Origin: Telopea speciosissima
Lineage: Eukaryota; Streptophyta; Magnoliopsida; Proteales; Proteaceae
DNA length: 64,000 bases
Assembly: GCF_018873765.1 (NCBI RefSeq)
Contig: NC_057919.1
Coordinates: forward strand, 59,743,484-59,807,483
Reading direction: 5' to 3'
Shown: positions 1 to 64,000 of the stretch, in pieces
How positions within the stretch are numbered: the stretch's first letter is position 1
Layout: the number at the start of each line of letters is the position of its first letter
Program-made: the position numbers and the translations under genes
The notes under the pieces: generated by a model
Told to the model about the DNA's origin: nothing
Seen by the model: the letters and a program-made list of their open reading frames with translations, nothing else
Databases searched by the model: none

Positions 1-112
1 TTGCCAACTAAGCACAATGAAATTTGTTGTTTTGTTTTGTTTGTTTTTTTTTTTTTCTATTCAGTTCTTTACTTTTCTAGATTCTTTCCATTTTAGCGTC
101 TTTCTTTAGGGA

Positions 113-471
113 AAATTATCTCCTCCAGTTCCCGGCCCGGCCTAGTTCCCCAATTCCTCTAATATGGTGATGGTGGATCCCAATCAGGTAGGGGTAAGAT
201 GATCATCCCAACCCCCCTTGTTAGAAGAAATGGGGAACTGGGCCACATAGGGAACTAGAGAAGATAAAGATCTAGTGCTTGATCGGATCTTTATCACCTC
301 CAGTTCTTTGCTCGACCCAATTCCCCAATTCCTCTATCAAGGAAGGGGGGGGGGGGAGGCTGGAATGACCATCCTACCCCTACTTGAACATTCTACTTGG
401 GTGGGTTCCACCACCCCCTATTAGAGAAATTGGAAAACTGGGCCGGATAGGGAACTAGAAGAGATAATTTT
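113..471. repeat. Foldback MITE-like repeat, head-to-head dimer
   Basis: Two palindromic units lie in opposite orientation. Each has arms of about 50 bp that pair with each other (left arm begins AAAATTATCTCCTCCAGTT, right arm ends GGAACTAGAAGAGATAATTTT in the outermost pair). The inner ends meet at 260-300 around AAAGATC and its complement. The same unit occurs singly at 37014-37155 and 57561-57706. There is no coding capacity. The structure fits a small non-autonomous DNA element; no clear target duplication was found, so the superfamily is unknown. Confidence 0.7.
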
Positions 472-516
472 ACGTGCCGGTTCAGGCCATTGCATGAGGT
501 CAGCGGTAACTTGGTT

Positions 517-1238
517 GAGATGATCTGTCACATGTCCCTGCCTCATTGGTTGGTGACAATTAGATTCATTATTTCCAATTCACCATATCGATACCAAATG
601 ATAAATGCCAAATGAGAGACACAGGAACAGAAAGAGATAGTCAAAGAGATGGACACAATGGCAGAACAAAACTAGCCCATTTGTTTTCTATAAAACATCA
701 CAAAAACCCATTCGATGCAATTTCCGAGGTCTGAGAGAGTCAAAATTAACATTCGGAGAATCAATCCAATATACACTCCATTGTCACAATCACATTCATA
801 TTAATTCTGTGCAATGGCTTCAATCGGCATATTTTCTTGAAGAGGACCCCCAATTTACAGGGAGGGTTCTTTAAAGAAAACTGAATCCAAAATTTATTAG
901 ATATACATCACAAAAAGAGGTAGTTACATACATACAGAGAAGTAGGAGACACACATGAAACCAAAAAAAAATAAACAGCAGAGAAGGAAGAGTAAAGTGA
1001 GCTTGATCAGAACAGAGCAGGGAAGAGGGGGTGAATGTTCACGTACATGAGCGTACGTGAACGACTCATAGCCATTCAGATGGAACATTTTCATAGAATA
1101 GATTCCATCTGAACGATTGTGAGTTGTTCACGTACGCTCACATACGTGAACATTCCCTGCACTCAGCAGGCAATCAATCAAAAAAGATGTGTGGGACTCT
1201 CATAGAGAAGTTTGAATAATTTCCTCTTCTTCCATGAT
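517..1238 (-). pseudogene. NBS-LRR copy A: last codons and 3' flank
   Basis: This stretch aligns closely with the 3' flank of NBS-LRR copy B (33120-33540). Positions 1200-1238 hold the last codons, ending in the acidic tail MEEEEIIQTSL and a TGA, matching MEEEEIIQASL in copy B. The rest is 3'-untranslated or flanking DNA. The coding frame is interrupted at 1239-1243 by a Copia element and resumes at 18797, where the upstream LRR codons continue. A 140-bp MITE (1025-1164) lies in the flank and is absent from copy B. What remains of copy A is only a 3' fragment; no NB-ARC is present. Confidence 0.8.
1025..1164. mobile_element. Palindromic MITE with 9-bp target duplication
   Basis: The element is a 140-bp near-perfect palindrome whose arms contain GAATGTTCACGTA and GAGCGTACGTGAAC in opposite orientation, each arm about 62 bp. 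It is flanked by AGCAGGGAA (1016-1024) and AGCAGGCAA (1165-1173), a 9-bp duplication with one mismatch. The homologous site in NBS-LRR copy B (around 33465) reads straight through without it, so this is a filled/empty pair. A 9-bp duplication is typical of Mutator-type elements, so a Mutator-derived MITE is the likely class. Confidence 0.75.
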
Positions 1239-1243
1239 TGTAC

Positions 1244-1721
1244 TGTTAGATTAAGAGAATCCTTCTGGGTTCAAACAGTGATAAATCCTATCACTATCAT
1301 GCCCATATGAAATGAAGAACATAACTCTAATGAAATAGAAGGAAAGATTGTACCTTGCACCTCAATGTGTTGATGAAGAATAATTATAATAATGCCCAAC
1401 AATCTCCTCCTTAATCTGGCGTCTTAGACCAATAAACCTTGAAGGGATCTTCTGCAGTCTCCCGTTCCTCATCATGAAGACCCTTTCCTTATGAGAGAAA
1501 TAGGGAAGTGAAACTAAAGTGACTCCTGGGATCCTTCTTAATAGTATTTATATTAATATTGTCCCAAAACCCTAACCCACTTCCACAATGGGTTTGGGTT
1601 GGCCCATCCCAATCAGAACCGGGTGACATGCTTGAACCAGCTCCAGTATTAGGATCCTCACCAATTGAACTGGGCTAAGTAATTAATCAAGCCCATAAAA
1701 TTTCTTTGAAAATTTCTTACA
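1244..1721 (-). repeat. 3' LTR of Copia element 1
   Basis: On the minus strand it begins TGTAAGAAATTTTC and ends CTTAATCTAACA, with TG/CA termini. It matches the copy at 18314-18791 along its whole length with no large gap. The adjoining bases at 1722-1735 are the complement of a polypurine tract (AAGTGGGAGAT on the minus strand), which fixes this copy as the 3' LTR. Confidence 0.92.
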
Positions 1722-2676
1722 ATCTCCCACTTGGGCTAGATTAATTACTGAGTCCAAATCAATTGATGTGGCCATGGAATCCCTCTACCTTTATATGTCA
1801 CTACTTTGATTTACTCAATAACATATCATGTTGAATAACAGCAGGAGATATACCTCAATATACAGTATACAACTTTCTGTCATCATAAACATGACACACT
1901 TGTCAAATAAATCGCTTTGAGATGTGTGACCATGAAGCTGAAACTTCATTTAGGTCCTATATCTGATTACAAAATCAGAGTGCCTTAAACAACCTTATAG
2001 GCACATACTTTGATATTAACTAATATTTGGGCAAACCGCCATAACTTTGGGTAAATATCAAACTTTGGCAAACCGCCTGTAACTTTGGCACACCACCTAT
2101 AACTTTGGCAAACCTCCCATGACTTTGGCAAATCGTCTATAACTTTGGCAAACCACCAATGACTGATATATCAGATGAATGAATCAAAATAAATCACACA
2201 TGTGCAAAATAAATGAGCAAGACAACACAATTATAAATAAATAACCATGCTCATATAGATGTCTAAAAAGACAAAAGTAAGGGCAGACCAATACAGTACT
2301 CCCACTAGATAAACATGTCAAAACTCAACAACATTCATACAAGTAAGGGCAGACCAATATAGGACTCCCACTAGACAAACATGTCAAAACTCAACAACAC
2401 TCATACAAGAGATGCGTTTGTTGAACACTCTCACTGGCAACACCTTTGTGAAAGGATCTGCCAACAAGTTGTCAGTCTCAATGTACTCCACAATAGTCCA
2501 CCTTTCACCATGAGATACTCGATCTCAATATCCTTGGAACTGCTAGAACCAAATAGCTGAGGTGTTATCACAATACAACACCATGGGTCTAGCAATGGAA
2601 TCAACAACCCTCAACTCCGAGATGCAACCCCCAAGTCATATAGCTTGCTTTGCAGCCCGAAAAGGGCAATAAAACC

Positions 2677-4785
2677 TCAGACCTGCAAAAGGATTTTGGT
2701 CTTGTTTAAGTATCTCACGACCTTCCTAGCTGCTGTCAAATGTGCTAACCCAGGATCAAACAGAAAGCTCCCTAAAAAAAAATTGATAGCAAAAGCTACA
2801 TCTGGACAAGAACAAACATGTGCATACATCAACCTCCCTATTACGGAAGTATATGGCTTGTTAGCCATGAGACTTCTCTCAATATCACTTCTAGGGCAAT
2901 ATCCTTTATTCAACTTGTCCCTTTACTGATGTGTACCTCACTCCCTGAACTCTGGGACATATTCACTCCCTGAACTCTGGGACATATTGAATATCTTCAG
3001 AACCCTATCAATGTATGCATGCTGGGATAGACCGAAAAAACTTTATCATTTGTTATGAGTAATCACAATCCTAAGAACATAAGTGCTCTCACCTATGTCC
3101 TTCATACTTTAAAGTTTTCTTAAAGAAAACACTTGGTCTCCAAAACACTAATAAATCACTAACTGTCAGTAAGGTGTCATCAACATACAGTACTTAGGAG
3201 ATAAACCTACTCCCACTGACCTTCAGATAGATGCAGTCATCAATGGCATGACATTTTTAGTAAGGCCAATTGATGAAACATTCTGATCAAATTCCAAGTA
3301 CCACTCCCTGGAAACCTGTTTCAACCCATAGATAGACTTCTTTAGTCTACACACCATGTATACCTTCTCCTCTTCTCCAAACCCTTCTGGTTGCCTCGCA
3401 TAGAGTTCCTCAGCCAAATCTCAATTTAGAAAAATAGTCTTTACATCCATCTGATGTAACTCAAGGTCAAAGTGACCTACGATAGTCATTATGATTCTGA
3501 ATGAATCTTTCGTCAAAACAGGAGAAAACTTTCCTTGTAGACAATGCCCTCTCTGAGTGAAACCTTTCGCTACTTGTCTAGTCTTGTAGCGTTCCACCTT
3601 CCCCTGAGAGTCAATATTGGTCTTGAAAAACTACTTTGATGCAATAGCCTTGCATCTCTTAGGAATCTCAATTAATTCTCAAACACCATTTCATTGCCCT
3701 AGCAACAACTCATCCTTAAACCCTTCCAACCATGTTGCAAAGTGTAGACATCTCACCCTCACTCTTAAGAAACTTTACACGGGTAGTCTCACCTCTCTTT
3801 GGGACTTATCTGCTTGGTTTACCAACTACAATCCTCACTCTTAACTGCGGAGTTCTGAGGGGATCCGATGCATTAGTGCTGGTATAATCACATCCAGATG
3901 GATGGGGGTTTATCTTTCCTAAAAAAAAAAGAAATTTGGTAAAACCTAATAGAAAACCTAGCCTCTCAAAGTTACGACCCCAAGACGGTGAGTTGTTTTG
4001 GGGATATCCAGAGAGAGATCGAAGGGCTATAGATTCTATGACCCAGGCTCAGGGAGTAGAATTGATGAGACTACCCGTGTAAAGTTTCTTAAGAGTGAGG
4101 GTGAGATGTCTATACTTTGTAACATGGTTGGAAGGGTTTAAGGATGAGTTGTTGTTAGTGTAGTGAAATGGTGTTTGAGAATTAATTGAGATTCCTTAGA
4201 GATGCAAGGTTGTTGCATCAAAGTAGTTTTTCAAGACCAATATTGACCCTCAGGGGAAGGTGGAATGCAACAAGACTAGACAAGTAGCGAAAGGTTTCAC
4301 TCAGAGAAAACTTTCCTTGTAGACAATGCCCTCTTTGAGTGAAACCTTTTGCTACTTGTCTAGTCTTGTAGCATTCTTCCTTCCCCTGAGGGTCAATATT
4401 GGTCTTGAAAAACTACTTTGATGCAACAGCCTTGCATCTCTGAGGAATCTCAATTAATTCTCAAACACCATTTCACTGTACTAACAACAACTCATCCTTA
4501 AAGCCTTTCAACCATGTTGCAAAGTGCATACATCTTACCCTCACTCTTAAGAAACTTTACACGGATAGTCTCATCAATTCTACTCCCTGAGCTTGGGCCA
4601 TAGAATCTATAACCTTCGATCTCTCTATGGATATCCCCAAAACAACTCACCATCTTGGGGTCGTAACTTTGAGAGGCTAGGTTTTCTAGCAGTCCATGGT
4701 TCAAATGGGGTCTTTTAGCTGACTTGCTTGACATTCTTTTGAGAATGTAAACGACAGTTTGAAGTGTCATACCCCAGAAATACAA
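2677..4785 (-). pseudogene. Copia pol remnants (integrase C-terminus, RT, RNase H side)
   Basis: Minus-strand translation gives Copia pol motifs in the expected order. An integrase C-terminal stretch with YFWG and EGYRFYGP lies at about 4.5-4.8 kb. Reverse transcriptase with KKSIYGLKQVSREWY lies at about 3.2-3.4 kb. A connection/RNase H-side stretch with YTSVIGRLMYAHVCSCPDVAF lies at about 2.7-2.9 kb. The region is fossil, with multiple interruptions and an inverted duplication inside it. Family: Ty1/Copia pol, by motif recognition only. Confidence 0.75.
3520..4690. repeat. Alternating inverted triplication within Copia 1
   Basis: Three copies of one segment of up to about 370 bp lie next to each other in alternating orientation, at about 3520-3800, 3950-4305 (inverted) and 4305-4690. 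The second and third copies are almost back to back, so they form a long near-perfect hairpin. Marker strings such as GGTCTTGAAAAACTACTTTG occur in copies one and three and as the reverse complement in copy two. The segment is Copia integrase/RT-region sequence, so this is a rearrangement within the element rather than a separate insertion. Confidence 0.8.
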
Positions 4786-5331
4786 TCAAACAGGATATAC
4801 ATATCTTTGACCTAACCAAAATGTTCATTTCTTCTTTTAGTGGCCCCGTGAGATGCTATTTCATGTTCCTATAAGAACATGGCAAAAGGCCCAAGTGTTG
4901 ACTAGCTTCACCACTACTTTCGTGACACTTTCAAGCACCATGGAAATAATCTTTCCTTTTGGAAGTGATCATCTTTCCCTTGATGCAGTCAACACACTTA
5001 CTCAAAACCTCAAGGTCAAGGTATTTAAGAGGATAAATACTGTCTATAAAATTTATCAAACACAACCAAAACCAAAATAATAGAATCAATTAATGAAAAG
5101 AAGCCATCTTTCTTAAAATAACCTGAATACTTGTCCAAAGTTAATCTGAAAACTTAAAACAAAATCCTTTTGAATTTAGATAAAAAACTACATGCTTCAG
5201 GTAAAAATAAATAAATAAAATTAATTAAATCTGAAAAAAAAAATATTCTAATGGTTCCTATAGCTTCTACATCTACTTTTCCTTATTTCACACAAAGACA
5301 TACTCTTCACGTTCACCCCTTGATCAGAAAC

Positions 5332-5739
5332 CTAGTTCTTATCTTCCAAGTACGATGGCGAATAGTTAGGTGATTTGGGAATGTAGAACGGTGATTCTGA
5401 TTTGTCCACCTCCTTAGATACAGTGTTTTCATTTGACAAGGACCTTGGAATATAATAAGGTGACTCTGGCTTATCCACATCCTCAGAGAAAGTTTTCACA
5501 ATTCGACCGCACTCAGGTGGCCAATCCCTTATTGTCGATGGTCTAGGCATTTTGGACCTTTTAAAAGCCACTATATGGGTTGTCAAGATAGCTTTGTAGG
5601 CTTGTACGTTCAAGTGCATCTTCTTCTGTCCTATTTGGGGACGGTTTGCAATACGCAGGGGAGAGTCTAAGGCACAGGTATTACTGGTTTCAGTCTTGAA
5701 ATTATCACCTATAACAGACTTTTCCTTCGTGGATGACAT
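5332..5739 (-). CDS. Unidentified 135-aa reading frame in Copia 1
   Basis: The frame starts MSSTKEKSVIGD and has a C-terminal third with repeated Ser/Pro/Tyr motifs (ESPYYIP, ESPFYIP, SPNYSPSY) and acidic-basic spacers. It lies upstream of the integrase remnant, about where gag should begin, but I see no gag signature and no CCHC knuckle. No membrane segment is evident. It may be a diverged or captured sequence, or a chance frame in a fossil element. I do not recognise the protein and assign no function. Confidence 0.25.
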   Translation of the reverse strand: MSSTKEKSVIGDNFKTETSNTCALDSPLRIANRPQIGQKKMHLNVQAYKAILTTHIVAFKRSKMPRPSTIRDWPPECGRIVKTFSEDVDKPESPYYIPRSLSNENTVSKEVDKSESPFYIPKSPNYSPSYLEDKN

Positions 5740-5879
5740 CTTGTTTGATAAAATATCTAATTAACAACTAGTATTTATCAAACAAAAAAGATGATAATAA
5801 CTTAGACATTAAACCAATGTCAAATATTTTACTAGTTATAACAAAACAAACTAGCTAATAGACAAGAGTTTTAGTCATG

Positions 5880-8137
5880 TTCACATTCCTAATCTATGCG
5901 TATTGCAATGCAGTTGTCCTCTTCCATTCCTTATACTTTCCCCAATTAGGGTAGGAACCATAGAAGAAAATTACCCTTAATAAACATTCTTGAGTCACTA
6001 CTACCCAGATAAACACATATTCTAATCTATGAGAGCATAACTTGGGTGTGATATAAACATACCAAAAGAGTAAATTAGCTAGCTCTGGATACAATACAAA
6101 TCACTAGCAACATAAATCACATAAAAATCACAACCGGACTACATCTTTACCCTTTGGGGCATAAAATGTACTGGTTCTTTCATAAAATCACATTTACCAT
6201 AAACAAAAAATAATTTAGCCAGTACAAGGGAAAAGAAAATACCAGCAATATAAACCATAAGAAAGTCACAATCGAACTACATCTTTACCCTTTGGGGCAT
6301 AAGATGCACTGGTCATTTCTGAAAGAAATGATAATTTAGGAATCCTATCACCTTTGGGCATATAGAACCCCTAGACTACCATTCTTTCCTATGCTTGCAT
6401 GTGCATGCACAATTTCTTTAAACTTAGGTAGCATCACCTTTGGGCATATACTACCAACTTTGCTGCCATGGCAGAACTGCAGAGAAACTCGACATGCCAT
6501 TTGGTGGTCAACATCTCATTCCCCTATAGTTCCCATAAAGAAAAAATATGCAGCCAAACAAGTGGAATAATATACATTACATATTTCTAACGCCTTAATG
6601 AGTGCTAATGTGTATGTTATCATGCACAAATAAGAATTTGTCAATATTAAGTCCCCATAAATAACCAGAATAATGTCAGAATCGAAAATTTAAATGCGAA
6701 CACGTAACCCCATAAAGGGATAAATACAAAATTTAAAAAAATGTGCCCTAAAGTTACTGTTTTAACCAACAGAGGGCACCACGAGGTAGGCCTCGAAAAA
6801 ATGAAGCCACAAAGTCCCGGAACAGGCAAAACGGACTGGGCATGAGCTCACATGAGTCGGTCAAAGTTGGAGAGTGATTGTACTTTTCTTAGTCAAACTT
6901 TGGTTCAATTCTGGTTCGGCCTGGTTCAAACTGATCTGGGTGAATTGAATTGAGTAAAAGCTCAACCGGCAGGGTCGACCCATTGGGTCACAAAAGCGGG
7001 TTGGAATTTTGGATCTTGGGTCTCGGGTCAAGTTACCTTGGCCGGGTCAGGAACCTTTGATCGATCCAAAAATGGGTCGGGTTAAGTTGACCGGATCAGA
7101 CTTGACCCATAAGTTAAAGGGTTTTTTTTTTTGTGTTTTTGCTTTTACCTTTTTTTAACTTTTTACTATCTTTTTACTTTGACCTTTTAAACTTTTAAAA
7201 CTTTGGAAATCCGTTTTCAAATGTTTGACTTACCTTTTTTGTCTTTTTTAAACAAAAGTAATAAGAAGAAGGTATATTCCTTCTTCTTCTCCAAACTTCA
7301 AAATACCCATTAACACATGATGCTGTGGTTTTCAAAAAGGAACAAACAAATCCGCTACTTGCGGCAACGATTCTGGAAGTGCGCCCAGTCTGCCGGCAGC
7401 AACCGCTAGCACTCTCCCGAAAAATCCTCCCTACTCTGCTGAAATCCATAAGAAATAACCCCTTTTTTTTAAAAGAAATTTAAAACTGTGGTAAAAACGG
7501 CGACTATGGGCTGCTATGCAGTCCACCGCTGGCAAGGCCACCGCCCTAGGAGTGCTCGCCGGACTCTGACGACACCACCAGTCTTCAAATGCTTGAAAGC
7601 CCTCTCCTGACCGGCTGAAAATCCATCCTCTTTTGCGGTTTTGTTTGTTTTTTTTGAACCCTTCTTCTATCTCAACCAGAAAGGGAGTATTAATTCGGAT
7701 GTAGGAATATCCTTGAAGGGCCGAGACATGTTACAGTTATTCACTTGGTATCCAAATGGATTAAAATTGAACGGGGCTTACGATCCTGTGGCTAATTTTA
7801 TTTTTTTTAAGGAACCTCGAACAGAAACTGTTAGAACCCACCCTAATGGGTTTTGAGATCTGCAGGCCTCTTTAGCGGCGACGACCAGGATATGACCAAA
7901 GATGCCTGGTTTTCCTGGTCAAAACCAGCGTACCCGACCCCGATTTTATTCTTTTAATTTTTCAAAAAACCTTTGCACTATCGGCCAAAAGAAATAAAAA
8001 TGACGTAATCCTTTAATCCTCTTAATTATTAAAATAAACGATAAATCTGGTTTGTGCTGGCTCCCATTCTTTCTTTATTTTCAATCGAACAAACAAATCC
8101 CAATTGGGCAGCGAAAACGTATGGTTTAAAAAATTTA
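5880..8137 (-). other. Copia 1 untranslated leader, first part
   Basis: No convincing coding region was seen. The stretch resembles the leader of the second Copia at 54240-55660: both contain CACCTTTGGGCAT-like strings, and both contain a run of GGGTC/GACCC-rich repeats (here about 6960-7110). The MULE interrupts it at 8138 and it resumes at 18258-18300 before the primer-binding site. It is therefore leader DNA between the LTR and the coding part. Confidence 0.6.
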
Positions 8138-8600
8138 GGATTTTTTACAATTACCATTCCAAAAACTTTACTATCTACCATTACCCCCCTAAAAACTTTG
8201 AAACAACTGTTACCCCCCGTGCTGCATACTAATAACCAACTGGCCCCGCCGTTATAGACCTGTAACGGTGGGGGTTAGTCGTGAGGGTTTGTCATTGTCA
8301 CGATTTTATTAGGACCAAAATACCCTTAGTAGTGAAATAAACCATTGTCACAGATTTGTTAGGACTAAAATGCCCTTAGTAGTGAAATAAACCCTATTTC
8401 GAAGGATATCTTCACTTTCTCTTCACTTCATCCTCTTCGCTTCATCCTCTGCGCTTCACCTGCTGCTGCAAACTAGAGGAAGAAGAAGGAGTTCGTCTCA
8501 GCCCTCTTCTCAGGCCACGATTTCTTCCACCGTATAGAGAGGTGCCACCGTTAAAGGAAAAAACGCATTTGATTGCTCTCTGAGAAGGGAAGAGAGAAGT
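8138..8600 (+). repeat. Left terminal inverted repeat of the MULE
   Basis: About 463 bp pair with 17742-18248 in opposite orientation, with a few small gaps, one being an expanded G run in the right copy. Just inside it, 8598-8680 is an imperfect direct repeat of the inner TIR sequence (TCAGCCCTCTTCTCAGGCCA occurs twice). In MuDR-type elements the TIRs act as promoters; here the left TIR would drive the GRF gene. That last point is inference. Confidence 0.88.
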
Positions 8601-9833
8601 GAAACCGGAGGAAGAAGAAGAACTTATCTCAGCCCTCTTCTCAGGCCACGATTTTAGTCCTCTCTGGTTTAACTATCTCCATCGTCTCAGGTGACATTGC
8701 AATTTCCGACGAAGTTAAGGTAATACATTCTTGTCTTCTTCTCCTTATTTTCTCTCTTCGATTAGGGCATAAAATCACAATGTCTTGCTGTACCCTTTTG
8801 ATGTTTGTTGTAGATGAAATTACCCAGCCCATCTAATTAGTCTTCTACTCCCGGTATCCTTGTCCTTGTGGTATTGAGTGTTACTCTTTCTTGGAGCATT
8901 CTCTTCTCTCCTTTTTTTCCTCACTTCTTCTACATTGTTAGCACTGGTTTTCTGTATTCGGTATTGTTTCAATTTTTTACACACCGAGATGCCCCTCTAC
9001 ACTTGCTGTTACAGGTAATGCAGAACTTTGCAAATGATAGCATAGCCTTCAGGAAAAACAACAACAAACCATAATTACAAAGAAAAATACCAAATAGAGT
9101 GGGTCTTGACAGCATGAAACCATCAGGAGAGAAATAGTTAAGCAAAAGTTTAAGAAAAAATTGAGTTTCATGTCAGAACTGTTTTCACAAGGAAAGAGAA
9201 GAGAAAGCACAACATGGCATAGGGAGGCTGAAACATGAACACAAGGATTAAAGGAAATTCAACATACATTTTACATCAATCAACAAATGAATCAAATGGC
9301 CCTGATGCCCAGGTAAACATGAGCTGAGTAAGAAGAAATGTGTATAATGAGAGGGGGTGGGGGTTGAAATTCCCCAAAAGAAGAAAGAATTTCTGATGAT
9401 CTCCAAAACTAGATAGAAAAATCCACTGTAATTACTTAGTTAAAGAAGTAACCTGAACTGGTAGACCTGCATACTTCTTGGATGTAATGTGTTTTTCTTG
9501 TGCTTTACTTTCTCTTCTTTAGTCTCTTGCCTTAGATATTGTTTATTTTCTTGTCCTCCACCAGTTACATTTTTATTTTGGTGAGATGGAACCCATTCCT
9601 TTGATATCTCATTCTGTTGAATGTACATTAATTTTGCTTCCATTCTTTGAAATACCAAGTAATAGAAGGTGAGCTTATCTATTATAGCCTTAACTGCCCA
9701 TTTATGAGCAGTTGACACCTCTCCCTTAGACTTCTTAACAAGGCACATAGATTGAAAATACATGAAATACTTCTTTGTTTAAAAAGGAAATAATTAATGT
9801 ATGACTTGTTCTCCTGGAATGTTTGCAGGTAAG

Positions 9834-10217
9834 ATGTCATCTGGGAGTGTGAATAGCGGTTGTGCAAGGTGGGTGAGGTTCCAAAACATGCAATGTTATT
9901 GCCGGAGGAGATCTGCTGTGAGTATATCAGAGTCAATGGACAACCCAGATAGGCTGTATTATATTTGTTTCAACAGAGACAATGGTGGTTGCAGATTCTT
10001 CAGATGTGCAGTACCCATTGGTGAAACAAGCCAATCTGTGCATGCTAGTGATGCACCAAACAATGAAGGTGAAATAGAGCAACAGAGAAGTGAAGAGATT
10101 GGTAGTCTGAATATTAGATTGAATACTGTGGAGAAGACTGTAGCAATAATGAAGATCACAAATCAGGTAGTAATAGTTCTGATTGTATTGTACTGTATTT
10201 GGAATGTAGTGATTTAA
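9834..10217 (+). CDS. GRF-type zinc-finger protein with C-terminal membrane anchor
   Basis: The predicted protein has 127 residues from the ATG at 9834. This start is preferred to the one at 9801 because a splice-acceptor-like TTTGCAG ends five bases upstream. Residues about 20-62 fit the GRF zinc-finger layout: CYCRRRS, then RLYYICF, then GGCRFFRC, giving the Cys/Cys/Cys spacing and aromatic residues of the family. A short acidic linker and a heptad-like stretch follow (about residues 80-105). The protein ends in a hydrophobic segment, VVIVLIVLYCIWNVVI, a likely tail anchor. AATAAA lies at 10381. GRF fingers are known to bind single-stranded nucleic acid in some proteins; a role here is inference. 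The frame is intact, unlike the transposase of the same element. Confidence 0.75.
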   Translation: MSSGSVNSGCARWVRFQNMQCYCRRRSAVSISESMDNPDRLYYICFNRDNGGCRFFRCAVPIGETSQSVHASDAPNNEGEIEQQRSEEIGSLNIRLNTVEKTVAIMKITNQVVIVLIVLYCIWNVVI

Positions 10218-10477
10218 GTCTGGGAATTTCAAAGTCATTTTGTTGAAGTCTATTTTGGTTAATCTTGGGTTGGAATCATGGATGTTTTTTAGTTTTAGGT
10301 TGTAATGATGGATGTTAATTATGGTTGAATATTGTAGTAAAATAGCATCTTGTGAACTGTTCTCTGTTATCAGAATATGTAATAAAGTAGCATCTTGTGA
10401 ACTTCTTCCTGCAACCATTTTGCCGACTTTAATGTCATGAGAATCAAAAGATCAGCCCCTGATGGAAGTGCATTGTG

Positions 10478-11446
10478 CTAATGATTTAAAGAGGGGCTGC
10501 TTTTGAATTGAATACCAGGAGAGGACTCCTACAGCTGTTATAATTAGTTTCATTAGATAGGTTTCTATTGGGATTGTTTCTGTTTTGGTTTTATTATGCA
10601 ATCTGAAATTAGAGGGTAGGTTAGGATTTAATTTCCTAGATAGATTAGGATTTTATTTGATTTTGTGAGAAGCCTTGAAAGGGTGAAAAGCCCGGGAGAG
10701 AGGGAGAGACTCAATCCAAATCTATCCTACCTTATTTTATCTTCTTCGAATTTTCTTTTTATTTTCCAATCGGCTTTGTGGGAGATCTGTATTCTGAAGT
10801 CTACTGCAATCTAAGGCTTAACTGCAGTGTTGGAATTCTGTAACCAGTCACTACAAGAAGCCGTATTGAGTTCCAATTAATTGCTGATTAAAGAACCCTC
10901 AAAATAGCGTATGTGGTTCGGTTTTCTATGGTGTTTTGCTGAGATCTCCACTGCTAGACAGTACATCGATCCTACTGTAGGATTGGTTCTTAGTTGAACT
11001 AGTTCCTACATTAGTTAGAACCCAAGAACTCAGATCATAGCCTCTGTCTGATACACTGATTATTAGAAGGATGGATAGATCAGAAAAGTTATAATCAGAA
11101 TTCAAATAAAGAACTAATGTGAGGTCCTAATGTTGGCCACTTAACCACAGTAATAGGTGGGTAGCTCTCCACATTCCAAAAGCAATAATTAGTAGAAATT
11201 TGGCTTCTTTTCACCAAGAACAATCCCTTACTCCTAAAACCACCAGCTCCGACAGAATACACTCGCTCTTTGATTAAACACCAATCATTCTAACACAAAA
11301 AACCAGTAAATTCATTCAAGGCAAGCACAGATTAAAAAAAAGAGATCTATCTAACTAACCCAAAATTCCACTAATTAAAACAGAAACAGATCCCAATAGA
11401 AACCTATCTAATGAAACTAATGATTTAAAGAGGGGCTGCTTTTGAA
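10478..11446. repeat. Insertion-like block bounded by 30-bp direct repeats in the MULE
   Basis: A 30-bp direct repeat containing ATGATTTAAAGAGGGGCTGC occurs at 10478-10507 and 11417-11446. Between them, about 45 bp near each end are inverted copies (10545-10590 against 11376-11419, both with CCCAATAGAAACCTATCTA in one orientation). The interior of about 910 bp has no coding frame of note. Direct repeats this long are not an ordinary target duplication. A small nested element or a template-switch rearrangement are both possible. Confidence 0.5.
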
Positions 11447-12628
11447 GTGAAAATCTGCACTTTGCTATCCAATATTTTTCACAAAGATGTGAAATCTCAT
11501 GTCTGCAATTCCCTCAAACACACCACAAATATATGCTTTACATGTTAGAGAGAACCCAACAAAACACATTAGGCTAAAATCTTATACTTAAGAAGAAGAC
11601 AAACAATTACATGTACAGATTATAGCAAGAATAGATAGAAAATTACTTTTGATCTGCTCATCAGATCAACTCAATATTTTAGGGCATTGAATCCCTCTCT
11701 GGGTAGGTCCTTCGACCATGGTATGAAGTTGATACAAGCTGCTGATGTGAAGTAATTCATAATCACCTAACAACCTGCAATGCCCTGTTTCTGGAAATTT
11801 TCTGGCAGATTTTTCTTCTTACAATTAATCCAAATCTGTCCATATATAGATGGGCAGTACCCATATACAGGCAAGACCTTTTGCTTTGAAGGTTCCTTAT
11901 CAGAAGGAACTGTAGTCTGTATTGGTCACATGTGCAGCTTCCCCTGTTTCAGTTTTGATAAATGATTATAAAGCATCCTGAATGACTCGGATTCACATGA
12001 CTTCTCTTCGTCTCGAGTTCGCCCACCAATTCAAACTTCAAAAGAACAAAAAGGATCTAATTTCCAGTATCAGAAGTAAAACAATAGATCTAACAGAAAA
12101 ATGTTCTCCAGGAGGGTTAAAAAAACAAGTACATAGTCTCTCTATAAAAACATGAAAATCAACAGCTCAATTCATGATTGTCCTTGAACAGCAAATAAAA
12201 AATAGCACAGAGAACCTCAAACACAGAGATTCATAAATAAAGTTACTGAAAATCAAGTCCAAAGAGCAGCATAGCAGTCAAGCCCCAAATAAGTCAAGAA
12301 CCACAGTAGGAGTACATGTAAATAGTCTCTCTAAAAAAGTCACAATGAAATTACAAAGACCCATTGTACTTAAAAATGTTACAAACAACCTATGACCCTG
12401 CACCTTAATACCAGCCCAACCCCAAGACATAATTGTAAATCCGAAAGACATGGTTGCAGCATCTCATTGAAGTTGGCTCCTCAGCTCAAGATCACCTCAC
12501 CATACCTACAAGTGATGAAACAAATTCCAAGTGACCAACTATACTTAAGTAAATGTTAAATGTTTGTTTTAAATAAATCAAGTTAATCAAGTTTTACACC
12601 CCATTGATAATTAGTAGGACTCATACCA

Positions 12629-12802
12629 TTATTGTTGTGGGTTTGCTCTTCTGAATGCTATAACCTTTGCAGACTTGGCAGCCATTTTTCCCTTTACCTT
12701 CTCTTGTGCACACACAATGTCTGAAGTTGTAGTAGATTGCTGTGAGGACCTGGTTACCCTCTGTGAAGAGGTAGCATCATCATCCCTATTGTTTCTCTTT
12801 CT
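12629..12802 (-). CDS. Possible last exon of the MULE transposase
   Basis: On the minus strand an acceptor-like TTTTTTTAG is followed by about 57 codons rich in Arg, Lys, Ser and Thr (RKRNNRDDD at the start), ending in TAA. Placing it as a C-terminal exon would replace the end seen at 12848. The donor is not clear: a GTTATG at about 12878 gives a different phase. A basic Ser/Thr-rich tail is common in MULE transposases, but this exon is uncertain. Confidence 0.35.
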   Translation of the reverse strand, partial: RKRNNRDDDATSSQRVTRSSQQSTTTSDIVCAQEKVKGKMAAKSAKVIAFRRANPQQ

Positions 12803-12847
12803 CTAAAAAAAGACAAGAACAAAAATATTACATTCTACATAGTTTTA

Positions 12848-15746
12848 TCATGCAAAACTAAATATAACATTGAGTATGTTATCATGCCATAACATAGGAG
12901 CACTGCGAGAAGTGGATGGTCTCTTGTCTTTATACTTGCAAGTCCTCTTGTTATGATCAGTACCTCCACAGAGTTGACATTTGATACTCCTTGTCTTCTT
13001 CCTTGAATTGTATGGGGCTGCCTCATCTGGTTCTCTTCTCCTACTCATACGAGGTCTATCAATCCCCCTCTTTAATATTGGAGGAAGCAAGTCAGTCTCT
13101 TGTAGTGTACTAAGATCACTCATTGGGTAAATGATTTCTTGATAGGCCATTAAATATCTTTTTGTGGTGTAAGTTGGATCGCAATAGTCTTCTAAAGTTC
13201 CCCTATAATTTGGAATGCAAACTCCAGCATGTTTACAAGGTAACCCCGTTGCTACCCACACCCCACACTCACAAGTTGACTCAGTCATGCTAACAACATA
13301 TCTTAGGCCAGATCCATCTTGTATCTCAAACAGCTCCCTACCTGCTAAAATGGGTACATAGTGCCTCATACCCTTCTGTACTGCCTCCAGTTTCTCACAA
13401 ATTGTTGGAGTCAGCCTTGTGACACTAGTTAAGCCACTCTCATACCTTTTATGTAACATTTTCATCATCTTCACTCTAAGACCATCCACCAAAGTAAGGA
13501 TAGGCTTACTCCTCAAGGGTCCTACCCAATGATTGAATGACTCAGTACAGTTGTTGGTGATGTGGTCACTTTTGGCTCTATGATCAAAAGCATGTATTGC
13601 CCACTTCGGTACTGGTGTCTTCATCAACCAATCATAGACCCCTTCATTATCTTCTTTCATTTCATTCATAGTCTTTTGGAATCCATAGGCATTTTATGAT
13701 TTGCATGCAACCCAGAACTGACTCCTCAGTTGAATGCCACTACCCCGTCGTGACTTAAAGTTATTGTATAGGTGTCTGCAACAATGCCTATGGTGTGCCT
13801 CAGGGAATAATTTTACAATAGCTTCAATAAGACCCTATATATGAAAAGAATATTCACTAGTCATAAAATCACAAATATAATGTCAATGATATTAGTCATA
13901 CCTTCTGTTTATCTGTTATAAATGTATATGGAAGTCCAGTAGGTGTGACTAGACCTATGGCATCATGTAAGCAACTGAGAAAGAATAACCAACTGTCAGT
14001 GGATTCATTCTCAAGCACACCGTAAGCAACTGGATACATGCCATTGTTTCCATCCAATGAAACAGCAAATACAAGAACTCCACCATTTATTCTCTTCAAA
14101 TGACATCCATCAAGGCCCAAGAATGGTCTGCATCCCTTCAAAAAACCTTGAACACAAGCATTAAAACATACAAACAAACGCCTGAACTGACAATCTACTC
14201 TATATTCATCTCTGAATAATTCACTCTCAACCAGTCCATGTTGGAATCCATTATGATATTCTATTGCTACTTGATTCCCAACATTTGCTCTCATTATCAT
14301 ATCTGCATAACTTTCTAGTCTCCTAAATGATTTTCTATGACTTGAACTATCTTCCCCTAGGGTAATCCATTTAGCCCTATACAATTGTATATTGTAGGTG
14401 TCCAATGAATACTGATCACTCAACAGTTGTTCCATGATTTTCAGACTCATATCTGGGTCCGATCTAATTTTGGACCCAATCTTTCCTGCTATCCAACGTG
14501 CACTTACTTCCTTATTTCTAACCAATTTCATACATGTGTGAGTGGGAGTAAATGCCTTGATAGCAAATGTAATGCCATCTTTTAAACATGAAGCATATAT
14601 CTTCCATGGACACCTTTTTCCTACACAAATTACACTCACCTTTTTGCTCTCATTTTTTATCTTCAATGTTTTAAAACATTCTTGCACTTCATAATCCTTC
14701 AGAACTTCTCTAAAGTGCTGCCCATTCCTGAACAATTATCTAACTGCCAAATGGATCCTATTGCTTGGATCTCTCACTATATCAGACTGAGTGTCATAAT
14801 CCTCTTCCTCACCATTTGATCCCTCTTTATTGTTCTCTTCCTCTTCTGCATCACTTCCAAATTCTTTATAGTCTTCATCACAACTCTCTGAACTGTCACT
14901 TAAATCATCAGATTCTCCAGCTACATAATCAAAATCTGATGTGTCATTGTTCACTTCCTATTCCTCACCCTCAAGTACCCTGCTAGCTGATGGATTGGTT
15001 GGATCAGGTGATGAAATGATTGCATCATTACTTCCCAACTCTATAGTGGTAGTAGTAGTTGTAGTAGATCTCTCAATACTAGCACTCCTACACCTACTAG
15101 ACATACCAACTTCAGTAAAAGCAACCCCACTATCATGCATAACTGCAGAACTCCTATTGTCAAATGTGACTCAGTTATGAGATGCATTAGTTGACCCAAG
15201 AACAACAGTCCGACTGCTATTATGCATCAGAATAGCACCACCCTTCTGAACATTCATGTCACCATCCCTTTGAATATTTCTGAAACCATCCCTTTGAGGA
15301 TTACTGAGGCCACCCCTTCTTATATTAGCTTTTGTCCTAGTACTTATAGACATATCAGTAAGTGGAACAGCTGGAAATGGTGCTCCAATCTCTGGTCTAT
15401 TTCTTGCAGTATCACCCACAAACTTGACATGGTGTCCTTTGATGGTAACATTATCAGTGTTGTTACCAACTTGGACATTGTAGACATACATGTGGATACA
15501 ATCCACCTGAGTACCAAGCATGTCTACCATTTCCATCACATCTTTATCTGTCTTCACTACCATATCTTTCATCTTGTCAACTGTCAACTATTTGACATTA
15601 AAGTCCACAGATCTCCCTTTGGGAACAGTACTCAAAAGTGAGTTATATATGTCAGATATCATATCTAGGTAACCATATCGTTCAACATCAATAATCTTTG
15701 TAAATGTGCCTTAAAGATAGTGGTACTGTACTTCAGTCGTTGTCAT
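12848..15746 (-). pseudogene. mudrA-like: MURA-type MULE transposase, disabled
   Basis: The gene reads leftward from an ATG at 15746. In order it holds an N-terminal region containing VERYGYLDMISDIY, an acidic Asp/Glu/Ser-rich linker (about 14740-14950), a MuDR DNA-binding region (VGKRCPWKIYASCLKDG), and the MULE transposase core. Candidate catalytic residues are Asp in FLGLDGCHLKR, Asp in FITDKQKGL and Glu in CTESFN. A SWIM zinc finger (CECGVWVATGLPCKH) and a CCHC knuckle (CQLCGGTDHNKRTC) follow. A 67-bp intron is likely at 13835-13901 (donor GTATGA, acceptor ATATAG). About 1.85 kb of exon 1 keeps one frame but has in-frame stops at 15711, 15588, 15171, 14958 and 14736; exon 2 has one at 13694. 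A further short C-terminal exon may lie at 12629-12802. Confidence 0.88.
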
Positions 15747-17741
15747 CTTGAAGATTAGAGACTGTTTGGCTGCATGGTATATGGATTTTATAGAAAAGTG
15801 GGAGAAGCAACAATTAATCACATTAGTCAAGAACAGTCATTAAAATTCAAATTTGACAAATTACATCCAAGTATCAATATTATTTGATAAACTTCTCAAC
15901 TAAAGAAACAAATACAAGATTATCCATTAAGTCAGGTACAAATTTATATAAAGTTCTTCACAACACTAAATGGAAAAGAAGGGAAGACGTCAGGGCCATT
16001 TATAAGTCACACGAATGGTATATTCAGTCTGTGGTAATGTAGGACAGATTTGATTATTGAGCGTAATTGCATTTGAGATCCAAATCTGGATTTTGAGATT
16101 GCATTACATATTCTTAAAGACCATGGAACAGCCTTACTGAAGGCCCTGTTGGCATTTTCCTGACCCAATAATTACATGATGAGAAAAATGCATCTTTCTA
16201 CAAACTATAAGATGCATCAGCATAAGAGAAAGACTAAGAGAAAAAAAGAGAGCATTTATCTACTTACAAAGCACACAATCTATGCACACTCATGTAGTCC
16301 AATGTGTAAATTATCATACTAGTAATCAAGTTGCAGACTTCCTCTCAAGATCACATACATGATTCCAGGGAGACTTAATAGACAAACAAAGCAACAATCC
16401 TAAACACAACAAAATGCAACATTCAGAAAATTTATCATTACAATTATCTCTTATCATTACTGTGTTAAACACACAGTAATCTTCCAATCATTCTTAGTCA
16501 TGTCCCCAAAGAGAATCAACAACTGGATTAGCTTCTATTTTCATTTCTATAATTCCAATAACCTGTAGTGCAACAAGGAAAGTAAAATTCCCCTCCCCCA
16601 ATGGGAACTTGGTGGAAGATGAAAGGGAAACAAGTGTTATAAAAAAGAGTTGCAAGTAATACTTGCATATTTGGGTGCAACCAAAGAAGCTAGAAGAAAA
16701 AGGAAAAGAGTAAGCAAGTCCTAATCACGCAGCCACATCAAACTCCAAATAAATTTCATTCATTCCATTCCAAATGAGAATCATTGGCTTACATGCTGTA
16801 ATATAGAATCAAACAAAAGAAGTCCTAATCCTATCCTAAAACTGAAAACAAAAGTTAAAATCTCAACTCCTACGGTATCCAAGTTTCTAATTGCAATTAC
16901 AAAATAACTAATCTATCTCCTACAATTCTATCAACAAGAATATAATAATAAAATTAAATTTACAAAAATCTCTAATTAATCCATCGTGTAACTGCATCTC
17001 TTATCTTCTTATTTCAGTTCAATTAAAATTTTAGGGTAGTTCCTTCTTGCGCACCACTTTTTTTTTTTATTTCTGATTTAGTTCATTCAAGTTTAATAGT
17101 CTTGTTGCTGTTCTGTTTTAAACATCATCTAGTTTTTGTTATGGTTATGATCTTTAATCACTGATTTGTTGAAGTTAAAAAATTCATGTTTTCTTGGTGT
17201 GATTTCAGGTTTCGTAGCTGAGATCAAACTCTTCTAGAAATCTCAGATTCTGGTTCTGTTTTAAGATCTATTTTCTGACTTCATTTGCAGATCAGATCTT
17301 AGGAATGGAAGCAACCAGTCGGCGACAATTCATTGAAAAATCTATATTTGCAGTAACATAAATACATAATAACTTAGGCGCTGTGGGCCATCTGCAATCT
17401 AGTGATTCACACCCACTAACCGAACAAAGGTCCCAAAAGAATGGAAAATCAAAGTGACAGAACATTAAAGTTATCCATTGAACCATTCTCATCATCCTGG
17501 GTTCCTTTTCAAGTCCAACTTCTATTCGATTAGCTCACCTTGAATAGAGGCTATTAAATTGGGGTTTACAAAACAGATCAAGACTACTTCCAAACAAAGC
17601 AACAGCGAGACTTCTACAGGGTAACAGATCACCTCAATTGACAGTAAATCTTTTCAAAAAATTCAAAACGAATTGAAATTTCAGTTGAAAAACCTTAGTT
17701 CTTAGCGAGTTTGAGCCGAAAAATATACCTTTGTCCTTGCT
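15747..17741. other. MULE interior between transposase start and right TIR
   Basis: No coding region is supported here. The DNA is A/T-rich and would form the 5' untranslated region and possible 5' introns of the transposase transcript, which probably starts in or near the right TIR. No promoter element could be fixed with confidence. Confidence 0.5.
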
Positions 17742-18248
17742 CGCTTCTCTCTTCCCTTCTCAGAGAGCAATCAACTGTGTTTTTTCCTTCTGTCCTACTC
17801 CGAGAGCTTTAACGGTGGCACCTCTCTATCCTTTTATACTCCTGAAGAAATCGTGGCCTAAGAAGAGGGCTGAGACGAACTCCTTCTTCTTCCTCTGGTT
17901 TGCAGCAGTAGGTGAAGCGCAGAGGATGAAGCGAAGAGGATGAAGTGAAGAGAAAGTGAAGATATCCTTCGAAATAGGGTTTATTTCACTACTAAGGGCA
18001 TTTTAGTCCTAACAAATTTATGACAATGGTTTATTTCACTACTAAGGATATATTTTGGTCCTAATAAAATCGTGACAATGGAAAACCATCATGACTAACC
18101 CCCACTGTTACAGGTCTGTAACGGCGGGGGCCAGTTGGTTATTAGTATGCAGAATGGGGGGTAACAGTTGTTTCAAAGTTTTTTTTTTGGGGGGGGGGGG
18201 GATAATGGTAGATAGTAAAGTTTTTGGGCTGGTAATTGTAAAAAACCC
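17742..18248 (-). repeat. Right terminal inverted repeat of the MULE
   Basis: It is the reverse-complement partner of 8138-8600, ending at the 9-bp duplication AAAAATTTA (18249-18257). It contains a short G run (about 18189-18201) and a small extra segment (about 17785-17805) lacking in the left copy. It is the likely promoter end for the transposase gene. Confidence 0.88.
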
Positions 18249-18300
18249 AAAAATTTATTGGTGTAAAAACTCCATTGTTGATTCGAAATCATGTGGGAAG

Positions 18301-18312
18301 GCTCTGATACCA
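18301..18312 (-). other. Copia 1 primer-binding site
   Basis: On the minus strand this reads TGGTATCAGAGC, the usual complement to plant initiator methionine tRNA used by Copia elements. It lies one base from the 5' LTR (18314-18791), which fixes the element's orientation as minus. Confidence 0.92.
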
Positions 18313-18313
18313 C

Positions 18314-18791
18314 TGTTAGATTAAGATAATCCCTCTGGGTTTAAACAGTGATAAATCCTATCATTATCATGCCCATATGAAATCAAGAACACAACTCTAA
18401 TGAAATAGAAAGAGAGATTGTACCTTGCACCTCAGTGTGTCGATGAAGAATAATTATAATAATGCCCAACGATCTCCTCCTTAATCTGGTGTCTTAGACT
18501 AATAAACCTTGAAGGGATCTTCTTCAGTCTCCCGTTCCTCACCGTGAAGACCCTTTCCTTGTGGGAGAAATAGGGAATTGAAACTAACGTGACTGCATGG
18601 ACCCTTCTTAATAGTATTTATACTAATACTGTCCCAAAACCCTAACCCACTTCCACAATGGGTTTGGGCTGGTCCATCCCAATCAGAACCGGGTGACATG
18701 CTTGAATAAGCTCAAGTATTAGGATCCCCACAAATTGAACTGGGCCAAGTAATTAATCAAGCCCATTAAATTTCTTTGGAAATTTCTTACA
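18314..18791 (-). repeat. 5' LTR of Copia element 1
   Basis: The 478-bp partner of 1244-1721, with TG/CA ends, followed on its right by the target duplication TGTAC (18792-18796). It lies next to the primer-binding site. Differences from the other LTR are spread evenly and are mostly single-base substitutions. Confidence 0.92.
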
Positions 18792-18796
18792 TGTAC

Positions 18797-19157
18797 TGCC
18801 TTCTGTCCACCATTCTTTCTCACTGACGATGACAAGTAACCCTTCTGGCTTTTGTATGTGGAGAGGATCCTTCTTTAACTTAAGACAATTTCTGACAACC
18901 ACTTCTTTTATAAGGGGACAATGCAAAATGATGTTATTGATGCACACATCAGTTAGTGTTGGTAGATCTTCTAGATATATTCTTGTCAGTCTTGGAAATG
19001 GTGAGATGACTTCTTCCATCAATCATAAGGAAATGGAAAAAAATGTTAAATTGGTCAAGTTGGAGAACTCACTCACATTAATCATGGAGTCATAGTTACT
19101 ACTACTAGTAAACCCATTTTCATCATCTTCAACATTGATCACTTTCCATTTTTCACC
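18797..19157 (-). pseudogene. NBS-LRR copy A: C-terminal LRR codons
   Basis: Minus-strand translation gives EEVISPFPRLTRIYLEDLPTL and then VVVRNCLKLKKDPLH and EKEWWTEG, matching the C-terminal leucine-rich part of copy B (33540-33760). Upstream of about 19020 it jumps to sequence matching copy B at 34240-34370. Some 480 bp present in copy B are therefore missing, and homology stops at about 19157. The C-terminal codons are severed by the Copia element at 18791. This fragment is the 3' end of a third paralog. Confidence 0.85.
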
Positions 19158-19526
19158 TTCTTTCCCAAATAATAATAAACCAATAAATAAAGAAACAAAA
19201 AAATGTTGGGCTTTCTTAATTTTTTGGGTAAAGCATGTGGGCTTTCTAGAGCTAGGCCCAATTGTTTAATAAAGAGGGATTTAACAGATACTTCTCCAAA
19301 AAGTTGTAAAAGGAAAAAAAGACTCCTCCTATACCGAGACAAAAAGGATTTTTGTTGTATGACTTGTATCAGAAGAGTCTTAGTACATCTAGGACTCTAT
19401 AGGTATATTTCGTTTTGTCTCTCAAAATTTAAATCGGTTAGCAATTAACTTGGAAAGATCTTAATTAATTCACTAACTAAGATTACTATTCTCAATTGGA
19501 GTGAGAGTGTAACTTACGGTCCTCCT
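19158..19526. other. Intergenic, no feature seen
   Basis: No homology to the NBS-LRR copies and no coding signal were found between the broken end of copy A and the promoter of the strictosidine-synthase-like pseudogene. Confidence 0.5.
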
Positions 19527-19533
19527 TATATAG
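19527..19533 (+). promoter_or_regulatory. TATA box of the strictosidine-synthase-like locus
   Basis: TATATAG lies about 65 bp before the ATG at 19597, the usual plant distance for a short 5' leader. It supports 19597 as the ancestral start. Confidence 0.5.
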
Positions 19534-20323
19534 CTATTCCCCTTAGAGAGGTATCTGTTTTGAGTTTTACAGAGAGAATTTTAAGAAGGTGCTACAATGG
19601 ACGTGGTTAATAGATTTTGGTTTTTAGTTCTTTTTATGATCTTCACAGCAATGTTCATTGGTTCTTCATCTGCATTTTCAATTCCAATTGAAATACCTTC
19701 AGGTCCTGAAAGCCTTGCCTTCGATTGTGAAGGTCGTGGACCTTATGCTGGTGTTTCTGATGGTCGAGTCTTGAGATGGGAAGGTGTTGAGGATGGTTGG
19801 ATGCAATTCTCTGTCTCTTCAATTTACAGGTAATTCCCTTAAACTATATATATATACTCTGATTAATATAGCTCGTGGGTTCTAGTAAGATAACCGGTAG
19901 TTGTAGATTTCTTCATCCAACTCCATCTCCTCGTCCTCGTCAGGGAGAGATTGTTTTGTTTTGTTTGATCTTGTCGATTACATTGTCCTCAATTAATAGA
20001 TGGGCAAATTTTGATTGAGGTACCCGATGGGTGCATTGGGTGGTAAAGGAACTAATGAACCATCCAAAAAACCTTATTTTTTCAAGGAATTAAGTAATGG
20101 GTTTATGGATTTTCACTTTCGTTTCACTGGCATTATGGTTTCTAGTAGCCAGTGTGGAAAGGTCTCTTCCCCCTTTCTTTTTTTTAGTAGATAAGTGGGG
20201 CCCATCATTGCTTATACCCGACTCAATGCATGTTCTTTTCTCAGATCTTTTGCCTTCGTTTTTGGAATGGTGATTTTGGAGCCAACAAGAAACTTCATTT
20301 GATTGGTAATTCATCCCAAATCT

Positions 20324-20560
20324 GGTGGCTTACGGCTTTGTAAGGCTTCGACTCACAATAAAGCTCTCATTTTTAAATTGGGATGACGTCTCTTAAGCGA
20401 AGACACTTCCCTGTGGGTCAGAACTTTTAAAGCTAAATACTATCCCAGTACATCCTTGTTATGGACCCTATGGTATTATCAAAAAGAGGGTCTTGGGCTT
20501 GGAACAACATTGTCTCAGTCATTCCCATTCTGACATTTGTTTTCTTCTCTGATTGTTGAC
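20324..20560 (+). mobile_element. LINE fragment in SSL intron 1
   Basis: Plus-strand translation gives GGLRLCKASTHNKALIFKLG and then LWVRTFKAKYYPSTSLLW, the layout found downstream of the RT domain in plant L1 LINEs. The LINE at 49.85-50.0 kb has GGLGLHPSKIHNKALLMKLG and LWVQTLKAKYFPNNSLL at the same place. The fragment has a stop and a frameshift, and no ends are visible. It lies in the long first intron of the SSL pseudogene. Confidence 0.65.
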
Positions 20561-20981
20561 GTGCAGTGGGGATACTTTACTCCATTGTTAATCAAACAAC
20601 TAAAAAATTGTGAGAATGATGAGGAAAGGGCTTTGGAACATGTGGAAATAAGATCCACTCCAGAGTACTCCCATCACTGTTTAAGTAGAGCAGTAGCTGC
20701 TAGCAACCAAAGCTCAGTGATGCAATCTAACAAGCCACATGTGTCTGTCACAATAATATTTTCGATCACCGTTGGACGTTAACCCAAACATTCTCAACAA
20801 AGTGATAATAGCTATTTGATTAGGCCCACCAGCTCTAGTACAAGCCACTGCATTTATGTTCCTTAGTTGCAAACTGCAGTGCTTTGCCTCCTTATTTAGT
20901 TGGTGGCCAGAAATAAGATCCACTCCAGAGTTTGATTCAGCTACAGCAGCTCAGAATGACTAATTCTTTGTTCACTATAAA

Positions 20982-23900
20982 TGTTAAACCCGTGCCCAAA
21001 AAAAATACGGGCTAATTTAAATTTTTGGATATAGATCCGGAACTCAATGGATCCTGGGTTTTTGCCCACTAGCAACCTGTGGTGCACCGACCCGGTGCTC
21101 ATTTTTTTTAAAGGGAATCTCCGGTAATATCATACCTATCAATCCAGAGGCAACTACCAGACCTGTGTTGCTGTTCCATACACCAGTTGATGAGCAATTT
21201 AAGGAACAACCCCTGCTTAACCAAACCAGGATTAAATTCAATTTTAAAATTTTAAACATGGTTTAATGGCCGCAAATTATACGAGGACAATGCCCTAGGC
21301 ATGGCACAGGCTTGAATGGGACCCAAATGCAAAAACAACAGGGTTTTACCTACTGGTCCATTCCTACTGGTCTATTGGATCAATCAGTTGGATCGACCAG
21401 TACTGCTGTACTGCACCGAATGCATCTCAGATGCATGGGGCCTAGTGTTTCGCACCCTGGATCACCTCCCCATACCTAGAATGACTTGTGGGGATGTTAC
21501 CCTAACAATGTGATCAGGTGGAGCCCACTTTGAGACCATTTGCATTGGAGAATGGGTTTGAAGAATGCATTCCCCATAGAAACAGCTTTAACCAAACAAG
21601 CCTTAAGGCAAGCCTGTATATATAAGCCAACACAAATAGAAACCCCTCTTATTTCTTTCGTTGGAGAGAAGGAAGAGAGAAAGAGAAGAAGAAGAAGAAG
21701 GAGGAGGAGAAGGCTTGGGACCCTTTTGAGCTTGGATCCTTCAAGGTAAACTCTAACCCAACAACTCCATGCTGTTTACCTACTTTTTTCATGGCTGCAA
21801 CCATGCTGTAGTCTGTAGATCTTGCTGTACAGCCATTTTTCCATAATTTCTGTGATAGGAGTCATGTCTTACTAGCCTTAGATACTAGGATTCTTACATG
21901 CATGCATGAATCTACTAAGGTTGACCTGTTATCTACTTTTCTCATGATTTATACATGCTGTAACTGACATTAACAGCTTGTATAATTGATTCTCATGCCC
22001 ATTTCTAGTCTTGAATGGTCCATAAAGGTGTAGGAGCCTCAATACCTAAATGCATGATGAATCCATGGCCTTGTTTCCTGAAACAGAGCTATTACAGAAC
22101 TGATAAAGACCACTCTTTATGTTTAAAAACCTGTTGATCCTGTGTATAAGCCATACATGCTTGCATAGGTATCCAAACCCCCAAGAACCCCATGCATGTT
22201 TGATTTTTCACCATACATATGTTGATTGTCATGCATGGAACCCTACTATAACTTTTGATCATCCATGCATGCTCCTGATCTGTAGATCTATGCCAAAACA
22301 GCTTTATCTTCTGAATTTTTTGAGCTGCTCATGTAGTGGTCGATTGGATCAACCACTGTGAATCAACCACTGTAGGAAATTAAGACCTGTGTTACCCCTG
22401 ACTTACCTCTTGGTCTGTGATGCCCTGCATAGGGTCCTACATGAAATCCCAGCTAAAAATAATGCACTGTACCTCTGTTTAGAGCCAATCTGACATCCCT
22501 AGGACGGGTTTTGGGCAACCAAACTCATATTTGGCATGGAAGCATAACCCAAATCACTGATGGAACTACTGTAGTACCATCTAAAACCCCTGGTGTGAAC
22601 CCTTTCCAATTCTGTGACTGAAACCCCCACTGGTCCATTGCTACTGGTCCATTGGATGGACCAGTACCAATCAACCACTGCTGGGAACCTAACCCAGTGT
22701 TGTCTCGGACCTACCCCAAGGTCTGAAACACCCTTTTTAGAACCATTAGTATAAACCCCAATGCAAAACATATCATTCCAGCTCTGTTCCTACACTTGGA
22801 GCAATGGGTTGATTACCACTGGCCCATTGGATAGACTAGTCCAATCAACCAGTGCAAACCACGAATGAAGAACATAACCTTAACCCCTGAAATTACTTAA
22901 AATAGTACCTAGGCACCCATGTGGATCTAAACACACAAATTCTTTCTTATTTTGGCCACTGCAGCTCTACTGGTCCATTGCCACTGGCCCATTGGATAAA
23001 CCAGTGCCAATCGACCATTGCTGCTGTCATGGCAGTTTTGAGTCCTGCTTTGGTTTAGAAGCTAGACTAAGGTTACTCCTAGTCTCTTAGGGTAATTTAA
23101 TGTGTATAAATATGAAATTCTAATTTATTTACCATAGGTTTTAACTATTTTCCTGACGACACACATCAAGGTGCTTTTGAGGACCGACAGTCCTTCGAGT
23201 AAGTGGAGCATAGCCAAGGTGAGTGGAATTACACCATACGTGTAGGTGTAACATAACTAATGAGTTATGATAACAATAACAAATTTACTTTTCTGTTTTT
23301 ATATTTATATTCTCATGTTCCTATGAATTGTTAATGGAATGCTTGCATATAAATTGTTAGCCTAAAAAGAAATGAGGCCTATGGTAGCCCGTAGAATGGG
23401 ATGTGGTTGACACCACCCGACTCATATGATATCATTAAAACTATTAGTCTAGATGCTGTAGCCGGCTTGGAAATGAGGCTAGTGGTGACCCGTAGAATGG
23501 GATGCGAGGCACCACCCGACTCATACGATGTCATATAGAATGCATATGGCTAGGTAATCATCACCAGTGCTACGAACCCTTGCCAACAGGGGTTTAGGTG
23601 TTGGATAACACAAAAGTGTGAAGCCAATGTCCTGAAGGGCATTGCTCGGTCAGTTGACTCATCGGGTCACTAGGACAGGTGATGTCTGTTGGCCCATCAG
23701 TTAATAGGGCTGGTGGTAGCATAGTTGTAACCTAGAGGGCCGATCGGGTTGACCTTGGGAAGAGATGTTAGAGCCAATTGGTCTTCTCCGACAACTTGAT
23801 GGGTGTATAGCAGGAAGGGGTTAAAAGCCCGCACCAGGGATACATGTATTGGAGATTATAGTAGCACTAACCCGCCTTAGTTGTTATGTTAGGTGGCTAA

Positions 23901-24415
23901 TAAATAAAATGAACTACACCTCATGTAGGACTCATTTGGTTGTGCTTGCATGTGCATGCATGGTTTATATTTCATTCACGGGCTCGGTGGGGCTCACACT
24001 CTTGTATATTTTCTTTTAGGTGATTTTGCAGGTACTGGTTTGCCAATGGACGATGAAGCTGTTGATGGACTGTAGATTTTCCTCATGTTGTTGATCTACG
24101 AAGATTTTGTTATTATTTGAATTTCTCTTTTTCAGGAAGTGTAATTACCTTGACAATGTACCTTTTGTACATAAATGGATATGTATATGATATAACATAG
24201 GTACTTGAGATTTTACTGTAATTAATATAATCTATCTTTTGGGTAGTTTTTCTTTTATCTTCCGTGGCACTCTGATATTCATTTATTATTTTTTACCCTC
24301 ATTGTGTTGTTTGTGACATGTCAATACTACTTCTGCATCCTTGGGGATTGGTGGATGTGGTTCGACATCCAGGTCACCCGCCCGATCCTCCCAGGGGGTG
24401 GTTTGGGGTGTGACA
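20982..24415. mobile_element. Solo LTR, 3.4 kb, in SSL intron 1
   Basis: A 3,434-bp segment begins TGTTAAACCCGTGCCC and ends GGTTTGGGGTGTGACA, with TG/CA termini. It is flanked by the perfect 5-bp duplication ATAAA (20977-20981 and 24416-24420). No internal coding region and no second LTR are present, so it is a solo LTR left by recombination between two LTRs. A TATA-like TATATATAA lies at 21617. Inside are repeated motifs: ACTGGTCCATTG-type units at about 22620-23020, and a pair of GTAGAATGGGATG units at 23390 and 23490. The size and the ending suggest a Gypsy chromovirus, but family is inference. Confidence 0.8.
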
Positions 24416-25501
24416 ATAAATGCTTTTTTCACATGCACCTCTAGCTTTTGTTGTTTTGACCAATTGTCGGATTATAATGGTGCTGGAGTTGTTCTTTGTC
24501 AATTTTTTATTCTAGTTTTATCTAATATTTAACTTACAAATTCTCTTTTTGTTTTTTTTTTTTCTTCATTCAGGTTGAGTAACTTGTGTGATGGTTTTAA
24601 TAATCCACGATTACCACTACCGATTGGAACCCTATTATAGAAGGTCATTGGGATTGGAGTTCAATAACATCACATGCGAGTTATATATAGCAAACTCCAT
24701 GTTTGGCTTTTTGGCGGTGGGACCTAAAGATGGATTTGCAACTCAACTTGCCATTGATGTTAACGGTGTTCCCTTTTTATTTGCTAATGGATTGGACATC
24801 GACCAAAACACTGGGATTATTTAGTTCACAGATAGTAGCACTAGATTTCATAGAAGGCAACAAATTTATCTTCTGTTCACCTCCTATAACTATTATTATA
24901 ATGATTTCTTCTCCCCTCCTCCCCTAATTCTTAACTCCTTTATTGTTATGAAATTAATATATAATAACATTTTTGTTCATTATGTGCATTTTGCAGTGAA
25001 TATGCAGCTATAATCCTTAGTGGGGACCTGACAGGGAGGCTATTAAAATATGACCCAAGCACAAGAATCGTGACAGTGTTGCTTGGGGGCGTTGCATTCC
25101 CAAATGGAGTCGCTGTAAGTCATGATATCACATTTGTCCATGTCACTGAGATGACTATCGGTAGAGTCCTAAGATACTAACTTAAAGGTCCCAAAGCTAA
25201 AACCAAAGATGTCTTCATCCAACTCCCAGGACAACCAAACAACATCAAAAGGAATGCGAGAGAAGAATTTTGGGTGGCACTGAACCCTTTTCAAGGAGGA
25301 CCACGTTTCATGCCACTCCCAAAAATTCTGTCCATCATGCATTCTCAAGCCATGAAGTTAGATGAAAATGGGATGGTTATGGAGGTGTTTGCGCATAATG
25401 ATGGAAGCAGATTGGAGGCTACCAGTGAAGCACAAGAAAAGGATGAAAATTTATAGATTGGTTCTATTGTTTCTTCTAATGTTATTGTTTTTAGGCCTTA
25501 G

Positions 25502-27357
25502 AATGTAGCTTTAGTAATCTATGGCTTTTGAGTTTTGGAATGAAAGTTACACTTTTACTAATAGCTTCAGTTTAGTAGTAAATTAAATCTATGGCTTTTG
25601 AGTTTTGAATTATAACTTTAGTTTAGTAGTAAATGTTGTCTAATTTGGTTAGTAGACATTATTTCTTTCCTTATTCCAGTTGCTATGTATAATTATCAGA
25701 ATTTTCCCAATACATGCTCTTTATTTTCAATTTGCTGTTTCATTACTTTATCCCATGTCAAAAGCAAATTACATAGGGTCTTTTTGTTATCATTTTTACT
25801 TTTGTTGTTCTAATACAAAAACATTTTTTGTGGGTGTTTGGTATTATTTATGGATCCTATTTTATATTTAAAACAAATCAAAATAATAGAAAAACCATAA
25901 TAAGGTCAAGACCCATTTATCTATTATGGCCTAAAATTGTTTTTTGGACATTTATGCTGACACTTAAATGAGCATGGCTAAAAAGCCCCCAAATTGAAGG
26001 GCGAAATAGTCATTTACGTTTGTTTTAGAAACCCCTCTTTTCTTTTTCTCCGGCGCATCGCACCTAAAACCAGCCATCGCTAATTTTTAAAAACTACAAA
26101 ACAATTTTCATGACGATGGTAAGATCTGTCAAAGACGAGTCGATAGAGCGGGAGTTCCTCCTTCTTCTCCCATGCATCGCATCTAGGACCAGCCATCAAA
26201 CAAGTATACAACTCTCTTGGGCGATGGTAAGATAGATTTGTTAGAGACGAGTCGTCAGAGTGGGAGTTTGTAGCTTGGAGAGTTGATTGGTTGAGGGAGT
26301 TTCTCCATTGCAGACTCGGAAGACAGAAACGTGGAAGATTGAACAAAAAAGGCAAGAATATTCAAACATGAAGGGGTGGTGGTCTTTTAATTGTCTACTC
26401 CAGAATAAAGAGATGGATAATCTTTGCTGACCAGATGTAGGAGAACGACAACTTACTGGCTATCGGTAGGCATACATAACGGTTTGATTGAGCACAAAGA
26501 TGTTCAAGATTTGATGTTTGTAACAAGGTGTGTCATGTACTCACTAATTTCCACTTTATTTTGTCCTCATTTTATGACAGTCACTACTGCTTCAAGCATC
26601 TGTTTTATGCATTCCACCATGTACCCCATATTCCTCTGCAGGAAAAAAAAACACTTCATTTTATAAAGGAGAATTATAACAAATTAACCAAAAGACTTGA
26701 GGTGAGTTTTTTTTCAAGTTCCGTTATGTTCATATCTTGAGTTTATTAGCCATGAATATTGGAACAACGATATGTCATTGATGGTACCAGTCATTGCCAT
26801 TGCCATTGGCAGTGTAGCTTTAGCCTGTGATACCCCTGCATCTTCCCAACTTTAAAGGAAAAAAAAACAAAAGCTGTACCAAAAATACTCTGTTATGGTT
26901 TTGGGAACGAATTGAGATGAAAGATGGGTGAAAGGGGAACCACTACTTAAACCATATATGGGCTTTGGACCCATTTCTTCAAAAATGTTATATAAACTAT
27001 TTATCTATTGTTTACCAAACCATTTTTAATTTTTGATCAAAATTGGTTTGATAAAAATCACATACTTATTAAAAAAAAAAGGGCCATTTTAATTTTGTAG
27101 TTCCACAATCACATCGACCACCCAACTTTAATCTTTAATTGCAATACAACAAACAATAGGACAGAAAATTTGTAAGAACAGATTTTTGCTGGTAAATATA
27201 TGCACAATACACAATATAGACTCAACCAAAAATCTCATCCAGAAAGTTGATTGATAGTAGAAACTAGAGAACTTAAATTATTTAAGTTCTTAATTAGAAT
27301 AACGGATAATGCTCATCTGGATCACCATGCTAGAATCAATACTACCACGAGACATGC
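25502..27357. other. Non-coding stretch after the SSL pseudogene
   Basis: No gene is supported. A short tandem duplication (about 65 bp, sharing CTATGGCTTTTGAGTTTTG) lies at 25515-25640, probably in the old 3' UTR. A roughly 110-bp imperfect direct duplication lies at 26050-26280 (both units contain GCATCGCA and GACGATGGTAAGAT-like strings with GACGAGTCG). The rest is A/T-rich. Confidence 0.5.
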
Positions 27358-27526
27358 CAAAAAGGCCATACCTAGTGCACAAGGCTCCCGAATTTAGTAG
27401 GGTTTGGGGAGGGTCAAATGTATGCAACCTTACCTCTGTTTACAATGAGGCTGTTTCCAGGACTTGAACCCATGACCAAGAGTTCAGCAAGTGAGCACTT
27501 GACCAACGCGCCAAGCACGACCTTCC
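27358..27526 (-). mobile_element. Au-type SINE
   Basis: Read on the minus strand, it has a tRNA-like head with a polymerase III B box (GGGTTCAAGTCC) and an A-box-like GTGCTTGGCGCGTTGG. The typical Au SINE body follows: GGAAACAGCCTC, then GGTAAGGTTGCATACA, then GGGAGCCTTGTGCACTAGG, ending GGCCTTTTTGG. The layout and length of about 170 bp match the Au SINE family of angiosperms. It is old and carries several substitutions relative to the pattern I remember. Confidence 0.8.
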
Positions 27527-28003
27527 CCATTTCTAACAATAGTTCAAGTTTAATGTTGAGATATGTGCTAATTTTTTTTTATATCATTTGTCATACAAGA
27601 TTCATAACCCAATTTTGGCATCATTATGAACTATTGAGAAAATGTGTCAATGCCTTGTGAGTATAATTATCATACATGGATAAGGCTTTAACAACATTGT
27701 TTGAGGAGAAACTCATTTCACACAACAGGTTGTAAGAATTAACAAATAATTCACAAACTTGAAAACAATACACATAATTTATTCAAACAATATCAGACAA
27801 ACACATATTTTAGTGAAATTGCAAAAGGTTTGTTGTGTAGTTATAGGTCATCTGAATGTGCTCAGTGGGTGATGAAGCTTCCAAACTTGGGTTCTCTCAA
27901 GTATGACTTTTGGCTGGTGCTTGGGGTAATGAAGCCTCCACACTTGGATTCGTTCAAGGTTCGACCTTGTTGTTGAGATTGGACCGAGTGCCCCTTTGTT
28001 CAC

Positions 28004-28284
28004 CTCGATGAGAACACTTGTCGGGGAGACCCCTGGAAAGTAACACTCTAGCTGTACATGTTCCATGCCCTAATTTTTTCAAGGGTGCTTGTAGAAGAGG
28101 GAATATGTATGAATATGCTTATGGGGTTTTTGACTGACAACTTCATCCAGCTGGAGAACACTCGATGAGAATAGTCGTCGGAGAGAACCCTAGAAGTAAC
28201 ACTACAACTGTGTTCCATGCCCTAATTTTCACAAGGGTGCTTGTAGAGGAGGGGATATGTGTGAATATGCTTATGGGGTTTTTT
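28004..28284. repeat. Imperfect tandem repeat, two units of about 125 bp
   Basis: Units at 28004-28131 and 28161-28284 share CTCGATGAGAA at the start, TTCCATGCCCTAATTTT in the middle and GAATATGCTTATGGGGTTTT at the end. A 29-bp spacer lies between them. No coding role is visible. Confidence 0.7.
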
Positions 28285-28399
28285 GAGTACGTGATGGCTT
28301 CATCCTGCACAATATAGAAATCATCTATGCAAGGATGGAACTAATTGCATACGACGGGTCTGCTTCTTCACCCACACACCTGAAGAGCTCCACCCCTAG

Positions 28400-28764
28400 T
28401 AAGGGTGTCAATCGGTTTGGTTCCAGAGAGTGTTGTTGTGATTCAGAATCGAACCAAGAACCGAACCGATTCTAAAATTCAATACTCAAACCGAACCTAC
28501 TCGGTTTCATTTCTTATTCGTTTCGAAATTCGGTTCTATTAGGTTCTTACACAATTTAGTTCCAATTCCTCTACTCAGTCCATCTACTATAATATACATA
28601 CTATAATATTATAGTATAATATATTAGTATTATAAAATCGAATACGAGCATTAGTAATATATACTATAAAATATTAGTATTATAATGTATTAATATACTA
28701 TAATATATTAGTATTATAAAATAGTAACATACTTGTAGGCACTAAAATTTTGTCACCACCCTTA
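28400..28764. mobile_element. hAT-like MITE, degraded
   Basis: It begins TAAGGGTGTCAATCGG and ends TGTCACCACCCTTA, close to the inverted ends of the hAT-like MITE at 55887-56559. The interior has repeated CGGTTC/GAACCG motifs followed by A/T-rich tandem units around TATTAGTATTATAAAA (28600-28720). No matching 8-bp duplication flanks it, so the right end is uncertain. Confidence 0.45.
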
Positions 28765-29599
28765 GCGATGATGACAATAGGACACAGATGAAAGGAATCT
28801 CACCCAAGCCTAGAGGAGCCCATGAAAATCCTTGAAAAACCAGTGAAAACCAATAAAATAACCAGAAAAAGCCCATTAAAAGCCCATTTTAAGGGGTTTG
28901 GGGCACCCCTCAATTGCGACATCGTGGGCTTTAAGCCCTTGCGACGTGGAAAAACCGCGACGCTGCGTAGAGGGGGGGACTACAGTCTCATGTCAGTTGG
29001 ATGACCTCATCTGCGGCGCTGCGAAAATCAAGGAACAAAAGAGAGGGAAGAGGGCCCAGCTCCGCGATTTGTGAGTTTTGAGAGTGTTTTCTCTCCCCCT
29101 TTCTGATCCTTTGCGTCTTGAAGATCATTCTCACCATGGGTAGATCCATTGATTACCCCGCTTGGGGAATGATTCTATCGATTGTGTTCCCTACACTGCC
29201 AGCGTAGTTATTATTTTGTCTGCATACAGATAACAAAACCCCCAAGATAGCCGTTATTCTGTCCACAATCAATTCTTGATCCATGTATCACCAAGTGAGT
29301 TGAGTAAGAAGGGTGATGATCTGACTCCACCTGAGTCATGGGACGACAGATACTCCGAGGTTCATTGCATTTTTGGCTTAGAGGTATAATTGTCATACTT
29401 CATTTTATCACAATGTAGTCCTTCAATTCTCGTTGTTGTAGTGTATATAGTAGTTAAATGTCCTTTCATTTTCTTTCTATATAAGTAGATTCAAGCATAA
29501 TATATGTTTGTTAATTAATTGTGTTGTATAGTTTTGATAACCTTTATAGTCTCATATGATAACATGAAAATACCATAAGGAGAGAATATTTGACATTAA
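28765..29599. other. No gene seen
   Basis: A stretch with locally high G/C (28890-29040) and no supported coding region. It may be part of the LTR whose end lies at about 29932, but I could not find an LTR start. Confidence 0.4.
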
Positions 29600-29951
29600 G
29601 CATCTAAATTAGAAAGATCGGTTTAACCGGGCGAGATGGGGTGTTAATACCTTCTCATCCTCGTAACCTGACCCCTTAACCATGCTCTGACCATACCATT
29701 TGGAATCATGTGACTTTATCCGTTCACTTAGATAAAGTCACACCCATTGGGTCCTAGGCCCTAATCCTAGGTGGTGACTCCATCTATTATAATTTGTTAA
29801 GCATGACCCCCACCCCTATATGTCAAACAAGACTGATTTTTATATCTCATTGTCGCCAAAAAGGGCCACATAAAGCAACGGATCCCGCCCGTAAGGCGAT
29901 TAAACCCGCATCTGGAGGCCGTGGTACCTACAATGGCGACTCCACTAGGGA
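29600..29951 (+). mobile_element. LTR end and primer-binding site of a Ty3/Gypsy fossil
   Basis: Sequence ending GTGGTACCTACA is followed by TGGCGACTCCACTAGGGA (29934-29951). This has the form of the primer-binding site seen next to the 5' LTR of Tat/Ogre-type Gypsy elements. No gag or pol was recognised downstream (29952-30720) and no second LTR was found, so only a fragment remains. Its orientation would be plus. Confidence 0.5.
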
Positions 29952-31548
29952 ATCTTTTATCAGTCAAACTTTCGATACTAGATGCTACCATTAAATGCAA
30001 GAATATTCTCTCTGATTAGGATTGTGGTAACATGTGTGACTAACCCTTTTTGTACTATACTAACTGCATCATGCATAATGGTTGAAGTGAAAGTAGGAGA
30101 CGAGGGTACTCCTTGTCATGCCTTTACCCCCGGGGAGGTAAAGCACGTCATACTAAGTACTATGAGATCGGATGACAGCCACTTCCCACATCACATTTGC
30201 ACACACACGGCATGGGAACACAATTACCCCTGTGGTTAGTCGTTGGACCCCATGTGTAGTCATATTCAGGGTGAAGCCACAACCCTTGATATTTACTGTA
30301 CATGTTTAGAATCATAAGCGAAGATGATCACTGATGTGCTGTGGGGAACGTTAGATACTCAAAAAAGGCATTAGTTTGATCATTCTGAGACTGACTGATC
30401 TACTTCCCAAGTATATCAATAGAATCAAGTAACGATAACTCGTTGAAAATGATAGGTATATCGATTCCGTCAAGGGAGACCTTTTCTGTCCTATCAACTT
30501 CCCTATAGCATGCATCATATAGGAAAATATACCATATACGACTAGGACATGCCACAAACTAACTTAGTAAGTTGTTTGAGGATCAGAGTCAAAATTCTCA
30601 ATGATATATCCTAACTTAACATGGGATGCCTATCAAGTAGGAACTCCACAGTCCCTCGATTGTCCCTCGGAATGGGTATGTCTCTAAGATAACATATTAT
30701 TCGTTTTCCAAGATACATTATTTAAAAACGATATACCAATGGAACCCTACATGTCCCGCGATAAAAGGCATTATGTATTAATACATGATGCTTAGGCTCA
30801 ATGGATTGTGCCTTTCGTTTTCTCCTAATTGCGACTTCATCGATTTCAACCAGACTTTGACATGAATTATTGGTTGAAGATAGTGAAAAGCAATGGCTCA
30901 AAGAGAAGGGTGGTTCTGATAGGCAAAATGACTTTCTATACTTTGTGAACCCAACAGTAGATAAGATAAGGGGGGGGGGGGGATGAGAGAATGGGGGTAG
31001 GTGGTGGTAGTGGAGAGGGGATGGTGGTATATGTAAGGGGAAGGAGCAAGTGGTTGTAGCAGGAGTGGAAGCGGTGGGAGAGGTGGAAGTGGATGCATAA
31101 GCGCGGATGTGAAGGTGGCCAGGAGTGGGGTTGAGAGGGTAAAATTGGAAATATATTCGGTTTGGAATAGGACTAAGTTCACAAAGAACCTCAAATGTTA
31201 CTTTTAAAACTTGAGTTACCTCCAAAGTACTTTAATCAAATATTGGGCACCTCATATTTAATTTACCTCCCCCCAAAAAAAGGAAATTATCAACGCCACC
31301 CCTTCAGGTTTGCCAATTTTAAGGCACCCACAAGAATTATTGAATATCAACTATTATCCAGATTTTAACGGGATTAACCTATGGAATACGATTTACTAAA
31401 TTACCCTCTAAAGCTAGGTTTTAAAGAGGTTAGGTCCATCGCATCCCTTACTCCTCCTGATTCTAAATTACCTTCTAAAGCTAGGTTTTAAAGAGGTTCT
31501 CTAGACGATCTAGGGTTTCAAGAACCTGAACAGCCGCTTGATGTCATT
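29952..31548. other. Non-coding, partly low complexity
   Basis: No supported gene. The first 0.7 kb may be Gypsy leader. Positions 30965-31140 are a G/A- and GGT-rich low-complexity tract; it gives a Pro/Ser/Thr-rich frame on the minus strand that I do not believe is a protein. A short direct repeat (CTAAAGCTAGGTTTTAAAGA) occurs at about 31412 and 31478. Confidence 0.5.
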
Positions 31549-32238
31549 TACGGGTGAAACAGGACCGGGTTGGGCCGAGTTTTTTAAAACCCCAGCCCCA
31601 CCCTAAGTCCTCTTAGCTCAGCTCAAGCCCAACTCGGCCCTAGGTCGGGATGAGATATCTTAGCTCAGGCCAAACCCTGTCGGGCTCAGTCCAGCCTAGC
31701 CCAGCCCAGCCCGACCTTGATTGGGTTGGGCTAGGCCGAGTTGGGCCTGATTTTTGCCAACTGTTGGGTTGGCCCTGATTGACCCTATTTTTGCGACCCT
31801 AACTGACCTCTCTTTTTATTTTATTTTTTTTTTCCATTTGCTTCGTCTTATGCATTAAAAAAAATGAGAAACATGTGATTGGGTATTGATTTGTTTAATT
31901 AGGTGACTATTAGATTTTCTTTGGGTTAAAAAATTTAATTCAATCTTAAAATTTTAAATACTTTCGTTTAATAGATAATTAAACTTTTTTTTTCTAAACC
32001 AATAGATAATTAGATACTAAACAAAAATTGTAATATGTAAACATTAAATTGTAAAGCATAACCGAATACAAGGCCGGGCTGGGGTAGGCTCAGCCCGAGG
32101 CCTCAACCCTGGCCACCCAGATCCTAATCTCGAGCCTCAAAATTCCAACCCTAACCCGCCCTCAGGGTTGAAAATCCAGCCTAGGCCCTGTTTGGGCTCA
32201 GGGCGGGATCGGGCCGACATACCAAACTTACACCCCTA
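31549..32238. mobile_element. hAT-like MITE, 690 bp, with 8-bp target duplication
   Basis: It begins TACGGGTGAAAC and ends CTTACACCCCTA, so short inverted ends match the TA(G/A)GGGTG type of plant hAT elements. It is flanked by ATGTCATT (31541-31548) and ATGTCGTT (32239-32246), an 8-bp duplication with one mismatch. Inside, both ends are rich in GGGTTGGGC / GCCCAACC repeats and the centre is A/T-rich. No transposase is present. Confidence 0.75.
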
Positions 32239-33119
32239 ATGTCGTTGCTCCTTCCTCATCCAACGAACCTGTCATTCTCACCATTGACCTCAAAGGCAAA
32301 ACCATAAAATATTATAAGCTACTAACAGATCTGTAATTTAGCCCATGCATACAGTTGGAGAACTTGTATAAATAGCATTACATATTACCATAGATTGAGG
32401 GGCAAATGAAGTAATTTCACATCAGGCTTTTTATCTCTCTATAATAAGGGTAGGAAGGGAAATTCCTTCACTCAAGGAAGAGAGAGAATCTCTTCACCTC
32501 TATTGTTCATTGTCCAAAATACTCTTTCTCCAGTCTAATCATAGTGTCTTATATATTGGGTGGATGAAAAGATTCTCTTCCCACCATAGGTGAACAGAAA
32601 CTCTTCAATCCGATTAATTCTTAACAAATTAGGTTCGAAAACAAAAATGAAAACCTGTGACAACTATGAGCACCCAAATGAAGGAATCCTCATTGTTATT
32701 TTGCCTTGGGGTACCTTAGTTATATAATAAAATTAATTACAAAACAAGTAAATTTGATGTTGTTTTACGCATATTAATTATTCTTATTTCATAATTATCT
32801 AGGAAACTCTGGCCCATTTTATTAAAACCATAGAGGACAACAAGAAGATTATAGTATTAGACCACAAAGTGGAGTAAGACCAACATTTAGAGCACTGGTC
32901 AAGTGCAGATAAATGAGCTACTAATAAAATGAACATAGAAAGCCATGATTACCACTACCTTTCTCATGGTTAGGGTTTGTTAAAGAAGCTATATTAATTG
33001 GAAGATACACAAGAAAGATGGGCTATTTATACAAGTTCACACTTCACTATAGTAACCAGTAATTTTCTTCTTTTAGTGGTGTGGCACATGTTCAAGTAAT
33101 GTTTAGACACATGTCCGCT
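32239..33119. other. Non-coding stretch
   Basis: No gene or repeat was recognised. It ends where homology to the 3' flank of NBS-LRR copy A begins. Confidence 0.5.
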
Positions 33120-33499
33120 GTAATCTTGTTGAGATGATCTGCCACATGTCCCTGTCTCATTGGTTGGTGACAATTAGATTCATCATTTCCAATTCACCGT
33201 AGTGATACCAAATGCTAGATGCCAAATGAGAGAGACTGGAACAGAAAGAAACAGTCAAAGAGATGGACACAATCGGCATATTCTCATGAAGAGGCCACCC
33301 AAATTACAGGGAGGGTTCTTTAAGGAAAACTGAATCCAAAATTTATTAGATATACATCACAAAATGAGGTACTTACATACATACATACACAGAAGAAAAA
33401 GGAAAAAAAAAAAAAAAAGAGAGATGGTGAAGTGAAGTGAAGTGAGCTCGATCAGAACAGAGCAGGGAATCAATCAAAAAAGACGTATGCATGGGACTC
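33120..33499 (-). other. 3' flank of NBS-LRR copy B
   Basis: It aligns with 517-1200 and shares ATGATCTG(C/T)CACATGTCCCTG and AAATTTATTAGATATACATC. Unlike copy A it lacks the 140-bp MITE and so gives the empty site. It includes an A-rich run at 33400-33420. It probably holds the 3' UTR of copy B. Confidence 0.65.
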
Positions 33500-36358
33500 T
33501 CAAAGAGAAGCTTGAATAATTTCTTCTTCTTCCATGACTGTACTACAGCCTTCTGTCCACCATTCTTTCCTACTGACGATGACGAGTAACCCATCTGGGT
33601 TTCGTACATGGAGAGGATCTTTCTTTAACTTCGGACAATTTCTGACAAGCACTTCTCTTATAAGGGGACAATACAAGATGATATCATTGGTGCACACATC
33701 AGTTAGTGTTGGTAGTTCTTCTAGATATATTCTTGTCAGTCTTGGAAACGGTGAGATGACTTCTTCCAGCTTCTCTGCTTCAACTAGTATTTCGATTCTC
33801 TCACAATCGGTGACTAGAATTTGCTCCAAATTGTTGAACACGCATCGCATTTCCTTGGTGAAGATCTTCTTCAAGCTATTGCATTGCACTATTACTATCT
33901 CAAATAATTGACCAAAGCAATTAAGTGGTGAAAGACTACTCAGTTTTGGCAATCTTATCAACCATAACCTCTCAAAAGAATTTTGGTTATGGTACACCTT
34001 CTCTGCTCCATCCAACACATCCTCCATGTTTTCACAGTTTATTAATGTAGTTCTTCCACCACCAATGCACATACCTGTCACACCCTTGCAATCCTCAATA
34101 TATATGTCTTGTAGATTTTGGGATTCACTGAGACCTTGTAGAACATCTTGTTTTATGACTCTGCAACCGGTCATATCCAAATTCATAATCTTATTGGCCA
34201 AAGGTTTTGAACCAATCAGAAATTATGATATTTTGGAAGGAAATGGAAAGAGATGTTAAATTGGTCAAGTTGGACAACTCCCCCACATCAATCATATTGA
34301 TCATGGAGTCACAGTTACTACTACTAGTAGACCCATGTTCATCATCTTCAACATTGATCACTTTCCATTTTATTTTAAATGCTCCATACAGTCTCAAATC
34401 CTCTAGTTTGTGCAAACAAGAAATTACCCCTGGTGGAATAGAAACTTTGGAATTTTGCACATCCAAGTATCTTAAATTACTTAAACCTCCCACACATTCA
34501 ATTCCAATGATTTGCTGGTCTAACATTTCACAATAACACAAATCTAAAACTTCTAGCCATCGGAACATTCCCAGTTTGGGCAATGCTCTCAAACTTCGAC
34601 ACCACCTTAACCTAAGAACCCGAAGATTCACCAAACATGACAAGGAATCTGGGAGATATTCCAATGTCAGTGTGTAAGAAAGATCAAATACTCTTAAGAT
34701 TAACCATGTGTTGCAAGAAATTTGGCTCTGGAATAACAGTGCAGATCCTATTATTCCTGAATTGGAAAGTGGATAGTTTTTGGCACATCTCTTCCAACTT
34801 CGGCAACTCCTTAATTTGCGTATCTATTAGAGATACCCATGTTGCATCGACCCACTCATGAGCCTGTGGTGCCTTTTTAACTGATCCACCAGTTCTTATC
34901 ACAAACTTGCTGAGGTTACTCCCATCAGAGTACTCTAAAGAAGCAATCCAAAGTGCGAGTTCTCGCATCATATCATGCATCCTTACCCAATTTTTTTCCT
35001 CTCCATCTTCCAACATGCAAGCAATTTTCAAACTTCCAAGCAGAGCCTCACCTTTATTCCTAGCATCTGTTAGACTACCCAATCTATCTTCTAATCCCTC
35101 TCCAAAGCAGTAATTTAATATCTCATATTCGCTTATGATATGGTCTTCGGGGAAGCAAGCACAATAAAGAAATAGACTCTTAAGCATATTATTCTCCAAT
35201 ATATCAAAACTGAACTTTAAAGGAACCAGCACTTCTTTTATCATACCTCGGAGATCTGTGGCTGATACCTTCATTTCCCTTACAGCATTAGCCCACTCCC
35301 TGACTCCATGTCGATTCACCATTGCACGAGCAACAGTGACGATTGCAAGGGGAAGACCATCACACCTTTCAACAATTTGTTCAGCAAGACGTTTTAGATC
35401 ATCAACAGCAACATGTTCACCAGCTTTCTTAACGAAGAACATCCACGACTCCTCATCAGTTAATGGCTTCACTTTTATTTTTTTACTTGCACCCATATCA
35501 GTGCAAGTATCTTGATTTCGACTGATTACAAGAATCTTGCTCTCTTTATCATTTGGAAGTTGAGGGATTCCGACATTCTCGAGCTTTAATTCGCACCACA
35601 CATCATCCAAAATTAGAAGAAATTTCTTCTTACTTAAGGCTTCGTACAATGCATCAGAGTCGCTATTATCTGGTAATCCAAGACGCTTACCGATACTAGT
35701 TTGAATACTTGGTATGTTGGGAGTGGCAGATACTCTGATCATTATCACGATCTCAAAACAAGAATTTTTTTTGAAGTGATTATTTAATTGTTTGACCAGA
35801 GTTGTTTTACCCACTCCCCCCATACCGTATACTCCAATGATACCAATGTGAGGATCAAGTATGCAATCAAGCATCTCCCGCAACGTGCATTGAGTTGATG
35901 GCTGGTTCTCGATTATTGCCTCGGTTTGCATATCTATCACAGACTTTGGAGAAGGTGGCCTTGCGACATCAAATTTTATGTTTTCCAACCGATCAAGAAC
36001 TTTTTTCTTAAGATCTACAGACTTCTTGCTCAACTTGTAGAGTGACCAGCAATTTACACACCAACCCGCTGCACACTTTCGTTGATCATACTTCTCTTCT
36101 ATATCACCGGTTTCCTCTTCGATTTTTCGAACGGCGTCGAACCAATCCTTTGCTACTTCATCCTCAGCTTGTCCAGCGTTTTCTGCTGCTTTTAAGATGT
36201 GTAGCTTACTTTTCTTTGTTGCCTTAAAGACAATCAACCTCGATTCGCAGGTGCTTGACATTGTCTGAGGAGTTTGTCAAGTACTTTATCTGTTGAACAA
36301 GAGGATTAATCAAATAAATATCGATAATATTTGCTAAGTCCCCAACATTGAAACTCAT
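33500..36358 (-). pseudogene. CC-NBS-LRR resistance gene, copy B, nearly full length
   Basis: Coiled-coil NLRs are cytoplasmic immune receptors that bind nucleotide and detect pathogen effectors. In order: a coiled-coil start MSFNVGDLANIID at 36358; P-loop GVYGMGGVGKTTL at about 35.82 kb; kinase-2 KKFLLILDDVW at about 35.61 kb; GLPLAIVTVARAM at about 35.35 kb; MHD as RMHDMMRELALWI at about 34.98 kb; leucine-rich repeats from 34.66 to 33.55 kb, ending in an acidic tail. Length would be about 950 residues, normal for the family. The frame shifts by one base near 36229, 34695 and 34207; each fits an extra base in a run of two or three T or A. The ATG at 36261 (MSSTCESR) is out of the ancestral upstream frame and is probably not the real start. 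Related to RPS2/RPS5-type genes by motif style. Confidence 0.88.
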
Positions 36359-37921
36359 GATAGGATAGGATGGAAGTTAAAGTGGAAAAAGAATAAAAGC
36401 AACTGGGAATTGCAAGAAGATCTGAGTTTTCACCCCCAAAAAAAAAAAAAAAAAAGGAGATCTGAATCAAAATATTTTTTTTTTTTTTTTTTTAGTCTTT
36501 TGGAGATAATAGGGAATAGATTAAAGCTAAAATGAGCTAAACGAATCAAAATGCAGAGATGCTGTAGAAATGGAAGGATAGGGAGAAAGTCAATGAAAAA
36601 CAGCAGGAGAATAATAGAAAGAACCAACGAGATGAAGAAACTAAAGAAGGATTTTCTTAATTATAGAAACTGAGTACTTTGTAGATGGCCAAGGCTGTAT
36701 TTATAGTGTTATTTTTTAGGGCAATTTATATTTTTGTTTGTTTTTTTGGATAGTAAAAAGGCAAACTTACATGAATAAGCAAAATTGAGTTTCAGTTTAC
36801 AAAACTATCTACTCGGGGTCGGGTTGGGGTTTTAAAAGGCTCGGCCCAACCCGACCCTTTTACAACCCTAATCTATGTCAACTCTCCCATGTGTGTATTT
36901 CTCTCTCTCTCTCTCTCTCCTTTTTATGTGAAAAGACATCCATGCCCATTGTTTTGAGAAGGAGTGGTATACACAAAGAGTGTTGGTGTAGGCTGCGCTC
37001 TAAGACAAAGAGGGAAAATTATCTCCTCCATTTGCCTACCCGGCCCAATTCCCCAGTTTCTCTAATAGGGGGGTGGTGGTCATCCCAGTCCCTCCCCCCT
37101 TTGTTAGAGGAACTGGGGAACTGGGCCGGGCAGAGAACTGGATGGGATAAAGATCCGACAGAGAACCACTTACTTCCCTTGGATATATAAAAATTACGAA
37201 AGGCTTCTCTAAACAAGTGGCACAAAAACACACCAATGAAAACTATCCATACATAAAAGGGCAACGAAGTCATTTCACACGAGAAAGAGACCTAGAGTAA
37301 TAGAGATGGATGCGGGATGTTGGTGTACCCTCAACGGTTGGCTTATAAAACTTTTTACATAACACGGATTAACAACTTGATAAAGGCAGGCATAGATCGA
37401 CTAGAGTCGTAGACCCAGTCGAAAATCTAATGATCGTATAAGACAAGTACTGGAACGTTGGATTCTCTTTAAAAAATCGGATAACTCTATCATCTTGATT
37501 CGAATAAGCCACCCAACATGTGAAAGAATAAAAAGATGTCACTACCCTTGTTTTACGATTGGGTTCTTAAGTGCGGTGTACTGGACTAGGATGAAAATCC
37601 GGTGATTGAAAGGAAGAGAGAAGTGAGGTAAAAATGTCAAAAAAAAAATAAAATTTGCACTCATAGAGGAGAAGTACCATTTTGATTAGTTTTGCAATAA
37701 CCATTCTTATTCTAGGTAATTTAGTAAATCAAATGATTGAATAGGTAGCTCTGTAATTTTGGATAATCTAATAATTTTCTACTGTTTTTTTAACTCATCC
37801 GTTAAGGTCATTAATCTAATAATAAAAGACTTCACAAGTCATTCTTTTCTAATCAAAAGTGAATCGAGTCGATTGTCTCACAAAAATAAATTCATATATG
37901 GCTGCGATTAATGACCCGCAA
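34815..37921 (-). repeat. Duplicated segment, copy B unit
   Basis: This stretch, the 5' half of NBS-LRR copy B plus about 1.5 kb upstream, aligns with 50598-52123 plus 56938-58508 (copy C unit). The upstream part shares details such as a GGTTGGGTTTTAAAAGGC-like string, the foldback MITE and a block around GGCTTATA(A/C)AACTTTTTACAT. Homology ends at 37921, where a LINE starts. Tandem duplication of the gene with its promoter region is the simplest explanation. Confidence 0.85.
37014..37155. repeat. Foldback MITE-like repeat, copy B unit
   Basis: A palindrome of about 142 bp, with arms AAAATTATCTCCTCC... and ...GGGATAAAGATC containing CCGGCCCAATTCCCCAG and CTGGGGAACTGGGCCGG. It is shared with copy C (57561-57706), so it was present before the duplication. 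It lies about 0.7 kb upstream of the NBS-LRR start. Confidence 0.75.
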
Positions 37922-38317
37922 ACCCTTTCTTCTTCCACCTCTACCGACACAATTTCTTTTGACCACGGCTCTAGTATGCTAATGGGACCCACGTCCATCC
38001 ATTTCCACCTTAGTCCATCTCCCTTCCCCTCCTTTTTAAACCTAACCTTTTTCAACACTTGGCTCGATGTCCACATTTTCACTCCACCCACTCCCCCTCC
38101 ATTTTCTTTACTTTCACTATCATCTCAGTTTACAATCCATACACCAAACTTTTTACTGCCATTTGGGGACCATGCCACAAGCACAATGGTCTCCCCATAC
38201 CTTTGGTTCTCGTAAGCAAAAGAACAGCAACTCTCTGCTTCCAATTACGTTGGCTGAAAAGCATTCAGTCCCACACAAGGTTCGTAACCCCGGGAAAGGT
38301 ACTGCTCCCTTTTCATC

Positions 38318-39026
38318 TGATGAGGCATAAAACACCCCACCTATTAGAGGCTGCCACGTGGCCGACCCGACCTCAGTCCGAGAACCGAGTGGGCCGAGCA
38401 GGAAATGGGGTCGACCCCATATCCGATAAGTCACCTTACAAAGCCTGGTTTGAGCGAGCTGGCCGGTAGCTGAGGCCGAGATTATACGAGTCAGCCAGAC
38501 TCCTATCCGACCTCATGGCCGAGATCGACCTCCTCCCGGGCCGACCTCCATTGCCGACCCCACGGGCCGACCTCGTAGGCCGAGCCCTCCTCCATGGAGG
38601 CACTCATAGCACCCCACCGGGGATCTCCGAACACGCCAAAGACATCCCGAGAATCACGGGATAAGGACCGAGCCACGATCCCAGCCGCAACACGGAATCA
38701 CACTCTACATGGACTCTTACCTTAATAAGAGTCCGACCAAAAATAACTCTCCACTCCGCTCTACGCGAGAGAACCTTCCGAAAGAAGGACTCCTGCCATA
38801 CTAGGACTCTCCCGGCCGTCTCATCTCCTCCTTACTCTATAAATACCGGTATGGAGCTCTATTCGACATCCGGCTTTTTAATCGCGATTCTGCTGTCGCG
38901 TTGAAGACCTGACTTGAGCATCGGAGAGTCCTAGGCCGAGCCACACCGGCCCTCTCGCGCTCATTGTTTGGTTTTTGCAGGTTCATCCACGGGCGAACCA
39001 ACTACCGGAGGTTTTCACACGCAACA
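38318..39026 (+). mobile_element. Ty3/Gypsy solo LTR
   Basis: A 709-bp LTR begins TGATGAGGCATAAA and ends CACACGCAACA, flanked by the perfect duplication TCATC (38313-38317 and 39027-39031). TATAAATA lies at 38838. No internal region is present. It is the same family as the 5' LTR at 59398-60154 (shared start, GAGAATCACGGGATAAGGA and the CGGGCGAACCAA/TGGGCGAACCAA ending). It lies in ORF1 of LINE 2. Formed by LTR-LTR recombination. Confidence 0.9.
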
Positions 39027-39500
39027 TCATCCACCACTGTTGGAAATCCTCATCTCTCAAGGTTCAACCACACCCTTCATGGATTTGTTCTTGGATGGCA
39101 CAAACCCCCTGGGAATCTTGGTACCCACCTCCTATCTGTATGGGATAAATACCACATCCGTAGAACCCTTGCCCTTACTAATGGGACCTTTGAAGTGTCC
39201 TTCGCATAGGCTATGGATGTTTCTGCAGTCTTTGAAAAATCACCGTGGTGGTTCAACAATTTCCTATTACATATTTATCTGAAAAACCCCTCAAATGATA
39301 TCACCCAACCGAACAAAAATTCTGTACCACTTTGGATCCAAGTTTTTTTTTTTTTTTTTTGCTAAAGATCAGCAAAGGAATGGAAATAAAAAAAGAAAAA
39401 AAGATACACAGGAACAAGTCCAGGCATACCCGGACAGATACAAGCACAATGAAGGGGCAATAGCACCCTACCCACACCACCACTCACTAAGCCAAATCAG

Positions 39501-42500
39501 CTAACAAAATCTATACGTACACCACCCCAAAGCATCATCTAACAACCGCCCATTTAAAGAGGGGGGAAGGATAGAGTTCCAATAAGTAGTAGAAGTATTC
39601 TTTGCCGAGGATTTGGCCAAGAGATCCGCTACATGATTAGCCTCGCGGAAACAATGACTAATCTTCCAATCAATTGAGTTCAAGAAGGGCCGGGTCGCGA
39701 GCCACATCTGACGCACCTGCCAGGGGATGAGACCACCTTTAAAAGCCATCCAGACCGCCGCAAAATTGCACGCAATCCACAGTCGAGAGACACCCTTCTC
39801 CATGGCCAGGCGAATCCCATACAGAATAGCCCAAAATTCTACCAAAAAATTTGAGGAAATCCCCAAAAAGATGCCAAACGCCCCAATGGGAACCGCCTTA
39901 TCATCTCGCAAAATACCTCCAGCTCCAGCCCTGCCTGGATTGCCCAAGGAGCGCCCGTCCGAGTTCAACTTAACCCAACCTTCCGGTGGTCTACACCACC
40001 ACACTTCCCTAACCACTTGAGCTGGCCGAGAAATAATGGGAATTTGGAGCACACGAGCACAGATCAAGTCCTGTTGGTTAAAGGCTGGCCTTTTGAAAGA
40101 AGGCAAAATGTCCTTGATGGAATTTAGAAGAGCATGGAAAGAGGCAGCCCTAGACCTCTCCCTAGCCTCAAACACTCTGTCATTTCGCTCCCCCCAGATT
40201 AAGAATGGGATCAGAACCACCCCAACAAACCAAACACTAGGCAACGACACCACCTTAGCTTTTAAGCCCCACCACAAAACAAGCTCCTCAAAGGACAACA
40301 CAACCGGCCAATGCATACCAAAAAATCCCAAGAAAAACTTCCATAGAGACACTGCGAACTCACAGCTTAAAAATAAATGTGAAAGAGATTCAAAATCACT
40401 ACGACAAAGAGCACACCTGGAAGCAAGATAAAACCCCTTCAAACGCAGCGCCTCCTCAGTAGGGATTTTACGAAGCAACAATCTCCAAGCAAAAATAGAA
40501 TGACGAGGGAGTAGGGCTGGATTCCAAACCACCTTTCCCCAAGAGACGCAGGGGTGCTTGAGCGTAAAGACTCCCACGTCGAATTAGAAGCACAAATACC
40601 CGAGAGGGAAGGGCCCTAACAACATTCATCAGCCACATTGCAGGTGGGCAGGGGCACCTTATGGATGTCGTCAAACAGTCTCTTAAGGGAGGCAGATTGG
40701 ACTTGAGGAAAAGACCATGCAGAGTCCTTAATAAAATCTGAGATTTTAGCCTGCTTGCCTTCAAACCAACTCTGTGGCAGCCCTGAAGCCTCAGCAATTG
40801 AAGAGCACCCAAACCAATGGTCATTCCAAAAATTAATCAAGGTCCCATCACCAACAACCCATCTCTTATTGCGCTGCAACACCGACCAAACTCTCCTGAT
40901 CCCCGGCAGAATGGAAGAGGGAGAGGAAAGGGTTTTAAGCCTCCCAAAACCATCAACAAACCGGCTACGCAAGAAATTACTAACCAGGTTATTCCCATGC
41001 TTTATAGACCACGTTAATTTGCAGAGGAGAGCAGCAAATTAACCCGCCTTCAGCTTTTGGTCTGCAAACCAGATCCCACTTAGACACCACCAGCTTCCTC
41101 GATTCAATGTCGCCAGACCAGATGAAATTACGGATCCATTTCTCCATAATTGAGATCAGCGAAGAAGGCCACCAATAAACTGAGAAGTTGTGGATAGGTA
41201 TGCTCAGCATGACTGATTTCACAAGCTCCACCCGACCTACCAAAGAAAGGAGCTTCCCCTTCCACCCTGCAAGCCTGCTTTTGAATTTATCAACTAGAGG
41301 GAGGACCATAGCCGAAGTAACCCTCCCTTTGAAGATTTCCACCCCTAGGTATTTCATGGGGAGAGAGCAAAGAGGAACTGACAGCACCTATGAAATTCTG
41401 CGCTTTCTCGAAGGGGTGATAGCACCACAAAACAGTTTGCTTTTTTCAAGATTCATCTTCTGGCCAGAGAAGTTTTGATAATTTTCAAGAAAATCCTTCA
41501 ATGCCCGAACATACATGAGGGAACCATTACAGAAGATAAAAACATCATCAGCAAACAAGAGGAAAACAGGCGTTTGTACCTCCCTAGGGCCTTTCAGGGG
41601 CAGAATCTGCTGCATTTCCACCAATCTTTTCAAGCCTCTACACAACACCTCCTCGGCAAGAATGAAAAGAAGAGGGGAGAGGGGGTCACCCTGACGTAGA
41701 CCCCTTTCCACCCCAAAGAAGCTAACAGGCCCACCATTCACCAAAACCAAGATACGAGTGGAGGAAAGGAGCTGCTGCAACCAGGCCACCCAGCGCTCAC
41801 TAAAGCCAAATTTTCTCAAGACTTTGAATAGAAAATCCCAAGAGAGGGATTCATAGGCTTTGGAGATGTCTAACTTCAGCCCAATGCCGCCACCTCTCAC
41901 TGATTTGTGCATTAAATTCGCTAACTCCGACGCCAGGCAGATATTAGAAAAAATCACTTTGCCTTTCTGAAATGCTCCTTGCTCCTCTAAGATCAGGCGG
42001 GGCAGCAGATCCCTAAGCCTATTAACTAGAATCTTCGAGATGATTTTACAGATAAAGTTGCCCATGCAAATAGGATGAAATTTCTCCAAAGAAACAACCC
42101 CCTCCACCTTAGGAATTAAGGAAATAAAGCAATTATTCACTCCTTCAGGGATAATACCTTCTTTGAAGAAGCTAGTGACCACTCGGCAGACATCCACCTC
42201 ATTGATATCCCAATAATGCCTAAAGAAGGCCCCCTGGAAGCCATCAGGGCTAGGTGAGCTTTCCGGTTTGAGGTCCCACATAGCCTTCTTAATTTCACTG
42301 GACTCTGGCACAACATCCAACACCAAAAGATCACTATCACCAATCAGGGAGCGAATCACATTTAGCAGCTCCAAGTGCTCCTCAAGGGGGACAGCCCTAT
42401 GGAAATTTTCAAAGAAGCCGGAAATTAGATTCGCTACCTCCCCCGGATCCGACACCCACGCACCCTCCTCATTCTTAATGCCATGAATCTGCGCCTGGGA

Positions 42501-43619
42501 TCTCTTGATCAAGGTAGAGAGGTGGAAAATTTTTGAGTTACGATCCCCTTCTTTCAGCCACTTAATTCTCGATTTTTCCCTCCACAATTTTTCACAATTC
42601 TTCAGGGCATTCAAATAGGCCGTCTTAGAATCCGCCTCCATACCAAACAGGACATCATTCACCCCAATGGATTCCAAAGCCTCCTGAGTGTCCTTAAGCA
42701 CCACCTTGACCTCTTTGAGTTCTGAGTCAAAGTTTGGGAACTCCCCTCGGGCCCAAGACCAAAGCACAGGCTTCAAGCATTTGAGCTTCTGACTAAAGGT
42801 ATACATGGGAGTGCCTCTAATTGGAAGAGCCTAAGATTGCTTGACCACCTCCAAGAAGTTCGGGCTTTCAGTCCAAAATTTGTGAAACCTGAAAGGGACA
42901 TTTTTTGACCTTCCCAGCTGACCAGAAGAGATGAGAAATGGAGAATGATCAGACGCCACCCTCTAAAGTACTAATTGGCCACAAGTTTGGAACACATCCA
43001 ACCACCTAGCATTGCAAAGACCATGGTCCAAGATAGCATCCACCGTGCCTCTTCTCCTATTATTTGACCAAGTGAATTTATTACCTGTTGATTTAATGGA
43101 CAAGAGAGAACACGAATCAATCATACCACCGAACTCTAGGGTCGACCCCAAAGAGAAAGAACCCGGGCCACGTTTCTCACTAGAAAGCAAAGTGGCATTG
43201 AAATCCCCAACTACTAACCACGGCAACCCTAGCACATTCAAGGCCGTCAACTCCATCCAGAGATTTCTGTGAATTGCTCTAAAACAGCTCGCATGCACCA
43301 CCGAAACAACTGCCTTGCCCCTATTCCAGTTCAAGGATATAGAAATCTGCTGATCAGACGACGAGAGAACACTAGGCTTCTGGATACCTAGTTTCCAAAC
43401 CACCCACAAGTTAGGAACAACCCCCACCCGATCATTAGATATCAAATCAGCCACATAACCCAATTTATTAATGAAGAAGAGAACTGGGAATTTACTCAAC
43501 TCCACCCCCAGCTCCGCAACACACACTACCTCCGGACTGTGGTTCTTAATCAGAGACGCCAAGGCCACATGGCTTGCCTTCTTCCTAATCCCCTTAATGT
43601 TCCAATAAAGGACCTTCAT
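39501..43619 (-). pseudogene. LINE 1 ORF2: endonuclease, RT and RNase H
   Basis: Start MKVLYWNIKGIRK. The N-terminal endonuclease has LGLPWLVVGDFNATL and KFTWSNNRRRGTVDAILD, with the Asn/Asp residues of the EEP fold. The RT has GFQGAFFRHYWD, FISLIPKVEG, GLRQGDPLSPLLF and the catalytic FADDVFIFC. After it come a zinc-binding stretch (YLASRCALCRSDFESLSHLF) and a C-terminal RNase H (LNSDGRSLGNPGRAGAGGIL, HVADLLAKSS). Stops interrupt one otherwise constant frame at 42963, about 42834 and 41388; the frame then shifts between about 41040 and 40989 and again between 40616 and 40577. ORF2 provides nicking and reverse transcription of the LINE. Confidence 0.9.
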
Positions 43620-43699
43620 TGAAAACTAGAGTTTTTGGATGCTAAGCGGTCAGACCGCTTCCTCAGGTTCGGATCCCCCTCAGTGGGCCTCTTATTTTT

Positions 43700-45349
43700 T
43701 CATTGCTTGTGATGCCCCTGGGCACCCTCCTCTGCTGCTACTGCACTCTTATCTACCTCCGCAACCTCTACTTCATGGCGATGCCCCGAAGCATGAATAA
43801 CTAGTCTGCCATCAATGAGTATCGAATCAGCGATCGTATCCACCACATGCGGCTCACCCACCGGAAGAACCACCTCTAAATTCCCTTCACCCAATGGGAT
43901 CTCGGTTGTCTCATGCCCAAAAGAGGAGACCATACGGGTAGGAGGACCTGTCGGACCATCCATATTAACTTCATTAACTAACCCACCAACCAGCCTAGTG
44001 GAGCGTCCACGACTCACAGCACTTGACTGGGATAGGAAACTTTAGTTGCCGAGCTGGCCAGAACTTCCCAAATTATTATTACGACCCTCTTCCTCCAATA
44101 AATCCTGAGATTGCTCTCCATGCAATACCAGCGCCAAGTTACTTTCCATATTTACTGGATCTTCTGGCTGAAATTTCATACCCAGACTAGTACCTTCCAA
44201 ACCTGTATCACCACCCTCTCCAGCCGGAAAACCCTCTCTAACCACCAAGGAGCCACCGCCACTAGGGATCAAGCCACCCCCAGTGTTGGTCACTTCGACA
44301 TGCCCCCCCACAGGCAAATAAGGACGCGGCTGCGCACCCCTTCTCAGACTGATCTCACTTCCAGAGTGAGATGAGTGAGGCCTTGACGCAGCTCCGAGAC
44401 CATCCATGTCACCACCCACTGCAGAAGCATCACCACCTTGCTTAGCAACTTTGTCTGCCTGCGCAATCCGGGCCTTGCAAACAGTGATAGCATGGCCTAC
44501 CCTCTTATAGAACCCGCAATGCAGCAGGTTATCTTCATAAACAATAGGTTGTTTAAACTAGAACCCCACTGACGAGCCTGGATGCCGCCTCTCCACCATA
44601 ATCTCGTCCAGTCGGGGAGCCGAGAGATCAAGATCAACCAACACCCTAGCAAACTGACCAACCGAACCTTCCCTGGTTCTCTTATCTAGAGCAACCGGGG
44701 AGCCCAAGGCTTTGGCAAGCGACAAAAGGATCTCGGGATGCCAGTACTCAAAGGGAAGATTGGGGAACCAAACCCAAACAAACTTTCGTGTGAGTTGGTT
44801 ATTATTCACGTTGAAGTCTGGACACCATCGTTGAAATCGAATAACCTAGTTTGCTACCCTTATGGGACTCCTCCGCCACATCAAAGACATATCCGATTCC
44901 AGCGAGAACAGAAAGATCACGAATCCTCTTCCAATAGGGGTCATCTCTACCGAGCCTTTGAGCGACCACGAGTCCCTAATAGCTCTCCTCAGTTGAGGAA
45001 GGGGAACCTGTTGTAGATTCAATCTCCCAATCAAGGCATTCTTGAACTTCTTGACCAGTGCTTTGTAAGTTCCTTGAGGGATCTTTACACGCGTTATCCC
45101 TCCCTCATGGATCGGAGACGAAAATCCATCCACATCTGGGAGCGGTGTATTCCCCACCGCCTCCGCAAAAGACTTACCTCTCCCCTTCTGTGGCTGCATC
45201 GGCATGTGCCCAACCGTGCACACACCTAACTGAACATCAGCCAAAGCAGCGGCCCTACCACCATCTTGACCCATGTCATCATCATCCTCCGCATCCTCAA
45301 ACAGTTCCTTTTTCGATTGAAACACAGTCGCCAGTCGCCCACTCGTCAT
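43700..45349 (-). pseudogene. LINE 1 ORF1 (DUF4283 and CCHC type)
   Basis: One frame of 550 codons, starting MTSGRLATVFQSKKELFED, interrupted only by three stops (about 44843, 44558 and 44042). It holds KGRGKSFAEAVGNTPLPDV, the DUF4283-like ALIGRLNLQQVPLPQLRRAI, then FVWVWFPNLPFEYWHPEILL and ARVLVDLDLSAPR. A degenerate zinc knuckle CGFYKRVGHAITVC has Tyr where the second Cys should be. The C-terminal part is rich in Gly, Glu and Ser. This is the RNA-binding partner of ORF2. The spacing to ORF2 is 80 bp. Confidence 0.85.
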
Positions 45350-47278
45350 CCTCTTTTATTCTACCTCTTATTCCTATCTATCTCAAGTTCTTGACCATTT
45401 TGGATCCAAGTAATCTCAGTACCCACTCAGTGCTTTTCAAGGGAAGCTATACATAGGCCATTAATGCTATCGGCACCCCATCTCAATCGACCTACGTTGG
45501 GAACAACTTAGTCTCCCACCTTTCTCATGCAGGGTTAAAATACTCTTCCCTGTGAGTCGACCCATCACCCATTATGCAAACTTTTCTGAGCCTGATGGTT
45601 GTATCCATAACATTCAGATTAAATTTTAAATCCATGTTTTCTACTTCTGCTGTGGCCTTCTCACCCACAGCCTCTCTGACTGCCCTGGTAATGCCGCATC
45701 CTTTCGCAACCCCAAATCTGCTGAAGATCTCAAAGTTATAATGATGTTCCCGGACTACCCCGATGCCAAAATCATGGGTGTCACCACTAACTCACTTCCT
45801 TATTTTGAGCCTATAGACGATTCTACTGCTAGCAGTGCATCCCCCCCCACTCCCCATGCTGATGGAAAACCCTGGTTCAGTTATAACATCTACCACTGGC
45901 AGGCCACTCGCACCCCAGGAGATAATAAATTCATCAACTCATGACCACATGACCCACACGGATGATTGCCCCCACAGTGCATCATTGACTCATAATGAGG
46001 CTGAAGAAATATGCAACAAGTCCCTGACCCTCTTTGACCCACCCAAGGAAGAGACCAATCTACCCATGCTTGAAGAAGGAGAAATCTCTGCTTCACCGGA
46101 TCTCATAAACCTTGAAGGAATTTAGTCTGATGCCTTGTGTCATGAAATCCAACGATGCTTGGACCCACTGCCTAGTCTCACTTCATCCCCCCTCTTGTCA
46201 AACCCCAACCACATCCCCCACTAGGGACCCACCCTCTCTACCTTGGAGATTGATCTTTATGATACTACACAAAATTGGCAATTCCTTCGAAACCCAAACC
46301 TTGACCCCCCTGATTTCTTATTTATACCGACCCCACCCACCAACCCTACTCCCAACCCTATGCCCAACCCCAACACAATACCCACACCTCCTAATAATGT
46401 AAACATTTCTCTCCCACCACCCATCATACCACCCCAACCCAACCCTTCCTACAACCCTACCCCAATCTACCCACCACCACCCACTTCTATATATCCAACA
46501 CACCCCTACTACCCTCTGCCACCTATATATTTTGATCCATCCCCCAACCATCTCTCTTATCTCTCTTATTTATACCCACCACCACATCACTTCAACCTCA
46601 ACTTCTCTAACCCACCCCCAACACCCGTCTCTTGCACTGAACCCCAACCCAACCCAATTTCTAACACCAAACCCCTGAGGAAAAGGAAAACAACAAAACT
46701 GAGGGTCCCTTCTTGGGCCAAACAGATCAAAAACCTCCAGCGACTAAAAAAGTGGTGGGACTCTCTCCCCTTAAAAGACTTATATTGCATGGCAGAAAGC
46801 ACCAATCCTCTTGGGGCACATGGCCCAGATCTGGCACATCTTAACACTGCTGAGGGGGCAATCTGAATCTTCATCATCAAGGATAGGTAAAAGAAAGAGG
46901 AAAGAGCCATAGGTAGAAGACAAAAGAACCTCTGAACTTGACATCCTTCAGAAACTCTCAGCCAACCTTATCCACCATTCAAAAATCCCTGGAATCCTAC
47001 CTACTCAGTTGAAGAACCTGGTGAGTGAGCTGCGACTTGAAGTTGAGCACCATACATCTTCTCAAAAGAAGAACCATTCGCATTGGAGAAGATCTTGGAA
47101 CTAGCATCAACCGCAGGGAGCCAGACATAACTAAAGAGCCGATAACACATTGCCCTGACCACTAGTCTTGGTTTGATTTCTTATCTGTTTTCTTTATCCT
47201 TATGTTAGCATACTATTTCCATATTTTCAAGTACGCCAACAGATTTACTTGTTTTGATCCTTCTTTTTAGCTTAAAAA

Positions 47279-50200
47279 ATGTTAATACTTAGTTGGAATG
47301 TCAGAGGTCTGAAAAGGAAAATCACCAGACGCTCTCTAGGCTATCATGTTTTCAATTATAATCCTAGTATAATCCTTTTGTGCGAAACTAAAATGACAAC
47401 CCCAACCTTCAAGTCTCTACCTGGAGCTTGTAAATTCTATTCTACCCTTGCCTTTGATGAAGGATTGGGTTCGAGGGGGTTTAGCGGTGGACTTTGGGTG
47501 TTGGGGAAACCAAACCTGTCAACCCAAAGTGTTGAATGTTTCGACAGATTCATCTGCATCACCATCACTGATGCGCACCAATCCACAACCTGGTGCCTGG
47601 TATGCCTTTACTCACCACCAAGACCCTCTGAGAGGCTGACCTTTTGGGCTACACTACAATCCCGACTATCCTCTTTAACTATGCCTTTTCTCCTAATTGG
47701 GGACTTTAATGAACTTCTTGAACCTAAGAACAAATTTGGGGGCAGGGAGGTACCCGTGAACAGTGCCTCCTCTGATGTGTTGGCCCACCTTCTTAACTCC
47801 CTTGAGCTCGAGGAAATTTGCCCATCTGGTTCGTGGTTCACCTGGTCCAATAAATAAAAACCACCAAAGACCATCCTCGAACACCTGGATAGATACATTG
47901 CCTCCAATGATTGGCTCACAACTTACCCTAATGCTACTCTTGGTACCCTGCCCTCAACGGGCTTTGATCATAGACCCCTCACTCTTAATACTTCACCAGT
48001 ATGCAGGTCTTATAGGAAGCTATTCCATTACCAAGCCGCTTGGACCAAACACCCTGACTTCCTCCCTTTCTTCAATTCAAAATGGGACCCCAACTTGTAT
48101 GACAACCTACCTACCAAACTAACGGGGATGTCTTCGTTACTTAAACAATTGAATAACCAAATCTTCAACAGGATCCCGGCTCTTAAAAAATTCTCTTATC
48201 AATTCCATTTAATCCCTGGAATCGGCTATCCCTACTACTGAATCGATAACCCTGCTGGCTGAAGAAGAAGCTAAACTCAATACTTTACTTGAGGCCGAAG
48301 AAATTTTTTGGATGCAAAAATCGAGACTCTCCTATGTGGCTGATGGGGATCGAAATACCAAAATTTACCACTCTGCTGCTAAAGCAAACATCCGATCCAA
48401 TAACTCAATCTTCCTCCTAACGGACTCCGGTGAAAAAATAACTGATCCACCTTTACTAGCTTATAAATTTGCAGGCTATTTCCAACAAATCTATTCTTCC
48501 ATCAACCCACTTGACCTGGATTTTATCTCCTCCCTATTCAACCCCTGTATCTCCCAAACTCAGGCTCAATACCTTACCTCTACACCCTCTGAAGAGGAAA
48601 TCTGAACTGCTGTCTTTAGCATTGGGGCATTCAAATCCCCAGGGGCGGATGGATTCCCTGCCTACTTCTATCAATTCCACTGGGATACAATCAAGAATGA
48701 TGTGTTCAAATTGAATCATGACTTCTTTAAATCCCAATACCTCCCCCCAGGCATCAACCACACCCTCATTACCCTCATCCCAAAAAAACTTAATGCTTGC
48801 TCTGTGGAAGATTTTCGGCTTATCAGCCTTTGCAATGTCTCCTACAAGATCATCACCAAAATTCTAGCTCTCCGCCTAAAACTACTACTCGACTCCTTCA
48901 TCTCACCCCATCAATCTGCCTTCGTCAAAGGAAGACAAATTAGCAACAACATCATCATCGCCCATGAAATTTTCAATTACTTGAAAAAGAAAAAGAAAGG
49001 AGCCACAGGGTACATCACCCTAAAGCTAGACATGTCTAAGGCTTATGACAACTGAATGAGGTCTCGTCAGAGCGATCTTTATTTTCCTCGGGTTTCCAGA
49101 ACACTGGTGTGACCTCATTTGCAAACTGCTAAACTGCACCTTCTCATTCAAAATCCAGGGTAGTTGCTTCAATAATTTTGACCCTTCTAGGGGACTTTGA
49201 CAGGGATGCCCCCTAAGCCCTTATCTTTTTATCACGGTAATGGAATGCTTTTCCAGACTCATTCAGACCTACAGTGAGCTATATATGTTCAAAGGCATAA
49301 AAAATGCCAAAGGTGCACCTAAGATCACGCACCTATTCTTTGCTGATGATACTCTATTATTCTGTTGATCCACTCCTGAAGATATCTCCACCCTCCAATC
49401 CATCATTGCACTGTTTGAGGACCTATCTGGCCAACAAATCAACTTGGTTAAGAGTAGCGTGTACTTTAGTAGTAACATCCCTAGGACCCAAAGGACAGCC
49501 ATCAAAAACTAGCTGGGGATCAGGGACATGGATTTAAATGCAAAATACTTGGGAACACCACTACTCCCAACGAACTCCAAAACCTCGAGTCTCCAGTACA
49601 TAGTCTCTAGGGTGCGCTCTAAACTCACTTGCTGGCGTAGCCATCTACTCTCACAGGCAGGCAAAACCATTCTCATCAAATTAGTTCTCAACTCCATCCC
49701 ATCCTTTATGATGTCTTGCTTCCCCTTCCCTTACACAATCTGTAACCAATTGGACTCAATAAATGCAAAATTTTGGAAAGGAAAAAGTTTGGAACATAAA
49801 AACTTATCCTTGATTTCTTGGAGATCCATTTGCTCACCTAAACAATCGGGTGGGCTAGGCCTCCATCCATCCAAAATTCACAACAAAGCCCTGTTGATGA
49901 AACTGGGGTGGAAACTCATGACTGAATCCGAACCACTTTGGGTTCAAACCCTGAAAGCAAAATATTTTCCAAACAATTCTCTCTTGGATTGCCATACCAG
50001 AACAAAGAAAAATGCATCTTGGGTATGGAAGGGCATCTGTTCCATTTTAAATGACCTGCGCCAATTTTGCTGTTGGAAGATTGGTGATGGAAAGCACACC
50101 CCTATATGGGGATCCCCTTGGATCTCAACACTACCAAACCATTACATCCCTGACTCTATCACCCCTCATCCATCTTACAATAAAGTAGCTGATCTCATCA

Positions 50201-50597
50201 TTAACCAAACTTGGAACTAACCACTTATCTCCACAATTTTCCCGACACCCATTGCACAAGCTATCACCAACATCCCCCTACCCATCTAACCACACCCAAA
50301 TTTCCTCATTACTACTCATAATAAATCTGGCAAATTCACCTTGAAATTGACAGCTCAATTCCTCAATCACCAAAACACTACTGAGCCCGACATCTGGAAA
50401 ACAATTTGGAATCTCAAAACACACCCCAAATTCAAACTCTTTGCGTGGCGTGTCATTAAAAAAGGAATCCCAACAAAAATGAGAATCCAAAAGTTTTATA
50501 ACTCTGATTCTCTTTGTCCACTCTGTAAACTTACCGATGAAACAAATTGGCACCTGCTTTTCTCTTGTGATTTTTCAAAACAAGTTTGGGCGGCTGG
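47279..50597 (+). pseudogene. LINE 2 ORF2: endonuclease and RT, truncated
   Basis: Start MLILSWNVRGLKRK. The endonuclease has IILLCETKM, FLLIGDFNELLEP and SWFTWSNK, then CRSYRKLFHYQAAW after a TAA at 47855. The RT has KSPGADGFPAYFYQ, LITLIPKKLNACSVEDFRLI, LLDSFISPHQSAFVKGRQI and the catalytic FADDTLLFC. The downstream part has KYLGTPLLPT, LLSQAGKTILIK and a zinc-binding LCPLCKLTDETNWHLLFSC. Stops include TGA at 48603, about 49198 and about 49366, and TAG at about 49510; there are also shifts near 48240 and 49050. The C-terminal end and any RNase H are cut off at the junction with NBS-LRR copy C. Confidence 0.88.
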
Positions 50598-52123
50598 ATC
50601 TATTAGAGATACCCATGTTGCATCTACCCACTCATAAGCCTGTGGTGCCTTTTTAACTGATCCACCAGTTCTTATCACGATCTTGCTGAGGTTACTACCA
50701 TCAGAGTACTCTAAAGAAGGAATCCAAAGTGCAAGTTCTTGCATCATATCATGCATCCTTACCCGATCTTCTTCCTCTCCATCTTCCAACATGCAAGCAA
50801 TTTTCAAACCTCCTAGCAGAGCCTCACCTTTATTCCTAGCATCTGTTGGACTACCCAATCTATCTTCTAATCCCTCTCTAAAGCAATAATTTAATATCTC
50901 ATATTCACTTATGACATGGTCTTCGAGGAAGCAAGCACAATAAAGAAATAGACTCTTAAGCATATTATTCTCCAATATATCAAAACTGACCTTTAAAGGA
51001 ACCAACACTTCTTTTATCATACCTTCATTTCCCTTACAACATTAGCCCACTCCCTGACTCCATGTCGATTCACCATTGCGTGAGCAACAGTGACGATTGC
51101 AAGAGGAAGACCGTCACACCTTTCAACAATTTGTTCAGCAAGACGCTTTAGATCATCAACAGCAACATGTTCACCAGCTTTCTTAACGAAAAGCATCCAC
51201 GACTCCTCATCAGTTAATGGCTTCACTTTTATTTTTTCATTTGCACCCATATCAGTGCAAGTATCTTGGTTTTGACAGATTACAAGAATCTTGCTCCCTT
51301 TATCGTTTGGAAGTTGAGGGATTCCGGCATTCTCGAGTTTTAATTTGCACCACACATCATCCAAAATTAGAAGAAATTTCTTCTTACTTAGGGCTTTGCA
51401 CAAAGCATTAGAATCGCTATTATCTGGTAATCCAAGACTCTTACCAATACTAGTTTGGATACTTGGTATGTTGGGAGTGGCAGATACTCTAATCATTATC
51501 ACGATCTCAAAACAAGAATTTTTTTTGAAGTGATTATTTAATTGTTTGACCAGAGTGGTTTTACCCACTCCCCCCATACCGTATACTCCAATGATACCAA
51601 TGTGAGGATCAAGTATGCAATCAAGCATCTCCCGCAACGTGCATTGAGTTGATGGATGGTTCTCGATTATTGCCTCGGTTTGCATATCTATCACAGACTT
51701 TGGAGAAGGTGCCCTTGCGACATCAAATTTTTTGTTTTCCAACCGACCAAGAACTTTTTTCTTAAGATCTACAGACTTCTTGCTCAACTTGTAGAGTGAC
51801 CAGCAATTTACACACCAACCCGCTGCACACTTCCATTGATCATACTTCTCTTCTATATCACAGGCTTCCTCTTCGATTTTTCAAACGGCGTCGAACCAAT
51901 CCTTTGCTACTTCATCCTCAGCTTGTCCAACGTTTTCTGCTGCTTTTAACATGTGTAGATTACTTTTCTTTGTTGCCGTAAAACGTTCAACCTTGATTCG
52001 CAGGTGCTTGACATTGTTAGAGGAGCTAATCAAGTACTTTATTTGTTGAACAAGAGGACTAATCAAATAAATTTCAATAATATTTGCAAAGTTCCCAACA
52101 ATGAAACTCACGATAGGATAGGA
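50598..52123 (-). pseudogene. CC-NBS-LRR copy C, 5' half only
   Basis: Paralog of copy B, about 95% alike by eye. It keeps the coiled coil (NIIEIYLISPLVQQIKYLIS), P-loop GVYGMGGVGKTTL, KKFLLILDDVW, GLPLAIVTVAHAM and RMHDMMQELALWI, but stops at DATWVSLID, so the LRR part is gone. Other damage: the ATG matching 36358 reads GTG; a TGA lies in the coiled coil (FDAV*KIEEE, near 51885); 22 bp are missing near 51023 between two ATACC strings, which ends the frame after VREMKV. The N-terminal frame is intact where copy B is shifted. A Copia element sits directly upstream (52124). Confidence 0.88.
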
Positions 52124-52592
52124 TATTAGAAAAACATTGGGTTTTGTCAAACCCGAATCCATCCCCATTCAAAGATCTAGAACACGATTGAATAAAAGAA
52201 CAGGGAAATAAGGCGTACTTGGCACCCACGTATGTTGGCGAAGAACATATAAGAATACGCCGAAGAAAAATGGCGATCCGTTGAATAACAGTTGCGAATC
52301 CTTGAATGATCTTGGATAACCACGGTGGGGATCTTCCACAGTCTCCTGGACTCTCCCACAGAGTTCCCTTTCTTGTGGAGAAAAGAGAATAGTAACTGCA
52401 GGGACCCCTCATCATTAGTATTTATAATACTCCCCAAGTCCTAATCCACTTCCACAAATGGGTCAGGCCGGTCCTGTCCATCTCAATAAAATAGTAGCAA
52501 GCCACGTCAGCCCTTGTATTTCTTGATCCCCATCAATGATCGACCCGATAATTAATTAAGCCCACATGTCGTATTTGAAAAATACCTAACAA
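52124..52592 (-). repeat. 3' LTR of Copia element 2
   Basis: A 469-bp LTR, matching 55778-56932 except for the MITE in the latter. It ends at AATACCTAACA on the plus strand and is followed by the complement of the polypurine tract (ATCTCCCACTTGGG), identical in form to that of Copia element 1. Confidence 0.9.
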
Positions 52593-53255
52593 TCTCCCAC
52601 TTGGGCTAGATTAATTATAAAGTCATCATTATCAGATGTAGCCATGGAATCTCAATACAACTATAATGCTACTAAACCTTGATCCAGTTAGAAAATATAT
52701 CAATGTCGAGCAACAACAGAAAATACACCTCAACATACGGCATATCACTTTCTGTCAGCTACAAACAAAGATTTACTTACTAACATGAACCGCCTTGCGA
52801 TAATTTTGTACAATCAATGTCGTACACGTCTGTGATCACATAAATATTGTCATCATTCTTTGTGGGTCCTCGAACATATCATGAGCATCGTACGACTCAT
52901 AGATTATCTTTGAACATCGTCATATTCGTAGGTAATCGAACGACTTGGCTTATCACTAATCGAACATTCATGGCTAGAAATAGCTGAACGACTTGGCTCA
53001 TCGCCAATCGAACATCCTTAGACCAAAATGACCTTCAACACATCAAACAACATATCCATGCATGCAAGTGCTATTCATCACATAAAGCAGAAGCATTATA
53101 ATTAAAACGAAACATATATCCTTCAAGCTCTCTCACTCAACAAGCATATCAAATAAAATAATGTGAATCTCCCACTAATAAAGTAGAACAAACAAATCAA
53201 CAAAAGTCTGAAAACAAATATTCAAATTAAAAGTGCTTGCATAAAATATTTTACT

Positions 53256-54116
53256 TCAACTAAAATTTATTCCCCTTTTTTTGCCATCTTCTGCATCATT
53301 ATTCTTTTCCAGCCAGGCCTTCCGTGCATTACAGTCTCTTTTCATGTGTCCCTTCTGATCACATTGGTAGCATGAAATTTCACCAACACTCCTTTCTTTA
53401 TTGTATGGATGATACTTACCTTTCTTGAAAAATTTTGGATTCCCTTTCTTTGTTCCACTTCCAGACGCTCCTTTGTTCTCAGTCAGGTTCGCACTCTCAA
53501 GATTCTTCTTCTTCATGTTCCCTTCTTCTTATGCACAGATAGGTATCAGTTCTTTCATGGTCCATTTGTCCTTTTGCGCAGCGTTTGTAGATTTTATATT
53601 CGCATACGCATTTGGGAGAGATTTAAGTGCAAGGTGCATCAAAAGTTCTTCTTCTATGGGCATCCCAAGATCCTTCAACTTGTTTGCGGTGGAAGCCATC
53701 TTCAGTAAATGTTCTCTGACACTATCATTACCATCGAATACAGCCGACGTAATCTGATTCATCAGATCCCCTTTCTCAGCCTTCTGATGCACCTCAAAAA
53801 CAGCCTTTATCTCATTCAGAAACTTTGTGGCAGTACTTTTCATTTCAACACTTTCACGCAGCAACTCAGGAATGGGTTTCTTCATTACTAGAATGCACTT
53901 CCAATTAGCTGTCACCCACTTTTCCATCTTAGTTTTCTCAGCATTAGTACTCGCATATGTCAGATCCACAGGTTTTGATTCTCGAAGAGCCACATCAAGC
54001 TCAAGCAGTCCCAGATTAATTTCTAGGTCCTCTACCCACCTTTTGTAATTGTTCCCAGAAAGAACAGGAATAGAAGCCAAAAGTATGGGAGAAAATTCAT
54101 TCATGTAAATAAACAA
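53256..54116 (-). pseudogene. Copia 2 gag (UBN2-type, CCHC knuckle)
   Basis: The gag region begins near 54116 and contains LSGNNYKRWVEDLEINLGLL and the UBN2-type stretch EHLLKMASTANKLKDLGMPI with MHLALKSLPNAY. It ends with a basic segment and the zinc knuckle CYQCDQKGHMKRDC. This is the capsid protein of Copia elements. It is a fossil with about one or two breaks; no protease, integrase or RT follows before the LTR. Confidence 0.8.
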
Positions 54117-55763
54117 AGGATATATATATGCATTCCAAGCACAACATGATTATATTAAACCAGTTAGCAAATGCAAACAATTCAAACAAACTACTAGCAA
54201 ACACAAACAATGATCATCATCACATTACATTTTTGCCCCCTCAGGTTAAATGCACACGTCTTTATCACACCGCAAGTACCGCGAGATAGCAACAACTTTC
54301 AGAAATTTCCTTCCACCTTTGGGTGATAGAAAAACCCCTAGGTTATGTACTTCAATTTCATAATAATTTATTGCACTGCAAATACCGTGAGATGTCGATG
54401 ACTTTCAAAAATGTTCCTCCACCTTTGGGTGATAAGAAAACCCCTAGGCCACGCTTCCCAAATTCTTTGAGTATACTATCTTTGGATGGACACACTATCT
54501 TTCCGTGAAAAGATCAATAGTTTTCAGAAATCCTAGCACCTTTGGGCATCTGGAACCCTTATACCACTATCCCTTCCAATCTATGTGCACATCACCTCAT
54601 CAATCTTTGGCAACACCGCCTTTGGACTACTGTTACCTATTCCGCTGCCTTGACAGAACCATAAAAGGATTCAATGGACCACTTTGGTGGATCACCATTT
54701 TACCCTCTCATAATTCCTCAACCTGATATGCAGCAATATAAGTGGAAGTAAACACATTAAATGTCCATAATGTGTTGTGATATGCACATTCATCGTCCAA
54801 GTGGCAGTGGTCAATTCAAAATAGTCCAAATATGCTCAATGTTACATAATCATCCAAAACAGGTCCCTGAAAGTATCAAACGCGCTAAAACCAGGTACCA
54901 ACAGGTTGGTCTTGAAAATAAGAATAAGACAAGACCAACCGGAGCCCAAACCGATGCTCCACGCCCATTATACCATGCATTCAAGACTATTAAAAAACAA
55001 AAAAACCACCAAAATCATGATCTTTGTTTACTCAAGATATGCCAAATTGCATATCAAAACAAAGAGCACAAAAAAATAGACACACCAGAAAAAACCGCTC
55101 CTCAAAATTCATCCAAATGAACCCACACGGGCCATTTGAAGTTTTCTGGTCATTTTCCCCTTTTTTTTTTAAGAGAAGAATCGAACCGGTTTATACCGAA
55201 TTGAAGCAAACGAACCAAACCAAATCGATCCGGTTCACCCAAACCCATCGGTCCACCCAATTGGGTCCCCGAGTAAAAAATTCCGGGTAAAAAAAACGAG
55301 TCAAAATTCAGGTCTCGAGTCGGGTCACCGTTGCCTGGGTCAAAGAATCTTTGACTGAGCCTGGGTCACCTTTGACCCGGGTCGGGTCCAGCTTTGACCG
55401 GGTCAAATGTGACCTGCAAGAAAATCCGTTGACATCATCGTGATGTCAGCCCTATGATGTCATGATGACATCATTGTCGCTAACAAATATTTTTTTATTA
55501 AACATCGCCGACGAGTGGATCTCACTCGCCGCTTCGGCCGACGCTTCCGACCACCGGTGATGATGATCCACACATCGCCGCGATCGCCTCAACGAGCTAT
55601 GCATCCATATAAAAATTTTAATTTTTCTCCGGTAGAAAAAATCGACAACAGCTAAAAACGTACGATTCCGCCAAATATCCGATCAAAAATCTGTTTTTCG
55701 CCGTTGAAAAATCGATTCATGTTGTTAAACAAGCAATCAATCGATTCTAGGTCTGTATGGATG

Positions 55764-55775
55764 GCTCTGATACCA
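55764..55775 (-). other. Copia 2 primer-binding site
   Basis: On the minus strand this reads TGGTATCAGAGC, complementary to initiator Met tRNA, two bases from the 5' LTR that starts at 55778. Confidence 0.9.
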
Positions 55776-55777
55776 CT

Positions 55778-56932
55778 TGTTAGAAAAACATTGGATTTTG
55801 TTAAACCCGAATCCATTCCCATACAAAGATCTAGAACACGATTGAATAAAAGAATAGTGAAGTAACGTTTATCTGGCACCCACGTATAAGGGTGCCAAAC
55901 GGTTCGGTTTCGGGTATTTGGTTCGGTTCCATGACTTGAGGGTGTGACCCAAAACCGAACCAAAAACCGAGTCGATTCTGGGACCACCAACCGAATCCGA
56001 ACCTGCTCGGTTCGGTTCGGTTACGGTTCTAATTCAGTTTTCAAATACAATTCCAGTTCGGGTCTAATTCAGTTTCGGGTTACGGTTCTAATTCGGTTGC
56101 ACACTTGAAGAATTGACATTAAAGAATTGAAAAGGGAAATAGAGAAAACCTAAAAAGTGGAATATGAAAAGTCATTAGGTTAGATGGTTACAAAAAATAC
56201 AAAGAAAATTCATAGAGGTTTTTATTTTCCCCTATGAAGAGTGGCATATAAATTTCATTCCGTTGGATAGTTACCAAAAAAAAACAATGAAAACATAGGA
56301 ACGTGGAATATTTAAAGTCATTTGGTTAGATATGGTTACCAAAAAAATTAAAAGATATATGGCTTTGGATTAAGTGGTTTATTCGGTTTGGTTTCGGTTC
56401 AGATTGACGGGTCTTGGCATGAAATCGAAACCGAATCGAATTAGAAAACCATATACCAGAATCGAAACCAAACCAAATTAATTCGGTTTTGCTCGGTTCG
56501 GTTAATTCGGCTCGGTTTTGGGTTCGATTTTCGGTTTCAGTTTGGTTTTGACACCCTTACCCACGTATGTTGACAAAGAATATATAAGAATATGCCGAAG
56601 AACAATGATGATCCATCGAATAATAGTTGCGAATCCTCGAATGATCTTGGATAACCGCGATGGGGATCTTCCACAGTCTCCTAGACTCTCCCACAGAGTT
56701 CCCTTTCTTGTGGAGAAAAGAGAAAAGAGAATAGTAACTGCTGGAACCCCTCATCATTAGTATTTATAATACTCCCCAAACCCTAACCCATTTCCACAAT
56801 AGGCCAGGCCGGTCCGGTCCATCTGAATAAAATAGTAGCAAGCCACGTTAGCCCTTGTATTTCTTGATCCCCATCAATGATCGACCCGATAATTAATTAA
56901 GCCCATATGTCGTATTTGGAAAATACCTAACA
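55778..56932 (-). repeat. 5' LTR of Copia element 2, holding a MITE
   Basis: Apart from the 673-bp MITE and its 8-bp duplication, about 474 bp match 52124-52592. It ends CCTAACA and is followed by the target duplication TAGGA. Confidence 0.9.
55887..56559. mobile_element. hAT-like MITE, 673 bp, within the Copia 2 LTR
   Basis: The ends are TAAGGGTGCCAAAC and, at the other end, GTTTTGACACCCTTA. The 8-bp duplication CCCACGTA is perfect (55879-55886 and 56560-56567). The partner LTR (about 52223-52230) has one CCCACGTA and no insert, giving an exact empty site. The interior is rich in GGTTCGGTT repeats at both ends and has no coding frame. The 8-bp duplication and TAGGGTG-type ends point to hAT. 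Confidence 0.88.
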
Positions 56933-56937
56933 TAGGA

Positions 56938-58508
56938 TGAAAATTAAAGTGGAAAAAGAATAAAAGCAACTGGGAATTGAAAGAAGATCTGAATTTTCAC
57001 CAAAGAAAAAAAGGGAATGAAGATCTAAATCAAATTTTTACTTTTTTGGAGATAATAGGGAATAGATTAAAGCTAAATGAGCTAAATGAATCAAATTGCA
57101 GAGATTCTGTAGAAATGGAAAGGCAGGGAGAAAGTGAGTCAATGAAAAACAACAAGAGAATAATAGAAAGAACCAAAGAGATGAAGAAACTAAAGATGGA
57201 CTTTCTTATTTATAGAAAGTGAGTAATTTCTAGATGGCCAAGGTTGTATTTATAGTGTTATTTGTTAGGGTAAATTTTTGTTTTTTTGTTTTTTTTTTGG
57301 GTAGTAAAAGGGCAAACTTAGATGATTAAGCAAAATTGAGTTTCAGTTTGCAAAACTATCTACTTGGGGTTGGGTTGGGGTTTTAAAAGGCCCAGTCCAA
57401 CCCGACCCTTTTGCAGCCCTAGTCTATGGCAACTCTCCCATGTGTGTATTTCTCTCTCTCCTTTTTATGTGAAAAGACATCCAAGCCCCTTGTTTTGAGA
57501 ATTGAAGGAGTGGTATACACAGAGAGTGTTGATGTAGGCCATGCTCTAAGACAAAGAGGGAAAATTATCTCCTTCATTTGCCTACCCAGCCTAAGTCCCC
57601 AATTCCTGTAATAGGAGGGTGGTGGTCATTCCAGCTCTCCCCCCCCCCCCCTTTGTTAGAAGAACTGGGGAACTGGGCCGGGCAGGGAACTGGAGGGGAT
57701 AAAGATCTGACAAAGAACCACTTACTTCCCTTGGATATATAAGAATTAGGAAAGGCTTCTCTAAACAAGTGGCACAAAAACACACCAATGAAAATGATCC
57801 ATACATAAAAGGGCAGCGAAGTCATTTCACACGAGAAAGAGACCTAGAGTAATAGAGCTGGATGCAGGATGTTGGTGTACCCTCAACGGTTGGCTTATAC
57901 AACTTTTTACATAACACGGGTTAACAACTTGATAAAGGTAGGCGTAGTTCGACTATAGTCGTAGACCCAGTCGAAAATCTAACGATCGTATAAGACAAGT
58001 ACTGGAACGTTGGATTCTCTTTAAAAGATCGGATAACTATATCATTTTGATTCGAATAAGCCACCCAACACGTGAAAGGATAAAAAGATGTCATTACCCT
58101 TGTTTTTACGATTGGGTTCTTAAGTGCGGTGTACTGGACTAGGCTGAAAATCCGGTGATTGGTAGGAAGAGGGAAGGGAGGTAAAAATGTCAAAAAATTA
58201 AAAAAAAAAATGTAATCACAGTGGAGAAGTACTATTTTGATTAGTTTTGCAATACCCATTCTTATTCTAGGTAATTTAGTAAATCAAATGATTGAATAGG
58301 TAGCTCTGTAAATCGAAACTCGAATTTGGATAATCTTATAATTTTCCCTATTTTGTAACTCATATGTGATGTGACTCGTTAAAGTCATTAATCTAATAAT
58401 AAAAGACTTTCACACGTCATTCTTTTATAATCAAATGTGAATCGAATCGATAGTCTCACAAAAAAACAAATCATATATGGCTGCCATTAATGACACAAAG
58501 ACCCGCAA
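56938..58508 (-). repeat. Duplicated segment, copy C upstream part
   Basis: It aligns with 36365-37921 upstream of NBS-LRR copy B. Shared items include the 142-bp foldback MITE, a CT-rich tract near 57450, and the block around GTACTGGAACGTTGGATTCTC. It would hold the promoter and 5' region of copy C, now separated from the gene by Copia element 2. Homology stops at about 58508. Confidence 0.85.
57561..57706. repeat. Foldback MITE-like repeat, copy C unit
   Basis: The counterpart of 37014-37155, with the same arms and position relative to the NBS-LRR. Its central loop has a longer C run (57642-57651). Confidence 0.75.
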
Positions 58509-58890
58509 TCCTAGCCGCCCTTCCTGTAGAAATTGAAGGACAGGGAAAAAAATAATAGAAAGAACCAAAGATGAAGAAACTAAAGATAGACTTGCGAGAC
58601 ACTCGTACAATCGTTACGATATTCGGGTGATATAGAAGTAGCTTATTTATAGAAATGGTTACAATGCGCTACAAGATGTTCGCTCTGTAGAGGATTTTAA
58701 TGCATTATATTTGACTTTCACGTAGAGTGGGATTAGAATTGCAGGTCTTTGTGTCATTAATGGTCAGCCATATATGATTTTTTTTTTTGTGAGACCATCG
58801 ATTCGATTCACATTTGATTATAAAAGAATGATTTGTGAAGTCTTTTATTATTAGATTAATGACCTTAACGAGTCACATCACATATGAGTA
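58356..58890. repeat. Inverted repeat with arms of about 150 bp and a 228-bp spacer
   Basis: The left arm (58356-58509) and right arm (58738-58890) are reverse complements, both containing CATATATG and TCACATTTGATTATAAAAGA (in one orientation). The left arm belongs to the duplicated NBS-LRR upstream DNA and is also present near 37790-37921, so the right arm is an added inverted copy. The spacer contains a second piece of the same upstream DNA (AATAGAAAGAACCAAAGATG, also near 57170). Confidence 0.75.
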
Positions 58891-59397
58891 AAAAAATAGG
58901 AAAAATTACAAGTATTGTGGCTTCTCAGTTGTCAATCATTGAGTTTTAACACACTTTTTTGTTTTTTTAATGAAATGAAGATTAATATTAAAACATAATA
59001 GTTAAATTAGCAGTCATACAACCTGAGGTTATCTGGTGTGTCTTGATTGTTTAATTATACTTACATATTGAAATAAATTTAAAGAAGATTTAATATAAAA
59101 AAAAAAAATGAAATATCTCTCAAAGGCATGGAAAATTTTTTGGGACTGTCAACCAGTTCTTTAGCTCCTTTGAATTTATCCATACAATCAATTTCCTACA
59201 TTCCAATAGAAGTGTCCTTTCGACTCCTTCTTTGAGTCCTCTGAGTTCTATTTCCTATGTTGACCCTACAGTTCCACAGTTCATTAAAGATGTATATAAT
59301 TCATGGTTGTGGATAATTAGGTATCCTCACCCTCCTTGTTTTGTGGTTGGGACATTTTAACTGCCATCGGTGATTATAATGTTGGTATCTATGGTAT
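58891..59397. other. Non-coding, A/T-rich
   Basis: No gene or known repeat was recognised between the inverted repeat and the Gypsy LTR. Confidence 0.5.
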
Positions 59398-60154
59398 TGA
59401 TGAGGCATAAAACACCTCACCTATCAGAGGCTGTCACATGACCGACCTGACCTCAGTCCGAGAACCGAATTGAGCCGAGCAGGAAACCGAGCCGACCCCA
59501 TCTCTGATAAAGTCACCTGACAGAGGCAGACTCGCGCAAGCTAGTCGGTGGCTGAGGCCGAGCTCTAAGCCGAGCTCACACAGGTCAGGCATAAACCCTG
59601 GCCGAGCTGACTGCCAAGGCCAACCTCTCGGGCTGACCTCCTAGGCCGAGGTGACTGTCAAGGCTGACCGACCAGGCCGACCTCCTATGCCGACCTCCGA
59701 GGCCGAGCCCTCCTCCACAGAAGCTACCATAGCGCCCCACCGGGGATCGCGGGGCCACGTCAATACATCCCGAGAATCACGGGATAAGGATCGAGCCACG
59801 ATCCCAGCGCAATACGAAATCACACTTTACATGGACTCTTACCTTAATAAGAGCCTGACCCCAAAAATAGCTCTCTACTTCGCTTTACGCGAGAGAGCCT
59901 TCCAAAAGAAGGACTCCTACCATACTAGGACTCTCCCAATCGCCTCATCTCATCCTCACTCTATAAATACCCAGGTATGGAGCACCATTCATCATCTTGC
60001 TTTTCACTACGCAGTTATGCTGTTGCACTGGTGATCTAACTTTAGCATCGGAGAGTCCTAGGCCGGAGCCACACCGGTTCTCTTGTGCTCATCACTTAGT
60101 CTTTGCAGGCTCATCCGTGGGCGAACCAAGCATCGAAGATTTCCACATGCAACA
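59398..60154 (+). repeat. 5' LTR of the Gypsy element
   Basis: A 757-bp LTR begins TGATGAGGCATAAA and ends CACATGCAACA, related to the solo LTR at 38318-39026. TATAAATA lies at 59962. The G/C-rich U3 has repeated GGCCGA and CCGACCTC units. Confidence 0.88.
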
Positions 60155-60158
60155 GATT

Positions 60159-60177
60159 TGGCGCCGTCTGTGGGAAC
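60159..60177 (+). other. Gypsy primer-binding site
   Basis: TGGCGCCGTCTGTGGGAAC lies four bases after the LTR and has the TGGCGCCG form used by many plant Ty3/Gypsy elements. Confidence 0.85.
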
Positions 60178-60384
60178 AACATCAACAGGCCATCGTCGTT
60201 TCTACCAACTTCAAGAGCAACAATAATGGTGCACACGAGATCAGGGCAGCATGGCTCGACCTCCCGTACGGACGAGCCACAGCCCGTTGGGCAGATGAGG
60301 CGATCACCACCCCCTGAAGCCTCGCGGTAGGGGATAAACAGAAGACCCCCTCGGGTAGGCGGTGCGCAGCCCATCACGGGCACC

Positions 60385-63300
60385 ATGATCAGTCCCATTC
60401 CCCCATCGGAGGGTGGGAATGGGGGAGGTGTGCTAGCCATAGTCACGGCTGACTGGGTACAGGCCGAGCCAAACTTGGGCGGGCTGGGCCTACCAGCGCC
60501 GCCGCCCTTACCGAAGAGTTTGGACCCCGAAGCCCCGGCAAATAATCGACAAGTTATGGACTTGCAGTTGCAGATGCTCCACACCAATGAGATGCTACGT
60601 ACCTTCATGAACCAGATGGCCCAAGGCGGGCTGATGGACCAACCATTGGTTGCACCCCCTCCAGCCCCAGTCCGTGCAAAGAGAAACTTATAGCAAAATG
60701 GTGGCCGGCGTAGGGCCGAGCCTAGCCGAGCCGGGTCCTCCCACCCGTCTCATCAGAAGACTCCTCCGCGCCTTAGCAGAGGCGCTCGACGGGATGAGCA
60801 AGAGCATTACCAAAGCCCGAGAACAGGACAGGAAATCAAACCAGCAGGCTTGGTAGCGAGGAGGTTAGTATTTTCTAGACGACTCAGAGAGGACGGACAG
60901 TCGAGGAGAGTCCGAGAACAAGGGAACGAGTCGAATGAAGGATGCGCTGCGAGACAAGGAGAAGGACCTCGTCATACCCCCTGGCATCAAAGCTCGCCTA
61001 CCCGAGAAGAACAACAGGGGAGCCCCCGTGGGTCAAACTTCCAGGAGGTACGAAGAACAAGGAAGGATGGTGCAGACCGAGCTTACCAGAACGACCGACC
61101 ACAACGGGACGACCGAGCCTACCGACCTCGGGCTGAGGAGCCAAATGGTCGACCTAGGCCGAGCGAGCAAAACGATTTGTATCGGGTGGATGAGCCGATT
61201 GGTTGAGCACCTGAAACCGAGCTGGAGAGGCGGCTACGAGACTTGGTAGAGCAAGTGGAGGCGTTGAAGAAACAACCGACCCCGGACGCCTATTCGTTGG
61301 TCGGGTGTCACCTGTATCCTCCTGAGATCATGACCGCCCCGCTATCGATTGGGTTCAAACCTCCCCCGTTCGACAGATATGATCGGACGACCGACCCGAC
61401 GGATCACATCAACTACTTTAATGCGATGATGACCATGTACGGGGGAACTGAGATCGTTTCTTGTCGAGCCTTCCCTGCATCCCTCAAAGGCGTGGCAACC
61501 TCATGGTTCTCCTGGTTACCGCCGAACTCCATAACAAGCTTCGCTCAACTATGTCGAGCCTTCGTCACGCGCTTCCAGAGTAGTATGAAACACAAGAAGA
61601 CAACAGTCAACCTCCTCAGTGTGAAGCAAAGGCCTGATGAGTCGATCCAAGCTTTCGTCTCCCGCTTCAACAAGGAATCCTTAGACATCAAGGATTTGGA
61701 TGAGGCCACGGCCTATACGGCTATGAGCAACGGGCTCGTCGACATGGACCTCATTAAGGACTTGGCTAGGAAGCCGACCAGAAACCTGGCCGAGCTCTTG
61801 GAGAGGTGTAATGAATTTGTAAATATGGCCAAGGTTCTCCAGGCCCGGAAGGAAAACGAAGGCTGAGCCGATAGGAAAAGGCCGACAATCGATGACCGCT
61901 GGGAAGACAAACGGCCCAGGATGGATCACCGAGTAGAGAGATCGGATCAAGCTCGGAGCCCCGATTACACCCGGCTGAATACCTCGTGCAAGGAGATTTT
62001 GATGCACATACAAGACGGTGGGTACATCCACTAGCCCCGACCTATGCAATCGGGGTCATCTCAGAATCCCAACAAATATTGTCAATTCCACAAGGACACC
62101 GGCCACGATACCGAGGATTGTTATCAGCTGAAAAGAGAAATCAAAGTGCTGATAAAAGTGGGCCACTTGAAGCGATATGTCAAAGGAGGCCGTGAAGAGC
62201 GTGGGGATCGGCAACCTGAAGAGCGCGATCAAAGAAGAGCAGAGCCGATGCCCGAAAATAGGCGAATCGAACGAGATGAAGATAAAGCCCGAGCTGAGAA
62301 GAAAGAGGACGGGTCCGGGCCGAGCAGTGACAAGGGAGCGCCCATATACATTATCCTCGGAGGGCCCAGGCAAGAGACTACTCGAAAGGCTAAGGCAAAC
62401 ACACGGTTCATCGGAGTTGCCGAGATGCCCACCAAGAAGCTCAAGCCAGCGGCGACGATCTCCTTCACCGAGGTCGACCTCGGAGGTATAAGTTTACCCC
62501 ATGACGATGCTTTAGTGGTGCAGGTAGAAATTGCGAAGAGACCCGTCCACCGTGTATTGGTCGATATCGGGGCATCCGTGGACCTTATGTCACTAGACGC
62601 GCACAGACAATTTGGCTTCGGCGACGAAGCGCTCAAGCAGGAAGGCACCTCACTTCACGGGTTCTCGGGAGTTGCCGCGACCATCAAGGGCTCAATCGAC
62701 CTGCTGGTCACAATTGGGCAAGCTCTATACCAGGCAACGATCCAGGTCAAATTCATGGTAGTACGGTCAATAGTGGCTTTCAACGCCATACTCGACAGTC
62801 CTTCATTGACCGCTCTCCAAGCCATCATCTCCCCGACGCACTTGAAGATGAAGTTGCCCACCGAGAACGGTGTCGACGAGGTCCGAGGTGACCAAAAGAA
62901 GGCGCGGGAGTGCAATGCTACTTTTGTCAAGCAAAATAAAGGCAATGTTCGAGGAATGACAATGTACGTCGAACACCTCCCCGAGGATCAGCGGGATGAG
63001 CCTAACCAGAGGAGAGGACGACCCGTGGAAGACCCAGCAAAGGGGGTCCAACTCGGATCATTACTAAATGAAGATCAAAGGAATCAGCTCAGAGCTTTCT
63101 TAAAGGCGAACGCCGATATCTTTACCTGGTCCGCTGCCGACATGTCGGGCATACCAAAGCATATAGCCTAGCACCGACTTCACGTAGATCCAAGCCGAAA
63201 ACCAATTCGGCAGAAGAGAAGGAACTACGCCCTTGATCGGCAAACAACGATCAAAGAAGAGGTGGAGAAGCTTCGCCGATCAAGGTTCATCCGAGAAGAA

Positions 63301-63864
63301 AAATTCCCGACCTAGTTGGCTAACGTCGTCATAGTTCCCAAGCCGAACGGGAAGTGGAGAATGTGTGTCTACTACACCGACCTCAACAAGGCTTGTCCAA
63401 AAGATGAGTACCCACTACCTCGAATCGACCTCTTGATCGATGCCACGGCAGGTCACGAGATGCTGAGTTTCATGGACACGTATTCCGGCTACAACCAAAT
63501 CATGATGCATGAGGAGGACGAGTCATACACGGCATTCTGAACTGACCAAGAAAATTTTTGCTACAAGGTCATGCCGTTCGGGTTGAAAAACATCGGAGCG
63601 ACATACCAGCGGCTCATGAACTATATATTCTGCCAGCAGATCAGAAGAAACATGGAAGTCTACGTGGAAGACATATTAGTGAAGAGCTTAAAGGTCGAAC
63701 ACCACTTGGCCGACCTGGAAGAAGCCTTTGGCGTATTGAGGAAGAACCAAATGAAGTTGAACCCCACCAAATGTGCATTCGGCGTGACCTCGGGAAAGTT
63801 CCTCGGCTTCATGGTCTCTGTCAAAGGCATCGAAGCCAATCCGACAAAAATCAGGGCCATCTAA
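60385..63864 (+). pseudogene. Gypsy gag-protease-RT region
   Basis: The N-terminal part is Pro-, Gln- and Arg-rich. Gag follows (SIGFKPPPFDRYDRTTDPTD, QRPDESIQAFVSRFNKESLD), then the CCHC knuckle with NKYCQFHKDTGHD, a retropepsin-type protease with its GAS motif, and RT fragments (YPLPRIDLLIDATAGHEML, KLNPTKCAFGV). All lie in one frame. Fossil; about six breaks. The RNase H and integrase regions would lie beyond the window. Confidence 0.85.
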
Positions 63865-64000
63865 GAGATGAGCCCTCCAAGGACGATCCGAGAAGTACAG
63901 AGGCTAAACGGGCGAGTGGCGGCATTGGCACGATTCATGTCGAGATCGGGCGACAAGTGACTACCTTTCTTTAAGGCCCTCAAGAATATCCAGAACCCGA

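Follow-up and report, generated by a model that had tools for sequence, protein, structure and literature searches.

A GRF zinc-ribbon gene convergent with the transposase in MuDR-type transposons of Telopea speciosissima

The locus described here lies in Telopea speciosissima (GCF_018873765.1), on contig NC_057919.1, within forward-strand positions 59,743,484-59,807,483, a stretch of 64,000 nt that is called the window. Window positions 8138-18248 are occupied by a MuDR-type MULE that is flanked perfectly by 9 bp, AAAAATTTA. Its parts, in window positions, are as follows.

8129..8137, no strand: 9-bp target-site duplication, left copy, sequence AAAAATTTA
8138..8602, plus strand: left terminal inverted repeat (TIR), from alignment with the right arm and from family members
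8720..8721, plus strand: candidate splice donor AAG/GTAATA of a putative non-coding first exon, from sequence alone
9827..9828, plus strand: splice-acceptor-like AG, 5 bases ahead of the GRF ATG, common to most other loci inspected
9834..10217, plus strand: GRF zinc-ribbon gene of 127 codons and a stop codon, from open frame and domain match
10478..11451, no strand: block of about 0.97 kb, probably a nested insertion, with a 35-bp direct repeat at its two boundaries and a 35-bp inverted repeat close to its ends, from self-comparison
12848..13836, minus strand: second coding exon of the transposase, with SWIM and then a CCHC knuckle (by eye) and one in-frame stop; upstream edge approximate
13899..15746, minus strand: first coding exon of the transposase, with MuDR DNA-binding and MULE domains and five in-frame stops; edges approximate, from a sister copy with an open first exon
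17741..18248, minus strand: right TIR, from alignment with the left arm
18249..18257, no strand: 9-bp target-site duplication, right copy, sequence AAAAATTTA

The TIR arms measure 465 and 508 bases, and the left arm matches the reverse complement of the right at 86.6% over 508 columns with 43 gaps. An earlier note on this DNA had described a long-TIR element between perfect 9-bp duplicates, in which a transposase gene interrupted by six stops points leftward and an intact gene for a 127-residue GRF protein points rightward, and each of these features is found. The transposase gene runs leftward, tail to tail with the GRF gene on the opposite strand. It matches PF03108 (E 7.2e-9) and SWIM PF04434 (E 9e-6) over their cut-offs, and PF10551 at E 6.1e-6, where its 27.0 bits fall short of the cut-off, 27.6. 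The in-frame stops fall at 15713, 15590, 15173, 14960 and 14738 in exon 1 and at 13696 in exon 2; the extra stop codons at 13898 and 13837 sit in the presumed intron, and the open frame of the sister copy also stops at 13898. Transposase domains, long TIRs and a target-site duplication within the range of 8-11 bp place the element in the MULE/MuDR superfamily, and it is best read as a defunct member of a MuDR-clade MULE family that, in its fuller form, carries two convergent genes.

The GRF frame is open from 9834 to 10217. Its protein consists of a zinc ribbon (residues 20-57), a linker, a helix with heptad-like spacing from about residue 81 on, and a hydrophobic tail at about 104-127, and the four zinc cysteines are intact in the window protein and in 36 of 41 loci. 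PF06839 matches the window protein at E 7.8e-5 and 23.1 bits, slightly under the Pfam cut-off of 25.9, and is found at E 0.1 or better (best 1.9e-10) in all 19 proteins of an alignment selected for open frames, in which other Pfam families match at most three. These proteins share a common architecture, with 127-147 residues, a single finger and a hydrophobic tail; all 19 have a hydrophobic C-terminal window (Kyte-Doolittle 19-residue mean 1.90-3.71), followed by 0-7 residues. Tail-anchored proteins are characterized by one hydrophobic segment located at the very C terminus, as these proteins have, and hydropathy suggests that the GRF protein may be anchored in a membrane. The nearest solved relatives by sequence are the GRF fingers of NEIL3 (7omk, 7jl5; E 6.9e-7); prion chains in the same search, at E 0.02 and above, were taken as chance matches. 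The likeness is one of zinc-ribbon sequence: the proteins described here are small, with one finger and a hydrophobic tail, and NEIL3 is a large enzyme of DNA repair that carries a pair of GRF fingers. The predicted structure of the GRF protein is of low confidence (mean pLDDT 58.6), and a fold search with it returned nothing at E 0.001; the NEIL3 GRF ranked first at E 0.69, which is consistent with the sequence match and goes no further. Among viral and prokaryote contigs, 28 and 7 pattern matches were obtained in a search for relatives, none of them confirmed. Directly ahead of the ATG, most GRF loci inspected carry AG/G, a splice-acceptor-like context that would fit a non-coding first exon.

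The earlier note read the GRF gene as an accessory gene of this lineage, as opposed to a family whose other copies lack it altogether or a lone host fragment captured in this copy only. The genome supports the accessory gene on both counts. There are 32 loci, the window's included, with a GRF match of at least 79%, and 22 of them have a transposase match on the opposite strand within 6 kb; one copy (C9:7739883-7752365) is a possible exception, with a transposase match and no GRF among the matches listed. Ten other copies were inspected for 9-bp duplications, of which eight are perfect and all different, one is imperfect and one was not found, and the perfect, differing duplications indicate that other copies moved as units. 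One derivative, L129, has kept the GRF region and lost most of the transposase, including the catalytic part. Within this recent family (21 copies) GRF and transposase distances are uncorrelated (r 0.21, 227/2000 permutations), and the excess of synonymous change is modest for both GRF (126/5000 simulations) and transposase (189/5000).

Pairing reaches well beyond the window's TIR family, to lineages about 30-55% alike in GRF. Of 139 transposase relatives in a first pass, 78 had a tail-to-tail GRF match within 15 kb, one was head to head, and 60 had none among the matches listed. After three further searches, 115 of 173 transposase loci had a convergent GRF match within 6 kb, one was head to head and 57 had none among the matches listed, a share of pairs that is favoured by choice, since loci known or found paired supplied the queries for the later searches. 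Neighbouring matches were merged, one search's list holds the best 150 of 151 matches, and the new rows of the later searches (34 and 53) were chosen by eye, with a few possibly missed. When four of the 57 loci were sampled, two did carry GRF and two had none in about 4.5-4.9 kb; on the other side, 167 of 283 GRF loci have no transposase within 6 kb among the matches listed. By chance, a fraction of about 0.0045 of transposase loci would be expected to lie within 6 kb of any of the 283 GRF loci, compared with 116 of 173 observed. The orientation is convergent in 115 of the 116 pairs within 6 kb, and the gap between the matched pieces has a median of 2,608 bp and a 10th-90th percentile range of 2,079-3,737 bp. 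The control used the same 230 GRF loci throughout, not the later 283: 82 of 139 transposase relatives were convergent with a GRF locus within 6 kb versus 2 of 150 other MULE-type transposase loci, these being the best-scoring PF10551 loci and possibly including domesticated host genes. GRF loci and MULEs are both numerous, but the orientation, the narrow gap and the 2/150 control rule out that the pairing merely reflects their density in the same genome regions, an explanation to which we give virtually no credence.

The two genes have diverged together across families. GRF and transposase distances are correlated over 41 pairs (Mantel r 0.95, 0/2000 permutations) and over the 20 divergent pairs (r 0.90, 0/2000). 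Trees built from 23 of the 41 pairs (three of the 21 near copies and all 20 divergent ones) have 12 of 20 branches in common, whereas shuffled data average 0.26 shared branches and never exceed 3; all nine GRF branches with support of at least 0.9 recur in the transposase tree, and there is no well-supported conflict. An intact frame had been noted as a possible sign of recent selection, or of chance in a short gene, and as a sign of selection in itself it was set aside, the gene being short. The comparison of synonymous with nonsynonymous change favours constraint in part: of five GRF lineage pairs, two that follow non-overlapping paths through the GRF tree have dN clearly lower than dS (dN/dS 0.33, Fisher p 2.5e-5; dN/dS 0.46, p 0.0023), and the other three are not significant (p 0.084, 0.39 and 0.37, the last two with little divergence). 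Codons containing a stop or a gap were left out, and pairs that share fewer than 60 codons, or lie beyond a set dS range, do not enter the medians.

MULEs do capture host genes, and the shortness of the frame, whose intactness means little, together with the weak constraint in the recent family, could be taken to indicate a host fragment captured in the Pack-MULE style by this copy or family and passively carried. Convergent pairing across such divergent lineages, congruent trees and constraint in two lineage pairs make this highly improbable. A single recent capture of the Pack-MULE kind belongs to one copy or family and has no transposase, and the GRF gene instead recurs beside transposases. 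An ancient capture that turned functional is compatible with the best explanation, in which, with high confidence, the GRF gene is an accessory gene of long standing that occupies the mudrB position and is inherited along with the transposase, and no fresh capture.

Maize MuDR has long TIRs and 9-bp duplications. The elements described here have both, and the likeness is one of layout: the maize transposase gene is likewise accompanied by a second, oppositely transcribed gene (PMC9168764), although here the convergent second gene encodes a GRF zinc ribbon. The earlier note's description of the GRF gene as replacing mudrB in layout holds as a description of layout, to which the 115 convergent pairs testify. 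The mudrB gene is described as needed for new insertions, in maize only (PMC9168764), and as reported from Zea only (PMC3276141). The Abermu elements of grasses are reported to be close to MuDR and to carry a reverse second ORF of unknown function (ORFR), located in type II between ORF1 and the 3' TIR, whose proteins are described as without similarity between distant species (PMC9168764); compared by description, the reverse-oriented second ORF here resembles it, and the term GRF is absent from the main text of that paper. Abermu elements without the reverse ORF are reported to look recently active in rice, and such genes may thus be dispensable (PMC9168764). Plant MULE groups 42-50 are described as MuDR-type, with many 9-bp duplications and extra motifs that are often antisense, but their extra motif is mostly PMD, unlike the GRF found here (PMC6446971), and GRF occurs zero times in the main text of that survey. 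The VANDAL elements of Arabidopsis (vanA, vanB, vanC) are MULEs with accessory genes, VANC being anti-silencing (PMC6446971); by description the present elements are alike in carrying an accessory gene, although some VANDALs are without TIRs and the window element has them. Our literature search, judged from index entries, found no paper linking GRF-type proteins to MULEs or transposons, and a GRF accessory gene in MULEs is apparently undescribed.

What might explain why a GRF gene accompanies these transposases? Having accompanied the transposase over much of the clade's evolution in this genome, the gene most likely benefits the element itself, and the small GRF protein is likely a working part of the jumping machinery. 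It could restrain its own transposase, for example by keeping the transposase or its DNA at a membrane and off its targets, as a tail-anchor-like end combined with a zinc ribbon might do, and as retention of the GRF region in a derivative without the transposase catalytic part would allow. A pure inhibitor kept in many lineages is harder to explain, self-limitation being possible, and we regard this as quite unlikely. It could also be an anti-silencing factor of the element rather than a strand-transfer helper, a role that MULE accessory genes can have, as in the case of VANC (PMC6446971), and a trans-acting factor could persist in derivatives such as L129. The Pfam matches of all 19 proteins are to GRF, however, and a hydrophobic tail is unexpected in a factor that acts on element chromatin, which leaves anti-silencing an unlikely role, if a less remote one than restraint.

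The mechanism we propose, tentatively, is that of an insertion helper. By analogy with the GRF fingers of NEIL3, which bind single-stranded and forked DNA (PMC9266487), the GRF ribbon would bind exposed single-stranded or forked DNA, the helix with heptad-like spacing would pair two chains, and the tail would fix the dimer to a membrane, on the side of the nucleoplasm or cytosol. At the nuclear envelope the protein could then hold either the transposon ends or the DNA-bound transposase and so favour re-insertion, the step served by mudrB in maize. The overall account, of a two-gene MULE family with a co-inherited GRF gene that serves the element, is probably sound; the insertion-helper mechanism within it is less likely than not. 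Many small GRF-type proteins are annotated as host genes in plants. In a bolder form of the account, which we consider rather unlikely, a large share of plant MuDR-clade MULEs would have two genes, and their GRF protein, anchored by its tail and able to bind single strands, would tether the transposition complex to the nuclear envelope. The rapidly evolving reverse ORFs of other MULEs, and perhaps mudrB itself, would then belong to this same component or stand in for it, and many of the small host-annotated GRF-type proteins would be encoded by transposons.

What the second gene of MuDR-type transposons does, and where it came from, is an open question: mudrB is reported as needed for insertion in maize yet known from Zea only, and the reverse ORFs of Abermu elements show no evident kinship from one distant species to another (PMC3276141, PMC9168764). 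With a recognisable domain in the mudrB position, co-inherited with the transposase in many lineages of one genome, that question becomes accessible to biochemical test, and such a domain also offers a means of sorting transposon genes from host genes among the GRF-type proteins of plants.

The GRF zinc-ribbon gene of the window lies tail to tail with a transposase gene in a MULE (8138-18248) that is complete in length and dead: its TIRs of 465 and 508 bases align at 86.6%, a perfect duplication, AAAAATTTA, flanks it, and the transposase carries six in-frame stops relative to a sister copy with an open first exon. The GRF protein scores 23.1 bits in Pfam, slightly below the cut-off of 25.9, and 2.6 kb separates the ends of the two genes.

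Gene frames of the window
9834-10217, rightward: GRF zinc-ribbon gene, encoding 127 residues
Within 8138-18248, leftward: transposase with MuDR DNA-binding, MULE and SWIM domains
34684-36261, minus strand: NB-ARC resistance-gene frame
41388-42806, minus strand: retrotransposon frame
42963-43619, minus strand: retrotransposon frame
47279-47857, plus strand: retrotransposon frame
51017-51787, minus strand: NB-ARC resistance-gene frame, split across two frames
53529-54116, minus strand: retrotransposon frame
61243-61866, plus strand: retrotransposon frame

Between the two MULE genes, a block of about 0.97 kb (10478-11451) has a 35-bp direct repeat at its bounds and a 35-bp inverted repeat close to its ends, each with one mismatch, and from its sequence looks like a nested insertion; the intergenic gap is similarly longer in the copies at C2:21131769 and C2:21211648. 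The two NB-ARC frames are alike by eye, and the retrotransposon frames comprise LINE-type reverse transcriptase and endonuclease, copia-type gag and another retrotransposon gag.

How regularly does a GRF gene accompany the transposase? When the host genome was queried with the GRF protein and transposase exon of the window, 78 of 139 transposase loci had a convergent GRF gene within 15 kb, one a divergent one and 60 none among the matches listed. Later queries (the Pfam GRF family, a second transposase and a second GRF protein), with all lists merged, gave at least 173 transposase loci and at least 283 GRF loci. Among the matches listed, 115 of the 173 were paired convergently within 6 kb, one divergently and 57 not at all (118, one and 54 within 15 kb), counts biased toward pairs, since the second transposase and second GRF queries were themselves drawn from loci with a partner already known or found. 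If the genes were placed without relation to each other, about 0.45% of transposase loci would be expected to have a GRF locus within 6 kb. The control consisted of the 150 top-scoring PF10551 (MULE transposase) loci, all without overlap with the first transposase set and some of them possibly domesticated host genes: with the 230 GRF loci then known, a GRF gene lay within 6 kb of two and within 15 kb of five, and the same 230 loci gave a convergent gene within 6 kb at 82 of the 139 transposase loci. Absence at a locus is soft evidence, because the counts cover only matches listed. Indeed, at four loci without a listed GRF match, the 4.5-4.9 kb downstream held a convergent GRF frame of like build in two (L105, E 1.3e-28; L107, E 3e-20, cut off by the end of the examined stretch) and none in the other two. 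L107, a divergent element, has an additional 311-codon frame (2255-3187) between the two genes, which may be a captured gene or one of retroelement kind. Three loci, C3:34238091, C6:58252312 and C9:57097409, have GRF frames of equal score and 145 codons, the first head to head with a control-set MULE-type transposase 4 kb off, whose frame is open over 1024 codons.

The window family has moved in this genome of 823 Mb, where the left TIR matches 46 pieces, right ends included. In 81 bases examined per end, eight of ten further copies have perfect 9-bp duplications, every one different and A+T-rich; of the others, one is poly-T with a mismatch and one lacks a visible duplication. The 6.2-kb derivative L129 (C2:7775800-7782060) has both TIRs, a perfect duplication by eye, the GRF region and the 5' portion of the transposase gene equivalent to window 14787-15929, but neither of the two other transposase pieces used as queries (window 13896-14735 and 12848-13669) has a match in it; an element that keeps the GRF region and lacks the catalytic and SWIM parts has therefore moved. 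Of the GRF loci that match the window's at 79% or above (32, counting the window's own), 22 have an opposite-strand transposase within 6 kb among the matches listed. L014, L015 and L017, near copies for which no transposase match is listed (one of them sits within L129), differ from the window's gene at the start codon and have lost the second zinc cysteine, which fits relaxed constraint; they look like a single sub-lineage, perhaps amplified.

Pairing, co-divergence and constraint were all assessed in one plant genome. GRF and transposase distance matrices correlate at r 0.95 over 41 pairs and at r 0.90 over the 20 divergent pairs alone, values reached by none of 2000 label permutations in either case. 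The 21 near copies give r 0.21, not significant (227 of 2000 permutations), which may reflect little divergence and private decay, or may stem from exchange between copies. Trees of 23 pairs share 12 of 20 branches (label shuffles: mean 0.26, maximum 3); the transposase tree contains all nine GRF branches with support of at least 0.9, and the two trees do not conflict at any well-supported branch. In five lineage pairs, dN/dS of GRF was 0.33 (p 2.5e-5), 0.46 (p 0.0023), 0.66 (p 0.084), 0.28 (p 0.39) and 0.63 (p 0.37), the fourth and fifth pairs having too little divergence for a verdict, and that of the partner transposases 0.34 (p 1.9e-10), 0.30 (p 2e-13), 0.43 (p 0.0011), 1.03 (p 0.54) and 0.58 (p 0.075). 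The paths of the first and second pair do not overlap on the GRF tree, but on the transposase tree they do. Near copies, whose pairs are not independent, have a median dN/dS of 0.34 in the GRF gene and of 0.59 in the transposase exon, with only a modest synonymous excess among distinct changes (126 and 189 of 5000 simulations, respectively). All four zinc cysteines are present at 36 of 41 loci.

One build is common to 19 proteins whose frames are open and whose identity to the window's GRF protein goes down to 33%: a short start that includes V6 and N7, then the zinc ribbon, a linker that varies, a helix and, at the C terminus, a hydrophobic end, whose 19-residue hydropathy peak is 1.90-3.71 in all 19 and is followed by 0-7 residues. 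In the window's protein the helix has, by eye, hydrophobic 4-3-4-3 spacing (L92, L96, V99, V103, M106). Structure prediction for this protein gives a three-stranded ribbon and a helix at 81-126, at a mean pLDDT of 58.6 (block means 77-91 for residues 101-127 and 61-67 for residues 21-60). At most loci examined the start codon stands just behind a sequence resembling a splice acceptor, AG|G and often CAG|GTAAG, which is kept between L001 and L003 although their upstream sequence differs, which fits a predicted non-coding first exon closer to the TIR.

Second genes of MULEs are described elsewhere. The maize mudrB gene is reported from Zea only (PMC3276141), and the reverse ORFs of Abermu elements differ from species to species, their origin and function being posed as open questions (PMC9168764). 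A survey that collected 1631 MULE sequences describes PMD domains, frequently antisense, in plant groups, and its main text does not use the word GRF (PMC6446971); among the papers listed, our literature search found none that links GRF-type proteins to MULEs or transposons.

What might such a protein do? It could be an anti-silencing factor or a means of self-restraint of the element, and both alternatives are live. The mechanism we propose is instead one of attachment and re-insertion. The NEIL3 GRF fingers are the top solved relatives in a sequence search and are reported to bind single-stranded or forked DNA (PMC9266487); the ribbon would likewise bind exposed single strands or forks. The helix would pair two chains, and the C-terminal tail would anchor in a membrane. 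At the nuclear envelope the GRF protein may thus hold the transposase complex or the ends of the element and, by parallel with mudrB, reported as required in maize for new insertions (PMC9168764), would favour re-insertion.
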